A stretch of DNA of 51,408 nt, taken from NCBI GenBank assembly GCA_017512885.1, contig JAFWEP010000041.1, positions 1 to 51,408 on the forward strand, written 5' to 3'. This DNA is from Erysipelotrichaceae bacterium (GTDB taxonomy: Bacteria > Bacillota_I > Bacilli_A > Erysipelotrichales > Erysipelotrichaceae). This document shows positions 1 to 51,408 of the stretch, in pieces (positions within the stretch are counted from its first letter, which is position 1; every line of letters starts with the position of its first letter). The position numbers and the translations under genes are program-made. The notes beneath the pieces are model-generated. The model did no database searches. It saw only the letters and a program-made list of their open reading frames with translations, and was not told the origin of the DNA.

Positions 1-2
1 CC

Positions 3-1958
3 TCCGATCCGAAGAGCACCAACGTCACTACCGGCATCGCCAACGCGATCAGCGGCACCGCTGTCGTCAAGGACGCTGCAGGCAATGACGTCACCGCTCA
101 GTTCGAGGTCGCTACCGAAGACGGCAAGCTGGTCATTCGTCCGGCTGAAGTCACGATCACCGCTGAAGACAAGACCAAGGTCTACGGCGATAATGATCCG
201 CAGCTCACCGCAAAGGTCACCGGCCTGGTCAACGGTGAATCCGAAGATCTGATCACTTACTCGCTCTCCAGAGCAGAAGGTGAAACGGTCGAAGGAAGCC
301 CGTATGTGATCAGCGTCACTGCCGAAGAGAAACAGGGCAACTACACCGTGAAGACGGTCCCGGCAGAGCTGACCATCACCGCCCGTGATATCTCCGATGA
401 GGATCTGGGCGTCACGGTCTCCGATCCGGAAGACACCGTTTATAACGGCAAGGAACAGAAACAGCCTGTCACCGTTACCAGCGAAAAGGGCACAGCTCTT
501 ACCGAAGGTACGGATTACGAAGTCAGCTACAGTGATAACGTCACCAATGTCGGTACGGTCACGGTCACGGTCACCGGTAAGGGCAACTACACCGGCACCG
601 TAACAAAGACCTACCAGATCACTCCGGCTGAAGTCACGATCACCGCTGAAGACAAGACCAAGGTCTACGGCGATGAAGATCCCGAACTGACAGCTGCCAT
701 CGAAGGTCTGATGGATGGTGATCTGGAAAGCCTGATCAAGTACCTCCTTGAAAGGACTGAAGGAGAAGAAGTTGCTGAAAGTCCGTATGACATCAATGTC
801 ACTGCTGCTGAACGTCAGGGCAACTATACTGTCAAGACGGTCAAGGGCAAGCTGACCATCACTGCCCGTGACATCTCTCTGGAAGAGAGCGGTATCACTG
901 TTGAAGCTCCGAAGAATGTAACTTACAACGGTCAGGAACAGAAACAGAAACCTGTCGTCACCGATAAGGACGGCAAGAAACTCGTCGAAGGAATTGACTA
1001 CGAACTGACTTACAGTGATGATACGACCAATGCCGGTACGGTAACCGTTACCGTCAGCGGCAAGGGCAACTACACCGGCAGTCTCGAAACGAGCTACCGG
1101 ATCGAACCCGCCAAGGTCACCGTCACTGCTGATGACAAGTCCAAGGACAACGGCGCAGATGATCCGGAATTCACGGTCAGGATCGAAGGTCTCGTCAATA
1201 ACGAACCGGAATCCCTGATCAAGTACACGATCAGCAGAACAGCCGGAGAAAACGCCGGAACCTACGCGATCACACCGAGCGGCGATGCGCTGCAGGGCAA
1301 CTATGAAGTTACCTTCGTTGCCGGCACGCTGACGGTTGCGGAACCTGTTCCGACCCCAACGCCGACCCCGACTCCCACTCCGACTCCGGAACCGGCAGTC
1401 GTTCCGACTCCCACTCCGGTCGATCCGGAACCTGTACCGACCCCGACGCCTGCCCCGGCTCCTACGCCGAGACCGGCACCGGCCCCGACACCGGTACCGA
1501 CTCCGACTCCCACTCCGGAGCCCACCCCGACACCTACACCGTCTCCGACTCCGACCCCGACCGCTGAACCGATCGATGATCCGGATGTCCCGTTAGATGA
1601 CGGTGCTTCCTGGGCAGTAGCGAACCTGGTCCTGACCGGCGTTACCACGCTGACCGGACTGGGCATGCTGTGGACATTCCTCAAGAAGAAGAAAGATGAG
1701 GAAGAAGCAGAAGAGGCCAAGAGATCCGTACAGAGCGAGGAAGAAAACGACAACAAGCGTAAGAAGTCCAAGCTCCTGGGTCTGATCCCGCCGATCGCTT
1801 CCATCATCCTGTTCATCCTGACCGAAGATATGACGACGACTCCGACGCTCTTCGACAGATGGACGCTGCTCACGGCTGTCTTCACGCTCAGTAACTTTGC
1901 CCTGGCTTACCTGACCAGAAACAAGGATAACGAGAGCGAAGAAGAGAAAGCCGCCTAA
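3..1958 (+). CDS. MBG-repeat cell-surface protein, C-terminal part (5' end outside window)
   Basis: The reading frame is open from the left edge, so only the C-terminal part is present. It consists of alternating MBG-type beta domains (signature [14 protein letters not shown]) and [14 protein letters not shown]-type domains, which repeat with a period of 483 nt (161 residues). A long Pro-Thr-rich stalk follows (about 1340-1560), the usual wall-spanning element. The protein then ends in a three-helix block: [10 protein letters not shown] (TM1), [17 protein letters not shown] (TM2) and [20 protein letters not shown] (TM3), with Lys/Glu-rich linkers and an acidic tail. There is no LPXTG motif. 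The same block ends the protein at 2712-5828. MBG domains are common in adhesins of Gram-positive bacteria, so a surface or adhesive role is inferred. The ligand is unknown. Confidence 0.85.
141..1340 (+). repeat. 483-nt direct repeats encoding two-domain adhesin units
   Basis: Copies begin at 141, 624 and 1107, exactly 483 nt (161 codons) apart; the third is incomplete at its 3' side. The first 51 nt of copies 1 and 2 are identical at DNA level, whereas copy 3 is diverged. Each unit encodes one MBG-type and one YNG-type domain. Identity at silent positions points to recent duplication or gene conversion, and the array probably extends left of the window. Confidence 0.8.
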
Positions 1959-1967
1959 GATCTGCCG

Positions 1968-2007
1968 AAAAAGCCCTCTGACTCCGTAAGGAGCCGGAAG
2001 GCTTTTT
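1968..2007 (+). terminator. Rho-independent terminator after the MBG surface protein
   Basis: AAAAAGCC at 1968-1975 pairs with GGCTTTTT at 2000-2007. An inner CTCC/GGAG stem closes a GTAA loop. It begins ten bases after the stop codon. Confidence 0.8.
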
Positions 2008-2054
2008 CTATTGAGAGAAATGATATTCCGGTAAGACAGCATGAATCTTCGTTC

Positions 2055-2089
2055 TGTGATGCATCCTGTGATTCCTTCTCTTCTAAAAT
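2055..2089 (+). promoter_or_regulatory. Direct-repeat promoter of the small secreted protein gene
   Basis: TGTGAT at 2055-2060 and TGTGAT at 2067-2072 are separated by GCATCC. Eleven bases downstream is a -10-like TAAAAT at 2084-2089. The repeats flank the expected -35 position (GCATCC), which is far from consensus, so an activator binding the repeats is plausible. The same layout precedes the genes at 2712 and 13736. Confidence 0.55.
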
Positions 2090-2113
2090 GGAGACAGCGA
2101 AGGAGGAATATCT

Positions 2114-2551
2114 ATGAAAAGATACAAAACGACAGCTGCCCTGATCCTGACGACTGCATTGCTCTTTCCGGGGATGACTCCTCAGCTCAGTGAAAAGATC
2201 GAAGAAGGGGAGGTGGCTGAATTCGAAAAAACGACTGTCAATGACCTTTACGGGATAGCTGAGATCTACATCGATGATGAACTGATCGAGACACAGATCC
2301 TGCCAAATGTGCTGAATAACGAGGAAATGCTGCGAAAAGGATGCATCTCCGCCGGAAAAACGATGAAACGCAACGGTATCCAGCAGTTAACACTGGAAGC
2401 TGCGACGCTGAACTTGGACGGAGAGAGGACGGAGATCATGATCCCAGATGCTCATAAAGCAGAGCTGGTATTCAAAGCAGATAAGGATCTGGGAGGGGAG
2501 GTAGAAGCAAGATTCTACTTCATTACTACGGAAGAAGCTGAAAACATATAG
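2114..2551 (+). CDS. Small secreted protein of unknown function
   Basis: This is a 145-residue protein that I do not recognise. The start has a good ribosome binding site (GGAGGA). An N-terminal signal sequence is visible (MKRYKTTAALILTTALLFPG), followed by a mostly charged mature part with alternating beta-like segments (EIYIDDELIETQILP, RTEIMIPDAHKAELVF). No lipobox, membrane helix or anchor is seen. It lies between two surface-protein genes, has its own terminator, and its promoter resembles that of the next gene, so it may be produced together with the surface proteins. The function is unknown. Confidence 0.7.
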   Translation: MKRYKTTAALILTTALLFPGMTPQLSEKIEEGEVAEFEKTTVNDLYGIAEIYIDDELIETQILPNVLNNEEMLRKGCISAGKTMKRNGIQQLTLEAATLNLDGERTEIMIPDAHKAELVFKADKDLGGEVEARFYFITTEEAENI

Positions 2552-2573
2552 GAAAACAGAGAAAAAAGACAAG

Positions 2574-2598
2574 ACCTTCCGGATAACCGGAAGGTTTT
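2574..2598 (+). terminator. Rho-independent terminator
   Basis: ACCTTCCGG (2574-2582) and CCGGAAGGT (2587-2595) form a 9-bp stem with an ATAA loop, followed by TTTT. It closes the gene at 2114-2551. Confidence 0.85.
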
Positions 2599-2643
2599 CA
2601 TTATCATCAAAAAAATCATAGAATTACGCTAAAACCTATTTTC

Positions 2644-2678
2644 TGTGACTAATTTTGTGATTATACGACCTGTATTAT
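2644..2678 (+). promoter_or_regulatory. Direct-repeat promoter of the 1038-residue surface protein gene
   Basis: TGTGAC at 2644-2649, a six-base spacer, TGTGAT at 2656-2661, eleven bases, then TATTAT at 2673-2678. The spacing matches exactly the elements at 2055-2089 and 13585-13619. Confidence 0.6.
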
Positions 2679-2711
2679 GAGGGTGTAAAAAGAAATGGGA
2701 GGAAATAAACC

Positions 2712-5700
2712 ATGTTAGCAAAGAAGTCCTGGAAACAATTACTGATCGTTCTCCTCGTCACCGTCCTGATGGTCCGGGAGATCCCCTTCACTGTCAAAGC
2801 CGATGAATTCACCAACGAAGCAGCAGTCGAGGTCCAGGAAGATGCTGAGGCCTCCAAAAAAGAACAGATCTCCGAAGAGATCACTGTCGAAGTAAAAGAA
2901 GAAGCTCCGGCAGAAAACATCGTTGAAGAAAAGGTTCAGGAAGAAGTTCCTGCCGAAGAACCCCAGAAGGCTGAAGTGATCGCCGAAGTTCCTTCCGAAG
3001 AAAAGAAGGAAGAAGAAAAGATCGAGATCGCTGAAATCAAGATCGAAGAAGCTCCGATCCTGGAAGAAAAGAAAGAAGAAGCAGTCATCGAAGTCGCTGT
3101 TGAAGAAAAGAAAGAAGAAGCAGTGGCTGAGATCGTCGAAGAAAAGAAAGCCGAAGCAGTCATCGAAGTTCCTGCTGAAGAAAAGAAAGAAGAAGCAGTC
3201 ATCGAAGTCGCTGTTGAAGAAAAGAAAGAAGAAGCAGTGGCTGAGATCGTCGAAGAAAAGGCTGCAGTCGTTGAGACTCCGGCTCCGATGAAACTGATGA
3301 GCGTCGCTCCGGTCCAGGAAGCTCCGGCTGTCGAGACCTTCAAGGTCACCTGGAAGGACGAAGACGGAACGGTCCTGACAGTTACCGAAGTTGAAAAGGG
3401 TCAGATCGCTGAATATCCCTACGAACTGCCGAGCAAGGAAGCTACCGCTCAGTACACCTACAGTTTCAAGGCCTGGTCCCCGAAACTCGCAGCCGTCACC
3501 AGCAACAAGACCTACAAAGCCACCTACACGCAGACCGCGAAGAAATACAACGTCACCGTATACTTCGACAACATCCGCAACACCAACGGTACGGTCGTGA
3601 CCAAGATGAACCCGGTCCAGTCTGTCTCCGCAAACAGCAGCTGGTCCTTCACCCAGAAGAAACTGGACAACCAGATCCCGTCCAAGGACTTCAGCGTCGG
3701 TGGTGTCCGCTACATCTACACCGGCAGCTGGCAGTACGCTGACGGCACCGCCTTCGTCCCGCCGATGACTGTCAAAGGTTCGGAACTCTCCGGCGATGTC
3801 GAGATCCACATCTCCCCGATCTACGAAGAGATCCGCCAGGCTCATCTGGACTACCGCTACATCGACAACATCTCCACCGGTTCCGGTTCCTGGTACAACG
3901 TAGATTCCTGTACCACCTTCAGCCACACCTTCAAACAGCCCGAAGGACAGCCCCACTACCAGTTCGTCGAATGGCTCTGCCAGGATGGAACTTCCTACCA
4001 GCAGGGTGAGACCTTCCACATCAACTTCGCCGATCTCTCCGGCGATACCACGATCCTGACCTACGCCATGTGGCAGCCCTCCGTCACCGTCAACTACTAC
4101 AAGAACTCCACGCTTCTGAAGAGCGTTGAAAACTTCGAAGGTATCGAGCTGTATGCCTACGAAGCGGAAGACGAAGACGTCAACTGCTTCGCCGGCTGGT
4201 ACGATGCCGATGGCAACAGGATCTCCGAAGATCAGATCTACGCAGCTCCGGCAGTCACCTCTGCAGCGAACAGCGCGATCACGATCAACGTCTACGCCCG
4301 CTACCTGACCTCCCGCTCGGTCCTGAAAGTCTGGGACGACGCCGATGATCAGGACGGCTACCGTACGGACAGCGTCAGAGTCCAGCTCACCGCTAACGGA
4401 CAGGCCCTGGCCGAAGAAGAACTGAACGAAGACAATCACTGGTTCCACAAGTTCGAAGGCCTGGCAGCTTACGATGAGAACGGCAGACTGATCGACTATC
4501 AGATCGATGAGATCAGCGAAGTCGCCGAATACAGCAAGTCCGCAGCACAGAACGAAGAAGACCTGACCAACACGGTCATCACCAACTCCCACACTCCCGA
4601 AGAGATCGAAGTCCTGATCCGCAAGGTCTGGAACGACTCCGACAACAAAGACGGCATCCGTCCCCTCAGTATCCTGGTCCACCTGCTGGCCAACGGCGAA
4701 GAGATCGCCGAAGCCGAACTGAACGAAGAAAGCGACTGGACCTACAGCTTCTCCGATCTGGCAAAGAACCAGGCCGGCAATGAGATCGAATACACGATCG
4801 AAGAGACCTCCAGCGAAGGTTATCGCAGCGAGATCCGTGGAAACCATAAGGAAGGCTTCGTGATCACGAACTCCCACGATGCACACGCTTCCTACACCGT
4901 CAACTACTACCAGCAGAACGAAGACGGCAGCTACGGCCTGCAGAGCTCCGAAAGCTATAAGGTCCTGGCTGATGAAGAAGTCACTGTTGAAGCAAAAGAA
5001 TTCGAAGGATTCACCTTCAACGAAGAAAAGTCCCAGCTGGGCGGCATCGCTCTCCTGGATGACAGCCTGGTCCTGAACCTCTACTACGACCGCGAAGTCG
5101 AAGAGGTCATCGACATCGAAGAACCGATCGTAACTCCCGAACCGATCGTTGAAGAAGAGACCCCGGTCATCGTCATCGAAGAACCGACGGAAACTCCGGA
5201 ACCGGTCGTAACTCCCGAACCGATCGAAGAAGAAGCTCCGGTGATCGTTGAAGAAGAGACCCCGGCTGCTGAAGAAGCTCCGGTGATCGTCGAAGAAGCC
5301 CCGGTCAGAGAAGAAGCTCCCTACATCGCTCCGGCCATCATCAACAACACTCCCGCAGCTCCCTCGGCACCGGTCGAAGAAGTCCTGATCGAAGAAGTCA
5401 TCGAAAACGAACTGCCGCTGGCTGAACCGGAAATGAACGAAGTCAACGAAGAGATCGTCGAGATCGAAGAAGCAGAAATGCCGCTCGCTGAATACGAAGG
5501 TTCCTGGGCACTGATCAACCTGCTCTGCACGATCGGCTCCATCCTGGTAGCGCTGCTGATGATCATCACCGCTTACCGCAAGGAAGAAGACGAAGAGGAA
5601 GAAGACGAAGAAAGACGCAGCTTCCGCTCCCGCAAGCTCCTCGGCATCCTGCCGGCGCTGGCTTCCCTGATCATCTTCCTGCTCACTGAAAACATGGCGA

Positions 5701-5828
5701 ACCCGATGGTCCTGACCGACAGATGGACGCTCCTGATGGTCCTGATCCTGGTCGTCAGCCTCCTGGCCGCCTTCCTCACCCGCAACAAGGACAACGACGA
5801 AGAAGAAAAGGAAGTCGTCGCTGCTTAA
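2712..5828 (+). CDS. Cna_B/MucBP-type surface protein with a three-helix C-terminal membrane module
   Basis: A signal peptide (residues 1-30) is followed by a Glu/Lys/Val-rich region to about residue 195 that includes a 38-residue repeat. InlB-like beta domains follow (about 209-270 and onward). Two Cna_B domains start at VLKVWDDADDQDGYR (about 536) and IRKVWNDSDNKDGIRP (about 632). A MucBP-like segment (SYTVNYYQQNEDGSYG) sits near 726, then a Glu/Pro-rich stalk (800-930). The C-terminus has three hydrophobic helices near 931-955, 975-995 and 1003-1025, with an acidic linker, and no LPXTG. Cna_B domains usually carry Lys-Asn isopeptide bonds and form rigid stalks. A surface adhesin anchored directly in the membrane is inferred. 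The ATG has a GGAGGAAAT ribosome binding site. Confidence 0.85.
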   Translation: MLAKKSWKQLLIVLLVTVLMVREIPFTVKADEFTNEAAVEVQEDAEASKKEQISEEITVEVKEEAPAENIVEEKVQEEVPAEEPQKAEVIAEVPSEEKKEEEKIEIAEIKIEEAPILEEKKEEAVIEVAVEEKKEEAVAEIVEEKKAEAVIEVPAEEKKEEAVIEVAVEEKKEEAVAEIVEEKAAVVETPAPMKLMSVAPVQEAPAVETFKVTWKDEDGTVLTVTEVEKGQIAEYPYELPSKEATAQYTYSFKAWSPKLAAVTSNKTYKATYTQTAKKYNVTVYFDNIRNTNGTVVTKMNPVQSVSANSSWSFTQKKLDNQIPSKDFSVGGVRYIYTGSWQYADGTAFVPPMTVKGSELSGDVEIHISPIYEEIRQAHLDYRYIDNISTGSGSWYNVDSCTTFSHTFKQPEGQPHYQFVEWLCQDGTSYQQGETFHINFADLSGDTTILTYAMWQPSVTVNYYKNSTLLKSVENFEGIELYAYEAEDEDVNCFAGWYDADGNRISEDQIYAAPAVTSAANSAITINVYARYLTSRSVLKVWDDADDQDGYRTDSVRVQLTANGQALAEEELNEDNHWFHKFEGLAAYDENGRLIDYQIDEISEVAEYSKSAAQNEEDLTNTVITNSHTPEEIEVLIRKVWNDSDNKDGIRPLSILVHLLANGEEIAEAELNEESDWTYSFSDLAKNQAGNEIEYTIEETSSEGYRSEIRGNHKEGFVITNSHDAHASYTVNYYQQNEDGSYGLQSSESYKVLADEEVTVEAKEFEGFTFNEEKSQLGGIALLDDSLVLNLYYDREVEEVIDIEEPIVTPEPIVEEETPVIVIEEPTETPEPVVTPEPIEEEAPVIVEEETPAAEEAPVIVEEAPVREEAPYIAPAIINNTPAAPSAPVEEVLIEEVIENELPLAEPEMNEVNEEIVEIEEAEMPLAEYEGSWALINLLCTIGSILVALLMIITAYRKEEDEEEEDEERRSFRSRKLLGILPALASLIIFLLTENMANPMVLTDRWTLLMVLILVVSLLAAFLTRNKDNDEEEKEVVAA
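3063..3261 (+). repeat. 114-nt tandem repeat coding a Glu/Lys/Val-rich spacer
   Basis: The copies start at 3063 and 3177, 114 nt (38 codons) apart, with near-identical DNA. They encode EEKKEEAVIEV-type units close to the N-terminus of the surface protein. Copy number may vary between strains. Confidence 0.75.
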
Positions 5829-5897
5829 GAAGAATAGAAGAAAGGATAAATCAATAAGAGTAAGAGAAACAGAAGAAAGTCAGAAAGAGATGAATGC

Positions 5898-5923
5898 AGG
5901 GCCGCGGGAGACCGCGGCCTTTG
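5898..5923 (+). terminator. Rho-independent terminator
   Basis: GGCCGCGG (5900-5907) and CCGCGGCC (5912-5919) form a perfect 8-bp GC stem with a GAGA loop, followed by TTTGCCT. The T tract is short, but the stem is strong. Confidence 0.75.
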
Positions 5924-5967
5924 CCTGTCTCAGGATGAGCGTCACAAAGCAAAGAAAATTTTAAAAA

Positions 5968-6010
5968 TGTGATCGATCCCTGTGATTGAAGAATCGAGCT
6001 GTACTATAAT
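5968..6010 (+). promoter_or_regulatory. Promoter of the pilus-like operon with variant TGTGAT repeats
   Basis: TATAAT at 6005-6010 is a consensus -10. TGTGAT occurs at 5968-5973 and 5981-5986; the second copy lies 18 bases before the -10 and may serve as the -35. The repeat spacer is seven bases rather than six and the distance to the -10 is longer than at 2055, 2644 and 13585, so this is a related but different arrangement. Confidence 0.5.
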
Positions 6011-6027
6011 AAAAAAGAGGTCATTTT

Positions 6028-6318
6028 ATGACAGAACAGATCAAAAGAATAAAGACATACGAAGAAATGACAGACAGGGCTTTTGCCCTGCTGAACCGGT
6101 ATGAAGAGGATCTGGAAGCTCTGGAAGAGTTCCGGGAACTGCTGAAGGAACTGGAGACCTACTATACCGGTCCGCTGTGGAAGAAGGACTTCGCAGACGA
6201 TGAAGCCGGAAAACTGCCGGAGGAACTGAAGAGGGGCGTCCTTTCCGAGGATGCGCTGGCAGATCTGCTGGATCGGGCCAAAGAAGTCCGGGAAGCATAC
6301 CTGGAGGCTCTGAAATAG
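6028..6318 (+). CDS. DUF4298 family protein
   Basis: This 96-residue soluble, mostly helical and acidic protein has the DUF4298 signature near its C-terminus: ELETYYTGPLWKKDFADDEAG followed by KLPEELKRGVLSEDAL. No function is established for the family as far as I know. It has an AGAGGT ribosome binding site and is the first gene after the 6005 promoter. The next gene starts seven bases after its stop, so it heads the long operon with the pilus-like genes. Confidence 0.8.
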   Translation: MTEQIKRIKTYEEMTDRAFALLNRYEEDLEALEEFRELLKELETYYTGPLWKKDFADDEAGKLPEELKRGVLSEDALADLLDRAKEVREAYLEALK

Positions 6319-6325
6319 AACAGCC

Positions 6326-7258
6326 ATGAAGAAAGATCTGAAGCTTCACACAGCGCTGCTGTGTGCATTGCTGGTGCTGCTTTGTGCCTGCGGGGAAGGG
6401 GAGACGCCGGTCTCTTCGGCCATCGTGACCAGCAGCCCGGTACCTGTCGGGACATATGAGGCACCGCCTTTTGCGGGGTCCTCTTTTGATCCGGACGCTG
6501 CTGAAGGCAACGAACAGGTGCTGATCGATCTTTCGCATATCGAAGAAGGTTATCTGGGAGTCTCGGCAACATCCGATTCCCGTCTGAAGTTTCAGGTCCT
6601 GAAGGACGAAGAGAAATACAATTACGACATGGAAAACGACGGGACTCCGTCGATCTTTCCGCTGCAGTCGGGAGACGGTACTTATGTCTTCCGGGTCATG
6701 GAGAATATCGTCGACAAGAAGTATGCCGCGATCTACGAGACTTCGGCGCAGGTCGTGCTGAGCGATGAGTTCCAGCCCTATCTGCGGCCCAGTGATTATT
6801 CCAATTACAGTGAAGATTCGGCCTGTGTGGCCAAAGCGGCGGAACTGGCTGCTGCTGCCAACAGTCAGGTCGACGTCATCGAAAGCATCTATGCCTTCGT
6901 GACGAAGAATGTCACTTATGACCGGGAGAAAGCAGAGACGGTCCAGTCCGGCTATCTGCCGGTCCCGGATGAGACGCTCTCGACCGGCAAGGGGATCTGC
7001 TTCGACTATGCTTCCTTAGCAGCAGCGATGCTGCGGAGCCAGGGCATCCCCACCAAGATCGTCTTTGGTTATGTATCCCCGCGGGACGTATATCACGCCT
7101 GGAATATGTTCTATACCGAGGAGACCGGCTGGACGGTCGTGAAGTTCACGGCCGAAGATGACAGCTGGATCCGCCTGGATCTGACCTTTGCCGCTAACGG
7201 CAGAGATGCCAAGTTCATCGGTGACGGGGGCAATTACGCGGAAGTTTACCACTACTAG
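6326..7258 (+). CDS. Transglutaminase-like lipoprotein
   Basis: This 310-residue protein begins with a lipoprotein signal sequence; the lipobox ends in Cys 22 (LLCAC). The C-terminal third holds a transglutaminase-like (cysteine protease fold) domain: KGICFDYASLAAAMLRSQGIPT with Cys 225, YHAWNMF with His 257, and RLDLTFA with Asp 285 form the expected Cys-His-Asp triad. Such domains act as proteases, cross-linking enzymes or peptidoglycan-modifying enzymes; which applies here cannot be read from sequence. It acts outside the cell on the membrane. It sits directly upstream of the pilC-like gene (12-nt gap), so it may process or cross-link the extracellular product of that operon (inference). 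Its start has no clear Shine-Dalgarno sequence and is probably coupled to the upstream gene. Confidence 0.8.
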   Translation: MKKDLKLHTALLCALLVLLCACGEGETPVSSAIVTSSPVPVGTYEAPPFAGSSFDPDAAEGNEQVLIDLSHIEEGYLGVSATSDSRLKFQVLKDEEKYNYDMENDGTPSIFPLQSGDGTYVFRVMENIVDKKYAAIYETSAQVVLSDEFQPYLRPSDYSNYSEDSACVAKAAELAAAANSQVDVIESIYAFVTKNVTYDREKAETVQSGYLPVPDETLSTGKGICFDYASLAAAMLRSQGIPTKIVFGYVSPRDVYHAWNMFYTEETGWTVVKFTAEDDSWIRLDLTFAANGRDAKFIGDGGNYAEVYHY

Positions 7259-7270
7259 GGAGGAAAAGAT

Positions 7271-8314
7271 ATGGCGAATCAGAAGAAAATGGATCTCTTG
7301 GGAGTCAGCGCATTCTGCGAAAGTCTGGCCATGATGATCGGAGCCGGCATCCCCATCGGGGAAGCGGTCAGTCTGCTGGAACAGAAGGATGGAGACGGAG
7401 TACTGGCTTCCTCGATCCGAGAGATGGAAAAGAAGATCGGGGAAGGACATTCCCTGACGAAGGCGATGGAGGAATCCACACTCTTCCCGGAGTATGCCTT
7501 ACGGATGATCGAAGCCGGCGAGAGCACAGGCAAACTGGAAGATGTCCTGAAGCGTCTGTCTTCCTATTACCGGGAACAGAACACGATCCGGGAGAGACTG
7601 CGTTCGGTGCTGATCTATCCGGCAGCGATGATCGTGATGATCATCGTGGTGCTGGGGATCATGCTGAAGTGGGTGCTGCCGGCTTTCAGCGATGTCTATG
7701 AGACCCTGACCGGTTCTTTATCGGCCAGCAGTTACCGCTATATCGAATATGCCTATCTCTTCTGCCGCATCGCTCTGATCGTGATGATCGTACTGGTCGT
7801 AGTGATCGTGATCGGACTGCTGATGTATAACGGCAGCGGCAGGAAGACCGTGGAGAAGATCCTTTCGAAGAACCCCACCTGTGCGGCGATCCTGGAAGAC
7901 CTTGCGTTATACCGCTTTACATCGGCTTTTGAAGTGTTTTTAGCCAGCGGTGAGATGCAGGACCTGGCTCTGCTGAACGCCAAGGAGATGGCCGCTTATG
8001 AGCCGGTACAGGAGAAACTGGAGAAAGCGGCGAAGCGCATGGAGGAAGGCGTCGGCTTTGCCCAGGCAGCCAATGACGTTCAGCTCTATGAACCGATCTA
8101 CGGGAGGATGCTGATCCCGGGTGAGAGGAGCGGCAGTACCGACAGTGTACTGCACCGTCTGAACGAACTGCTGCTGGAGAGCACCAATCACTCCATCGAC
8201 CGTCTGATCAATACCGTGGAACCGCTGCTGTCCGGGATCCTGATGATCACCATCGCCGCTGCTCTCTTAAGTGTGATGCTGCCATTGATCGGCATCATGA
8301 ATTCGATCGGGTGA
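7271..8314 (+). CDS. Type II secretion/type IV pilus inner-membrane protein (PilC/GspF family)
   Basis: This 347-residue protein has two T2SSF domains (about residues 15-135 and 210-335). Family motifs are visible: MMIGAGIPIGEAVSLLEQ, GHSLTKAMEES.LFPEYALRMIEAGESTGKLEDVL and YREQNTIRERLRSVLIYPA. Three hydrophobic helices occur near 120-140, 165-185 and 310-335. PilC/GspF is the membrane platform on which the ATPase drives pilin assembly or retraction. It is slightly shorter than the usual roughly 400 residues. The ribosome binding site is GGGAGGAAAAG. It forms the core of the pilus-like cluster with the ATPase at 9840. Confidence 0.92.
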   Translation: MANQKKMDLLGVSAFCESLAMMIGAGIPIGEAVSLLEQKDGDGVLASSIREMEKKIGEGHSLTKAMEESTLFPEYALRMIEAGESTGKLEDVLKRLSSYYREQNTIRERLRSVLIYPAAMIVMIIVVLGIMLKWVLPAFSDVYETLTGSLSASSYRYIEYAYLFCRIALIVMIVLVVVIVIGLLMYNGSGRKTVEKILSKNPTCAAILEDLALYRFTSAFEVFLASGEMQDLALLNAKEMAAYEPVQEKLEKAAKRMEEGVGFAQAANDVQLYEPIYGRMLIPGERSGSTDSVLHRLNELLLESTNHSIDRLINTVEPLLSGILMITIAAALLSVMLPLIGIMNSIG

Positions 8315-8318
8315 ACCT

Positions 8319-8633
8319 ATGTATAAGGATCATAAGAGCACCTGGACCCGGATCCTTATACTCCTGCTGATCGTCCTCGGCTGTGCCGCAGGCTTTTTCG
8401 CGCTCCGTTCCCGTGCTTCGGCAGATGTCTCCGAAGAGAGTGCTTCGGCCATCAAGCGGGCAGTCGAACAGAGCGCTCTGCAGTGCTATGTCGTGGAAGG
8501 GGCGTATCCCCCGGATCTGGCCTATCTGCAGGAGAATTACGGCTTACGGGTCAACACGGATGCGTACTATATCGTCTATGAAGCCTATGCCCAGAACCAG
8601 CTGCCCAGTGTTCGGGTAGTGGCCAGAAAGTGA
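8319..8633 (+). CDS. Pseudopilin-like small membrane protein
   Basis: This 104-residue protein has an N-terminal membrane helix (about residues 10-28) and a short extracytoplasmic part. The segment AVEQSALQCYVVEGAYPPDLAYLQENYGL resembles GspG/major pseudopilins, in which a helix leads to a conserved YP.DL..L motif. A canonical prepilin peptidase site (G before FTLIE) is absent. The position right after pilC also fits a pilin. Its start lies four bases after the pilC stop. Confidence 0.65.
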   Translation: MYKDHKSTWTRILILLLIVLGCAAGFFALRSRASADVSEESASAIKRAVEQSALQCYVVEGAYPPDLAYLQENYGLRVNTDAYYIVYEAYAQNQLPSVRVVARK

Positions 8634-8640
8634 GGGTCCC

Positions 8641-9090
8641 ATGAAGAAAAGATCATATTCCGGACTTTATATCATTGCCCTCACGACTTTCTTTCTGGGC
8701 TGCTTCCTGCTGCTGGTCCTGTTCGGTACCCGTGCCTACCGGCAGGTAGCCCTGCGGCAGTCCTCCAACAATCAGCACCGGGCCTTGCTGTCGTACCTGC
8801 AGACGGTCACCCGCAGCTCGGAGACGGAGATCAGCACAGGAGAAGGGGAGTACGGCACGATGCTGACGGTAGCAGACGGTGATACCGGTTTCGGTACCCG
8901 CATCTACATCTATGAAGGCGAACTGGTCGAAGACTACGGGAAACTGAGCTCTTCGCTGATGCCAAAGGGGGCAACGGCGATCGCTGAGACAGCCCGCTTT
9001 GAGATTGAAGAGATCAGAGAGGACCTCCTGCAGATCCGGACCGACGAAGGCAGCGTCTATATCCATATCCGGGAAGGAGGCCGTCCATGA
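8641..9090 (+). CDS. DUF4860-like membrane protein of the pilus-like cluster
   Basis: This 149-residue protein has one N-terminal helix (YIIALTTFFLGCFLLLVLFGTRAYRQV) followed by a beta-rich outer domain. The overall form and the FGTRAYRQV segment fit DUF4860 proteins, which I know from Bacillota pilus-like clusters; the function is not established. It is likely a minor pseudopilin-like component. It overlaps the next gene by four bases, indicating translational coupling. Confidence 0.65.
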   Translation: MKKRSYSGLYIIALTTFFLGCFLLLVLFGTRAYRQVALRQSSNNQHRALLSYLQTVTRSSETEISTGEGEYGTMLTVADGDTGFGTRIYIYEGELVEDYGKLSSSLMPKGATAIAETARFEIEEIREDLLQIRTDEGSVYIHIREGGRP

Positions 9091-9509
9091 ATAAGAAACG
9101 TGATCTGGGCTTCCGGATCGAAGTGATCGTGATGCTGGTGGTATTCGTCGCTGTCATCGGGACGCTGACCCGGCTCTATGCCCAGGCGGATCTGGAGAGC
9201 CGGCGGGCCGCCCATCTCTCGGATGCGGTCATCCTGACAGCCAACGGAGCCGAAGTCTTCATGGCAGCGGAGGATGACGAAGAACTGCTCCGGATCCTCG
9301 ATGAAGCAAACAATGCCGAAAAGAAAGCAGATCATCTCCTGGAAGCCCGTTATGCCGAAGACTGCACGCCGGCAGCAGGCGGAGACTTCTGTCTGCAGAT
9401 CGAAACGAAGGACAGTGCTGATTTCCGGGAAGTCACTTTCCGGGTCAGTTATCAGGGAGAAGAGATCTATGAACTGACGACCGGCAAGGTCCGGGGAGGT
9501 GAACGATGA
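9087..9509 (+). CDS. Minor pseudopilin-like protein
   Basis: This 140-residue protein starts with a short basic leader and GFRIEVIVMLVVFVAVIGTL. This resembles a type IV prepilin start: Gly, then a hydrophobic residue, with a Glu near +4/+5 at the top of a hydrophobic helix. A soluble mixed alpha/beta part with two Cys follows. It starts four bases before the previous stop and overlaps the next gene by four bases. Assignment rests on form and context rather than a domain match. Confidence 0.6.
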   Translation: MNKKRDLGFRIEVIVMLVVFVAVIGTLTRLYAQADLESRRAAHLSDAVILTANGAEVFMAAEDDEELLRILDEANNAEKKADHLLEARYAEDCTPAAGGDFCLQIETKDSADFREVTFRVSYQGEEIYELTTGKVRGGER

Positions 9510-9838
9510 AACACGTACCGATCCGGCTGGGGCCGCTGGCTCTGCTGCTGACCGTGATCTCGATCTGCATGTCGACGCTGTCGATGCTGTCGTATGCCAA
9601 TGCGGAGGCCGATCTGCGGCTGGCACAGCGCTATGCCGAAACGACCCGCATCCGTTATGAACTGGAAAAGGAAGGACAGCAGTGGCTGCTCTCACACGGG
9701 AGCGGAGAGACTGTCCTGGAAAAAGAAGGTTACAAGCTGACCATCCGGCTGGATGCTTCCGGGCAGCCTCTGCTCTGGAAGATCGAGAGGGAATGGGAAG
9801 AGAATACAGAGATCCCCGATCTCTGGGAAGGAGATTAG
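9506..9838 (+). CDS. Minor pseudopilin-like protein
   Basis: This 110-residue protein has an N-terminal membrane helix (about residues 9-31), then an amphipathic helix (EADLRLAQRYAETTRIRYELEKEG) and a short beta part. The layout matches a minor pseudopilin. The start overlaps the preceding gene by four bases, and the ATPase gene begins two bases after its stop. No prepilin peptidase motif is clear. Confidence 0.55.
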   Translation: MKHVPIRLGPLALLLTVISICMSTLSMLSYANAEADLRLAQRYAETTRIRYELEKEGQQWLLSHGSGETVLEKEGYKLTIRLDASGQPLLWKIEREWEENTEIPDLWEGD

Positions 9839-9839
9839 T

Positions 9840-10895
9840 ATGAACATTCAGGAGATCCTGGCAACTGCCGTACAGACCGGTGCTTCCGACATCTTCCTGA
9901 TCGCCGGGCTTCCGGTGACCCTGAAATGCAAGGGCGAACACAACCGGCTCTCCGGTGACAGACTGCTGCCGGCAGGCATCGAGGAGCTCGTTAATCAGAT
10001 CTATGAGATCAGCGGAAGGGAAAGGACCAATCTGGAGAAGCATATCGACGATGACTTCTCCTTCTCGATCTCTCAGTTCGGCCGTTTCCGCGTCAATGTC
10101 TTCCGTCAGCGCGGTTCGCTGGCTGCGGTACTGCGGGTCATTCAGTTCGGTCTGCCGGATCCGAAGGCTCTGGGCATCCCGGAGAGCGTACTGTCTTTGG
10201 CAGACAATAAAAAGGGCCTGATCCTGGTCACCGGTTCCGCCGGTTCCGGAAAGTCCACGACCCTGGCCTGCATGATCGACCGTATCAACAAGTCCCGGGC
10301 CTGCCATATCATCACCATGGAGGACCCCATCGAGTATGTCCACCGTCATGACAAGGCGATCGTGACCCAGCGGGAGATCTTCATCGATACCCCCGGTTAT
10401 CTGGAATCCCTGCGCTCCGCCCTGCGGGAAAGCCCGGATGTCATCCTTCTGGGCGAGATGCGCGACTTCGATACGATCTCTGCAGCGATCACCGCTGCAG
10501 AGACCGGTACGCTGCTGTTCAGCACCCTGCACACCAACAGTGCTGCCAGCACCATCAACCGCATCATCGACGTCTTCCCGGCCTCTCAGCAGCAGCAGGT
10601 CAAGATCCAGCTGGCGCAGATCCTGAAAGGCGTCATCTGTCAGCAGCTGGTACCGGATGTGAACGGCGGTCTGGTGCCGGCCTTCGAGGTCCTGAAAGCC
10701 ACCCCGGCCGTCCAGAACATGATCCGTGACGGCAAGCTGCACCAGCTCGATTCGGTCATGCAGACAGGGGCAGCCGAAGGCATGTATACCATGGACAACA
10801 GTCTCCTCAAGTTCTGTCGGGAAGGAAGGATCTCCAAGGAGACCGCACTGCTGTCCTGCGTCCATTATGAACCCATGGCCAAGCGTCTGGGATAG
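9840..10895 (+). CDS. PilT-like type IV pilus ATPase
   Basis: This 351-residue ATPase is a close match to the PilT family. Walker A is GSAGSGKST (Lys 138). The HIITMEDPIEY box, LLGEMRD (Walker B region), AAETGTLLFSTLHTN and RIIDVFPASQQQQVK are all present. PilT powers pilus retraction and is normally accompanied by an assembly ATPase (PilB); here it is the only ATPase in the cluster. I chose ATG 9840 with GGAGAT upstream; an in-frame ATG at 9753 lies inside the previous gene and would add residues absent from the family. The gene is followed by a SARP-type regulator gene eight bases on. Confidence 0.92.
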   Translation: MNIQEILATAVQTGASDIFLIAGLPVTLKCKGEHNRLSGDRLLPAGIEELVNQIYEISGRERTNLEKHIDDDFSFSISQFGRFRVNVFRQRGSLAAVLRVIQFGLPDPKALGIPESVLSLADNKKGLILVTGSAGSGKSTTLACMIDRINKSRACHIITMEDPIEYVHRHDKAIVTQREIFIDTPGYLESLRSALRESPDVILLGEMRDFDTISAAITAAETGTLLFSTLHTNSAASTINRIIDVFPASQQQQVKIQLAQILKGVICQQLVPDVNGGLVPAFEVLKATPAVQNMIRDGKLHQLDSVMQTGAAEGMYTMDNSLLKFCREGRISKETALLSCVHYEPMAKRLG

Positions 10896-10903
10896 GAGGG
10901 TCT

Positions 10904-12097
10904 ATGTCGGAACTCTTACGGGTCAGGACCTTCGGGTCCTTCTCGATCAGCTACAAGGACAAGCTGATCAACGGCCGCAACAAGTCCAATGAATCGCGTT
11001 TCATCTACCTGATGCAGATCCTCCTGCATGCCGGAGAAGCCGGTGTCTCCAAGCAGGATCTGGAACAGGCGCTCTTCTACAACTCCGATCTGAAGAACGT
11101 CCATCATTCCACCCAGAGCGTCATCTACAACGCCAAGAAACATCTGCTGGCCCAGGGCCTGCCGGACATCAATTTCATCGAACAGCGTCACGGCGTCTAT
11201 TACTGGACTTCAGAGATCCCGGTCGAGGAAGATGCCCGGGTCTTCGAAAAGAAGATCGCCGAAGCCCGGGAAACCACGGCTCCGGCCAGACAGCAGCAGC
11301 TCTACCTCGATGCCATCCACCTCTATACCGGAGAATTCCTGGAACAGCAGGCTTCCGTGGTCTGGATCGCCCGGGAAGCCAGAAGGTACCGTGAGCTCTT
11401 CTGCGAATGCGTGGAAGAGACGGCGGAACTGCTGCGCAAGAGAGAGGAATGGTATCTGCTGGAAGACCTCGGCAAGTATGCCGCCAAGGTCTCGCCCTTT
11501 GCGGAATGGGAGACGCTGACCATGGAAGCACTGATCGCCATGAGCCGCTATGACGATGCGATCAACTTCTACGAAGAGACCTTCGATCACTACATGAGCA
11601 CGATCGGTCTCAAGCCTTCCGACCGCATGCAGAGCCTGATGGATCAGCTGGGAGAACAGATGAACCACAATTACGAGGTCCTCGACAGCATCCAGGAGAA
11701 GCTGATGGAAGAGGATCCCGGCAAACGGGGCGGTTACCTCTGTTCCTATCCGATCTTCCGCGGGATCTATCATCTGACCGAAAGGATGATGGAACGAGGC
11801 GGACAGTCGATCTATCTGATGCTGTGTACGATCGTCGACAGCAAGGGCAACCCGATGAAGGAAGGTCCGATGTTAGGAGAACTGAGCACCCGTCTCAAGG
11901 AAGCGATCTTCTCCTCCATCCGCCGCTCCGACGTCATCTCGCAGTACGGCCGGGGTCAGTTCCTGGTCCTGTTGTCCAACACCACCATGGAAGACTGTAA
12001 GATCGTCCAGAAGCGTATCAACGACAACTTCCTGATCCGCCACCAGCGGACCGGTGTCCACTACTATGTCAACAGCGTGTTCAGCCGCTATCAGTAA
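10904..12097 (+). CDS. SARP/BTAD-type regulator with degenerate GGDEF-like C-terminus
   Basis: In this 397-residue protein, residues 1-100 fit a winged-helix transcriptional regulator (LRVRTFGSFSI start, then QSVIYNAKKHL and the YYW wing). Residues 105-250 fit the bacterial transcriptional activator (BTAD) TPR-like domain. Residues about 275-390 resemble a GGDEF fold, but the active-site loop reads QYGRGQF (near 346) instead of GGDEF/GGEEF, so cyclase activity is unlikely. SARP proteins activate transcription by binding direct repeats next to promoters. It has an AGGAGG ribosome binding site and is the last but two gene of the pilus-like operon. Confidence 0.8.
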   Translation: MSELLRVRTFGSFSISYKDKLINGRNKSNESRFIYLMQILLHAGEAGVSKQDLEQALFYNSDLKNVHHSTQSVIYNAKKHLLAQGLPDINFIEQRHGVYYWTSEIPVEEDARVFEKKIAEARETTAPARQQQLYLDAIHLYTGEFLEQQASVVWIAREARRYRELFCECVEETAELLRKREEWYLLEDLGKYAAKVSPFAEWETLTMEALIAMSRYDDAINFYEETFDHYMSTIGLKPSDRMQSLMDQLGEQMNHNYEVLDSIQEKLMEEDPGKRGGYLCSYPIFRGIYHLTERMMERGGQSIYLMLCTIVDSKGNPMKEGPMLGELSTRLKEAIFSSIRRSDVISQYGRGQFLVLLSNTTMEDCKIVQKRINDNFLIRHQRTGVHYYVNSVFSRYQ

Positions 12098-12101
12098 GCC
12101 T

Positions 12102-12566
12102 ATGGAAAAGACACAGAGCTATATCGGCATCCTGAACGGTGTCGTCTGCTGTATCGATGAATACAACGGCTTTGACTGCAAGGGCAGTTTCTGGCATCAT
12201 TTCAGTACCGAACCGGTCCTCTTCGAGACCGGTACCGAACTGCTGATGAAACTGGAGAAGCTGTTCACCGAACTGAATTTCCCCCGGCCCGCCACCAACG
12301 AACGGCGCTTCCAGGAGTACCGCCGGATCTACCACCACGAAGAAAAGGAGAAAGTTATGAGCGATAAGGAAATGCTGATGCACCACGGAGAAGCAGGGAC
12401 CTTCATCATCCGCGTCCAGCAGAAACAGAACAGCAGCTGGCAGGGAAGGATCACCTGGGTCGATGAGGACAAGACCGTCTATTTCCGTTCGGTCTGGGAG
12501 ATGGTCAAACTGATCGACAATGCCCTGCAGAAGGGTGAAGAGGAAGAGAAAGTCAGCTGGGAATAA
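12102..12566 (+). CDS. Protein of unknown function linked to the SARP regulator
   Basis: This 154-residue soluble protein starts four bases after the SARP stop; an in-frame ATG at 12054 lies inside the SARP gene and is disfavoured. The C-terminal half carries a beta-rich module, TFIIRVQQKQNSSWQGRITW then KTVYFRSVWEMVKLIDNAL. I have the impression that similar modules occur beside SARP-type genes in Bacillota, but I know no function. The N-terminal part is acidic and has no signal peptide. A ligand-sensing or partner role for the regulator is inference only. Confidence 0.65.
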   Translation: MEKTQSYIGILNGVVCCIDEYNGFDCKGSFWHHFSTEPVLFETGTELLMKLEKLFTELNFPRPATNERRFQEYRRIYHHEEKEKVMSDKEMLMHHGEAGTFIIRVQQKQNSSWQGRITWVDEDKTVYFRSVWEMVKLIDNALQKGEEEEKVSWE

Positions 12567-12604
12567 TCTTGTCACTCAGGAAGGAAACGAATAGAATAGG
12601 GAAG

Positions 12605-13534
12605 ATGAAAAACAATATACCTGTAAAACAGGCTGTTCCCTATACCCACCTCTATAAGGTCAGCCGTTCCGATACCCTGCTGGAATTCCTGCTGAAGAAG
12701 ATGGACCTTTCCCGCAACAGCGTCAAGAGCCTGCTGGCTTCGCACAAAGTGCTGGTCAACGGCAATATGGTCTCGCAGTTCGACTATCCCTTAGCCAAAG
12801 ACGACGAGGTCAAGATCGCGAAGACCGCTCAGAAGGCGGCAGTACAGCCCAAGCTGAAGAAACATGTTGCTTCTCCGGTCAAAAAGATGATCATCTACGA
12901 AGATGAGGAACTGCTCGCCTTCAACAAGCCTGCCGGCCTCCTGTCGGTAGAGTCCGACAAGGAGACAGAATGCGCCTATAAGATGGCTGCCGATTATCTG
13001 CGGGAGAAGGGAGCGAAGAGCCGTCCCTACATCCTGCACCGCATCGACAAGGAGACTTCAGGGGTGCTGGTCTTTGCCAAGGACATCAAGCTGCATTCGA
13101 TGATGCGCATGAACTGGAACAGTTTCGTGACCCTGCGCGAATATATCGCCGTGGTCCGGGGCCATATGGAGGAGAAGAGCGGCACGATCGTCTCTTACCT
13201 TAAAGAGAACCAGAACAACCTCATCTATGTCAGCAGAGACCGTAACGGCAAGAAAGCGATCACCCACTATGAAGTCCTGGAAGAGAGTAAAGATTACTCT
13301 CTTCTGCGGGTAAAGATCGATACCGGCCGGAAGAACCAGATCCGGGTCCAGCTGGCTGATAAGGGTCACCCGATCGTCGGGGATGACAAGTACAGTGACG
13401 GGGAAGGGCCTCTGAAGCGTCTGGGCTTGCATGCCTCCGCCCTGGAGTTTAAACACCCCGTTACGAAGGAGATCGTCTCTTTAAGGGCTCCGATCCCGCA
13501 GTCCTTCCGGAATCTCTTCAAGAAAACGAAATAG
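12605..13534 (+). CDS. RluA-family pseudouridine synthase
   Basis: This 309-residue enzyme isomerises uridine to pseudouridine in rRNA or tRNA. An N-terminal S4 RNA-binding domain (LLEFLLKKMDLSRNSVKSLLASHKVLVNG) precedes the catalytic domain with the HRIDKETSG motif, whose Asp is the nucleophile (around residue 148). RKNQIRVQLADKGHPIVGDDKY is the second family signature. A TTG at 12569 would add 12 residues without a ribosome binding site, so the ATG at 12605 (AGGG upstream) is preferred. It is the last gene before a strong terminator. The exact target base is not predictable. Confidence 0.9.
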   Translation: MKNNIPVKQAVPYTHLYKVSRSDTLLEFLLKKMDLSRNSVKSLLASHKVLVNGNMVSQFDYPLAKDDEVKIAKTAQKAAVQPKLKKHVASPVKKMIIYEDEELLAFNKPAGLLSVESDKETECAYKMAADYLREKGAKSRPYILHRIDKETSGVLVFAKDIKLHSMMRMNWNSFVTLREYIAVVRGHMEEKSGTIVSYLKENQNNLIYVSRDRNGKKAITHYEVLEESKDYSLLRVKIDTGRKNQIRVQLADKGHPIVGDDKYSDGEGPLKRLGLHASALEFKHPVTKEIVSLRAPIPQSFRNLFKKTK

Positions 13535-13543
13535 CGAAACGAA

Positions 13544-13567
13544 GACTCTGCTGCAGAGTCTTTTTTT
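13544..13567 (+). terminator. Rho-independent terminator
   Basis: GACTCT and AGAGTC, with GCTGC between, form a perfect hairpin at 13544-13560 followed by seven T. It ends the operon that starts at 6028. Confidence 0.92.
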
Positions 13568-13584
13568 CGTTGAAAGGATGAAGC

Positions 13585-13619
13585 TGTGACGCATCCTGTG
13601 ACGGAAAGAGTCATAGAAT
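13585..13619 (+). promoter_or_regulatory. Direct-repeat promoter of the giant adhesin gene
   Basis: TGTGAC at 13585-13590, GCATCC, TGTGAC at 13597-13602, eleven bases, then TAGAAT at 13614-13619. The spacer GCATCC is identical to that at 2061-2066. The leader to the ATG at 13736 is about 110 nt. It contains an inverted repeat (TAGATAA-ATG-TTATCTA) and a small TGCT/AGCA hairpin before seven T at 13695-13701. Confidence 0.6.
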
Positions 13620-13735
13620 GATACTGGATAGTAGATAAATGTTATCTAGTATGCGAAAGAAAAAACTGCTAGAATGAAATTGCTGTATAGCACCTTTTTT
13701 TGGTATGTGACAAAGCGGTGTAGGAGGTCTCATTT

Positions 13736-16700
13736 ATGAAGAAGAAAGTCCTGACAGTCATACTGACTGGGTTAATGATCTTTCATATGCTGCCGGCCAA
13801 TGTATGGACGGTAGCGGCTGAAGATCAGCCGGCAGAAACACCGGTGAGCGAAGTGCCGGAAGAAACGACGCTGCCGGATACAGGAGGGGAGGACGACCCC
13901 GCCGATCCTCTCATAGAGGTCGAACCTCAGGAAACGGAAACGACGGAAAGCGGACCGAGCGAGAGCCCGGAAATCTCGCCGTTGCCGGCAGAAACGGAAG
14001 TTCCTGAAAAAGAGGAGATCCCGGAAGAGACGGCCGCTCCGCAAGCAACAGCCGTTCCGGAGATCAGAGAAGAGATCCCTGCAGAAACAGAAATGCCGGC
14101 GGAAGTCACGGAGACGGAAATGCCGGAAGAGACTGAAGAGCCGGCCGAGAGCGAACTCCCGGAAGAGACCCCGGAAGCGACGGAAAAGCCGGCAGAAGAG
14201 AAAGAACCGGCAACAGATATCTCCTCTCATCCGCTGGCGGAAACCTCTGCCAGTGAGGAAGAACCGCTGCTGGCACTGGATCAGCTGAGTCCGCGGACAC
14301 TGGCCCTTTTGGGCATGGCGCCGACGGGCATGCTGATGATGAAGAAGCCGAAACTGAACGCCGCTCCGGCGGGGTCTGATATTCCTACGGAAGGTCCGGT
14401 CACTTCAGATGACGGTAGTATGACGATCGACCGGGTCGCAGTCAAATGGCTGACACACAGCACGGGCAGCGATGAGCCGGCCGGGACCGGCACCTTATCC
14501 CTGGAGACCGACAGCAATGTCATCAGCAATCAGCAGTTCCAGATCGACTTTGCCCTTTCCGGCAAGGATGATCATGAACCGGGCACGATCGAGATCATCT
14601 TCCCGGCCTATCTGTGGAAGGACCGTTACGGCAATGAACCGGGCAACCTGACTCTGTCGGTCCCGGAAGAACCGGAGACCGGGGCGGATTTTGCCTGGAG
14701 AAGGGTCGGCGACAGTATCGTCATCACCAATGTGCGCCGCATCTCTCATGCCGCAAAATTCATGATCCAGGGCACTTTCCGGAACGTGAAGCCTTACGAC
14801 ATGGTTGACAAGGATGTTGCGGAAGGCTCGGAATACATAGATGCGGAATACACCGGACATTCCGGTCCTTTCAATGTGGTCATCGGTCTGACGACCAACA
14901 GCGATGAGTATGTCGCTTTGCGAAGCAACACCATCGATGCCGAGATCGATACGCATATCGAGGCTGCTTCAGCCACCAAGAGTGCCTACAATACTTCCCG
15001 CAGAGAGTATTATGTCTATCACACTGTGGAATCAGCCACCGCTCTGAACAAGGGCAATATGCCGGCAGAATTCCTGGAGCAGTTAGGAGGCGAAGCGGAT
15101 CAGTACAGTTTCGTTCGTTGGTATGTCTCCGGATCCGCGACCGGTTCCCAGCCGTTCCTGATGACGGTCAGTGACCGTTTTGACGGTTCCGTCATCCATT
15201 ACAAGGATGCCCTGCACGAAGACAGCGAGACGATCGAAGTCAACGGGCGCATGCTGGGGGTGCAGGGAGCGCTGGTCTATGATGAAGAGAGCGGTACGTA
15301 TTCTACGGGGAACGTCCTTTCCGAAGACGGACAGAACGTTACTGCCGTGATCTATGATGGTTACAATACCCTGGCCAAGTCTGCCTATGTCTGGACCGCC
15401 TACAAACAGAGCGATTTCCCGGAATCCGGGGATGAATACACGATCTCCAACTCTCAGAGAGTCGAAGTGACCGGCTGGGATGATCAGATCACGACGACGA
15501 AGGAAGCTGCAGCGACAGCGCCTTTCCGGATCCCGATCACCTACACGATCGTAAAAGTCTGGAATGACAGCAGCAATGCCAAAGAGCGCAGACCGCGTTC
15601 GCAGAGCTTCAACGTGAACTATACCGATGACAACGGTCTTCATTACGGATCGGAAACGCTGAGCGGAGGCGGCGACCGCTGGCAGACCAGCTGGAGCGAT
15701 GAAGGCAAGGAACGGAAATACTCTGTCAGCGAATACACGAATACGGATGCTTTCATGCGTCATATCATCGAAGAAAGCAAGCATTACGGAAACGATGAAT
15801 ACGGAAACTATGTCGAATACGATGAGTGGTTCTATACGCTGGAAAGACAGGAATATGATGCGGAAACACATACCTGGACAGCCACCAACAAGTACAATGA
15901 ACGGCATGTGAAACTGTATGAGATCCCCTTTACGGTACCTGCCAGAAGCGAATCTGCCTACAAGCGGACGAATTCCTATATCTATTCGAGCCGCCTGTCC
16001 AAGAATGACCGTGCTCTGAACATCCTGCGCCGCGGCGAAGACGTGATCGTCGATTATTATGTCTCCGGATCTGCCAGCACGTTGCCCTATACCTGGGATC
16101 CCGGCAAGGATGCCGCGCTGATCACCAGTTACGCCCAGAGACCGGTGACGCTGGAACTGGAAGACAACTATCGCGATGACGTACTGGGAGATGCGAAGAA
16201 CTCTCTGCTTTTCGACAGCCTGCGGCTGACCGTGGATGACGCGGAGATCGCCTATGTCACCCTGGCTGTGCCCTCTTTCTCCCAATACGGTCAGTGGGGA
16301 GCCAATGTCATCGGCGATGTCCCGAAAGAGGACTATGTCTACTATGGCTGGAGTTATAAAGAGATCTCGCCTGCTGATGCGCCGGATACGGTCCTGCTGG
16401 GCCTCTTAAACGGGGAATGGGTCGAATTCGCCCGTTTCCGCAAAGACGGCGGGAATTACCGGCTCACCACCGGCAACGGTGCGACCGCTGCTTCCGGCAG
16501 CCGGACAGTCAATCTCCCCTCAGGAGTGGAAAGAGTCAAGACGGTCCTGACGGTCCCGGCGGTGGATGCCTCTGATGAAGCGGCCTGGAAAGACCGCATC
16601 GACAGGGCTTCCATGTCCTATTCCGTAGGCATCCGCTTATTGGCAGATTCCGAAACGCTGCAGAAGCGCATGGAAGCGGTCTTTGCCCAGGATGACTATG

Positions 16701-19700
16701 GCATGTGCACTCTGGACAACTTCGTGGCTTTAAACCTGAAAGATGAGAGCGGGGATATGTTCGTATCCAGGACCGACTGGTCCCGCGCTTACCTGCATGG
16801 CCGCAATCACCGGGTGGCGGTCAGTTCCGTCAAGAATTTCGAACTGGTCGAGAATGACTTGATCAAACACGAACTGAAACTGCACAGCAGCGTTACGATG
16901 ACGCAGCAGTCCAATGTTCTGGAACAGGCGGAGTACTACGAAGCCCGGGAAGAAGGACTGATCCCTTCCACCAGGAGCGGCACCTGGTATGACCTGCTGC
17001 CGATCGGGGTCATGCCGGATCTTGATTCCGTAAAGCTTTCGGATGGTGACAAACTGAAGGATGTTTATACCATTGAGAACTATAAAGGCAGCGGACGCAT
17101 CATGGTCGTCGTAAAAGCGGAACTGCAGCCCCGTGTTTCTTATACCAATACCAGCGATCCGAACCCCTATCGGAATGATCCTACCTATCCGCGGGAAGGA
17201 TACAAGGATGTCCATACCTTTGAATTCGATTCCTACTATTCCTGGGATCAGGCCAGACTGTACGGCATCGGCAATACCGTCCGCAACGTAGCGGCGTATG
17301 AAGCGGATGAAGACAAGCTCGGCAACATCAATGGCTGGTCCGGTGAACCGGACGATCCGCAGGCCAATCATAACCAGCGGGCTATGGATGCGGTCGGCAA
17401 CGATAAGGAACTGATGACCGGACTGGATCCGGAACGTCAGGACGAACACAATGCCTTCGTCTATGCCGGTTCGGTCCTGAAGTCGGAAGAGATCGACTTC
17501 ATGGCCGCTACGGAATTACGGAAATATGTTACCCGGGATGGTCTGGGCAGCTGGACTTCCGGCCGTGACGGTCAGACACAGGTCACTGTGCATGAAGGGG
17601 ACTTCTATACCTACATGCTGTACGTGGCTTCGGATAATGAAACGACCACCAAGAATATCATCCTGCTGGATTCGCTGGAAGATTACGTTCCGCACGGCAG
17701 TGATTATGATATCGGCAGACAGCGCTGGAGCGGTCTCTTTCATTCCGTGGATGTTACGGAAGTAACAGCCATGGGCATTCAGCCGGTGATCTATTACAAT
17801 ACTTCCAATCTGGATCTTTCGGCATTAAAAGGCGGAGACAGCGAGAGCGGACAGACTGTGATCGATGATCCCGATAAGGTCTATGATTACCTGCAGGGCA
17901 ACGGCTGGACTACAGTTTTGCCGGAAGATCCGACGAGTGTGAAGACGATCGCTGTCGATCTGCGTCATAAGGCAGACGGCAGTGACTTTGAGCTCGGCAA
18001 GGAAGAAAACCTCTATGTCACAGTCCGCATGCGGGCCAGAGTCTATGATACGGCCGGCGAAGAGACCGATCCGTTCGATCCGGACGAGGAAGCCCGCAAG
18101 GATCCCGCCAACAACGACTACGCTTTCAACAGCGTTTACCTCGGCTGCACGCAGGTAGATCCTTTAGGCAGGGATACCCATGCGGTCATCAGCTATGACT
18201 ATACCCGGGTCGGCATCCTGCCCTTTGAACTGCGGGTAACGAAAGTCTGGGATGATGCCGCCAACAACGACGGCAAACGCCCGAACGGGATCATCGTACA
18301 CCTGCTGGCCAACGGACAGCGGATGGATCCGGACCGTACCATTACCCTGAACTCTTCGAATGAATGGAAGGGCACCTTTGAACATGTCATCCAATATGAC
18401 GAAGAGGGCAGATGGATCACCTATACCTTCGAAGAAGAATCGGCTGATGACAATCCGAACTTCAATCTGGAAGGCTACGTGATGGGCACGGAACGCCGCA
18501 ATGAAGAAGTGACCCTGACCAATACCTACGCTCCGGAGAAGACGAAAGTCGACTTCACCAAGACCTGGAAAGATGATGACGGGGAGAACCTGTCTTACCG
18601 TCCGGAGTCCATCACGGTACGCCTGAAGGCAGACGGGCAGTTCACCGGAAAGACGCTCATCGTAAAGCCGGACCGTTCCGGCAACTGGACCGGTTCTTTC
18701 AGTGACCTGCCAAAATATACCAATCCGGAAGGCCTCTCCGGCAGACAGCGCGAGATCGAATATACCGTTGAGGAAGAACCTGTCTACAAGTACAACGATA
18801 GTTATGAAGCAGAGGAAGACGGTACGATCACCATTACGAACAGGTTCTATCCTTACGGTCATATCGAAGTAAGAAAGAAAGTTGAGAATGCGACCGAAGT
18901 ATCGAAAGATCAGGAATTTACCTATACTCTCCTCCTGAAGGATCCGGAAGGGGAAGACGTTACCGAGAAGTTTGGTTATTTCGAATATGAAGCTGATGAC
19001 AGTATATTCGCATTCGGTATGATCGGAAACGGGGACAGTTTCACGCTGAAGGACGGGGAAAAGATGGTCATTGCCGAGATCCCCTCGGAATGCACGTATG
19101 AGATCATTGAAGAGGATGCCCCCGGCTTTACGCTGGTCAGCAGTTCCGGTACGGTCGGAACGATCCGGGCCGGTGCGACCCAGAACGTCAGCTTCACCAA
19201 CCGCTATAATGCAGGCGGCAGCGAGAGCGTCAGTCTGTTCAAGACGCTGTCCGGACGGACGATGAGCCGCTACCAGTTCCGTTTTGAACTGATCGATAAG
19301 AATGAAGGTTCTGAGACTTATGATCAGGTGATCCGGACCGCATCAGCGGATGCGAACGGCAATGCCCAGTTCAGCCGTCTGAGCTATACGGAAGCCGATC
19401 ATGGGAAGACCTTTACCTATGAGATCCGGGAAGTGGACCGGGAGAAGCCGGGCTACACCTACGATACGAATACCTATACCGTCAAGGTCACTGCCACCGA
19501 TAACGGTGATGGTACTTTGACCTGCGCTGCGGAATATTTCAAAGCGGACGGAACGAAGATCACGGATCCGGCTGATCCGGAAAACGGTGTTGTATTCCAC
19601 AATGAATACCACGCGGAAGGCGGCATCGAACTGATGGCCTGGAAACAGCTGCCGGACGGAGAACTGAGTGAGTATCCTCCTTTCAGCTTTGAACTGATCG

Positions 19701-22700
19701 GCAAAGACAGAAATGAAGAGTCGGAGACTTATGATCAGTTCATCACCCTGCAGACCAAACAGAGTAACGGTTCCGGTACGGTATCTTTTGACAGAGTCAG
19801 TTTCACGGAAACAGATGCCGGACAGTCTTTCCTGTACATCATCAAAGAAGTGAAGGGCTCTGATCCGCGGGTCATTTATGATGAGACCCTGCGCGGGATC
19901 GAACTGGTCGTGGCCGATAACGGCGACGGCACATTGGCTGTCACCCAGAACAACGTGACTGTTGAAAAGGAAGAGAATGAAGGCATCGTCAGTTATCGTA
20001 AAGCTGCAGAAACAACGGAACTGCCAGTCTTCGTGAACCATCTGGAACCCGGTGACCTCAGCATCACCAAGCTGACGAACTGGGAAGATGACGGTAAGGA
20101 ACCGGATGGTAATGCGCAGTTCCCGTTCGTCTTAACACTGAACGGCGAGGAACTGCCGGAGACGATCACGGTCTCTCTGTCTGAGGGAGCAGAAGGCCAG
20201 AAAGTCTATTCTGAAGGCAATCAGCCTGTTCCGTTAACGGAAGAAGAGAAAGCGGAAAGAGAAGTCGAACTGATAGACGGCGCTTACCGCTTCAGTCTGA
20301 AAGCGGGCCAGATCCTGACAGTGAAGAATCTTCCGGCCGGTATTGCCTATCAGGTCAGTGAAGAGACGCCTTCCGGCTGGATCCCCTCCAGTGAGAATGC
20401 AGCCGGTCTGGTCAAGCCTCAGGCAGAAGCTAAAGCGAAGTATACCAATATCTTCGATCCGGGCAAGGCGACCGCGACGATCGTCGCCAGCAAGCGTATG
20501 GACGGCAAGGCCCCGGCTGCCGGACGTTTCGCCTTCGAACTGGTCGATGATACCGAAGGTTCCGAAACGAAGGGTGAAGTCCTGCAGACTGTTGCGAATA
20601 CGGCCGGCGGATTCATTCAGTTCCGTACGATCTATACCGAAGAGGGGACCTATACCTACAAGCTGCGTGAAGCAGCGAATATCGTCACTTCCGTTGCGGA
20701 AGACGGAACGATCACCTACACCGACAATGAAGATGACCTGCGTACCGTCGCCTTCGATGAGAACGAATACACCGTTACGGTCGTCGTGACCAAGACCGTC
20801 GTCGACGGCAACGAAACACTGACGGCGGAAGTCTCTTATGAGAATGATGCACCGGCACAGTTCAGGAACACCACGAGACCCGGTTCCCTGCAGATCCGTA
20901 AGGCTGCCGAAGGGCTGACCGAAGCCAATGAGGAAGTGGAATTCACTTTCAAGGTCGTTCTGTCCAATGATGCCGGCATGCCGCTGACGGACAGCGGGAA
21001 CATGTTCTGGTATGCGCAGGATTCCGAAGAAAAGTCGCCTGTGGAGGTGGCTCCGGAAACTCCGGAACAGCCGGAGAACAGTGAACCGGAAGTCGATGAA
21101 GAGCCGGCTGTTTTCAGCACGCCGAACCGGACGCTGAATGCGGTGAGAAGAGGCCTGTTTGCGGCACCGGCGAAGGCGCCGATGCTGGGGGCTTCGCAGA
21201 ACTCTGCCGGCCAATTCGATATCGATGTTCCGGAAGGCTCACCGACCAGATCTGTAACAGCAGGAACGAATGTCACGATCGATTGGTACAACGAGTCTGC
21301 AACGATTGTGATACGTCCGACGGATCCTGATATGATCGCAACGATCGATGGCCAAACATTGAAGAGTTCTCTTTCTGGGTTCAAAACGACTGCAAAATAT
21401 GTCACTGTCTCGGGAATGGTCAGAGTTACCGGTTCCATGGAATACTGCTTCTACAATTGGAGTGTTTTAAACAAGGCTGATTTAAAAGGTCTGGACACAT
21501 CAGGGGTGACAAATCTCAAATGTTTGTTTAACCTTTCCAGACAGCTTACAGCTGCTGATCTTACTACCTGGAATACCAGTAAAGTAACAAATTTTGCTCG
21601 ATTGTTTGATGATACGAAAGTGGTTTATGAAGACCTGAGCAGTTTTACTACAGAGAGTATGCTCGGAGGCGGAAGCTGGGAAGAGGGTGTCTTCTGTTTA
21701 TTCTCTCGTTGCCCGACTTTGGAGTATCTTGATGTTCGGAATATGACGATCAATAGCGATACGCATTTATGGGCCATGCTTGAGTACTGCACGAATCTGC
21801 AGGTTCTTATCGTCGGGGATGGTTTCCGATTCAATACAAGCGCTCACTACAGTTCTGCTACAGGGAATAATGGCATTTTCAACGGGCATAATGCGGGTGT
21901 TAAATGGTATCGCCTGGGAATCGACAACCCTCAAGACGCAATCACAACAGAAGTACTGCGTACAAAAGTTGGCAGTGAGGCAGCCGGTACCTGGGTCAGA
22001 GTAGGCTATGATCCTAATTTCACCATTGCCTTCGATCCTAACGGCGCTACCGGCACCATGGATCCCATTACGGCAAACCTGTCCGATACGACGATCCTGC
22101 CGCCTTGCACCTTTGAAAGCGATCTGAACTTTGCGGGATGGTCCACTGATCCGAATGCGATCCTGCCGGAGTATGCCGATGGGGCAGAATTCACCGGGGC
22201 AACGACCGGCGGTCAGACCGTTACTCTCTACGCCATCTGGATGAGTGAAGACAGTTTCCTGCTGCACTACGATGCAAACGGCGGTTATTCCCGTACACAG
22301 TGGCAGCGTGTCAACGGTGCTGCCGATACGGTCAGCACACCTGTTCCTATACATCCCAGCAATTATGAATTCCTGTACTGGACGACGGAAAGAGACGGTT
22401 CCGGTGACCGCTATACCGGTATGGTCTCCGGTGCTGACTTCCATGCGGCACCCGGAGCAACAGTTAACCTGTATGCCCAGTATCTGGATCCCAGCCGCAG
22501 GGCAAAAGTCACGACCGAACACTATCTGCAGAAAGCGGACTGCAGCGGTTATGAAGCGACCCCTGTCAACGTCGACATCGAGACCTATGATCTGAATGTC
22601 GAAGTCACGCCGGAGATCCGAACCTACAAGGGCTTCCTGACTCCGGAGACGCAGACGGTGACGGTCGTCGCCGGCGGAGTTACGGTAAAGTACTACTACG

Positions 22701-24688
22701 ATCGGACACATTACACCCTGAAGTTCGACGCGAACGGCGGCAGCGGCACGATGACGGATGTCACGATGACCGGCGGCGTTTCGGCGAAACTTCCGGTCAG
22801 CCGCTTTGAGAAGGAAAACTCTCTGTTCGTCGGCTGGAATACGGAACCGGATGGCAGCGGAACGAACTACGGCGACGGACAGTCGATCAACTCGATCGCC
22901 GGCAACGATGAGACAGTTACGCTGTATGCCCAGTGGTTCAGTCTGGATGACGGTCAGTCGGCGGAAGCGACGAACGGTGAATACACGGTAAAGTGTAAAG
23001 CCAACGAAACGATCGTCTTCCCGCTCCTGCCGGCCGGAACGCACTACACGATCACCGAAGTCGATCTGCCGGAAGGCTGGAGCCTGCGCGGCATTGAGAA
23101 TGCCCGGGGCACGGTGCTGAGTGCTGAAAGAGTCAATGTGACGGCGACGAATGTCTACAGCGCTTATACGCTGGCGGACATCGTTGCCCATAAGGCTCTG
23201 CCCGGGGAAAGTTTCACTGCCGGTCAGTACAGTTTCCAGCTGCTGGATGAGGAAGGGAATGTCTTACAGACTGTCTCCAACAGCAATCAGGATCAGATGA
23301 AAGAGACGCTCGATGAGGAAGGCAATACGATCCCGAATCCGTACTATGGTACGGCACCGGTCTACTTCGATTCCATCCGTTATGAACATCAGGGCATCTA
23401 TCATTACACCATCAAAGAAGTTGCTGGTTCTGACGGTTCGATCCGTTATGATGACCATGAAGAGAAGGTCACGGTCAGGGTCACAGACCGCGGCAACGGC
23501 AGACTGAATGCTGAAGTATTCTACGATCAGAGCGGTGCGAATTTCCGCAACGCAATGAGCAGCGGAGATCTGAAGGTCTCCAAGACCTTGCACAATGCGA
23601 CGGCAGGCGCAGCTGAGCGAAGCTTCTACTTCACGCTCTATTTCTTCGATTCCCGCGGGAACGAGATCAGTGAACAGTACGAAGTGACGCTTCCGGACGG
23701 CACGACAACAATGATCAGCAGCGGCGGAGCCGTCAGCATCAAGGGCGGTGAGAGCTTCACGGTCCACGGCCTGCCGCATAAGAGCAGCTACATCGTCGTC
23801 GAGAGTCCGGCTGACGGTTATGAACTCGTTTCGAAGACGAATGACGAGGGAATGATCACGGCCGGTCAGACTGCTGAAGCTTCCTTCGAGAATGCCTACA
23901 ACAGTACGACCCAGAAAGAGGGAGGCACGGGTGCGCTGATCGAAGCGAAGAAAGTCCTGGAGAACGGCGTCATTGAAGAGGAACAGTTCTCCTTCCGTCT
24001 GTCTGACAGTGCCGGAGAGGAGATCGAAACGGTCTATGCCGGTACTGACGGTAAGGTGGAATTCTCTGCTCTGCACTACACATTGGAGGATGACGGGAAG
24101 CGCTTCATCTACTATGTGGAAGAAGTTGCCGGAAACGATCCGGACATCACCTACGATGATCACCGGGAAAAGGTCGGCGTGACCGTCCATGACAACGGTG
24201 ACGGCACGATGACTGCCGAAGTGAGCTATGACGGAGAAACGGAGGAGGAACAGAGTACTCCGCCGGTCTTCACTAACGTGAAACGGCCGGTCGAGCTGAA
24301 GATCACCAAGACCGTCTCCCGTTATGAATCCTCGTCGCCTGCGACCTTCGTCTTCCGGGTAAAGGGAACTATGACCGATGCGGAAGGGGAGAAGAACGAG
24401 ATCTATAACGATGTCGTATCGCTGACCTTCTCGAAAGAAGGCGTCGAGAGCGTTACGCTCACAGGCCTGCCGATCGGTGCGGAGTTCACCGTTGAAGAGA
24501 TCTACAGCGGTGCAGCCTATGAGATCGAGGGAGACCGGGAGAAGATGATCACCCTCTCCGGCGAAGAGGAGAACGTAGTCAGCTTCACCAACACCTATGA
24601 TGATTCTCCGAAGAAAGGCTACGGTGCCAATAACCACTTCGTCAACGAAGAAGGAAAATGGAACTGGAGCTCTGATCAGACAAAGTAA
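13736..24688 (+). CDS. Giant secreted multi-domain adhesin (Cna_B/FctA-type, 3650 residues)
   Basis: Signal peptide: residues 1-28. An acidic Pro/Thr linker (30-180) is followed by an adhesin-like region (about 225-600). Cna_B domains begin near 600 (IVKVWNDSS), 1499 (VTKVWDDAANNDGKRP) and 1604 (FTKTWKDDDG). FctA/Spy0128-type isopeptide domains begin near 1826, 1962, 2246, 3143 and 3399, alternating with shorter Cna_B-like domains (near 1709, 2105, 2382, 3278 and 3519). The domain at 2382 is interrupted by about 650 residues: an acidic linker, a BspA/DUF285-like segment (2515-2760) and InlB-like repeats with MucBP (2762-3060). Such domains usually form intramolecular Lys-Asn bonds, giving a rigid stalk. 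No LPXTG and no C-terminal membrane helix are present; the tail is short and polar. Target and mode of retention are unknown. Confidence 0.88.
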   Translation: MKKKVLTVILTGLMIFHMLPANVWTVAAEDQPAETPVSEVPEETTLPDTGGEDDPADPLIEVEPQETETTESGPSESPEISPLPAETEVPEKEEIPEETAAPQATAVPEIREEIPAETEMPAEVTETEMPEETEEPAESELPEETPEATEKPAEEKEPATDISSHPLAETSASEEEPLLALDQLSPRTLALLGMAPTGMLMMKKPKLNAAPAGSDIPTEGPVTSDDGSMTIDRVAVKWLTHSTGSDEPAGTGTLSLETDSNVISNQQFQIDFALSGKDDHEPGTIEIIFPAYLWKDRYGNEPGNLTLSVPEEPETGADFAWRRVGDSIVITNVRRISHAAKFMIQGTFRNVKPYDMVDKDVAEGSEYIDAEYTGHSGPFNVVIGLTTNSDEYVALRSNTIDAEIDTHIEAASATKSAYNTSRREYYVYHTVESATALNKGNMPAEFLEQLGGEADQYSFVRWYVSGSATGSQPFLMTVSDRFDGSVIHYKDALHEDSETIEVNGRMLGVQGALVYDEESGTYSTGNVLSEDGQNVTAVIYDGYNTLAKSAYVWTAYKQSDFPESGDEYTISNSQRVEVTGWDDQITTTKEAAATAPFRIPITYTIVKVWNDSSNAKERRPRSQSFNVNYTDDNGLHYGSETLSGGGDRWQTSWSDEGKERKYSVSEYTNTDAFMRHIIEESKHYGNDEYGNYVEYDEWFYTLERQEYDAETHTWTATNKYNERHVKLYEIPFTVPARSESAYKRTNSYIYSSRLSKNDRALNILRRGEDVIVDYYVSGSASTLPYTWDPGKDAALITSYAQRPVTLELEDNYRDDVLGDAKNSLLFDSLRLTVDDAEIAYVTLAVPSFSQYGQWGANVIGDVPKEDYVYYGWSYKEISPADAPDTVLLGLLNGEWVEFARFRKDGGNYRLTTGNGATAASGSRTVNLPSGVERVKTVLTVPAVDASDEAAWKDRIDRASMSYSVGIRLLADSETLQKRMEAVFAQDDYGMCTLDNFVALNLKDESGDMFVSRTDWSRAYLHGRNHRVAVSSVKNFELVENDLIKHELKLHSSVTMTQQSNVLEQAEYYEAREEGLIPSTRSGTWYDLLPIGVMPDLDSVKLSDGDKLKDVYTIENYKGSGRIMVVVKAELQPRVSYTNTSDPNPYRNDPTYPREGYKDVHTFEFDSYYSWDQARLYGIGNTVRNVAAYEADEDKLGNINGWSGEPDDPQANHNQRAMDAVGNDKELMTGLDPERQDEHNAFVYAGSVLKSEEIDFMAATELRKYVTRDGLGSWTSGRDGQTQVTVHEGDFYTYMLYVASDNETTTKNIILLDSLEDYVPHGSDYDIGRQRWSGLFHSVDVTEVTAMGIQPVIYYNTSNLDLSALKGGDSESGQTVIDDPDKVYDYLQGNGWTTVLPEDPTSVKTIAVDLRHKADGSDFELGKEENLYVTVRMRARVYDTAGEETDPFDPDEEARKDPANNDYAFNSVYLGCTQVDPLGRDTHAVISYDYTRVGILPFELRVTKVWDDAANNDGKRPNGIIVHLLANGQRMDPDRTITLNSSNEWKGTFEHVIQYDEEGRWITYTFEEESADDNPNFNLEGYVMGTERRNEEVTLTNTYAPEKTKVDFTKTWKDDDGENLSYRPESITVRLKADGQFTGKTLIVKPDRSGNWTGSFSDLPKYTNPEGLSGRQREIEYTVEEEPVYKYNDSYEAEEDGTITITNRFYPYGHIEVRKKVENATEVSKDQEFTYTLLLKDPEGEDVTEKFGYFEYEADDSIFAFGMIGNGDSFTLKDGEKMVIAEIPSECTYEIIEEDAPGFTLVSSSGTVGTIRAGATQNVSFTNRYNAGGSESVSLFKTLSGRTMSRYQFRFELIDKNEGSETYDQVIRTASADANGNAQFSRLSYTEADHGKTFTYEIREVDREKPGYTYDTNTYTVKVTATDNGDGTLTCAAEYFKADGTKITDPADPENGVVFHNEYHAEGGIELMAWKQLPDGELSEYPPFSFELIGKDRNEESETYDQFITLQTKQSNGSGTVSFDRVSFTETDAGQSFLYIIKEVKGSDPRVIYDETLRGIELVVADNGDGTLAVTQNNVTVEKEENEGIVSYRKAAETTELPVFVNHLEPGDLSITKLTNWEDDGKEPDGNAQFPFVLTLNGEELPETITVSLSEGAEGQKVYSEGNQPVPLTEEEKAEREVELIDGAYRFSLKAGQILTVKNLPAGIAYQVSEETPSGWIPSSENAAGLVKPQAEAKAKYTNIFDPGKATATIVASKRMDGKAPAAGRFAFELVDDTEGSETKGEVLQTVANTAGGFIQFRTIYTEEGTYTYKLREAANIVTSVAEDGTITYTDNEDDLRTVAFDENEYTVTVVVTKTVVDGNETLTAEVSYENDAPAQFRNTTRPGSLQIRKAAEGLTEANEEVEFTFKVVLSNDAGMPLTDSGNMFWYAQDSEEKSPVEVAPETPEQPENSEPEVDEEPAVFSTPNRTLNAVRRGLFAAPAKAPMLGASQNSAGQFDIDVPEGSPTRSVTAGTNVTIDWYNESATIVIRPTDPDMIATIDGQTLKSSLSGFKTTAKYVTVSGMVRVTGSMEYCFYNWSVLNKADLKGLDTSGVTNLKCLFNLSRQLTAADLTTWNTSKVTNFARLFDDTKVVYEDLSSFTTESMLGGGSWEEGVFCLFSRCPTLEYLDVRNMTINSDTHLWAMLEYCTNLQVLIVGDGFRFNTSAHYSSATGNNGIFNGHNAGVKWYRLGIDNPQDAITTEVLRTKVGSEAAGTWVRVGYDPNFTIAFDPNGATGTMDPITANLSDTTILPPCTFESDLNFAGWSTDPNAILPEYADGAEFTGATTGGQTVTLYAIWMSEDSFLLHYDANGGYSRTQWQRVNGAADTVSTPVPIHPSNYEFLYWTTERDGSGDRYTGMVSGADFHAAPGATVNLYAQYLDPSRRAKVTTEHYLQKADCSGYEATPVNVDIETYDLNVEVTPEIRTYKGFLTPETQTVTVVAGGVTVKYYYDRTHYTLKFDANGGSGTMTDVTMTGGVSAKLPVSRFEKENSLFVGWNTEPDGSGTNYGDGQSINSIAGNDETVTLYAQWFSLDDGQSAEATNGEYTVKCKANETIVFPLLPAGTHYTITEVDLPEGWSLRGIENARGTVLSAERVNVTATNVYSAYTLADIVAHKALPGESFTAGQYSFQLLDEEGNVLQTVSNSNQDQMKETLDEEGNTIPNPYYGTAPVYFDSIRYEHQGIYHYTIKEVAGSDGSIRYDDHEEKVTVRVTDRGNGRLNAEVFYDQSGANFRNAMSSGDLKVSKTLHNATAGAAERSFYFTLYFFDSRGNEISEQYEVTLPDGTTTMISSGGAVSIKGGESFTVHGLPHKSSYIVVESPADGYELVSKTNDEGMITAGQTAEASFENAYNSTTQKEGGTGALIEAKKVLENGVIEEEQFSFRLSDSAGEEIETVYAGTDGKVEFSALHYTLEDDGKRFIYYVEEVAGNDPDITYDDHREKVGVTVHDNGDGTMTAEVSYDGETEEEQSTPPVFTNVKRPVELKITKTVSRYESSSPATFVFRVKGTMTDAEGEKNEIYNDVVSLTFSKEGVESVTLTGLPIGAEFTVEEIYSGAAYEIEGDREKMITLSGEEENVVSFTNTYDDSPKKGYGANNHFVNEEGKWNWSSDQTK

Positions 24689-24699
24689 AAGAAGCGAAA

Positions 24700-24725
24700 G
24701 GAAGCGCAGGAGCGCTTCCTTTTTT
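24700..24725 (+). terminator. Rho-independent terminator of the giant adhesin
   Basis: GGAAGCGC (24700-24707) and GCGCTTCC (24712-24719) with an AGGA loop are followed by six T. It starts eleven bases after the stop codon, so no anchor-coding segment follows the gene. Confidence 0.92.
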
Positions 24726-24763
24726 CCGGGATTCGTTCATAATAGATACGTAACTGAGGTGAA

Positions 24764-26023
24764 ATGATGATCTATGAACAGATAGACAAAGACCTGCTGG
24801 ATCTTGCGGAAGAGTCTGAGAAAGTACTGAAAGAGGTATACGATAAGATCGACCGGGTCTGTATGAAGAATTCTGACCGTATCCTGAGCGCTTTTATCGA
24901 GAATAAGGTCTCCTATACCGATTTTGCCGATATCAACGGCTACGGCAACTACGATCCCGGCAGAGACAAGCTGGAGAAGATCTTTGCGACGGTGCTGGGC
25001 ACGGAAGATGCCCTGGTCCGGGCGCAGATCATGAGCGGCACTAATGCCCTCTATCTGGCTTTCTCGGCCTTATTGAAGCACGGCGATACCCTGATCTCCC
25101 TGACCGGAACGCCTTACGATTCCCTGCAGGAGATGATCGGCCTCTCCGGAGATTCTTCGCAGTCCTTAAAGAAGAGCGGGGTCCTCTATGAACAGATCGA
25201 TCTGATCGGTGATGAGTTCGATACGGAAAAGGTCACAGAGCGTTTAAAGAAGGGCGATGTCCGGCTGGTCGAGATCCAGCGCTCCCGCGGCTATTCCGCC
25301 CGGAAATCGCTCTCTCTGCGCAAGATCGAAGAGGTCATCAAAGCGATCCGGAAAGTCAATAAAGACGTGATCATCATGGTCGACAACTGCTATGGCGAAC
25401 TGGTCGAAGAAACGGAGGCCGGACATGCCGGTGCCGATATCGTCGTCGGTTCACTGATGAAGAATCTCGGCGGAGGCATCGCTTCCACCGGCGGCTATAT
25501 CGCCGGCAGGAGCGATCTCGTGGCCATGGTCGCCGACCGGCTGACGGCTCCCGGTCTCGGCAAGGAGCAGGGCGCCAACTTCAACCAGAACATCGCTTTC
25601 TTCAAAGGCCTCTTCATGGCTCCTGGCGCTGTCCGCAATGCCCTGAAGACGGCGGTGTTCAGCGCATACATGCTGGAGAAGCTGGGATTTAAGAATGTTT
25701 CTCCGAAGTGGAACGAAGAGAGAACGGACATCATCCAGACGGTGGAACTGGAAACGAAGGAGAATCTGGTCCGCTTTACCCAGGGCATCCAGGAGTCTTC
25801 GCCTATCGATTCTTATGTCCGGGTCTTGCCGGCACCGATGCCGGGCTATCCCTTCGATGAAGTGATGGCAGCCGGCTGTTTCACCCAGGGCAGCACCATC
25901 GAACTGAGTGCCGATGCCCCGGTCATTCCGCCTTATACCTTATTCATGCAGGGAGGACTGACGCCGGAGTACGGGAAACTGTCGGTATTACTGGCTCTGA
26001 CAAAGATCAGAAAAGGAAGCTAG
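24764..26023 (+). CDS. Methionine gamma-lyase family / aluminum-resistance-type PLP enzyme
   Basis: This 419-residue fold-type I PLP enzyme resembles the YnbB/aluminum-resistance family. The PLP lysine is Lys 233 in GSLMKNLGGG; MVDNCYGELVE supplies the cofactor Asp. YGNYDPGRDKLE and IMSGTNALYLAFSALLKHGD are family-typical. Members are annotated as methionine gamma-lyases, but the true substrate is often untested; a C-S lyase or related reaction is the inference. GAGGTGA precedes the ATG. The stop TAG at 26021-26023 lies in the loop of a bidirectional terminator and overlaps the stop of the opposite gene. Confidence 0.88.
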   Translation: MMIYEQIDKDLLDLAEESEKVLKEVYDKIDRVCMKNSDRILSAFIENKVSYTDFADINGYGNYDPGRDKLEKIFATVLGTEDALVRAQIMSGTNALYLAFSALLKHGDTLISLTGTPYDSLQEMIGLSGDSSQSLKKSGVLYEQIDLIGDEFDTEKVTERLKKGDVRLVEIQRSRGYSARKSLSLRKIEEVIKAIRKVNKDVIIMVDNCYGELVEETEAGHAGADIVVGSLMKNLGGGIASTGGYIAGRSDLVAMVADRLTAPGLGKEQGANFNQNIAFFKGLFMAPGAVRNALKTAVFSAYMLEKLGFKNVSPKWNEERTDIIQTVELETKENLVRFTQGIQESSPIDSYVRVLPAPMPGYPFDEVMAAGCFTQGSTIELSADAPVIPPYTLFMQGGLTPEYGKLSVLLALTKIRKGS

Positions 26024-26036
26024 ACGCTTCCTTTTT
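26011..26036. terminator. Bidirectional terminator containing both convergent stop codons
   Basis: AAAAGGAAGC (26011-26020), loop TAGAC, GCTTCCTTTT (26026-26035) and T. The palindrome CTAG at 26020-26023 supplies TAG to both the plus-strand PLP enzyme and the minus-strand SDR gene. Confidence 0.88.
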
Positions 26037-26763
26037 GTCCGCCGTCGATGCGGATGACCGCGTTATTGATGTAGTCGGCTTCCGGACTGATCAGGAAGCG
26101 GATGAGGTAAGCGACTTCCTCCGGTCTCCCGTAACGCTTTACGAGGATCTTTTCCTGTTCCTCCTTTAAGAACTCTTCGTCATAACCTTCCAGTTCACTC
26201 TCGGTGCCGATGAAGCCGGGAGCCACGGCATTGACATGGACCTCCGGAGACAGCTGCATAGCCAGATCGTGGGTGAGGGAGTTCAGAGCGGCCTTGGAGG
26301 CATCATAGTCGAAGCACATCGGGAAGTAGGTGTTGATGCCGTTGGTCGAAGAGATGTTGATGATGCGGCCATAACCTCTTTCCTTCATGCCCCGGCAGAC
26401 GCTCCTCGCACAGTTATAGGCGCCTACCACATTCACATCCAGGACCCGGCGGAATTCTTCCGCCGTTTTTTCCCGGAAGAGATTGGGCAGGTCAATGGCG
26501 GCATTGTTGATGAGGATATCGACGGGAGAGAGCTTCTCTTCGATCTCAGCGATCATCCTTTCGACTTCTTCCTCTTTCGAGACATCAGCCTGTACAGTCA
26601 GGCAGGGGACGGAATACGTTTCAGCGATCGTTTTCCGGAGCTCTTCTGCTTCCTTCGCGGAAGTCAGGTAATTGATGACGATCGCATAACCGGCTTTGGC
26701 CAGTTCCAGAGCAGTGGCTCTGCCGATGCCTTTGGCAGCACCGGTGATCAGTACGGTCTTCAT
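26020..26763 (-). CDS. Short-chain dehydrogenase/reductase (FabG-like)
   Basis: This 247-residue classical SDR has the NAD(P) site TGAAKGIG at 7-14, NNAA at 86-89, catalytic Ser near 138-139, and Tyr 153/Lys 157 in YDASK. The C-terminal DGG is typical. It reduces or oxidises a carbonyl or hydroxyl group; FabG-like 3-oxoacyl-ACP reduction is possible, but the sequence does not fix the substrate. The start has no Shine-Dalgarno sequence: its upstream bases are the T tract and hairpin of the EF-P terminator. Expression may come from read-through or a promoter inside efp. Confidence 0.88.
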   Translation of the reverse strand: MKTVLITGAAKGIGRATALELAKAGYAIVINYLTSAKEAEELRKTIAETYSVPCLTVQADVSKEEEVERMIAEIEEKLSPVDILINNAAIDLPNLFREKTAEEFRRVLDVNVVGAYNCARSVCRGMKERGYGRIINISSTNGINTYFPMCFDYDASKAALNSLTHDLAMQLSPEVHVNAVAPGFIGTESELEGYDEEFLKEEQEKILVKRYGRPEEVAYLIRFLISPEADYINNAVIRIDGGQKGSV

Positions 26764-26766
26764 AAC

Positions 26767-26794
26767 GAAAAAAAGAGCTTAGTGACTAAGCTCT
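26767..26794 (-). terminator. Rho-independent terminator of efp, overlapping its stop codon
   Basis: Read on the minus strand, AGAGCTTAG and CTAAGCTCT form a 9-bp stem with a three-base loop, followed by a T run. The efp stop TAG (26786-26788) lies within the stem. Confidence 0.88.
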
Positions 26795-27343
26795 CGAAGA
26801 ATACGATCCGTCTGCCGTAGAGACGATGATGTGCTCACCCTGATCGATGAACTGCGGAACGCGCAGAGTAAGACCGGTGTTGGTCACCGCATCCTTGGTC
26901 TGGGTGGAGGGAGCGCCCTTGATGGCCGGGGTCGTTTCTTCAACGATCAGTTCGACCTTATCCGGAACGTTGAGGGTCAGCAGATCTTCTTCGAAGAAGA
27001 CCAGATAGACGCTCATGGATTCGACCAGGTAGTACTTGTTGGTGCCGACCTGTTCTGCCGAGAGCTCATAGGTCTCGTAGGATTCGCTGTCCATGAAGTA
27101 ATAAACATCATCCATGGCATAGGTGTAGGTAGCCGCTCTGCGGGTGATGGTCGCCTGCTCGAAGGTCACGTTGGCGTTGTAGTTCTTTTCCAGCGTGTTG
27201 CCGTTACGCAGATTCTTCATCTTCGTACGCAGGATCGCTGCACCCTTGCCGGGTTTGACGTGCTGGAAGTCGAGGACCTGCCAGGGGTCGCCGTCGATGA
27301 TGAGCGTCAGTCCAGTTTTGAAATCGCCTGCTTCAATAGCCAT
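26786..27343 (-). CDS. efp: Elongation factor P
   Basis: This 185-residue protein is a full-length EF-P. It binds between the P and E sites and rescues ribosomes stalled at polyproline. The KOW-like domain I carries the loop KPGKGAAILRTK, with the modifiable Lys at position 33; domain III ends in TGLTLRVPQFIDQGEHIIVSTADGSYSSRA. The Pro-rich surface proteins in this window would be expected clients (inference). A minus-strand promoter (TTGCGT, 17 bases, TAGAAT) lies at 27406-27378. The terminator overlaps the stop codon. Confidence 0.96.
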   Translation of the reverse strand: MAIEAGDFKTGLTLIIDGDPWQVLDFQHVKPGKGAAILRTKMKNLRNGNTLEKNYNANVTFEQATITRRAATYTYAMDDVYYFMDSESYETYELSAEQVGTNKYYLVESMSVYLVFFEEDLLTLNVPDKVELIVEETTPAIKGAPSTQTKDAVTNTGLTLRVPQFIDQGEHIIVSTADGSYSSRA

Positions 27344-27377
27344 ACTTTTTTACCGCCTTTATCTATTTTGCGCCTTT

Positions 27378-27406
27378 ATTCTATCAATTTTCATTGGTAT
27401 ACGCAA
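27378..27406 (-). promoter_or_regulatory. Likely sigma-A-type promoter of efp
   Basis: On the minus strand TTGCGT (27406-27401), a 17-base spacer and TAGAAT (27383-27378). It lies in the gap between the PnuC-family gene and efp. Confidence 0.5.
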
Positions 27407-27411
27407 ACCCG

Positions 27412-28632
27412 TCAGAACAGGGCCGGAGCTTCTTCTTTATGTTCCCGGATATAACGGGTCCATTTGATGTAACCGTAGGTCGTATTGGTGAAATAACCGA
27501 GCTTCAGGATCAGCAGGACATACTGACCGGCCAGGATGTTCATGACCGCTTCCAGAGCTGCACAGATGTACCAGGCGATCCACTGCTCCCGCAGACGGAA
27601 GAAGATGAAGAGCCCGTTGGCGATGCCGACTGCGGAAGCGCAGGCATCGAGGTAGATCATGGCGGTCTCCAGTGTTCTGTTGTTTCCTAAGAAGTCGGTA
27701 CGGATATCCAGTCCGCTCAGGAAATAACCGACACCGACCGTCCAGACGAGGATGGCCAGGATGATCAGCGCTTCCTGCCAGCCCTTCAGTCTTCTGACAG
27801 CCGTCAGTTCCTCATCCTCGTCGTCTTTGTGCCTGCTCCAGTTGATGTAGCTGAGGATATCAATGGGGATCCAGAAGAGGAGGGTCACGACCATCGTCGC
27901 AAAGCGGTACATCAGGACCAGTGAGATCGCGATCTCGGTGATCTCTACCAGGAGCGAGACCAGGAAGTTGTAGCGGGACTGCTTGGAGATCAGCAGTTCG
28001 CAGAGGATGTTCAAGAAGGTATCCAGCAGGTACAGCAGCATGATCACCACGCCGTTGACTCCGTTGGCGCTCTCTTCCGGGAAGAGGACCGAGAAGATCG
28101 TAGCCAGTACCATGATGGACAGGAACCAGCATTTCTCATAGGTCGTAAAGACCTTTGAGAAGAAGAGCACGATCGCCAGGGAGAGAGACAGGATGATCAG
28201 GGAGATGCCCAGGTTGAAGATCGGCATGGAATCGACAGCGGTGACCTGTTTGTATTCGTAGCGGACTTCATTGACGGAAGGATCGGGATGATCGAAGAAT
28301 AAGCGGGTACCGTCTGCCGTTCTATAGATATAAGCGGTCATCGTCTCCGGCAGTTCTTCGAAAGTCTCCGGGGAAGTACGGATGATCATCTCGTCGGCAT
28401 CGCTGCTGTAAGTGATCTCACAGACGGAGAGCTCTTCGTCGCATTCCGCTTCCGGATCGATGAACATCTCTGCGCTGCCGTCAGCGGTCACGCTGCCGGG
28501 ATCGGCATTGACCCGGTTCGTTCCGCTCAGAAAGGAAAAAACAGATCCACAGAGCAGCAGGATCAGCAGGATCGTTTCGGCGATCCGCAGTTTCTTATTG
28601 GGTTCCATATTCGTTTTGAAAAAATTGACCAT
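27412..28632 (-). CDS. PnuC-family transporter with N-terminal extension
   Basis: This 406-residue membrane protein has a C-terminal half (about 240-400) that fits PnuC: LKGWQEALIILAILVWTVGVGYFL, YLDACASAVGIANGLFIFFRLREQWIAWYI and LKLGYFTNTTYGYIKWTRYIREH. PnuC proteins move nicotinamide riboside, thiamine or riboflavin by facilitated diffusion. The first half is unusual: one membrane helix, an extracellular acidic region of about 100 residues, then further helices. I chose ATG 28632 with a GAGG ribosome binding site over a TTG at 28647. The substrate is not determined; no riboswitch is seen upstream. Confidence 0.75.
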   Translation of the reverse strand: MVNFFKTNMEPNKKLRIAETILLILLLCGSVFSFLSGTNRVNADPGSVTADGSAEMFIDPEAECDEELSVCEITYSSDADEMIIRTSPETFEELPETMTAYIYRTADGTRLFFDHPDPSVNEVRYEYKQVTAVDSMPIFNLGISLIILSLSLAIVLFFSKVFTTYEKCWFLSIMVLATIFSVLFPEESANGVNGVVIMLLYLLDTFLNILCELLISKQSRYNFLVSLLVEITEIAISLVLMYRFATMVVTLLFWIPIDILSYINWSRHKDDEDEELTAVRRLKGWQEALIILAILVWTVGVGYFLSGLDIRTDFLGNNRTLETAMIYLDACASAVGIANGLFIFFRLREQWIAWYICAALEAVMNILAGQYVLLILKLGYFTNTTYGYIKWTRYIREHKEEAPALF

Positions 28633-28685
28633 AATAAAAGACCTCAAGAGTCATTCTATTTCAAAAACAGGAAGTGCACAATGAT

Positions 28686-29003
28686 TTACTGTTCTGAGGA
28701 AGTCAGGGGAGGCTGTTTTTCGGTATGGCAGGGGATGATCTGCTGCAGTTCCTCCTGCAGGGACTCCCGCAGCTGCCGCAGGTCCAGTTCATTCTGCAGA
28801 CGCAGGAAGTAATCATCGGAGACGCCGAAATAGCGTCCCAGACGCAGAGAAGTATCGGCGCTGATCCGGCGGCGGTCATGCAGGATATCCTGGATACGCG
28901 AGACCGGTACATGGATATCGTTGCCCAGACGGTACGCACTGATCCCGTAAGGCTTCATGAATTCTTCCTGCAGGATCTCGCTCAGTTTCGGTGTAGGGAT
29001 CAT
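28686..29003 (-). CDS. HigA/VapI-type HTH antitoxin, without an adjacent toxin
   Basis: This 105-residue protein has an XRE-type helix-turn-helix of the HigA addiction-antidote family: EFMKPYGISAYRLGNDIHVPVSRIQDILHDRRRISADTSLRLGRYFG. HigA normally neutralises HigB and represses the operon. HigB genes usually lie just upstream of higA; here the 166 bases upstream hold no ORF of that size, and the next gene encodes a lipoprotein. It is therefore an orphan or has become a stand-alone regulator. The ribosome binding site is AAGGAGGCAC. Confidence 0.82.
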   Translation of the reverse strand: MIPTPKLSEILQEEFMKPYGISAYRLGNDIHVPVSRIQDILHDRRRISADTSLRLGRYFGVSDDYFLRLQNELDLRQLRESLQEELQQIIPCHTEKQPPLTSSEQ

Positions 29004-29043
29004 CTGTGCCTCCTTGCGGCCGCTGATGGACAGCGGTCAGTGT

Positions 29044-29088
29044 ATCTGTTTCTATTATATATGTATAAAATGTACACGTATAACAGAT
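29044..29088 (-). promoter_or_regulatory. Promoter and inverted repeats upstream of the HigA-type gene
   Basis: On the minus strand a TATAAT -10 lies at 29059-29054. The inverted repeat TGTA-TAAAATG-TACA (29062-29076) covers the -10/-35 spacer. An outer pair, ATCTGTT (29044-29050) and AACAGAT (29082-29088), flanks the whole promoter. Autoregulation by the HTH protein is a reasonable inference. Confidence 0.45.
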
Positions 29089-29120
29089 ATATCCCGTTCT
29101 GTCTTTGCGCCTCTTCCGGG

Positions 29121-29149
29121 AAAAGAAAAAGTCTTCCAAAGAAGACTTT
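29121..29149 (-). terminator. Rho-independent terminator of the lipoprotein gene
   Basis: AAAGTCTTC (29128-29136) and GAAGACTTT (29141-29149) form a 9-bp stem. On the minus strand a T-rich tail follows. Confidence 0.85.
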
Positions 29150-29169
29150 CAGTCAGATCGTTTCTGTGA

Positions 29170-29838
29170 TCAGTCGATGCGTTCGATCGTCTTGTGGATG
29201 ATCTTGATGCAGTCGCGGACAGTCGAAACGCTGTAGGCGGGATCGAAGACGATGCTGAAGTAGGCATCGTCCGTCCATTCGTAGACATATAAGATGATGT
29301 AGTCGACCTCGTTGCCGTCTTTATCCAGGACATCGCAGGCGATATGGCGGTAGCGCAGACCGTTTGCGGTCTCCTGAACGCCTTCATCGGCGTTGTAGAG
29401 TTTCATCGTTACGTCTTGGAATACCTGCGCCTCATTCATGTAATCGATGAAGACTTCTGCGAGATCTTCGGACTCGATCGAGAAGCCTTCCGGCAGGGCA
29501 TAGCCTTTTTCTTCCGGAGCGAGCTTCAGGAAGAAGATATTGATCGGTCCTCTGTCGGAATCGACCATATAGGATCCGTTTTCCTGCTTTTCCCAGTCTT
29601 TGGGGACCATGAAGCGGAAGGCATCGCCAACGGTCCTTTCGACCATGTCATCATTTGTTTCCGGAGCTGCGGTCGGCTCCGGTTCGGCGGTCGTTTCCGG
29701 TTCCTTCGTTTCTTCGACGGGCGCTTCCGTTTCTGCTGTTTCTTCCTTGGAAGGTTCCTGCGAAGCAGAGCTGCTGCCGCAGGCAGCCAGGCTCAGCAGC
29801 ATCAGCGCACACAGCAAGAGCGTAATAATTCTTTTCAT
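29170..29838 (-). CDS. Lipoprotein of unknown function
   Basis: This 222-residue protein starts at ATG 29838 with a strong GGAGGAACGAAATG site; upstream in-frame ATGs lack one. A lipobox (LSLAAC) precedes a Ser/Glu/Thr/Pro-rich linker of about 50 residues. The globular part (VGDAFRFMVPKDWEKQENGSYMV onward) resembles small beta-sandwich lipoproteins of the PsbP/LpqN-like type, but I do not assign a family. It is exposed on the outer face of the membrane. No partner gene is evident. Confidence 0.75.
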   Translation of the reverse strand: MKRIITLLLCALMLLSLAACGSSSASQEPSKEETAETEAPVEETKEPETTAEPEPTAAPETNDDMVERTVGDAFRFMVPKDWEKQENGSYMVDSDRGPINIFFLKLAPEEKGYALPEGFSIESEDLAEVFIDYMNEAQVFQDVTMKLYNADEGVQETANGLRYRHIACDVLDKDGNEVDYIILYVYEWTDDAYFSIVFDPAYSVSTVRDCIKIIHKTIERID

Positions 29839-30152
29839 TTCGTTCCTCCGATTTCCTCTTGTAGAGATCATTTTCATTATATGCAATTTATTCAGGAAAA
29901 AGAAAAGAACTCCGCAGAAATGCCGGTGTCTGCCGGAACGTTCGAAGCAGGCGACCCGTCAGGACCTGCGCTTCTGTTACAACAGACATAAGAAGGTACG
30001 TTCACAGATCACGAAAGAGGATAAACGTATGGAACAGAAACGGATCACGGTCGCCGCAGCGGGTGAAAAAGAACGGGGAAAAACATGTCTGACCGCAGCA
30101 TATCCATATCACGGAATGGCTGGAGAAGGCTGCAGAACTGCTTGAGGAATAG
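29839..30152. other. Intergenic region without an intact gene
   Basis: These 314 bases lie between the lipoprotein start and a frameshifted ORF. Short open stretches in different frames (for example one encoding ITEWLEKAAELLEE just before 30152) are broken by stops. They may be debris of an older gene. I see no clear hairpin, tRNA or repeat. Confidence 0.4.
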
Positions 30153-30672
30153 ATGAAAGAAGTGACAGAATACTTTACGGTCATTGGAAAAGACGGGGGT
30201 CTTAGATGACAACTGTTTCTGTGTGAAGGAAGACGAACAAGATGAAGGCATCTCTTTTAAGCCTGCAGAACTCATTGAAGATGAGATGACCGTACTAAAA
30301 GAAGAGATCGACCGATGGGAACTGATCGATACATACAGGAACGTGTATGAAGACCTGGCTTATAACGACAAGAGCGTAAGCGAAGGGGAGAAAGTCATCA
30401 CCGATGAACTGCCGGTCAGCTTTCTCACCGGCAGTCATTCTTCCAATCAGGTTCGGGGCGGCTATCTTCTGGATCAGGGCAGGTTTATCGGCTATATCCT
30501 GGATCTCGGAAGTACGTCGAGTTTCGGCATGTCCGTTACACACAGTGAATCCCTCGGCATCCTATTTACCGACGGAAGAAAGATCGGGAAAACAAACAAG
30601 ATTGCAAACGTTGCTCAAAATGAGCAGCGTTTTCTTTTGGTACAGGTTCCTGTTTGCAGAGATGTTCGGTAA
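30153..30672 (+). pseudogene. Frameshifted ORF of unknown function
   Basis: An ATG at 30153 with a GAGG site opens MKEVTEYFTVIGKDGG and stops at 30209. The rest (from TTG 30184, ending at 30672) continues in another frame as DDNCFCVKEDEQDEGIS and onward. Deleting one G from the GGGGG run at 30195-30199 would join both parts. Near the 3' end a terminator-like hairpin lies inside the frame, so the last 20 or so residues are probably not native. I recognise no family. A sequencing error in the G run is the alternative to real decay. Confidence 0.5.
30606..30638 (+). terminator. Terminator-like hairpin inside the end of the frameshifted ORF
   Basis: AAACGTTGCTC (30606-30616) and GAGCAGCGTTT (30622-30632) pair with one G-T wobble, followed by TCTTTT. 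Confidence 0.7.
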
Positions 30673-30709
30673 TGTTTTAAAAAATCAAAATCCGGAATAA
30701 TCAATCCCT

Positions 30710-30765
30710 CCCTTCTGTGATCGTCTGATGTTTAGGATCGTGATAACAGAAGGGTCATTTTCTTT
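30710..30765 (+). terminator. Possible second terminator hairpin
   Basis: CCCTTCTGT (30710-30718) pairs with ACAGAAGGG (30746-30754). Inner GATC pairs shorten the loop, and TCATTTTCTTT follows. Confidence 0.6.
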
Positions 30766-30838
30766 ATCTGAGATGATCACCCACGCATAAGTTCAGAGTG
30801 CCGGAAAAACTGGTTGGTAAAATCATACGAAGTTGTGA

Positions 30839-30874
30839 GATAATCTATTCAGTTAGTTATGGCTAACTGAATAG
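30839..30874 (+). promoter_or_regulatory. -10 box and perfect 12-bp palindromic operator of the ABC transporter pair
   Basis: GATAAT at 30839-30844 is immediately followed by CTATTCAGTTAG (30845-30856), TTATGG and CTAACTGAATAG (30863-30874). The palindrome covers the expected transcription start, and no T tract follows, so a repressor operator fits better than a terminator. The GTTAG/CTAAC half-sites recall DtxR/IdeR-type iron boxes, but the six-base spacing differs. The regulator is not encoded next to it. Confidence 0.6.
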
Positions 30875-30889
30875 ACAGGAGTATATCGT

Positions 30890-32692
30890 ATGGAAGAAAA
30901 GAAACAGAATAATCTATCCGTTCTTCTTGACTATGCAGGCGCTTATAAAGGACTTACCTTCGCCGGCATGGCTTTATCGGCACTGAGCATGGTACTGGGC
31001 ATGCTGCCGTATGTATGCATCTGGCTCGTACTGAGAGATCTGATCTCTGCCGCGCCGGACTATAGCAATGCCGTTAACATTTCCAAATATGCCTGGATGG
31101 CTTTCTGGTCTGCTTTTGCAGGAATAGCTGTATATTTCTGTTCATTGATGTGTACGCATCTGGCGGCTTTCAGAACGGCATCAAACATTCGTAAACAGGG
31201 AATAGCCCATCTGATGAAGACGCCTTTGGGTTTTTTCGACAATAATGCTTCAGGTTTATTAAGAAATAAGCTGGACAGCGGAGCTGCAGATACGGAGACC
31301 CTCTTGGCACACAACCTTGCTGACATCGTCGGCACTGCAGCCATGTTCCTGACGCTGATCGTCCTTATGGTCGTGTTCGACTGGCGAATGGGACTCGCTT
31401 GTATGCTGGCGGGGATCGTATCTGTCGGAGCGCTGTTCTCCATGATGGGCGGTAAGAATGCGCAATTGATGGCTGAGTATCAGGCTGCCCAGGACGTCAT
31501 GGCCAAGGCCGGGACCGAATATGTGCGCGGCATTCCGGTCGTAAAGGTCTTTCAGCAGACAGTCTACTCCTTTAAGGCGTTTGAAAAAGCCATCAACGAC
31601 TATAGCGCAAAGGCTGAACACTATCAGGCGGATATATGTAAAGTTCCGCAGGCTGTAAATCTGACAGCTACGGAAGGTTCTTTCGTCTTCCTTGTTCCTG
31701 TCGCCCTTGTCATGGCATCTTCCGCATTGAATGCCGGAAATTTTATACAGTTTGTTGTCAACTTTGCCTTTTACAGCGTTTTTTCAGCGGTGATCTCCAC
31801 TGCTCTTGCAAGGATCATGTTCGGTGCCAGCGGAATGATGCTGGCAGATACGGCACTTATGAGGATCAGCCAGGTAATGAGGGCACCGGTCCTTCCCCTC
31901 TCGCATAAGGATCTTATCCCTGCTGGAAACAGTATCGAATTCGATCATGTTTCCTTCACTTATGATGGAAACGATCATCCGGCACTTGATGACGTGTCTT
32001 TTAAAGTGGATGACGGTGAGACCGTAGCCCTTGTTGGACCTTCAGGAGGCGGGAAGACTACCGCTGCCTCACTCATTCCCAGATTCTGGGATGTCAGTAG
32101 CGGCACTGTCAGAATAGGCAGTGCGGATGTGAGGGATATCGATCCGCATACTCTGATGGAACGTGTTGCCTTTGTGTTCCAGAATGATCACCTCTTTAAA
32201 ACCACAGTCCTGGAAAACGTCAGGGCAGCCAGACCTCAGGCAAGTGAAACCGAAGTCTATGAGGCACTTTCCGCCGCTCAGTGTGATGATATCATCACCA
32301 AGCTGCCGGACGGGATCCATACTCAGATCAATGCTTCCGGAGTATTTCTTTCCGGCGGGGAGCAGCAAAGGATCGCTCTTGCCAGAGCGATAATCAAGGA
32401 TGCGCCGATCATTGTGCTGGATGAGGCGACAGCTTTCGCAGATCCGGAAAATGAGGTAAAGATCCAGAAAGCTCTGAAGAACCTGACCAGAAACAAGACT
32501 GTCATCATGATCGCTCACAGACTTTCCACCGTCGTATCGGCAGACAGGATACTGGTCCTGGAAAACGGAAAGCTTATCGAGGAAGGTGCACACAATGAAC
32601 TGCTGAAAAAGGAAGGAAAATACGCTCAGATGTGGAAAGAATACAACCGGGCTCTCAGCTGGAAGATCGGCACAGAAAAGGAGGCAGCTTAA
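30890..32692 (+). CDS. ABC transporter half (exporter fold, permease fused to ATPase), first subunit
   Basis: This 600-residue protein joins a six-helix ABC exporter-type membrane domain (1-330) to an ATPase. Walker A is GPSGGGKTT (near 383), the signature is LSGGEQQR (near 487), Walker B with Glu is IIVLDEATAFADPENE, and the H-loop is IAHRLST. It partners with the gene at 32692, which overlaps by one base, so the pair most likely forms a heterodimer. Pairs of this length resemble YbtP/YbtQ- and IrtAB-type siderophore importers as well as multidrug exporters; direction and substrate cannot be read with certainty. AGGAG precedes the ATG. Confidence 0.88.
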   Translation: MEEKKQNNLSVLLDYAGAYKGLTFAGMALSALSMVLGMLPYVCIWLVLRDLISAAPDYSNAVNISKYAWMAFWSAFAGIAVYFCSLMCTHLAAFRTASNIRKQGIAHLMKTPLGFFDNNASGLLRNKLDSGAADTETLLAHNLADIVGTAAMFLTLIVLMVVFDWRMGLACMLAGIVSVGALFSMMGGKNAQLMAEYQAAQDVMAKAGTEYVRGIPVVKVFQQTVYSFKAFEKAINDYSAKAEHYQADICKVPQAVNLTATEGSFVFLVPVALVMASSALNAGNFIQFVVNFAFYSVFSAVISTALARIMFGASGMMLADTALMRISQVMRAPVLPLSHKDLIPAGNSIEFDHVSFTYDGNDHPALDDVSFKVDDGETVALVGPSGGGKTTAASLIPRFWDVSSGTVRIGSADVRDIDPHTLMERVAFVFQNDHLFKTTVLENVRAARPQASETEVYEALSAAQCDDIITKLPDGIHTQINASGVFLSGGEQQRIALARAIIKDAPIIVLDEATAFADPENEVKIQKALKNLTRNKTVIMIAHRLSTVVSADRILVLENGKLIEEGAHNELLKKEGKYAQMWKEYNRALSWKIGTEKEAA

Positions 32693-34434
32693 TGTTCGGC
32701 AAGAATTTTCAGAAAACCTATACACTGACTGACAAGGGTTTGAAAAATACCAGAAAAGGAGCTGTCTGGACAGTTATAGTTAATCTTACGGTCATGGCCG
32801 GAGCCGGAATACTTTATCTTCTGATGAAGGATTACATGTCTGTCATTACGGAAGGAAAAGGTCTGCCTGCGGCATTACCTTATATACTTATGCTGATCGT
32901 TTTTCTGATCCTGTCTTTTCTGACCCATCTGGAGCAGTATAAGGCGACATATGGACTGGTATACAGCGAAGTCAGAAATGTCAGAATTTCGCTGGCTGAA
33001 AAGCTTAGAAAACTGCCGCTGGGATACTTTGGAAAGAAAGATCTGGCCGACCTTACCGAAACCATCATGGGTGATGTCAACCGGCTCGAACATGTCTGGT
33101 CTCATTGTCTCGGCTATCTCTATGGAGCTTATATATCAACGGCTGTAATAGCCATAATGCTGTTGATCCGTGATTGGAGACTTGCCATGGCTTGTTTATG
33201 GGGAGTACCTGCAGCATTCGGACTCTTGTTTGGATCACGAAACATTGAAAAACGCAATTCCGAAAGAAACAAACAGGCAGCTGTCGAAGTATCGGACGGA
33301 ATACAGGAAGCGATCGAGAACGTCAGAGAGATCAAGGCAACGAACCAGGAAGAACGTTATCTGAAGTCGCTTTTCGACAAAATAGATAAACACGAGAAGA
33401 TCATGAAACACGGGGAACTTGTAACAGGACTGTTTGTCAACGGAGCCAGCGTTATCATGAGACTGGGCATTGCGACGACGATATTTGCAGCTGTAAGACT
33501 GATCGCTCGCGGACAGATCGATTTCATGACGCTGTTTCTGTTCATGATGGTAATAACCAGAGTCTATGCGCCATTTGACCAATCTTTGGCATTGATCGCC
33601 GAGATGTTCGTCTCTCAGGTATCGGCTAAAAGGCTGAACGAAATATATGATACGAAATCTTATACAGGTTCTGAAGTTTTTGAACCGAAAGGCCATGACA
33701 TCGTTTTCGATGATGTGCATTTTTCTTACAACAGTGAAGAAGTACTGCATGGAGTCAGCTTTACTGCAAAAGAAGGAGAGGTAACGGCTTTGGTCGGCCC
33801 GTCGGGTTCGGGAAAGAGCACCTGTGCCAGGCTGGCAGCACGTCTTTGGGATGTTGCAAAGGGAAACATTACGGTTGGCGGGGTCGATATCAGTGCTGTT
33901 GATTCAGAAGCACTTTTAAAAGACTATTCTATGGTTTTTCAGGATGTAGTTCTCTTTGATGATACAGTCAGAGAAAACATCCGTCTGGGAAAACACGGTG
34001 CCAGCGATGAGGAAGTATATGAGGCAGCCAAAGCGGCAAACTGCCTGGAATTCATTGAGAAACTGCCGCAGGGTTTTGATACACAGATCGGTGAAAACGG
34101 CACAAGATTGTCCGGCGGAGAGAGACAGCGGATCTCGATCGCCAGAGCGTTGCTGAAAGATGCCCCGATCGTTTTGCTTGACGAAGCTACCGCCTCTCTT
34201 GATGTCGAAAATGAGACAAAGGTTCAGAATGCTCTGACAAGACTGCTGGCAGGCAAGACGGTATTAGTGATCGCTCACCGTATGAGAACAGTGGAAAATG
34301 TTGACAAGATCGTTGTCATAAATGAAGGCAAAGTGGCAGAACAGGGAAAGCCGCAAGAACTCTACGAAAAGAAAGACAGTATCTACCGTCATATGCATGA
34401 TCTGCAGACTTTTAGCGCAGACTGGAGCATATGA
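32692..34434 (+). CDS. ABC transporter half (exporter fold, permease fused to ATPase), second subunit
   Basis: This 580-residue half transporter has membrane helices in residues 20-310 and the ATPase from about 345. It has Walker A GPSGSGKST, signature LSGGERQR, Walker B VLLDEATASLDVENE and H-loop IAHRMRT. The ATG sits in TAATG with the preceding stop and has AAAAGGAGG upstream; an in-frame ATG at 32632 would overlap the first gene by 61 bases and is rejected. It is translationally coupled to its partner. Both genes look more A/T-rich with different codon choices than flanking genes, which fits acquisition. Confidence 0.88.
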   Translation: MFGKNFQKTYTLTDKGLKNTRKGAVWTVIVNLTVMAGAGILYLLMKDYMSVITEGKGLPAALPYILMLIVFLILSFLTHLEQYKATYGLVYSEVRNVRISLAEKLRKLPLGYFGKKDLADLTETIMGDVNRLEHVWSHCLGYLYGAYISTAVIAIMLLIRDWRLAMACLWGVPAAFGLLFGSRNIEKRNSERNKQAAVEVSDGIQEAIENVREIKATNQEERYLKSLFDKIDKHEKIMKHGELVTGLFVNGASVIMRLGIATTIFAAVRLIARGQIDFMTLFLFMMVITRVYAPFDQSLALIAEMFVSQVSAKRLNEIYDTKSYTGSEVFEPKGHDIVFDDVHFSYNSEEVLHGVSFTAKEGEVTALVGPSGSGKSTCARLAARLWDVAKGNITVGGVDISAVDSEALLKDYSMVFQDVVLFDDTVRENIRLGKHGASDEEVYEAAKAANCLEFIEKLPQGFDTQIGENGTRLSGGERQRISIARALLKDAPIVLLDEATASLDVENETKVQNALTRLLAGKTVLVIAHRMRTVENVDKIVVINEGKVAEQGKPQELYEKKDSIYRHMHDLQTFSADWSI

Positions 34435-34527
34435 TAAAGCATTGAGAGTTTACGAACACGATTCGTTTTATAAAGGTTTGATGAAACCAAAACCGAGGAT
34501 AGAGCGCTTTAGAGTGATTAGTTAAAG
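34435..34527 (+). pseudogene. C-terminal gene remnant
   Basis: Out of frame with the ABC gene, the stretch encodes YDKALRVYEHDSFYKGLMKP then KPRIERFRVIS and a stop at 34523-34525. It reads like the real end of a protein, but no start or upstream part remains. I cannot name the family. Confidence 0.3.
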
Positions 34528-34572
34528 TTGGAAAAAACTGTTTCTAAAAGGCTCATTTAACGCCTGCTGCAG

Positions 34573-34600
34573 AAAAAGAAAACATCTCTTGCGAGATGTC
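34573..34600 (-). terminator. Terminator of tRNA-Gly(CCC)
   Basis: ACATCTC (34582-34588) and GAGATGT (34593-34599) form the stem. On the minus strand it is followed by a T-rich tail. Confidence 0.8.
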
Positions 34601-34609
34601 GGTCTCTAT

Positions 34610-34683
34610 TGGAGCAGGTGAGGGGAATCGAACCCCCGTTGCAACCTTGGGAAGGTCGAGTTCTGCCATTGAACCACACCTGC
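34610..34683 (-). tRNA. tRNA-Gly (anticodon CCC)
   Basis: This is a 74-nt cloverleaf with encoded CCA. The acceptor GCAGGTG pairs with CACCTGC; the anticodon loop TTCCCAA lies within the CGACC/GGTTG stem; the T loop is GTTCGATTC. It reads GGG codons. It stands alone with its own terminator. Confidence 0.95.
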
Positions 34684-34760
34684 ATGCCCTACTATTATAA
34701 GTCAATTCCTTTTCCTCTGCAAACAGGAAGACGCTCTGGTCTTTGTCGGGGAATAGTTGA

Positions 34761-34766
34761 TATACT
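34761..34766 (+). promoter_or_regulatory. -10 element of a likely leaderless signal peptidase transcript
   Basis: TATACT lies nine bases before the ATG, within the 16-bp palindrome ATACTTTATAAAGTAT. No Shine-Dalgarno sequence precedes the ATG, so transcription may begin at or next to the start codon. Confidence 0.4.
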
Positions 34767-34775
34767 TTATAAAGT

Positions 34776-35267
34776 ATGAAAGAAAAGTCTGTTCGCAGGG
34801 GGATATCGCTTCTGTTCCGGGGTGCCGGTCTTTTTCTGATCCTGGCGGCGCTGGTGATGATGCTGCCGTTCGTACTGCCCCGCTTCTTCGGTTATGAGAC
34901 CTACCGCATCGTCTCTCCCAGCATGGCTCCGGCAGTGCCGCAGGGCAGTCTGGTGCTGGTGAGAGAGGCGGAAGGGGAAGAGATCGCAGAAGGGGAGATC
35001 ATTGCCTTTTATCGTAACGGGACCGTGGTCGTGCATCGGGCACTGGAAAATGACCCCTCGCAGGAGACGATCATCACTAAGGGCGATGCCAATGCGGAAG
35101 CGGATCTTGAAGAACTGGCCTATCCGGAACTGATCGGAAGGGTCATTTATCATGCTCCGTATCTCGGTGATCTCGGAGAGATCCTGAGCAGTTTCGGCGG
35201 AAGGATCTACCTGTTCACCTTGATCGGCTGCGCTGCGCTCTGTTTCTTATTGGCGGAAAGGGTATAA
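34776..35267 (+). CDS. sipW: Signal peptidase I, SipW (ER/archaeal) type
   Basis: This 163-residue membrane peptidase cleaves signal peptides. The catalytic Ser 49 is in SPSMAP. His 87 in VVVHRALEND replaces the Lys used by ordinary bacterial enzymes, which marks the SipW/S26B type. ITKGDANAEAD is the conserved box D. Hydrophobic helices lie near 15-35 and 140-160. SipW in Bacillus processes biofilm matrix proteins; here the clients are unknown, although surface proteins are encoded in the same window. It has no ribosome binding site. Confidence 0.88.
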   Translation: MKEKSVRRGISLLFRGAGLFLILAALVMMLPFVLPRFFGYETYRIVSPSMAPAVPQGSLVLVREAEGEEIAEGEIIAFYRNGTVVVHRALENDPSQETIITKGDANAEADLEELAYPELIGRVIYHAPYLGDLGEILSSFGGRIYLFTLIGCAALCFLLAERV

Positions 35268-35288
35268 AAAAAGACCGTTTCCGGTCTC
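35265..35288 (-). terminator. Terminator of the DUF1622 gene
   Basis: AGACCG/CGGTCT stem (35272-35277, 35282-35287). Seven A on the plus strand give a T run on the minus strand. It abuts the SipW stop. Confidence 0.85.
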
Positions 35289-35655
35289 AGTGTGCCATAT
35301 CGTCGTGAACGACGGGACTGTGTCCCTTGTGGCTGCCTTCCCAGTGCAGGGCGAAAGCCATGAAGACACGCAGCATGATCAGGACGCCGATCTGGATCAG
35401 TTCGGTCATCTGGCTGATGTAGACAGTCTTCAGGATCTCGGCAGACAGATAGACTTCCAGGACAGTGGACATGGCCCGGTTCAGACCGGGATCGGCCAGG
35501 ATGTCACGGAATTTGAAACGGTATTTGATGATCTTGTTCAGTTCCTTGCCGAGACCGATGACCATCAGGATGGTGCCGATGATCTCGATGATGACGGCCA
35601 GGAACTTGCAGGTCAGGACTAAGTTGTGATGTAAAAGCTCGGTAATTGCTTCCAT
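35287..35655 (-). CDS. DUF1622 family membrane protein
   Basis: This 122-residue protein has three hydrophobic helices (about 10-38, 65-80 and 82-105). The LEVYLSAEILKTVYISQMTELIQIGVLIMLRVFMAFALHWE segment carries the DUF1622 pattern. The family is small, membrane-bound and of unknown function. The C-terminus is His-rich (HWEGSHKGHSPVVHDDMAH). The gene is divergent from the amidohydrolase, with about 115 bases between them. Confidence 0.82.
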   Translation of the reverse strand: MEAITELLHHNLVLTCKFLAVIIEIIGTILMVIGLGKELNKIIKYRFKFRDILADPGLNRAMSTVLEVYLSAEILKTVYISQMTELIQIGVLIMLRVFMAFALHWEGSHKGHSPVVHDDMAH

Positions 35656-35715
35656 ATCTATTCCCCTTTACTTCTATCTATCCTACTCAAAAAGAAATAC
35701 TTGTCCAGAATAATA

Positions 35716-35744
35716 TTGTTTTCACGAAGAAAAATGCTTATTCT
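35716..35744 (+). promoter_or_regulatory. Likely promoter of the amidohydrolase gene
   Basis: TTGTTT (35716-35721), 17 bases, TATTCT (35739-35744). A GGGGGAG ribosome binding site precedes ATG 35772. Confidence 0.45.
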
Positions 35745-35771
35745 TATTCATAAGAACGGGGGAGATACGCT

Positions 35772-37505
35772 ATGAAGACACTGTACTGCAATGGCAGGAT
35801 CTATACCGGAGAAGGCTTTGCGGAAGCCTTTGCGGTGGAAGACGGAAAGTTCCTTTCGGTCGGCGAAGCGAGCGGGAGCTATGACCGGCTCGTTGATCTG
35901 AAGGGAAAGTTCGTCTGTGCGGCTTTCAATGATTCGCATATGCATCTGCTGAACTACGGTCAGGCCCTGCAGATGGCCCAGCTGCATAAGCATACGGACA
36001 GTCTGGGAGGCATGCTGGAATATGTGAAGGAGTTCCTGCAGGAACATCCTCTCCGGGAAGGACAGTGGCTGAAGGGCAGAGGTTGGAATCAGGACTACTT
36101 TTCCGATGTACAGCGCATGCCCAGCCGGGATGATCTCGATCAGATCAGCAGGGATATCCCGATCCAGCTGACCCGGGCCTGCGGACATACCTGTGTGGTC
36201 AACTCCAAAGTGCTGGAGATCTGCGGCATCACTGAAGAAACGAAAGCGCCGGTCGGCGGCCGCATCGGTCAGGAGAACGGAAGGCTCGACGGACGCTTCT
36301 ATGATAATGCGATGAACCTGCTGACGCCTTTCGTACCCTTACCGGGCAAGGAAGAGATCAAGGATATGATCCGTGCTGCCTGCAAGGCGCTGAATTCCTA
36401 CGGCATCACCAGTTCCCAGAGCGATGACTACTGCGTCTTCCGGGCTATCCCCTTTGAGGTCATCAATGAAGCCTATCAGGAACTGGAAGAGAGCGGTGAG
36501 CTGACCGTGCGCGTCTACGAACAAAGCAACTTCACCACGCTTCCCGAACTGAAGCGTTTCGTGCAGAGCGGCAACGTGACCGGGAGAGGCAGTGATCTCT
36601 TCAGGATCGGTCCGTTAAAGATGCTGGGCGACGGTTCCTTAGGGGCCCGTACGGCGCATCTGAGCAGACCTTATGCCGATGATCCCTCTGCCTGCGGTTT
36701 CTCCCTCTTTGCCGATGAACATATGCAGGAGATGGTCTCCTATGCAAATAAGAACGGGATGCAGATCGCGATCCATGCGATCGGCGATGCCTGCCTCGAT
36801 CAGGTATTGAATTCTCTGGACAATGCCCTGAAGGAATGCCCGCGGGAGGATCACCGTCACGGCGTCGTGCACTGCCAGATCTCGCGTCCCGATCAGCTGC
36901 AAAGGATCGCCGATCTCAAGCTGCATGTCTATGCGCAGTCGATCTTCTTAGACTATGACAACCATATCGTCGAAGCCCGGGTCGGGAAGGAACTGGCAGA
37001 CAGTTCCTACAGCTGGAAGACCCTGATGAAGAGGGGGGTCACCGTCTCCAACGGTTCGGACTGCCCGGTCGAACTGCCGGACTGCCTGAAAGGCATCGAA
37101 TGTGCCGTGACCAGGACCTCTCTGGACGGGACCGGTCCCTATCTGCCGGAAGAAGCTTTTACCGTACGGGAAGGGCTCGACAGTTTCACCAAAGAGGCGG
37201 CGAAAGCCAGTTTCGAAGAAGACCGCAAAGGTCTGATCAAGGAAGGCTATCTGGCGGACTTCACGGTGCTGGGAGAAGATCCCTTCGCGGTCGATCCCCG
37301 GGAGATCCATGCGATCCCGGTGCTGGAGACCTATCTGAACGGAAAGAGAGTATTTTTAAAGAAGGCCGGCAGGCCTTCTTCAGTCATTTTTCTTCGACGT
37401 ACTGCGCTTCCAGCGTCTTCTCGATCGGCGGCAGGTCTTCGTCAGCGATCATCTGCAGCAGCCTTCCGGCAGCATAGCGGCCCATCTCATCGGTGGGCTG
37501 GATGA
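35772..37505 (+). CDS. Amidohydrolase-3 (YtcJ-like) family protein with an apparent run-on C-terminus
   Basis: The 577-residue product is a metal-dependent amidohydrolase. Visible are NDSHMHLLNYG (metal His pair), the HAIGDACLDQVL motif, VVHCQI and the NGSDCPVEL Asp motif. YtcJ-like enzymes hydrolyse amide or carbamate bonds; the substrate is unknown. The natural end appears to be YLNGKRVF. The frame then runs through a 9-bp hairpin at 37359-37380 and 122 bases into the 3' end of the opposite LacI gene, adding about 50 residues of low-complexity Arg/Ser/Ala sequence. One T fewer in TTTTT (37353-37357) would give TAA directly after KRVF. Confidence 0.85.
   Translation: MKTLYCNGRIYTGEGFAEAFAVEDGKFLSVGEASGSYDRLVDLKGKFVCAAFNDSHMHLLNYGQALQMAQLHKHTDSLGGMLEYVKEFLQEHPLREGQWLKGRGWNQDYFSDVQRMPSRDDLDQISRDIPIQLTRACGHTCVVNSKVLEICGITEETKAPVGGRIGQENGRLDGRFYDNAMNLLTPFVPLPGKEEIKDMIRAACKALNSYGITSSQSDDYCVFRAIPFEVINEAYQELEESGELTVRVYEQSNFTTLPELKRFVQSGNVTGRGSDLFRIGPLKMLGDGSLGARTAHLSRPYADDPSACGFSLFADEHMQEMVSYANKNGMQIAIHAIGDACLDQVLNSLDNALKECPREDHRHGVVHCQISRPDQLQRIADLKLHVYAQSIFLDYDNHIVEARVGKELADSSYSWKTLMKRGVTVSNGSDCPVELPDCLKGIECAVTRTSLDGTGPYLPEEAFTVREGLDSFTKEAAKASFEEDRKGLIKEGYLADFTVLGEDPFAVDPREIHAIPVLETYLNGKRVFLKKAGRPSSVIFLRRTALPASSRSAAGLRQRSSAAAFRQHSGPSHRWAG
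37359..37380. terminator. Hairpin between convergent amidohydrolase and LacI genes
   Basis: AAGAAGGCC (37359-37367), GGCA loop, GGCCTTCTT (37372-37380). T-rich bases follow after a short gap on the plus strand. It is translated in the present amidohydrolase frame. Confidence 0.7.
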
Positions 37506-38361
37506 TCATCCTCTCCAGCAGCCAGTAGGGTTCTCCGCTGTCGGCAAAGCCGACCAGCGAGATCCCTTTTTTCAGTTCCTCCGGATTCTTGTACTGGTAG
37601 TGGACGATATCTTCGGTCATGCGTTCGTTGGCGATCAGGATAGCGGTACAGCCCTGCTGTACCAGCATCTGGTAGCGGGAAGGGGAAGAGTTGCGCAGGG
37701 AATCGCTGGGAGCGATGTAAGGCTCCAGGTGCAGGTCGCTGACTGCATCCTTGTAGGCTTCATCACGTTCAATGGAAGTGGAGAGGTTCTCTCTGGCGCC
37801 GATCAGACCGATCTTCGTATGTCCGGCCTGATGCAGACGGATGATCGCCCGATAGACAGCTTTATAGGTAGAGATGGAAACGGAATCGACACTGCAGTCT
37901 TTCGGCTGACGGTCGATCAGAATGATCGGGATATCGGATGGAAGGAACTTCTGCAGGACCTTCCAGTCGGTCTGGGCTGTGGAGAGGATCAGACCGTCGA
38001 CGGTGGAACGGCTGACGGACTGCAGATGCTTTCTCTCTCTTTCCCAGTTTTCGTGGGTGTTGGCCAGAAGCAGCTGATAGCCCTTGCCGGCCAGTTCATT
38101 TTCGATGGTATCGATCAGAGAAGTAAAGAAGGAGTTGTCGACATCCGAGATGATGAACTGGATCTTATGGGTCTTGCCGGTCTTTAAGGTACGGGCAGAA
38201 GCGTTGGGAACATAGTTCAGCTGCCGGATCGCAGCGTTGACTTTTTCTCTCGTCTCTTCGGAAACGAAGCGGGTATTGTTCAGGACGTGACTGACGGTCG
38301 TCGTGGAGACGCCCGCCAGACGGGCAACATCGATCATACTGACAGGATTCTTCGTGGTCAT
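37384..38361 (-). CDS. LacI-family transcriptional regulator of the sugar operon
   Basis: This 325-residue protein has the LacI helix-turn-helix MIDVARLAGVSTTTVSHVLNN at the N-terminus and the hinge SARTLKTGKT. A periplasmic-binding-protein-like effector domain follows (DVDNSFFTSLIDTIENEL, VDGLILSTAQ, IGLIGARENLSTSIERDEAY). I chose ATG 38361 (GAGGTG upstream) over an upstream in-frame start at 38391. It is divergent from the sugar operon, and the shared 200-base gap holds four LacI-type palindromes, so it most likely represses that operon and perhaps itself. The effector is probably a sugar or sugar phosphate made by the pathway (inference). Confidence 0.9.
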   Translation of the reverse strand: MTTKNPVSMIDVARLAGVSTTTVSHVLNNTRFVSEETREKVNAAIRQLNYVPNASARTLKTGKTHKIQFIISDVDNSFFTSLIDTIENELAGKGYQLLLANTHENWERERKHLQSVSRSTVDGLILSTAQTDWKVLQKFLPSDIPIILIDRQPKDCSVDSVSISTYKAVYRAIIRLHQAGHTKIGLIGARENLSTSIERDEAYKDAVSDLHLEPYIAPSDSLRNSSPSRYQMLVQQGCTAILIANERMTEDIVHYQYKNPEELKKGISLVGFADSGEPYWLLERMIIQPTDEMGRYAAGRLLQMIADEDLPPIEKTLEAQYVEEK

Positions 38362-38409
38362 GGTTTCACCTCGGTCGTTTTTATTATACAAAATTTGATT
38401 TTTTGAAAG

Positions 38410-38545
38410 AAAGCGCTTTACAAATCCGATCTTCTATGACATTATTTAACCATAAAGCAAACGTTTGCGCAATCGTTTGCAATAAGTAGGAGGCGGTCCG
38501 CTGCCGAATACTTCAAATTTTTTACCCGCAAGGGTAAGCGCTTAC
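38410..38545 (+). promoter_or_regulatory. Operator region of the sugar operon: promoter plus four LacI-type palindromes
   Basis: TTTACA (38417-38422), 17 bases and CATTAT (38440-38445) form a plus-strand promoter. AAAGCGCTTT (38410-38419) overlaps the -35. GCAAACGTTTGC (38457-38468, perfect) and GCAATCGTTTGC (38469-38480, one mismatch) lie downstream, and GTAAGCGCTTAC (38534-38545, perfect) is near the ribosome binding site. Central CG with flanking A/T is typical of LacI/GalR and CcpA sites, so some of these could be catabolite-control sites. Confidence 0.75.
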
Positions 38546-38563
38546 AGACGAGAGGAGAAAGAA

Positions 38564-39403
38564 ATGGCGTTAGTCAGTCTGAATTTCGAGAGTGAGTTCC
38601 TGAATCAGAATGAGCAGGTCGAGATCATCCTGCCCGATAAACCCCGCGGTGTTTCCATGAAGAAGTTCTATCAGGAAGATAAGAAGTATAAGGTCCTCTG
38701 GCTGCTGCACGGCACCTACGGCGACGGTACCGACTGGCTGCGGCGGACCCGCATCGAATTGTATGCCAGCGAGAAGGATATGATCGTGGTCATGCCTTCC
38801 GCCATGAACAGCGATTATGTCAACTGGCCGAAGTTCGGGCTTGGCTACAACTTCTATGATTTCTTCTTTAAGGAACTGATGCCGATGGTCCAGGCCTGGT
38901 TCCCGGCCTCTCCGAAGAAAGAAGACAACTTCATCGCCGGTCTGTCGATGGGCGGTGAGGGAGCTGCCGGTCTGGGCATGACCCATCCGGAAAAGTTTGC
39001 GGCGATCGGCTGCCTGTCCTTCCCGCTGATCAACTACCACGTCCATTCTGACGGCAGGTACATCGATGAGAAGAAGATCAAGGGCAATGACAAGCGCTTC
39101 CTCAATTCGGTCGAGAATCTGGGCGGTATGGAAGAGTTCCTGAGATCTCCCTACAACACCTGGGACATCTACTTCAATACGAAGAAGAAACTGCCGAAGA
39201 TGTACTTCTACTGCGGCGACGAAGACTTCCTCTGGAATGCTTACTGTGAATTCAAGGAAGCCGCTGCCGGCTGCGAGCGTAAGAATGTCTTCTTCCAGGA
39301 ATATCCGGGCTACCACCATGAATGGCGGGTCTGGGATATGGCCATCGAAGACTTCATCAACAAGTGCGATCCGGATACCGTCGGTGCCGGAAACCGCTTC
39401 TAA
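38564..39403 (+). CDS. Esterase (PF00756, tributyrin/feruloyl esterase type), cytoplasmic
   Basis: This 279-residue alpha/beta hydrolase lacks a signal peptide. The nucleophile Ser 128 is in GLSMGG, the oxyanion region is WLLHGTYGDGTDWLRRT, the acid is likely Asp in CGDEDFLWN, and the His is in YPGYHHEW. Family members cleave carboxylic esters from small or sugar-linked substrates. It is the first gene of the operon (AGGAG site). It is the most diverged of three paralogues in the operon, which suggests different ester positions or acyl groups. Confidence 0.88.
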   Translation: MALVSLNFESEFLNQNEQVEIILPDKPRGVSMKKFYQEDKKYKVLWLLHGTYGDGTDWLRRTRIELYASEKDMIVVMPSAMNSDYVNWPKFGLGYNFYDFFFKELMPMVQAWFPASPKKEDNFIAGLSMGGEGAAGLGMTHPEKFAAIGCLSFPLINYHVHSDGRYIDEKKIKGNDKRFLNSVENLGGMEEFLRSPYNTWDIYFNTKKKLPKMYFYCGDEDFLWNAYCEFKEAAAGCERKNVFFQEYPGYHHEWRVWDMAIEDFINKCDPDTVGAGNRF

Positions 39404-39462
39404 AAAGGCTGAAACAGATCTCTCTGTGAAGCATAGATTCATTTCAATAGGAGGAGAAAGAA

Positions 39463-40428
39463 ATGAAAAGATTCAAGAGCCTGGCAGTTGTCCTGCTCGT
39501 CGCTCTGCTGGCTTGCTTAGCAGGCTGCAGCTCCAATTCATCTTCCGCCGCTCCGGCACCGGCTTCCAGCGCGGATGCTCCGACAGCTGAGACCGTCAAG
39601 ATCGGTTTCACCGCCATGAACCTGACGGACCCCTTCCAGATCGCTGTCCGTGACACGGTCAAGGAACTGGCAGAAGCCAAGGGCTGGGAATTCCAGTCCG
39701 GCGATGGCAACGGCGACAATGCGAAGCAGATCAACCTCTGCGAAGACATGATCAACGCCGGCATCACTCACCTCGTACTGTGCCCGGTCTCTCAGGACGG
39801 TATCCTGCCGATCCTGGAACTCTGCCAGGAAAAGGGCGTCAAGGTCATCAACTATGACTCTGCCGTTACCGATCGTGACCTGGTCGAATGCTACATCGCT
39901 TCCGATAACTACAGCGCCGGCAAGATCGATGCTGAATATCTGAACGAAAAGTATCCGGAAGGCGGTCAGATGATGATCATCGATAACCCGAAGGCAGAAT
40001 CCGTCGTTGCCCGCGTCAAGGGTCTGACGGAAAACCTGAATGAAAACTTTGAAGTCGTTGAAGACTTTGCCATCGCTACCCTGAATGATGTCCTGCGCGG
40101 CTGCGAAGACACCATGCAGGTCTATCCGGATCTGAAGTTCGTCTTCGGTCTGAATGACTCCTGCGGTCTGATCGCTCTGGGCGCTGCAGAATCCGCCGGC
40201 CGTGAAATGGTCGTCGTCTCTGTTGATGGTTCCCCGGATGGTCAGGCTTCCGTCAAGGACGGCGGTCTGATGGCTACGGCTGCTCAGTCTCCGATCACCA
40301 TCGGTCAGGAAGTCTTCAAGGCTCTGGAAACGCTGGTCGGCGGCGGCACCGTCTCCGATGTGGACGTTCCCTGCTTCATCATCTCCCAGGAAAACATCGG
40401 CGATTTCGATGCGACTGCCTGGCACTAA
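39463..40428 (+). CDS. Sugar ABC transporter substrate-binding lipoprotein (RbsB-like)
   Basis: This 321-residue protein has a lipobox (ACLAGC) and a Ser/Ala/Pro linker, then a Peripla_BP_4 fold: IGFTAMNLTDPFQIAVRD, ITHLVLCPVSQDG, VINYDS and VVSVDGSPDGQASV. Such proteins bind monosaccharides or small sugar derivatives for RbsA/RbsC-type importers. It has a GGAGGAG site and is followed by the ATPase and permease genes. The hairpin after it probably stabilises its mRNA, giving the usual excess of binding protein (inference). Confidence 0.92.
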   Translation: MKRFKSLAVVLLVALLACLAGCSSNSSSAAPAPASSADAPTAETVKIGFTAMNLTDPFQIAVRDTVKELAEAKGWEFQSGDGNGDNAKQINLCEDMINAGITHLVLCPVSQDGILPILELCQEKGVKVINYDSAVTDRDLVECYIASDNYSAGKIDAEYLNEKYPEGGQMMIIDNPKAESVVARVKGLTENLNENFEVVEDFAIATLNDVLRGCEDTMQVYPDLKFVFGLNDSCGLIALGAAESAGREMVVVSVDGSPDGQASVKDGGLMATAAQSPITIGQEVFKALETLVGGGTVSDVDVPCFIISQENIGDFDATAWH

Positions 40429-40450
40429 GATCAAGTACTGAAGTAACGCT

Positions 40451-40477
40451 TTCCCTGCCGGCTCTGCCGGCAGGGAA
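40451..40477 (+). other. Intercistronic hairpin after the binding-protein gene
   Basis: TTCCCTGCCGGC (40451-40462), TCT loop, GCCGGCAGGGAA (40466-40477): a perfect 12-bp stem without a T tract. It is likely an mRNA-stabilising or partial-attenuation element. Confidence 0.7.
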
Positions 40478-40502
40478 TCTATTCAGATAGGAGGGACCTG
40501 TT

Positions 40503-41990
40503 TTGAGCGAAAGATCATTCTTACTGGAAATGAACGGGATCCACAAGAGCTTTCCGGGCGTACATGCGCTTGACAATGTTCATCTGGATCTCTACCCCGG
40601 TGAAGTCCATGCCTTGCTAGGTGAGAACGGCGCGGGCAAATCGACCCTGATCAAAGTACTTGGCGGCATCTACACCAAGGATGAGGGCGAGATCCTCATC
40701 GACGGAAAGAAAGTTGAGATCAACAGCGTCAAGGACGCTGAGAAGTACGGCATCAGCATCATCCACCAGGAGATCGTCCTGGTCCCGGAGATGTCGATCT
40801 CGGACAATATCTTCTTAGGCAAGGAAGAGGGATCATCCTTCATGATCTCCCGTGCTGCCATGGAAAAAAAGACCCAGGAACTGCTGGATTCCTTCAATAT
40901 GGGCTTAAAAGCCACCCAGCTCGTATCTTCCCTGAACATCGCACAGCAGCAGATGGTCGAGATCATCCGCTCCACTTTCAGTGAAGCGAAGATCATCGTC
41001 ATGGACGAGCCGACCTCTTCACTTTCCGATAAGGAAGTTGATGCCCTGTTCAATACGATCCGTGATCTGAAGAAGCAGGGGATCGGCATCATCTACATCT
41101 CCCATCGGATGAGTGAACTGGATCAGATCGCTGACCGGGTCTCCGTCTACCGGGACGGCAAGTACATCGCTACCAAGACCGTTAAGGACACGACGGTCGA
41201 TGAACTGATCACGCTGATGGTCGGACGGCAGATGGGAAATTACTATAACCGCGACTACAACGAATGCAAGGAGACGATCCTGGAAGTGAGGAACCTCTCC
41301 AACAAGAACGTCCATAACGTTTCCTTTGAACTGAAGAAGGGCGAGATCCTCGGTTTTGCCGGGCTGGTCGGTGCCGGCCGCACGGAGACGATGCGGGCGA
41401 TCTTCGGTATGGATCCCAAGGATTCCGGCGAGATCCTGATCGAAGGCAAACCGGTCAATATCACCAGCAGTAAGGATGCCCTGGCTGCCGGGATCGGTCT
41501 CGTTCCCGAGAGCCGCCGGGAAGAAGGCATCTTCCCGGATCAGTCCATCAAGTTCAACGAAACGATGAAGGTCCTCTCGGAATTCATTAAAAATATGCGT
41601 GTCGACGCAAAGAAAGAGACCGAGATCGCGCAGAAGTATGCTGATGAATTATCCGTCAAGGCTCCGGGCCTTTATACCCTGGTCGGCAACCTGTCCGGCG
41701 GCAACCAGCAGAAAGTCGTCATCGCCAGCTGGCTGGCAGCCAAACCGAAGATCCTGATCATGGATGAACCGACCCGCGGTATCGATATCGGTGCCAAAGC
41801 GGAGATCTATGCGATCATGAACGAACTCGCCAAAACCGGCGTCTCCATCATCATGGTGTCGTCCGAACTGCCGGAAGTCATCGGCATGAGCGACCGGGTC
41901 GTCGTCATGCGCAGCGGTGAGATCTCTGCTGTCCTGGACCGCAGCGAAGCGGATCAGGTCACGATCATGAAGAATGCTGTCAACATTTAA
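40503..41990 (+). CDS. Sugar ABC transporter ATPase with two nucleotide-binding domains (RbsA/MglA-like)
   Basis: This 495-residue protein has two ABC domains. The first has Walker A GENGAGKS (near 40), signature LNIAQQQMVEI, Walker B IIVMDEPTSSL and H-loop YISHRM. The second is degenerate at Walker A (GLVGAGRTE, near 288), as is typical for RbsA, but has LSGGNQQKVVIASWL and ILIMDEPTRGIDIGAK. It powers import with the permease at 42006. The start is TTG or an immediately adjacent codon at 40503 with GGAGGG upstream. Confidence 0.94.
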   Translation: MSERSFLLEMNGIHKSFPGVHALDNVHLDLYPGEVHALLGENGAGKSTLIKVLGGIYTKDEGEILIDGKKVEINSVKDAEKYGISIIHQEIVLVPEMSISDNIFLGKEEGSSFMISRAAMEKKTQELLDSFNMGLKATQLVSSLNIAQQQMVEIIRSTFSEAKIIVMDEPTSSLSDKEVDALFNTIRDLKKQGIGIIYISHRMSELDQIADRVSVYRDGKYIATKTVKDTTVDELITLMVGRQMGNYYNRDYNECKETILEVRNLSNKNVHNVSFELKKGEILGFAGLVGAGRTETMRAIFGMDPKDSGEILIEGKPVNITSSKDALAAGIGLVPESRREEGIFPDQSIKFNETMKVLSEFIKNMRVDAKKETEIAQKYADELSVKAPGLYTLVGNLSGGNQQKVVIASWLAAKPKILIMDEPTRGIDIGAKAEIYAIMNELAKTGVSIIMVSSELPEVIGMSDRVVVMRSGEISAVLDRSEADQVTIMKNAVNI

Positions 41991-42005
41991 GGAGAGGAAA
42001 CGAAA

Positions 42006-43001
42006 ATGAGTGAAAAGAACAGTACGTTGAAGAATATCCTTGCCAGCAACAACCCCGTCATTCAGTACATCCGGCGCAATGGCGGCATCATTATCGGATT
42101 CTTCATCCTGTGCGTCATTATCCAGATCAATACCCCGCAGTTCCTGACCTGGTCCAACATCGTCAGCGTCCTGCGTCAGATCTCTACGAACCTGTACCTG
42201 GCATCGGCCATCACGATGATCCTGATCGCCGGCGGCATCGACCTCTCGGCCGGTGCGGTCGTCTCGCTGTCTTCGGTCGTCGTTGCCACCTGCATGGTCA
42301 ATATCGGTCTGCCGATCCCGCTCGCGATCCTCTGCGCTGTCGTGCTCGGTGCGCTGATCGGTTTCGTCAACGGTACCATCGTCTATAAGACCGGTCTGCC
42401 GCCCTTCATCGTCACCTACTCCATGCAGTGCATCTGCCAGGGTATCGCTTACGTCGTGACCGGCGCTCAGCCGATCCGTCTGACCGACAAGAGCTTCATC
42501 TTCTTAGGTACTGGCTTCGTCGGCGGGATCATCCCGATGCCGCTCGTTTATCTGGCCGTCATTCTGCTGTTTGTCTGGTATGTCCTGAACCGCACCAAGC
42601 TGGGCCGTCATATCTATGCGACCGGCGGCAATGAAAAAGCAGCGGAATTCTCCGGCGTCAACATCAAGCATGTCCGCTGGTTCGTCTATTCCTTCTCCGG
42701 CATCATGGCTGCCCTGGCCGGTGTCGTCCTCTCGGCCCGTATGTATTCCGGTCAGCCGGCTGTCGGCGCCGATGCGGCGATGGACGCGATCGCTTCGGTC
42801 GTTCTGGGCGGAACTTCCATGGCCGGCGGCCGCGGCTTCATCGGCGGCACGATCATCGGTGCCTTGCTGATCGGTGTCATGAATAACGGTCTGAACCTGG
42901 CCGGTATCGATTCCTACTGGCAGATGGTCGCCAAAGGTATCATCATCCTGATCGCTGTCTATGTCGACTTTGTGAAGCAGGGTAAGAAACTGCGCAAATA
43001 A
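42006..43001 (+). CDS. Sugar ABC transporter permease (RbsC-like)
   Basis: This 331-residue membrane protein has eight to ten hydrophobic segments and the BPD_transp_2 family pattern: ITMILIAGGIDLSAGAVVSLSSV, FVNGTIVYKTGLPPFIVTYSM, YATGGNEKAAEFSGVN and VLGGTSMAGGRGFIGGTIIGALLIGVMNNGLNL. It forms the channel with the RbsA-like ATPase. GGAGAGGAAAC precedes the ATG. Only one permease gene is present, as is usual for RbsC homodimers. Confidence 0.94.
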   Translation: MSEKNSTLKNILASNNPVIQYIRRNGGIIIGFFILCVIIQINTPQFLTWSNIVSVLRQISTNLYLASAITMILIAGGIDLSAGAVVSLSSVVVATCMVNIGLPIPLAILCAVVLGALIGFVNGTIVYKTGLPPFIVTYSMQCICQGIAYVVTGAQPIRLTDKSFIFLGTGFVGGIIPMPLVYLAVILLFVWYVLNRTKLGRHIYATGGNEKAAEFSGVNIKHVRWFVYSFSGIMAALAGVVLSARMYSGQPAVGADAAMDAIASVVLGGTSMAGGRGFIGGTIIGALLIGVMNNGLNLAGIDSYWQMVAKGIIILIAVYVDFVKQGKKLRK

Positions 43002-43007
43002 ACGGGT

Positions 43008-43036
43008 ACAGCGGTCTGCATGCAGGCCGCTGTTTT
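43008..43036 (+). other. Intercistronic hairpin after the permease gene
   Basis: ACAGCGGTCTGCA (43008-43020) faces TGCAGGCCGCTGT (43021-43033), a near-perfect 26-nt palindrome with one G-T pair, followed by TTTC. It may act as a weak attenuator before the esterase genes. Confidence 0.6.
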
Positions 43037-43050
43037 CAAAGGAGAATAAA

Positions 43051-43863
43051 ATGGCTTATATCAAGACACATTTCTTCTCGACATCCCTCTGTTTCGGTAC
43101 GGACCTGGAAGTCTTCGTACCGACGCCGGACGCCGATGAACTGCTGAATCAGAAGCCCCGCGACTATTTCCGGCCGGGTGTCAGATATCAGGTCCTGTAT
43201 CTCCTCCACGGAGCTTACGGCGACTATTCCGACTGGCTGCATCTGACTTCTGTCGAACGCTATGCGCAGGATCATAAACTGGCTGTCGTCATGCCGAGTG
43301 CTTCCAACAGTTTCTATCAGGATATGGTCTATGGCAGTGATTATCTGACTTATGTGAGCGAAGAACTGCCCCGCTTCTGTGAAGCGAATTTCCCGATCTC
43401 CGCAAAGCGGGAGGACACTTTCATTGCCGGTCTTTCCATGGGCGGCTACGGTGCGCTGAAGGTCGCACTGACGAAGCCGGAAAAGTATGCCTGTGTAGCT
43501 TCCCTGTCCGGCGCTCTGGATCTGGAAACGATCCTGCCTTTCCTGGCGGAAATGCCGGCTTCTCCCTTCCGGATCGAAGATATCCTCGGCACGGATCAGA
43601 TCGCCGGCAGCGATGCCGATCTCTTCACGCTGATCAGGAAACTGCAGGCAGAAGGCAGAGAACTGCCGCAGATCTATCAGACCGTCGGCACCGAGGATTT
43701 CATCTATCCCTGCAACCAGGCTGCGAAGAAGAAGTTCGAGGAACTGGGCGTGGAATTCACCTATGCGGAACATCCCGGCATCCATGACTGGAAGTTCTGG
43801 GATGCGCATATCCGGGATGTCCTGAACTGGCTGCCGCTGAAGGATGCGGCTTTGGAGGGTTAA
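43051..43863 (+). CDS. Esterase (PF00756), cytoplasmic, tandem paralogue 1
   Basis: This 270-residue alpha/beta hydrolase without signal peptide has Ser 129 in GLSMGGYGALK, LLHGAYGDYSDW, TEDFIYP (acid) and HPGIHDWKFWD (His). It is clearly a tandem duplicate of the next gene, sharing KREDTFIAGLSMGGYGA and HDWKFWDAHI. The substrate is presumably an ester of the sugar imported by the operon (inference from context). The next gene's start follows its stop at once, so the two are coupled. Confidence 0.9.
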   Translation: MAYIKTHFFSTSLCFGTDLEVFVPTPDADELLNQKPRDYFRPGVRYQVLYLLHGAYGDYSDWLHLTSVERYAQDHKLAVVMPSASNSFYQDMVYGSDYLTYVSEELPRFCEANFPISAKREDTFIAGLSMGGYGALKVALTKPEKYACVASLSGALDLETILPFLAEMPASPFRIEDILGTDQIAGSDADLFTLIRKLQAEGRELPQIYQTVGTEDFIYPCNQAAKKKFEELGVEFTYAEHPGIHDWKFWDAHIRDVLNWLPLKDAALEG

Positions 43864-44676
43864 ATGGCACATTTTGATGTAACTTTCTTTTCTTCGGCTC
43901 TGAAGAAGAATACGGAATTAAGCGTGATCATCCCCTCTGTCAGCGCTGACGATTATCTTTTCGGTGAAAACGTTCCGGACTATTACGGGGAAGGGAAGTT
44001 CCAGACCCTGTACCTTCTGCACGGTTCCTACGGGGATTTCACGGACTGGACGCTGCTCACCAGCATCTACCGCTATGCCCAGGAGCACTGCCTGGCCGTG
44101 GTCATGCCCAGCGGTGAGAACAGCAGCTATCTGAACATGAAACACGGGGAGGATTACCTGATCTATATCAGCGAGGAACTGCCTTCCTTCTGCACGACGC
44201 TGTTCCCGTTCTCGACAAAGCGGGAAGATACCTTCATCGCCGGTCTCTCGATGGGCGGTTACGGCGCTTACCGGGCCGCTCTGCAGCATCCCGAGACCTA
44301 CGGAGCCGTTGCCTCGCTCAGCGGCAATCTGGACAAGGCCGGAGCGAAACTGAGCGGAGAAGCGCATATGACCAAGATGCCGCTGAACTACCGTAAAGCC
44401 GTCAACGGCGACAGTCTGCAGATGAGCGAAGAGAATGATCTGCGCTTCCTCCTGCAGAAATGTCTCTCTGAAAAGAAAGAGCTGCCGAAGATGTACCATA
44501 CGATCGGGGAAGATGATTTCCTGCGGGGACCCAGCGAGAGCTATATCGCCTTTGCCCGGGAGAGGGGCGTCGACATCGAGTTTCATCTGTACCCCGGTGT
44601 CCATGACTGGAAGTTCTGGGATGCGCATATCCAGGATGTCCTGGACTGGCTGCCGCTGAAAAGAGGAAAATGCTGA
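43864..44676 (+). CDS. Esterase (PF00756), cytoplasmic, tandem paralogue 2
   Basis: This 270-residue hydrolase has Ser 129 in GLSMGGYGAYR, LLHGSYGDFTDW, GEDDFLRGP (acid) and YPGVHDWKFWD (His). It has no signal peptide. The first 150 residues align throughout with the preceding esterase, while the cap region (about 150-210) differs, which would be the place for distinct acyl or sugar specificity. It overlaps the following VOC gene. Confidence 0.9.
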   Translation: MAHFDVTFFSSALKKNTELSVIIPSVSADDYLFGENVPDYYGEGKFQTLYLLHGSYGDFTDWTLLTSIYRYAQEHCLAVVMPSGENSSYLNMKHGEDYLIYISEELPSFCTTLFPFSTKREDTFIAGLSMGGYGAYRAALQHPETYGAVASLSGNLDKAGAKLSGEAHMTKMPLNYRKAVNGDSLQMSEENDLRFLLQKCLSEKKELPKMYHTIGEDDFLRGPSESYIAFARERGVDIEFHLYPGVHDWKFWDAHIQDVLDWLPLKRGKC

Positions 44677-45368
44677 TGAAGTTCCTGGGAGTGGAGATCC
44701 GCGCTGCGGATCCGGGCCTTCGGGCTGCTGCGCTCAGCACGCTTTTAGAGCTTCCTGAACCGGAAAATGAGGAGATCGTTCTGAAGGACTGCCGGATCGC
44801 TTTCGTGCCCGGAGAGACCCGGAAACTGCCGGAGAAACCGGAAGGCTACTATGTCGGCCTCGACCATCTGGCTTTCCGCAGCACGGACCTCGCTTACAGC
44901 GTGGAGCGCTGTCTGCAGCGAGGAACGGCCCTGAAGAACGGCAGCGAAGTCAGCTATAATCCCCAGATCTGGGGGCCGGGCATGAACTATGTCAACCCGC
45001 TTTTTCCGGACAGTGTCGGCACGGAGATCTGTCAGCGTCTTGACCTGCCGGGAAAGAGGATGGATACTGTAACTGACGGTCTGGAACATATCGGGATCCC
45101 GGTCCGGGATCTTGCCTCCAGCATCCGTTTCTATGAACAGTTCGGCTTTACGGTCGGCACCCGCGTCCTGAATCATCGGGAGAGCGACGGGGCGGATATC
45201 GATGTAGCCATGCTGGTGGGAGACGGCGTGATCCTGGAGACCTACGAATTCCTGCATATGGATCATGAAGATTATACCGATCAGCCCTTTGCCGCGCTGG
45301 TTTTTCAGGGCGAAGAAGAAGTATCATATAAAGGACCGAACGGAGAAACGATCCTGGTAAGGAGATAG
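44676..45368 (+). CDS. VOC/glyoxalase-superfamily protein of the sugar operon
   Basis: This protein of about 230 residues has two VOC-type modules: GLDHLAFRSTDLAYSVERCLQRG (about 60-85) and GLEHIGIPVRDLASSIRFYEQFGF (about 130-153), the latter ending in ILETYEF. The superfamily binds a divalent metal and includes lyases, epimerases and isomerases; the reaction here is unknown. The start at 44676 overlaps the esterase stop (TGATG) and sits well from GAGG; 44670 is the alternative. It lies between the esterases and the isomerase, so a role on the same sugar is inferred. Confidence 0.75.
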   Translation: MKFLGVEIRAADPGLRAAALSTLLELPEPENEEIVLKDCRIAFVPGETRKLPEKPEGYYVGLDHLAFRSTDLAYSVERCLQRGTALKNGSEVSYNPQIWGPGMNYVNPLFPDSVGTEICQRLDLPGKRMDTVTDGLEHIGIPVRDLASSIRFYEQFGFTVGTRVLNHRESDGADIDVAMLVGDGVILETYEFLHMDHEDYTDQPFAALVFQGEEEVSYKGPNGETILVRR

Positions 45369-45371
45369 ACC

Positions 45372-46613
45372 ATGGAGAAACGGTTTCAGTTGGATACCAA
45401 AGAAAATGCTGCATACCTGCAGGAACTGGGCGAAGAACTGCTGAAGTTCGGCGTTCATTTTCCTGCACCCTCCGGAGCTTCTTACTATCTGGGCTCGGAC
45501 GGGGCTCCGATGCAGGAAAGACCGCTGGAGACCTGGATCACCTGCCGGATGGCGCATTCCTACTGTCTGGGCAGGGCGATGGGTTTTGAAGGAAGTGAAG
45601 GACTGATCGATCAGGCCCTGAGAGGGATCAGGACCATCCTGCATGATGACAGGAACGGAGGCTGGTACCCGGGCATCACCGCAGACGGGAAGCATCTGCC
45701 GGAGAAGCAGTGCTATGCCCATGCCTTCGTGATCCTGGCAGCAGCCAGTGCGCTCCTCAATGAAAGACCCGGGGCAGCAGAACTGCTGAAGGAAGCCGAA
45801 GAAGTCTTCCTGGCGAAGTTCTGGGATGAAGAGGAAGGACTCTCCCGGGATACCTGGAATACGGAGTTTACGGAACTCAGCACCTATCGCGGGCTCAATG
45901 CGAATATGCATTCGGTGGAAGCTTTCCTGGCAGTCGCGGATGTGACCGGAGAAGAGGTCTGGCGTCAGCGGGCCGGCCGGATCATCGCCCATGTCCTGAA
46001 CTGGGCAGAAGGCAATGCATGGCGGATCCCCGAACACTTTACGGAGGAATGGAAAGCCGATCTTTCCTTCAACCGGGAGAAACCGGACGATCCCTTCAAG
46101 CCTTATGGAGCGACCCCGGGGCACGGCATCGAATGGGCAAGACTGATCACTCAGTGGGCTTATTCCACTTACCGCGAAGAAGAAAAGAGAAGGCCGTATG
46201 TCGAAAAAGCCTGCCGTCTGTACGAACAGGCTGTAAAGGACGGCTGGAATGCCGATGGCGAGAAAGGCATCGTCTATACGACGGACTGGGACGGCACCCC
46301 GGTCGTACATGACCGCATGCACTGGACGCTGGCGGAAGCAATCAATACTTCTGCCGTGCTTTTCCATGTGACCGGTGATCGGAAGTATGCTGAGGATTAT
46401 GCCGGTTATCTGCAGTATCTGGAAGAGACGGTCCGGGATCCTGTCCATGGTTCCTGGTACCACCAGCTGGATGAACACAATCGGCTGAAGGAGACCGTCT
46501 GGCCGGGCAAGAGCGATCTTTACCATGCCCTGCAGTCGACCCTGATCCCCCGCCTCGATCCTTCGGTATCGGTCGCTGTCGCCGCTAAGAAAGGACTCTG
46601 GTGGAAAGAATGA
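45372..46613 (+). CDS. YihS/AGE-type aldose-ketose isomerase (N-acylglucosamine 2-epimerase family)
   Basis: This 413-residue (alpha/alpha)6-barrel enzyme has family residues at ETWITCRMAHSY, NANMHSVEAFL, GATPGHGIEWARL and DRMHWTLAEA (catalytic His and Glu candidates). It appears collinear with E. coli/Salmonella YihS through the C-terminal GSWYHQLDEHNRL, VWPGKSDLYHALQ and LIPRLDP. YihS interconverts aldoses and ketoses such as mannose, fructose and glucose, and sulfoquinovose. Here the next gene is a fructokinase, so production of fructose from mannose or glucose is the simplest reading. It overlaps the kinase start by four bases (ATGA). Confidence 0.85.
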   Translation: MEKRFQLDTKENAAYLQELGEELLKFGVHFPAPSGASYYLGSDGAPMQERPLETWITCRMAHSYCLGRAMGFEGSEGLIDQALRGIRTILHDDRNGGWYPGITADGKHLPEKQCYAHAFVILAAASALLNERPGAAELLKEAEEVFLAKFWDEEEGLSRDTWNTEFTELSTYRGLNANMHSVEAFLAVADVTGEEVWRQRAGRIIAHVLNWAEGNAWRIPEHFTEEWKADLSFNREKPDDPFKPYGATPGHGIEWARLITQWAYSTYREEEKRRPYVEKACRLYEQAVKDGWNADGEKGIVYTTDWDGTPVVHDRMHWTLAEAINTSAVLFHVTGDRKYAEDYAGYLQYLEETVRDPVHGSWYHQLDEHNRLKETVWPGKSDLYHALQSTLIPRLDPSVSVAVAAKKGLWWKE

Positions 46614-47575
46614 AGAGATATGATGTGACTGCCTTAGGCGAGTTATTGATCGATTTCATCAATGTGGAGGATTCTTCCTTCGGCAATCCGCAGTTTGAAG
46701 CCAATCCGGGCGGAGCGCCCTGCAACGTACTGGCCATGCTGCAGAAACTGGGCAGGAAGACTGCCTTTATCGGCAAGGTCGGAAAGGACGGCTTCGGCCG
46801 GCAGTTAAAGGAAGCGGTCGCTTCCTGCGGCGTGGAACTCAAAGGTCTCAGGGAAGACGAAGAGGTCCATACCACCCTGGCCTTCGTCCACAAACTGCCG
46901 GACGGAGACCGGGACTTCTCCTTCTACCGTTCTCCGGGAGCGGATATGATGCTGAAGGAAGAAGAGGTGGATGGGGAACTGATCCGGGAAAGTGAGGTCC
47001 TGCATTTCGGTTCGCTCTCTTTGACCGATGAACCGGTCCGTTCCGCTACCCGCAAAGCCCTGCGCATCGCCGAAGAGAACGGCATCCTGCGTTCTTATGA
47101 TCCCAATCTGCGCCCGCCGCTCTGGAAGAGCGAGGAAGAGGCAAAAGAAGAGATCCTCTGGGGACTGCAGCACTGCGACATCCTGAAGATCGCCGACAAC
47201 GAGATCCTCTGGCTGAGCGGGAAGGAAGACTACGATGAAGGCATCGCCTGGCTGAAAGAGAGATGCAGCGCCAGGCTGATCGCTCTGACGCTGGGTGCAG
47301 AGGGCAGCCTCCTCGTTTACGGAGGAGAAAGCGTTGCGGTCGCTCCCTACAGACAGGAGCACATCACGGATACCACCGGAGCCGGTGATACCTTCTGCGC
47401 CTGTCTGCTGAACGGTGTGCTGGAATACGGTCTCGATGAGCTGGATGCAGCAAAACTGCAGGAGATCGGAAGGTTCGCTTCGGCAGCTTCTTCGCTGATC
47501 ACGCAGCGCAAAGGGGCATTGAAGTCGATGCCGGAAAAGGAAGAAGTCCTGCATTTCATGGAAGAAAGAAAATAG
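46610..47575 (+). CDS. Fructokinase (PfkB family)
   Basis: This 321-residue PfkB kinase is of ScrK type. It has ALGELLIDFINVE, NPGGAPCNVLAMLQKLG, GDRDFSFYRSPGADMML and SYDPNLRPPLW. The DTTGAGDTFCACLL motif carries the catalytic Asp and the anion hole. It phosphorylates fructose or a similar ketose to the 6-phosphate, feeding glycolysis. ATG 46610 (ATGA overlap) is preferred to GTG 46601. It is the last gene of the operon; its stop TAG lies inside the terminator stem. Confidence 0.92.
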   Translation: MKRYDVTALGELLIDFINVEDSSFGNPQFEANPGGAPCNVLAMLQKLGRKTAFIGKVGKDGFGRQLKEAVASCGVELKGLREDEEVHTTLAFVHKLPDGDRDFSFYRSPGADMMLKEEEVDGELIRESEVLHFGSLSLTDEPVRSATRKALRIAEENGILRSYDPNLRPPLWKSEEEAKEEILWGLQHCDILKIADNEILWLSGKEDYDEGIAWLKERCSARLIALTLGAEGSLLVYGGESVAVAPYRQEHITDTTGAGDTFCACLLNGVLEYGLDELDAAKLQEIGRFASAASSLITQRKGALKSMPEKEEVLHFMEERK

Positions 47576-47602
47576 GATCGGACAAATGTGTCCGATCCTA
47601 TT
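47571..47602 (+). terminator. Terminator of the sugar operon
   Basis: AATAGGATCGGACA (47571-47584) and TGTCCGATCCTATT (47589-47602) form a perfect 14-bp stem with an AATG loop. It contains the fructokinase stop. Confidence 0.88.
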
Positions 47603-47612
47603 CTTCTGCAAC

Positions 47613-47632
47613 AAAAAAGCCCTCGCAGGGCT
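47613..47632 (-). terminator. Terminator of the four-tRNA unit
   Basis: On the minus strand AGCCCT, GCG, AGGGCT is followed by a T run (plus-strand AAAAAA at 47613-47618). Confidence 0.85.
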
Positions 47633-47643
47633 GTTCACGACAC

Positions 47644-47717
47644 TGGAGCGGATGATGAGAATCGAACTCACGTAGTCAGCTTGGAAGGCTGAAGTTCTAC
47701 CATTGAACTACATCCGC
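47644..47717 (-). tRNA. tRNA-Gly (anticodon TCC)
   Basis: This is a 74-nt tRNA with encoded CCA. The acceptor is GCGGATG/CATCCGC; the anticodon loop CTTCCAA lies within the TCAGC/GCTGA stem; the T loop is GTTCGATTC. It reads GGA/GGG. Confidence 0.95.
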
Positions 47718-47725
47718 ACAACGGG

Positions 47726-47801
47726 TGGTGTCCCGAAGCGGAATCGAACCGCTGACCCACTGATTAAAAGTCAGTTGCTCTACCACCTGAGCTACCGGGA
47801 C
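47726..47801 (-). tRNA. tRNA-Lys (anticodon TTT)
   Basis: This is a 76-nt tRNA with encoded CCA. The acceptor GTCCCGG pairs with the TCGGGAC end (one G-T pair); the anticodon loop CTTTTAA lies in the ACTGA/TCAGT stem. It reads AAA/AAG. Confidence 0.95.
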
Positions 47802-47818
47802 GTTTTCGACTGTTTGCT

Positions 47819-47894
47819 TGGCTGGGATGGCTGGACTCGAACCAGCGAGATGAGGGAGTCAAAGTCCCTTGCCTTACCGCTTGGCTACATCCCA
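47819..47894 (-). tRNA. tRNA-Gln (anticodon TTG)
   Basis: This is a 76-nt tRNA with encoded CCA. It starts with T, as bacterial tRNA-Gln often does. The acceptor is TGGGATG/CATCCCA and the anticodon loop is CTTTGAC. Confidence 0.94.
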
Positions 47895-47903
47895 AAAAAG
47901 AAA

Positions 47904-47988
47904 TGGTGGAGGGGGACAGATTCGAACTGCCGAACCCGATGGGAGATGATTTACAGTCACCCGCGTTTAGCCACTTCGCTACCCCTCC
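47904..47988 (-). tRNA. tRNA-Tyr (anticodon GTA)
   Basis: This is an 85-nt class II tRNA with a long variable arm and encoded CCA. The acceptor is GGAGGGG/CCCCTCC and the anticodon loop is CTGTAAA. Confidence 0.95.
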
Positions 47989-48072
47989 ACGATATACCGT
48001 TTTCTCGGTGCTTAGTTATTGTACATTCTCTCCCTGCAAAATGTCAATCCATTTTCGCATGAGTTTCCGGGG

Positions 48073-48100
48073 AAAAGAAAAACCCTTTCCGAAAGGGCCT
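48073..48100 (-). terminator. Terminator of the tRNA-Val/tRNA-Thr unit
   Basis: On the minus strand CCCTTTC, GG and AAAGGG form the hairpin, followed by TTTTTC. It separates the two tRNA units. Confidence 0.85.
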
Positions 48101-48110
48101 TTAACGCATC

Positions 48111-48186
48111 TGGTGCCGACTATAGGAATCGAACCCACAACCTACTGATTACAAATCAGTTGCTCTGCCAATTGAGCTAAGTCGGC
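48111..48186 (-). tRNA. tRNA-Thr (anticodon TGT)
   Basis: This is a 76-nt tRNA with encoded CCA. The acceptor is GCCGACT/AGTCGGC; the anticodon loop TTTGTAA lies in the ACTGA/TCAGT stem. Confidence 0.95.
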
Positions 48187-48187
48187 A

Positions 48188-48263
48188 TGGTGGAGGTTAA
48201 CGGACTCGAACCGCTGACATCTTCCTTGTAAGGGAAGCGCTCTCCCAGCTGAGCTAAACCTCC
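48188..48263 (-). tRNA. tRNA-Val (anticodon TAC)
   Basis: This is a 76-nt tRNA with encoded CCA. The acceptor is GGAGGTT/AACCTCC and the anticodon loop is CTTACAA. It is the first gene of its unit, one base upstream of tRNA-Thr. Confidence 0.95.
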
Positions 48264-48313
48264 GTTTCCGCTGAATAAGAATACCATATCCGTGAAAGCG
48301 GGGTCAAGTTTTG

Positions 48314-48322
48314 TGGTATGAT
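48314..48322 (+). promoter_or_regulatory. Extended -10 promoter of alr
   Basis: TGGTATGAT is an extended -10 (TGNTATNAT). The start codon at 48339 follows 16 bases later, with GGTGA as the ribosome binding site, so the leader is very short. Confidence 0.5.
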
Positions 48323-48338
48323 TTTCTTGGTGATTTAA

Positions 48339-49421
48339 ATGTACAGAAATACGTGGCTGGAAGTTGACCTCGATGCCTTAGGGCAGAATATTCACACCTT
48401 ACAGGAGAGAAGCGGCAAGGAACTGATCGCCGTCGTCAAAGCGAATGCCTACGGAGCCGGGATCCGGCAGACCGTCAGACGCTGTTTACAGGAAGGCGTC
48501 TCTTTCTTTGCGGTCTCGAGTCTGGAAGAAGCGCTCGAAGTCCGCAGCATTACCACAGATGCGGAAGTGCTGATCCTGGGACCGGTCGACCTGCATTATC
48601 TGCCGCTGGTCAGAGAGAAGAGACTCAGCATCATTACCGTCAATAAAGACGCTTTCCGGGATATCGCCGATCTTACCGGAGTGAAGATCCATCTGAAACT
48701 GGATACCGGCATGCACCGCATCGGGGTGCTCCCGGAACAGGCTGCTGATCTTCTGCAGGAACTGAAAGAGAAGGGCGCTTCTGTCGAAGGGCTGATGACC
48801 CACTATGCGAGAAGCGACGAAGAGACGGACTTTACCGCTCTGCAGTACTCCCGTTTCGTGAACTGTCTGAAGAGCCTCGATCATTCCTTCCGTTACATCC
48901 ATACCTGCAATACCGATGCGGCCCTGCATCTGAAAGACGAAGTGAGCACGCATGTGCGCTGCGGGCTGGGCCTCTGGGGCTACAGCGCCCGCAATGACGG
49001 ATTAAAAGAAGCTTTTGCGCTCTATGCCTGCGTCACCAACAGCAAGCTCCTGCCGGAAGGAGAACCGGTCAGTTACGGCGGCCATTACCTTTCCGACGGG
49101 AAGAGCCACATCCTGACCCTGCCCATCGGCTATGCCGACGGGATCCGCCGGGATTACCGCGGGGGAAGAGTCTACATCGAAGGGGAAGAAGCGCCGATCG
49201 CCGGCAGCATCTGCATGGATCAGCTGATGCTGGCGTGCAAGGCTGACCATCCGGCCGGGGCGAAGGCGGAGTTCTTCGGTCCTCATATCCCCTTATACCG
49301 TATGGCTGAAGAACTGGGGACGATCCCTTATGAGATCCTGACCGGCATCAGTGACCGCGTCACCCGGGAATATACCGAACATCAGGAAAGGATCGCCGAG
49401 GAAGAACCGCGGTTCCGTTAA
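48339..49421 (+). CDS. alr: Alanine racemase
   Basis: This 360-residue fold-type III PLP enzyme converts L- to D-alanine for peptidoglycan. PLP-binding Lys 34 is in AVVKANAYGAG, the second catalytic base Tyr 246 is in VSYGGHY, and SICMDQLML is the conserved C-terminal motif. LKLDTGMHRIG and HTCNTDAAL are also family features. Length is typical. The following gene begins one base after the stop, so both are co-transcribed. Confidence 0.95.
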   Translation: MYRNTWLEVDLDALGQNIHTLQERSGKELIAVVKANAYGAGIRQTVRRCLQEGVSFFAVSSLEEALEVRSITTDAEVLILGPVDLHYLPLVREKRLSIITVNKDAFRDIADLTGVKIHLKLDTGMHRIGVLPEQAADLLQELKEKGASVEGLMTHYARSDEETDFTALQYSRFVNCLKSLDHSFRYIHTCNTDAALHLKDEVSTHVRCGLGLWGYSARNDGLKEAFALYACVTNSKLLPEGEPVSYGGHYLSDGKSHILTLPIGYADGIRRDYRGGRVYIEGEEAPIAGSICMDQLMLACKADHPAGAKAEFFGPHIPLYRMAEELGTIPYEILTGISDRVTREYTEHQERIAEEEPRFR

Positions 49422-49422
49422 G

Positions 49423-51249
49423 ATGGAAAAGAAGACAGGCAGAAGGATATCATTTGGCCGTCTGGTCTTTGAAGCGTTGCCGGAGATGTGGAGCTTCCAC
49501 CTGCTGGCGACGCTTTTGATGGTGGTCCCGGAGATGATCCTGAGAGGACTGATCGATACGGTCTCGACGGCAGACGGAACGGCGGTCACGACCGCAAACC
49601 TGAAGTCCTTCCTGCTGAGCTGGCGGATGCCGGCCTTCCTGGTATTGGAGACCATCCTGATCGCCCTGTATATCGTCATGGAGATCTTTGCCCAGATCCA
49701 TCTGGCCGATGACATCCTGAGCGGGAAGCGTTCCAGCGTGAGCCAGGAGATCCGGAAGGGAGCGCAGTCCATCCTGCGTTTCCTGAATCCGATCGGGTTC
49801 CTGACCCTCTTATACATCTTCATTGCCGTACCGATCTGCGGCATCGGCTTTTCGATCAGTCTGACCAGCGCTTTCTATATCCCGAACTTCATCACCGAAG
49901 TGATCTTCTCGACTCCGCTGTATACGGTGCTGTATGTGGCAGTGATCCTGTTATTGGCCTGGGCCGGCTACCGTTACTGCTTCATCCTGCACGGGGTATT
50001 GCTCGATAAGAAGACGCCGGGAGAGGCCAGAAAGGATTCTTCGGCGATCGTCCGCAGGAACCGCTGGGATTTCCTGAAGTCGATGGCCTCGGCTTTCCTT
50101 GCGGTCCTGCTGATCGAAGGCGTGGCAGCTCTTCTGCTGAAGGTGCTGCCTCTGGCCTGGCTGACGGTAGAAGGGGAGAATATCCCCCAGCACTACCATG
50201 TCGTCCTCTCGGCGCTCGATGAGACCGGGAAGGCCGTGCTGACTTACCGCATCCTCTGCGGCATCGCCGTTCTGACCGGAGGCTATCTGGCCTCGATCGT
50301 CGGCCTGCTCTGCGGAGCCTATGTGATGCTGCAGTTCACGCGCTGCTATCTGCGTTATACCGGCAGGGAACCGGCAGACTGGCCGGTCCGGCCGAAACAG
50401 GTCCGCTATACCGGCAAGGTCATCGCTTCCTTTGCCGTCTTCTTCCTGGTGCTGCTGCTCTCGGTAACGGCCGGAGTCGCTTACGAAAAGATCTTCGAAG
50501 AGGAGGTCAAAACCAGGATCATTGCCCACCGGGCAGGAGGCAACAGTGCACCGGAGAACTCGCTGCAGGGACTGGAAGTCGCTGCGGAGCAGGGCTGCTG
50601 GGGCAGTGAGATCGATGTGCAGCGGACGGCTGACGGCTACTACATCATCAACCACGACAACAGTTTCCGCCGGCTCTACGGCGATCTGCATTCGCCGCAG
50701 GAACTGGAACTGGAAGAGATCCGCCGTCTGAAGGACGAGAACGGACTGTGCCCGGCAACTATTGAAGAGATGCTGAAGGCGGTCAGAGGAAAAGAGCTCC
50801 TCTTCATCGAACTGAAGGGAGCGACCGCCGATACGCAGATGGTCGACGATCTGGTGAAGATCATCCGGGAGATGGGCATGACCGAGGAAGTCGCTCTGAT
50901 CTCATTGGAGTATCCGGTCATCGATTATGCCGAGACGTACTATCCGGAATTCCTGACCGGGACCCTCTTCTTTGCCGGCAGCGGCGATGTTTCGAAACTG
51001 AACTGCGACCTGCTGATCATGGAGGAAGAGGCAGCGTCCTATGAACGTATCAGCCGGATCCATAATGCCGGCAAACAGGCCATCGTCTGGACGGTCAATA
51101 CCGAATCCGGGATGCGCCGTTTCCTCAGCAGTGAGATCGATGCGGTCATCACCGATGAACTGCCGCTGGCGGAAAGGATCCGTAAGGAACTGAATGACCG
51201 TGATGAGCTGACAGTGATGCGTGACCGCTTCGCCGATGCCTGGGATTAA
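49423..51249 (+). CDS. Glycerophosphodiester phosphodiesterase with N-terminal membrane domain
   Basis: In this 608-residue protein, residues 1-360 hold about seven to eight hydrophobic helices (GPDPase membrane domain). Residues 366-600 hold the GDPD catalytic domain: IAHRAGGNSAPENS (His/Arg/Glu), GSEIDVQRTADG (metal Glu and Asp) and INHDNSFRRL (His), ending with AIVWTVNTE. Such enzymes hydrolyse glycerophosphodiesters or trim teichoic/lipoteichoic acid precursors outside the cell; with membrane helices the catalytic domain likely faces out. ATG 49423 follows the alr stop by one base; an in-frame ATG at 49351 inside alr is rejected. Confidence 0.9.
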   Translation: MEKKTGRRISFGRLVFEALPEMWSFHLLATLLMVVPEMILRGLIDTVSTADGTAVTTANLKSFLLSWRMPAFLVLETILIALYIVMEIFAQIHLADDILSGKRSSVSQEIRKGAQSILRFLNPIGFLTLLYIFIAVPICGIGFSISLTSAFYIPNFITEVIFSTPLYTVLYVAVILLLAWAGYRYCFILHGVLLDKKTPGEARKDSSAIVRRNRWDFLKSMASAFLAVLLIEGVAALLLKVLPLAWLTVEGENIPQHYHVVLSALDETGKAVLTYRILCGIAVLTGGYLASIVGLLCGAYVMLQFTRCYLRYTGREPADWPVRPKQVRYTGKVIASFAVFFLVLLLSVTAGVAYEKIFEEEVKTRIIAHRAGGNSAPENSLQGLEVAAEQGCWGSEIDVQRTADGYYIINHDNSFRRLYGDLHSPQELELEEIRRLKDENGLCPATIEEMLKAVRGKELLFIELKGATADTQMVDDLVKIIREMGMTEEVALISLEYPVIDYAETYYPEFLTGTLFFAGSGDVSKLNCDLLIMEEEAASYERISRIHNAGKQAIVWTVNTESGMRRFLSSEIDAVITDELPLAERIRKELNDRDELTVMRDRFADAWD

Positions 51250-51408
51250 GAAAAGAGACGCAGGTCTCTTCAGAGCGTTGACAAACTGCCCTTCCAGATA
51301 ACAAAGATATTATCCCGAATAAAAAGTGGGAGAAACAATGCGTATACCAAGGGAATATGATGGTTAGATCCCATTATTAGTGCTTATAAGGTGCAAAAGT
51401 GGTAATCA
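51250..51408. other. Right-edge intergenic sequence
   Basis: A weak hairpin (AAGAGAC/GTCTCTT, 51253-51270) without a T tract follows the GDPD gene. TTGACA at 51280-51285 could be a -35, but no well-spaced -10 is present. The last 100 bases are visibly more A/T-rich and contain no long ORF. Confidence 0.35.

Follow-up and report, generated by a model that had tools for sequence, protein, structure and literature searches.

The closest described relatives of the promoter element analyzed here are sites built from direct repeats. AfsR, a SARP, holds sigma region 4 and binds direct repeats that begin at -40 and -29 and overlie a poor -35; SARP repeats have a period of 11 or 22 bp (PMC10936776). 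The WalR box is TGTWAH-N5-TGTWAH (PMC4168254), and in Pho boxes CTGTCAT cores recur in direct orientation every 11 bp (PMC4415409).

We analyzed a 51,408-nucleotide contig of an Erysipelotrichaceae bacterium, the whole of which is referred to below as the window. An initial annotation had reported the pattern TGTGAY-N6-TGTGAY-N11-TANNAT at 2055-2089, 2644-2678 and 13585-13619, each time ahead of an exported-protein gene (2114, 2712 and 13736). All three sites lie exactly where it had placed them, and the genes start 24, 33 and 116 bp past the 35-mer. Features of the window, followed by the box-bearing genes on other contigs, are as follows:

306..1958 (+): FILTED surface protein, C-terminal part, with MBG domains; its start lies off the contig
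2055..2072 (+): predicted activator box 1, TGTGATGCATCCTGTGAT, from pattern search, column comparison and weight matrix
2084..2089 (+): -10 hexamer TAAAAT, 11 bp past box 1, from the A2/T6 register at N11
2114..2551 (+): exported 145-aa protein of no known family, first gene after box 1
2644..2661 (+): predicted activator box 2, TGTGACTAATTTTGTGAT, with a divergent spacer, the weakest copy
2673..2678 (+): -10 hexamer TATTAT, 11 bp past box 2, from the N11 register
2712..5828 (+): 1038-aa surface protein with Cna_B domains and a C-terminal FILTED domain
5968..5986 (+): variant box (N7), TGTGATCGATCCCTGTGAT, 5' of the pilus/SARP operon
6005-6010 (+): TATAAT, -10 of the variant box, 18 bp away
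6028..10895 (+): operon from the DUF4298 protein to the T2SSE/PilT-type ATPase
6326-7258 (+): transglutaminase-like lipoprotein, in the operon
7271-8314 (+): T2SSF, in the operon
Between T2SSF and the ATPase (+): pilin-like proteins, in the operon
9753-10895 (+): T2SSE/PilT-type ATPase, in the operon
10904..12097 (+): SARP-type regulator with AfsR/EmbR-like winged helix, BTAD and degenerate GGDEF; candidate activator
13585..13602 (+): predicted activator box 3, TGTGACGCATCCTGTGAC
13614..13619 (+): -10 hexamer TAGAAT, 11 bp past box 3, from the N11 register
13736..24688 (+): 3650-aa exported protein with FctA, Cna_B and DUF7601 isopeptide-type domains
Contig C30: 2424-aa FctA/List-Bact-repeat protein, with a FILTED match at and just past the frame end
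Contigs C30 and C2: two further large exported box-gene products with cut ends
Contig C38: 3.1-kaa DUF285/FctA/Cna_B protein

The three sites in the window compare with an expectation of zero from 100 dinucleotide shuffles. The genome-wide search proposed in the annotation was run on all 2,094,466 bp and returned the same three strict matches, all in the window and all 5' of exported-protein genes, versus none for the reversed pattern in the whole 2.09-Mb genome. The annotation had named equal abundance inside genes and upstream of them as evidence against its reading; this is not the distribution found. With at most one mismatch, TGTGAY-N6-TGTGAY had 26 matches in the whole genome versus 16 in the control. 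Seven of the 26 are on the coding strand 5' of exported-protein genes and are spread over four contigs (window 2055, 2644 and 13585; C30:107869; C30:115574; C38:110547; C2:6439, minus strand), and the other 18 are nearly all within genes, at approximately the control level. A match at C38:124668 (TGTGATTCATAGTATGAC), before the gene C38:124801, is on the reverse strand with no matching -10 and was treated as chance.

From the seven copies, the full element is TRTGAY-GCATCC-TGTGAY-N11-NANNNT, in which the spacer is GCATCC in five copies, GCTTCC in one and TAATTT in one (site 2644). Searching for GCATCC with a loosened -10 found six GCATCC-type copies in the genome and none in the control. Exact TGTGAY pairs at N3-N10 numbered eight genome-wide and two in the control; promoter regions hold six of the eight (five at N6, one at N7), and the other two are intragenic. 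These genome-wide counts come from pattern searches, and a weight matrix was scanned over 190 kb of the genome: the seven sites scored 26.7-35.5 bits, the next-best place 17.5, and permuted matrices reached maxima of up to 19.4. When left out of the matrix, site 2644 scored 18.0, inside the permuted-matrix range; the case for this weakest and least certain copy comes from its -10, its position and the exactness of its half-sites. The box with intact spacing occurs essentially nowhere in the genome but at the seven exported-protein promoters, and we regard it as a genuine promoter box of a surface-protein regulon, narrowly defined and specific to this lineage.

At separations of up to 40 bp, direct TGTGAY pairs in 190 kb of the genome were found at N6 (five), N7 (one) and N36 (one). 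The half-site period is 12 bp in all seven copies (13 bp in the N7 variant), in line with the observation in the annotation that it exceeds the 11 bases of OmpR-type boxes. Hexamers at N11 are TAAAAT, TATTAT, TAGAAT, GATGAT, CAGGAT, TATCCT and CAGGAT. A2 and T6, the two most constrained positions of the sigma-A -10, are present in 7/7 hexamers at this offset versus at most 3/7 at the other offsets from 4 to 25. Direct repeats over a non-consensus -35 had also been described, and the N6 spacer, which is unlike TTGACA, indeed coincides exactly with where a -35 is expected, 17 bp ahead of the -10. With the -10 set at -12 to -7, the half-sites occupy approximately -41 to -36 and -29 to -24. The distance from box to ATG is 41-53 bp in five copies and 133-136 bp in two. 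Two long leaders (window 13603-13735 and L045:10566-10704) have in common a second block, AAACTGCTAGAATG, about 75 bp past the box; it resembles an extended -10 (TGCTAGAAT), and a second promoter is possible. Rfam searches of the window and flanking loci found only tRNAs and a lysine riboswitch, and a c-di-GMP riboswitch was absent.

The element can be read as an operator and a promoter combined, that is, a class II activator site at a sigma-A promoter. It would provide a usable -10 and no -35, and a winged-helix activator would bind the two direct TGTGAY half-sites, 12 bp apart, head to tail on one DNA face. Once bound, the activator would stand in for the -35 contact and bring in RNA polymerase, leading to joint production of FILTED proteins, isopeptide-domain giants and one small exported protein. 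Judging from the sequence, it is likely that class II activator sites at sigma-A promoters co-produce these exported surface proteins. We infer activation rather than repression, a dimer and sigma-A, the activator because the half-sites cover the -35 region as in PhoB, WalR-type and SARP activators. Several features argue against this reading: the GCATCC spacer is conserved beyond the need of two half-sites, a 12-bp period is unusual, C38:124801 has no forward box, and the -10 distance of the pilus-operon variant is 18 bp.

Most box-bearing genes code for very large exported proteins with FILTED or isopeptide (Cna_B/FctA) domains, and every FILTED gene in the genome with its start on a contig has the box. 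Giant exported-protein genes lacking it are C38:124801, which codes for a related giant, and one on C35. One activator very probably turns on all seven of these exported surface proteins, most of them giant, together. The annotation's idea of one shared element for a surface-protein regulon is supported by these data, and the regulon is larger than it had envisaged (seven genes on four contigs). Contigs C30 (3' end), C2 and C24 (5' end) end in FILTED-type genes, with C30 and C2 sharing end sequence; these contigs may be one tandem adhesin cluster split by assembly at repeats. No regulator of giant isopeptide-domain/FILTED surface proteins is described in the literature searched, and searches of open-licence papers for FILTED proteins and for SARP regulators with pili in Firmicutes turned up nothing relevant. 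The box offers a handle on the timing of production of these proteins.

The N7 variant at 5968-5986 was missed by the initial annotation. It precedes an operon with the order DUF4298, transglutaminase-like lipoprotein, T2SSF, pilin-like proteins, T2SSE/PilT-type ATPase and SARP. Its mode of action may differ from that of the N6 boxes because its TATAAT, a strong one, is 18 bp downstream. In genome G170, TGTGAC-N6-TGTAAA is present 5' of the homologous pilus/SARP operon (L166:6361-6581), with no clear -10 at N11.

The 10904 protein has the N-terminal winged helix and BTAD domain (PF03704, 3.2e-12) of SARP regulators. Its AlphaFold model matches EmbR and AfsR over residues 2-237 (Z 17-18; Foldseek E 2.8e-8 to the AfsR/EmbR fold), and the modelled C-terminus has a GGDEF fold (Z about 11). 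The signature GG(D/E)EF of active diguanylate cyclases is lost, with GRGQF at the aligned position. By its BTAD domain and its model, 10904 is a true SARP-type protein. A SARP with degenerate GGDEF is kept across family genomes and other metagenome-assembled genomes (MAGs). Among 196 family genomes, six have orthologs of at least 44% identity (G170, G175, G094, G018, G135 and G183), and all six have FILTED genes, which are present in only 28/196. SARP and FILTED genes are neighbours in G018, G183 and G135 and, with diverged SARPs, in G045, G111, G145, G032 and G116, and the order FILTED, lipoprotein, T2SSF, pilins, ATPase, SARP is common across several genera. Because of this co-occurrence and adjacency across genera, a functional link between SARP and FILTED genes is favored. 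The box also directs attention to this conserved neighbourhood of pilus, SARP-GGDEF and adhesin genes. Genes for RR-GGDEF-EAL, Hpt and GGDEF proteins stand in a row immediately 5' of a box-bearing FILTED-associated gene on C30 (L043:3914-7268), and similar RR/Hpt/GGDEF genes come after the SARP in G175, G094 and G018.

Among possible binders, we rank the SARP-GGDEF protein before a PhoB-like response regulator, and both before another protein. An AfsR-like 10904, modulated through its degenerate GGDEF by neighbouring c-di-GMP-type signalling proteins, is a credible binder, somewhat short of probable. The proposal of 10904 as regulator, already made in the annotation, has gained from its AfsR/EmbR and signature-less GGDEF folds, from FILTED genes in all genomes with orthologs of at least 44% identity (often as neighbours), from the downstream repeat at -29 as in AfsR, from the variant box before its own operon and from the signalling gene set 5' of the C30 box gene. 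However, the recognition helix (NxHHxxQSVIYNAKK) is near-identical in G170, G175, G094 and L031, and the strict box is absent from the L031 locus as well as from the first three, whose orthologs are 53-55% identical. FILTED genes of G175 and G094 have promoters with other sequences, and a period of 12 bp matches neither SARP repeats, normally 11 or 22 bp apart, nor OmpR-type sites (11 bp). The alternative that one of the five OmpR/PhoB-family response regulators in the genome (on C13, C31, C42, C18 and C4) binds the box, likeliest one of the three PhoB-like ones (C13, C31 and C18), is possible and less probable than the SARP. TGTGAY fits the TGT-N-A-Y form of PhoB (TGTCAY) and WalR (TGTWAH) half-sites, and these three are best matched by PhoB models, with RTxDTHI/RVVDDTL recognition helices, but known sites have an 11-bp period, none of the five is close to a gene with the box in the regions inspected, and none passes the curated PhoB or WalR cut-off (WalR/YycF NF040534). 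A wider proposal, that the SARP with degenerate GGDEF from this type IV-pilus-like operon controls the giant adhesins and its own pilus operon via the 12-bp-period box, which would couple adhesin transcription with cyclic-dinucleotide signalling outside Actinobacteria, is doubtful at present.

Two further explanations do without an activator site. An alternative sigma factor could read the element as a -35/-10 promoter with TGTGAYGCATCCTGTGAY as an extended -35, and GCATCC is exactly at the -35 position and conserved in 5-6 of the seven copies. This is quite improbable given that TAAAAT, TATTAT and TAGAAT resemble sigma-A -10 hexamers and one copy has an unrelated spacer; exact direct repeats are not known as a feature of sigma sites. 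Still less probable is a lack of any regulatory function, the boxes having only travelled with surface-protein genes as these were duplicated. Paralogy of several N-termini (MxKxRKILITxLVMxMAVREVPLTRI) and the tandem arrangement of the genes would fit this, but the genes downstream of the boxes belong to at least three unrelated N-terminal types. In addition, the box is not merely copied upstream DNA because mean pairwise identity is 84% in box columns versus 35% and 41% in the 30-bp flanks.

Outside the host genome, the strict box had 10 single matches in the 196 family genomes versus 3 in the control, mostly intragenic and none before a FILTED gene, and the GCATCC-box had one match, inside an ORF. 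Neither the SARP-ortholog genomes G170, G175 and G094 (strict box) nor three SARP loci of other MAGs had it. By these searches, the box lacks conservation across the family. Three genus mates have no FILTED genes, no SARP and no box, and the genome assembly is fragmented, which makes phylogenetic footprinting inside the genus impossible. A different conserved element, TTTTAGACTGAT, is common to FILTED promoters of G135, G175 and G018, with variants in G183 and G094, and lies near -40 (L096, L100, L105, L122 and L173). Other FILTED promoters (L091, L103, L104 and L112) have direct repeats of TTGACT or TATAAC with an 11-12 bp period, about 10 bp before a -10-like hexamer: TTGACT-N6-TTGACT-N10-TAGAAT in G094, TATAAC-N6-TATAAC-N10-TAAAGT in G186 and TATAAC-N5-TATAAC-N10-TATAGT in G046. 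Such a layout was present in 5/18 promoters versus 0.49 expected (0/500 shuffles reached 5), in a scan whose limits were picked after viewing the sequences. Use of the same layout with other half-sites may be taken as a tentative lead.

Compared with known systems, the box resembles the CRP site TGTGA-N6-TCACA in half-site letters and N6 spacing, but CRP sites are inverted repeats. A CRP-type palindrome was excluded by the absence of inverted TGTGAY pairs at spacers 0-30 in 190 kb; the box is a direct-repeat site because TGTGAY pairs are direct at N6/N7 and, within 40 bp, inverted only at N31. WalR/VicR boxes are similar in their direct hexamer repeats, related half-site and control of cell-surface genes, and differ in having N5 rather than N6 and no G at the fourth half-site position, so that TGTGAY-N6-TGTGAY falls outside TGTWAH-N5-TGTWAH. 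Like the E. coli Pho box, the element is 18 bp long with two direct TGTnAY half-sites before a -10 and does not need a -35; however, its half-site is TGTGAY rather than TGTCAY, its period of 12 bp departs from the 11 bp (10-11) of OmpR/PhoB-type sites, and no phosphate-gene link was seen. The Streptomyces afs box is similar in its two direct repeats in place of a poor -35 (starting at -40/-29 there and at about -41/-29 here), with the downstream repeat adjoining the -10, and here the cluster itself codes for a SARP-fold protein. In contrast to the afs box, the period is not 11 or 22 bp, the half-site is TGTGAY, the targets are surface proteins instead of antibiotic genes, and the SARP, here a candidate binder, has a degenerate GGDEF domain. 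The 12-bp period is a consistent departure from PhoB, WalR and SARP sites; this type of control is already known, and the period and the candidate SARP-GGDEF regulator are what is unusual.
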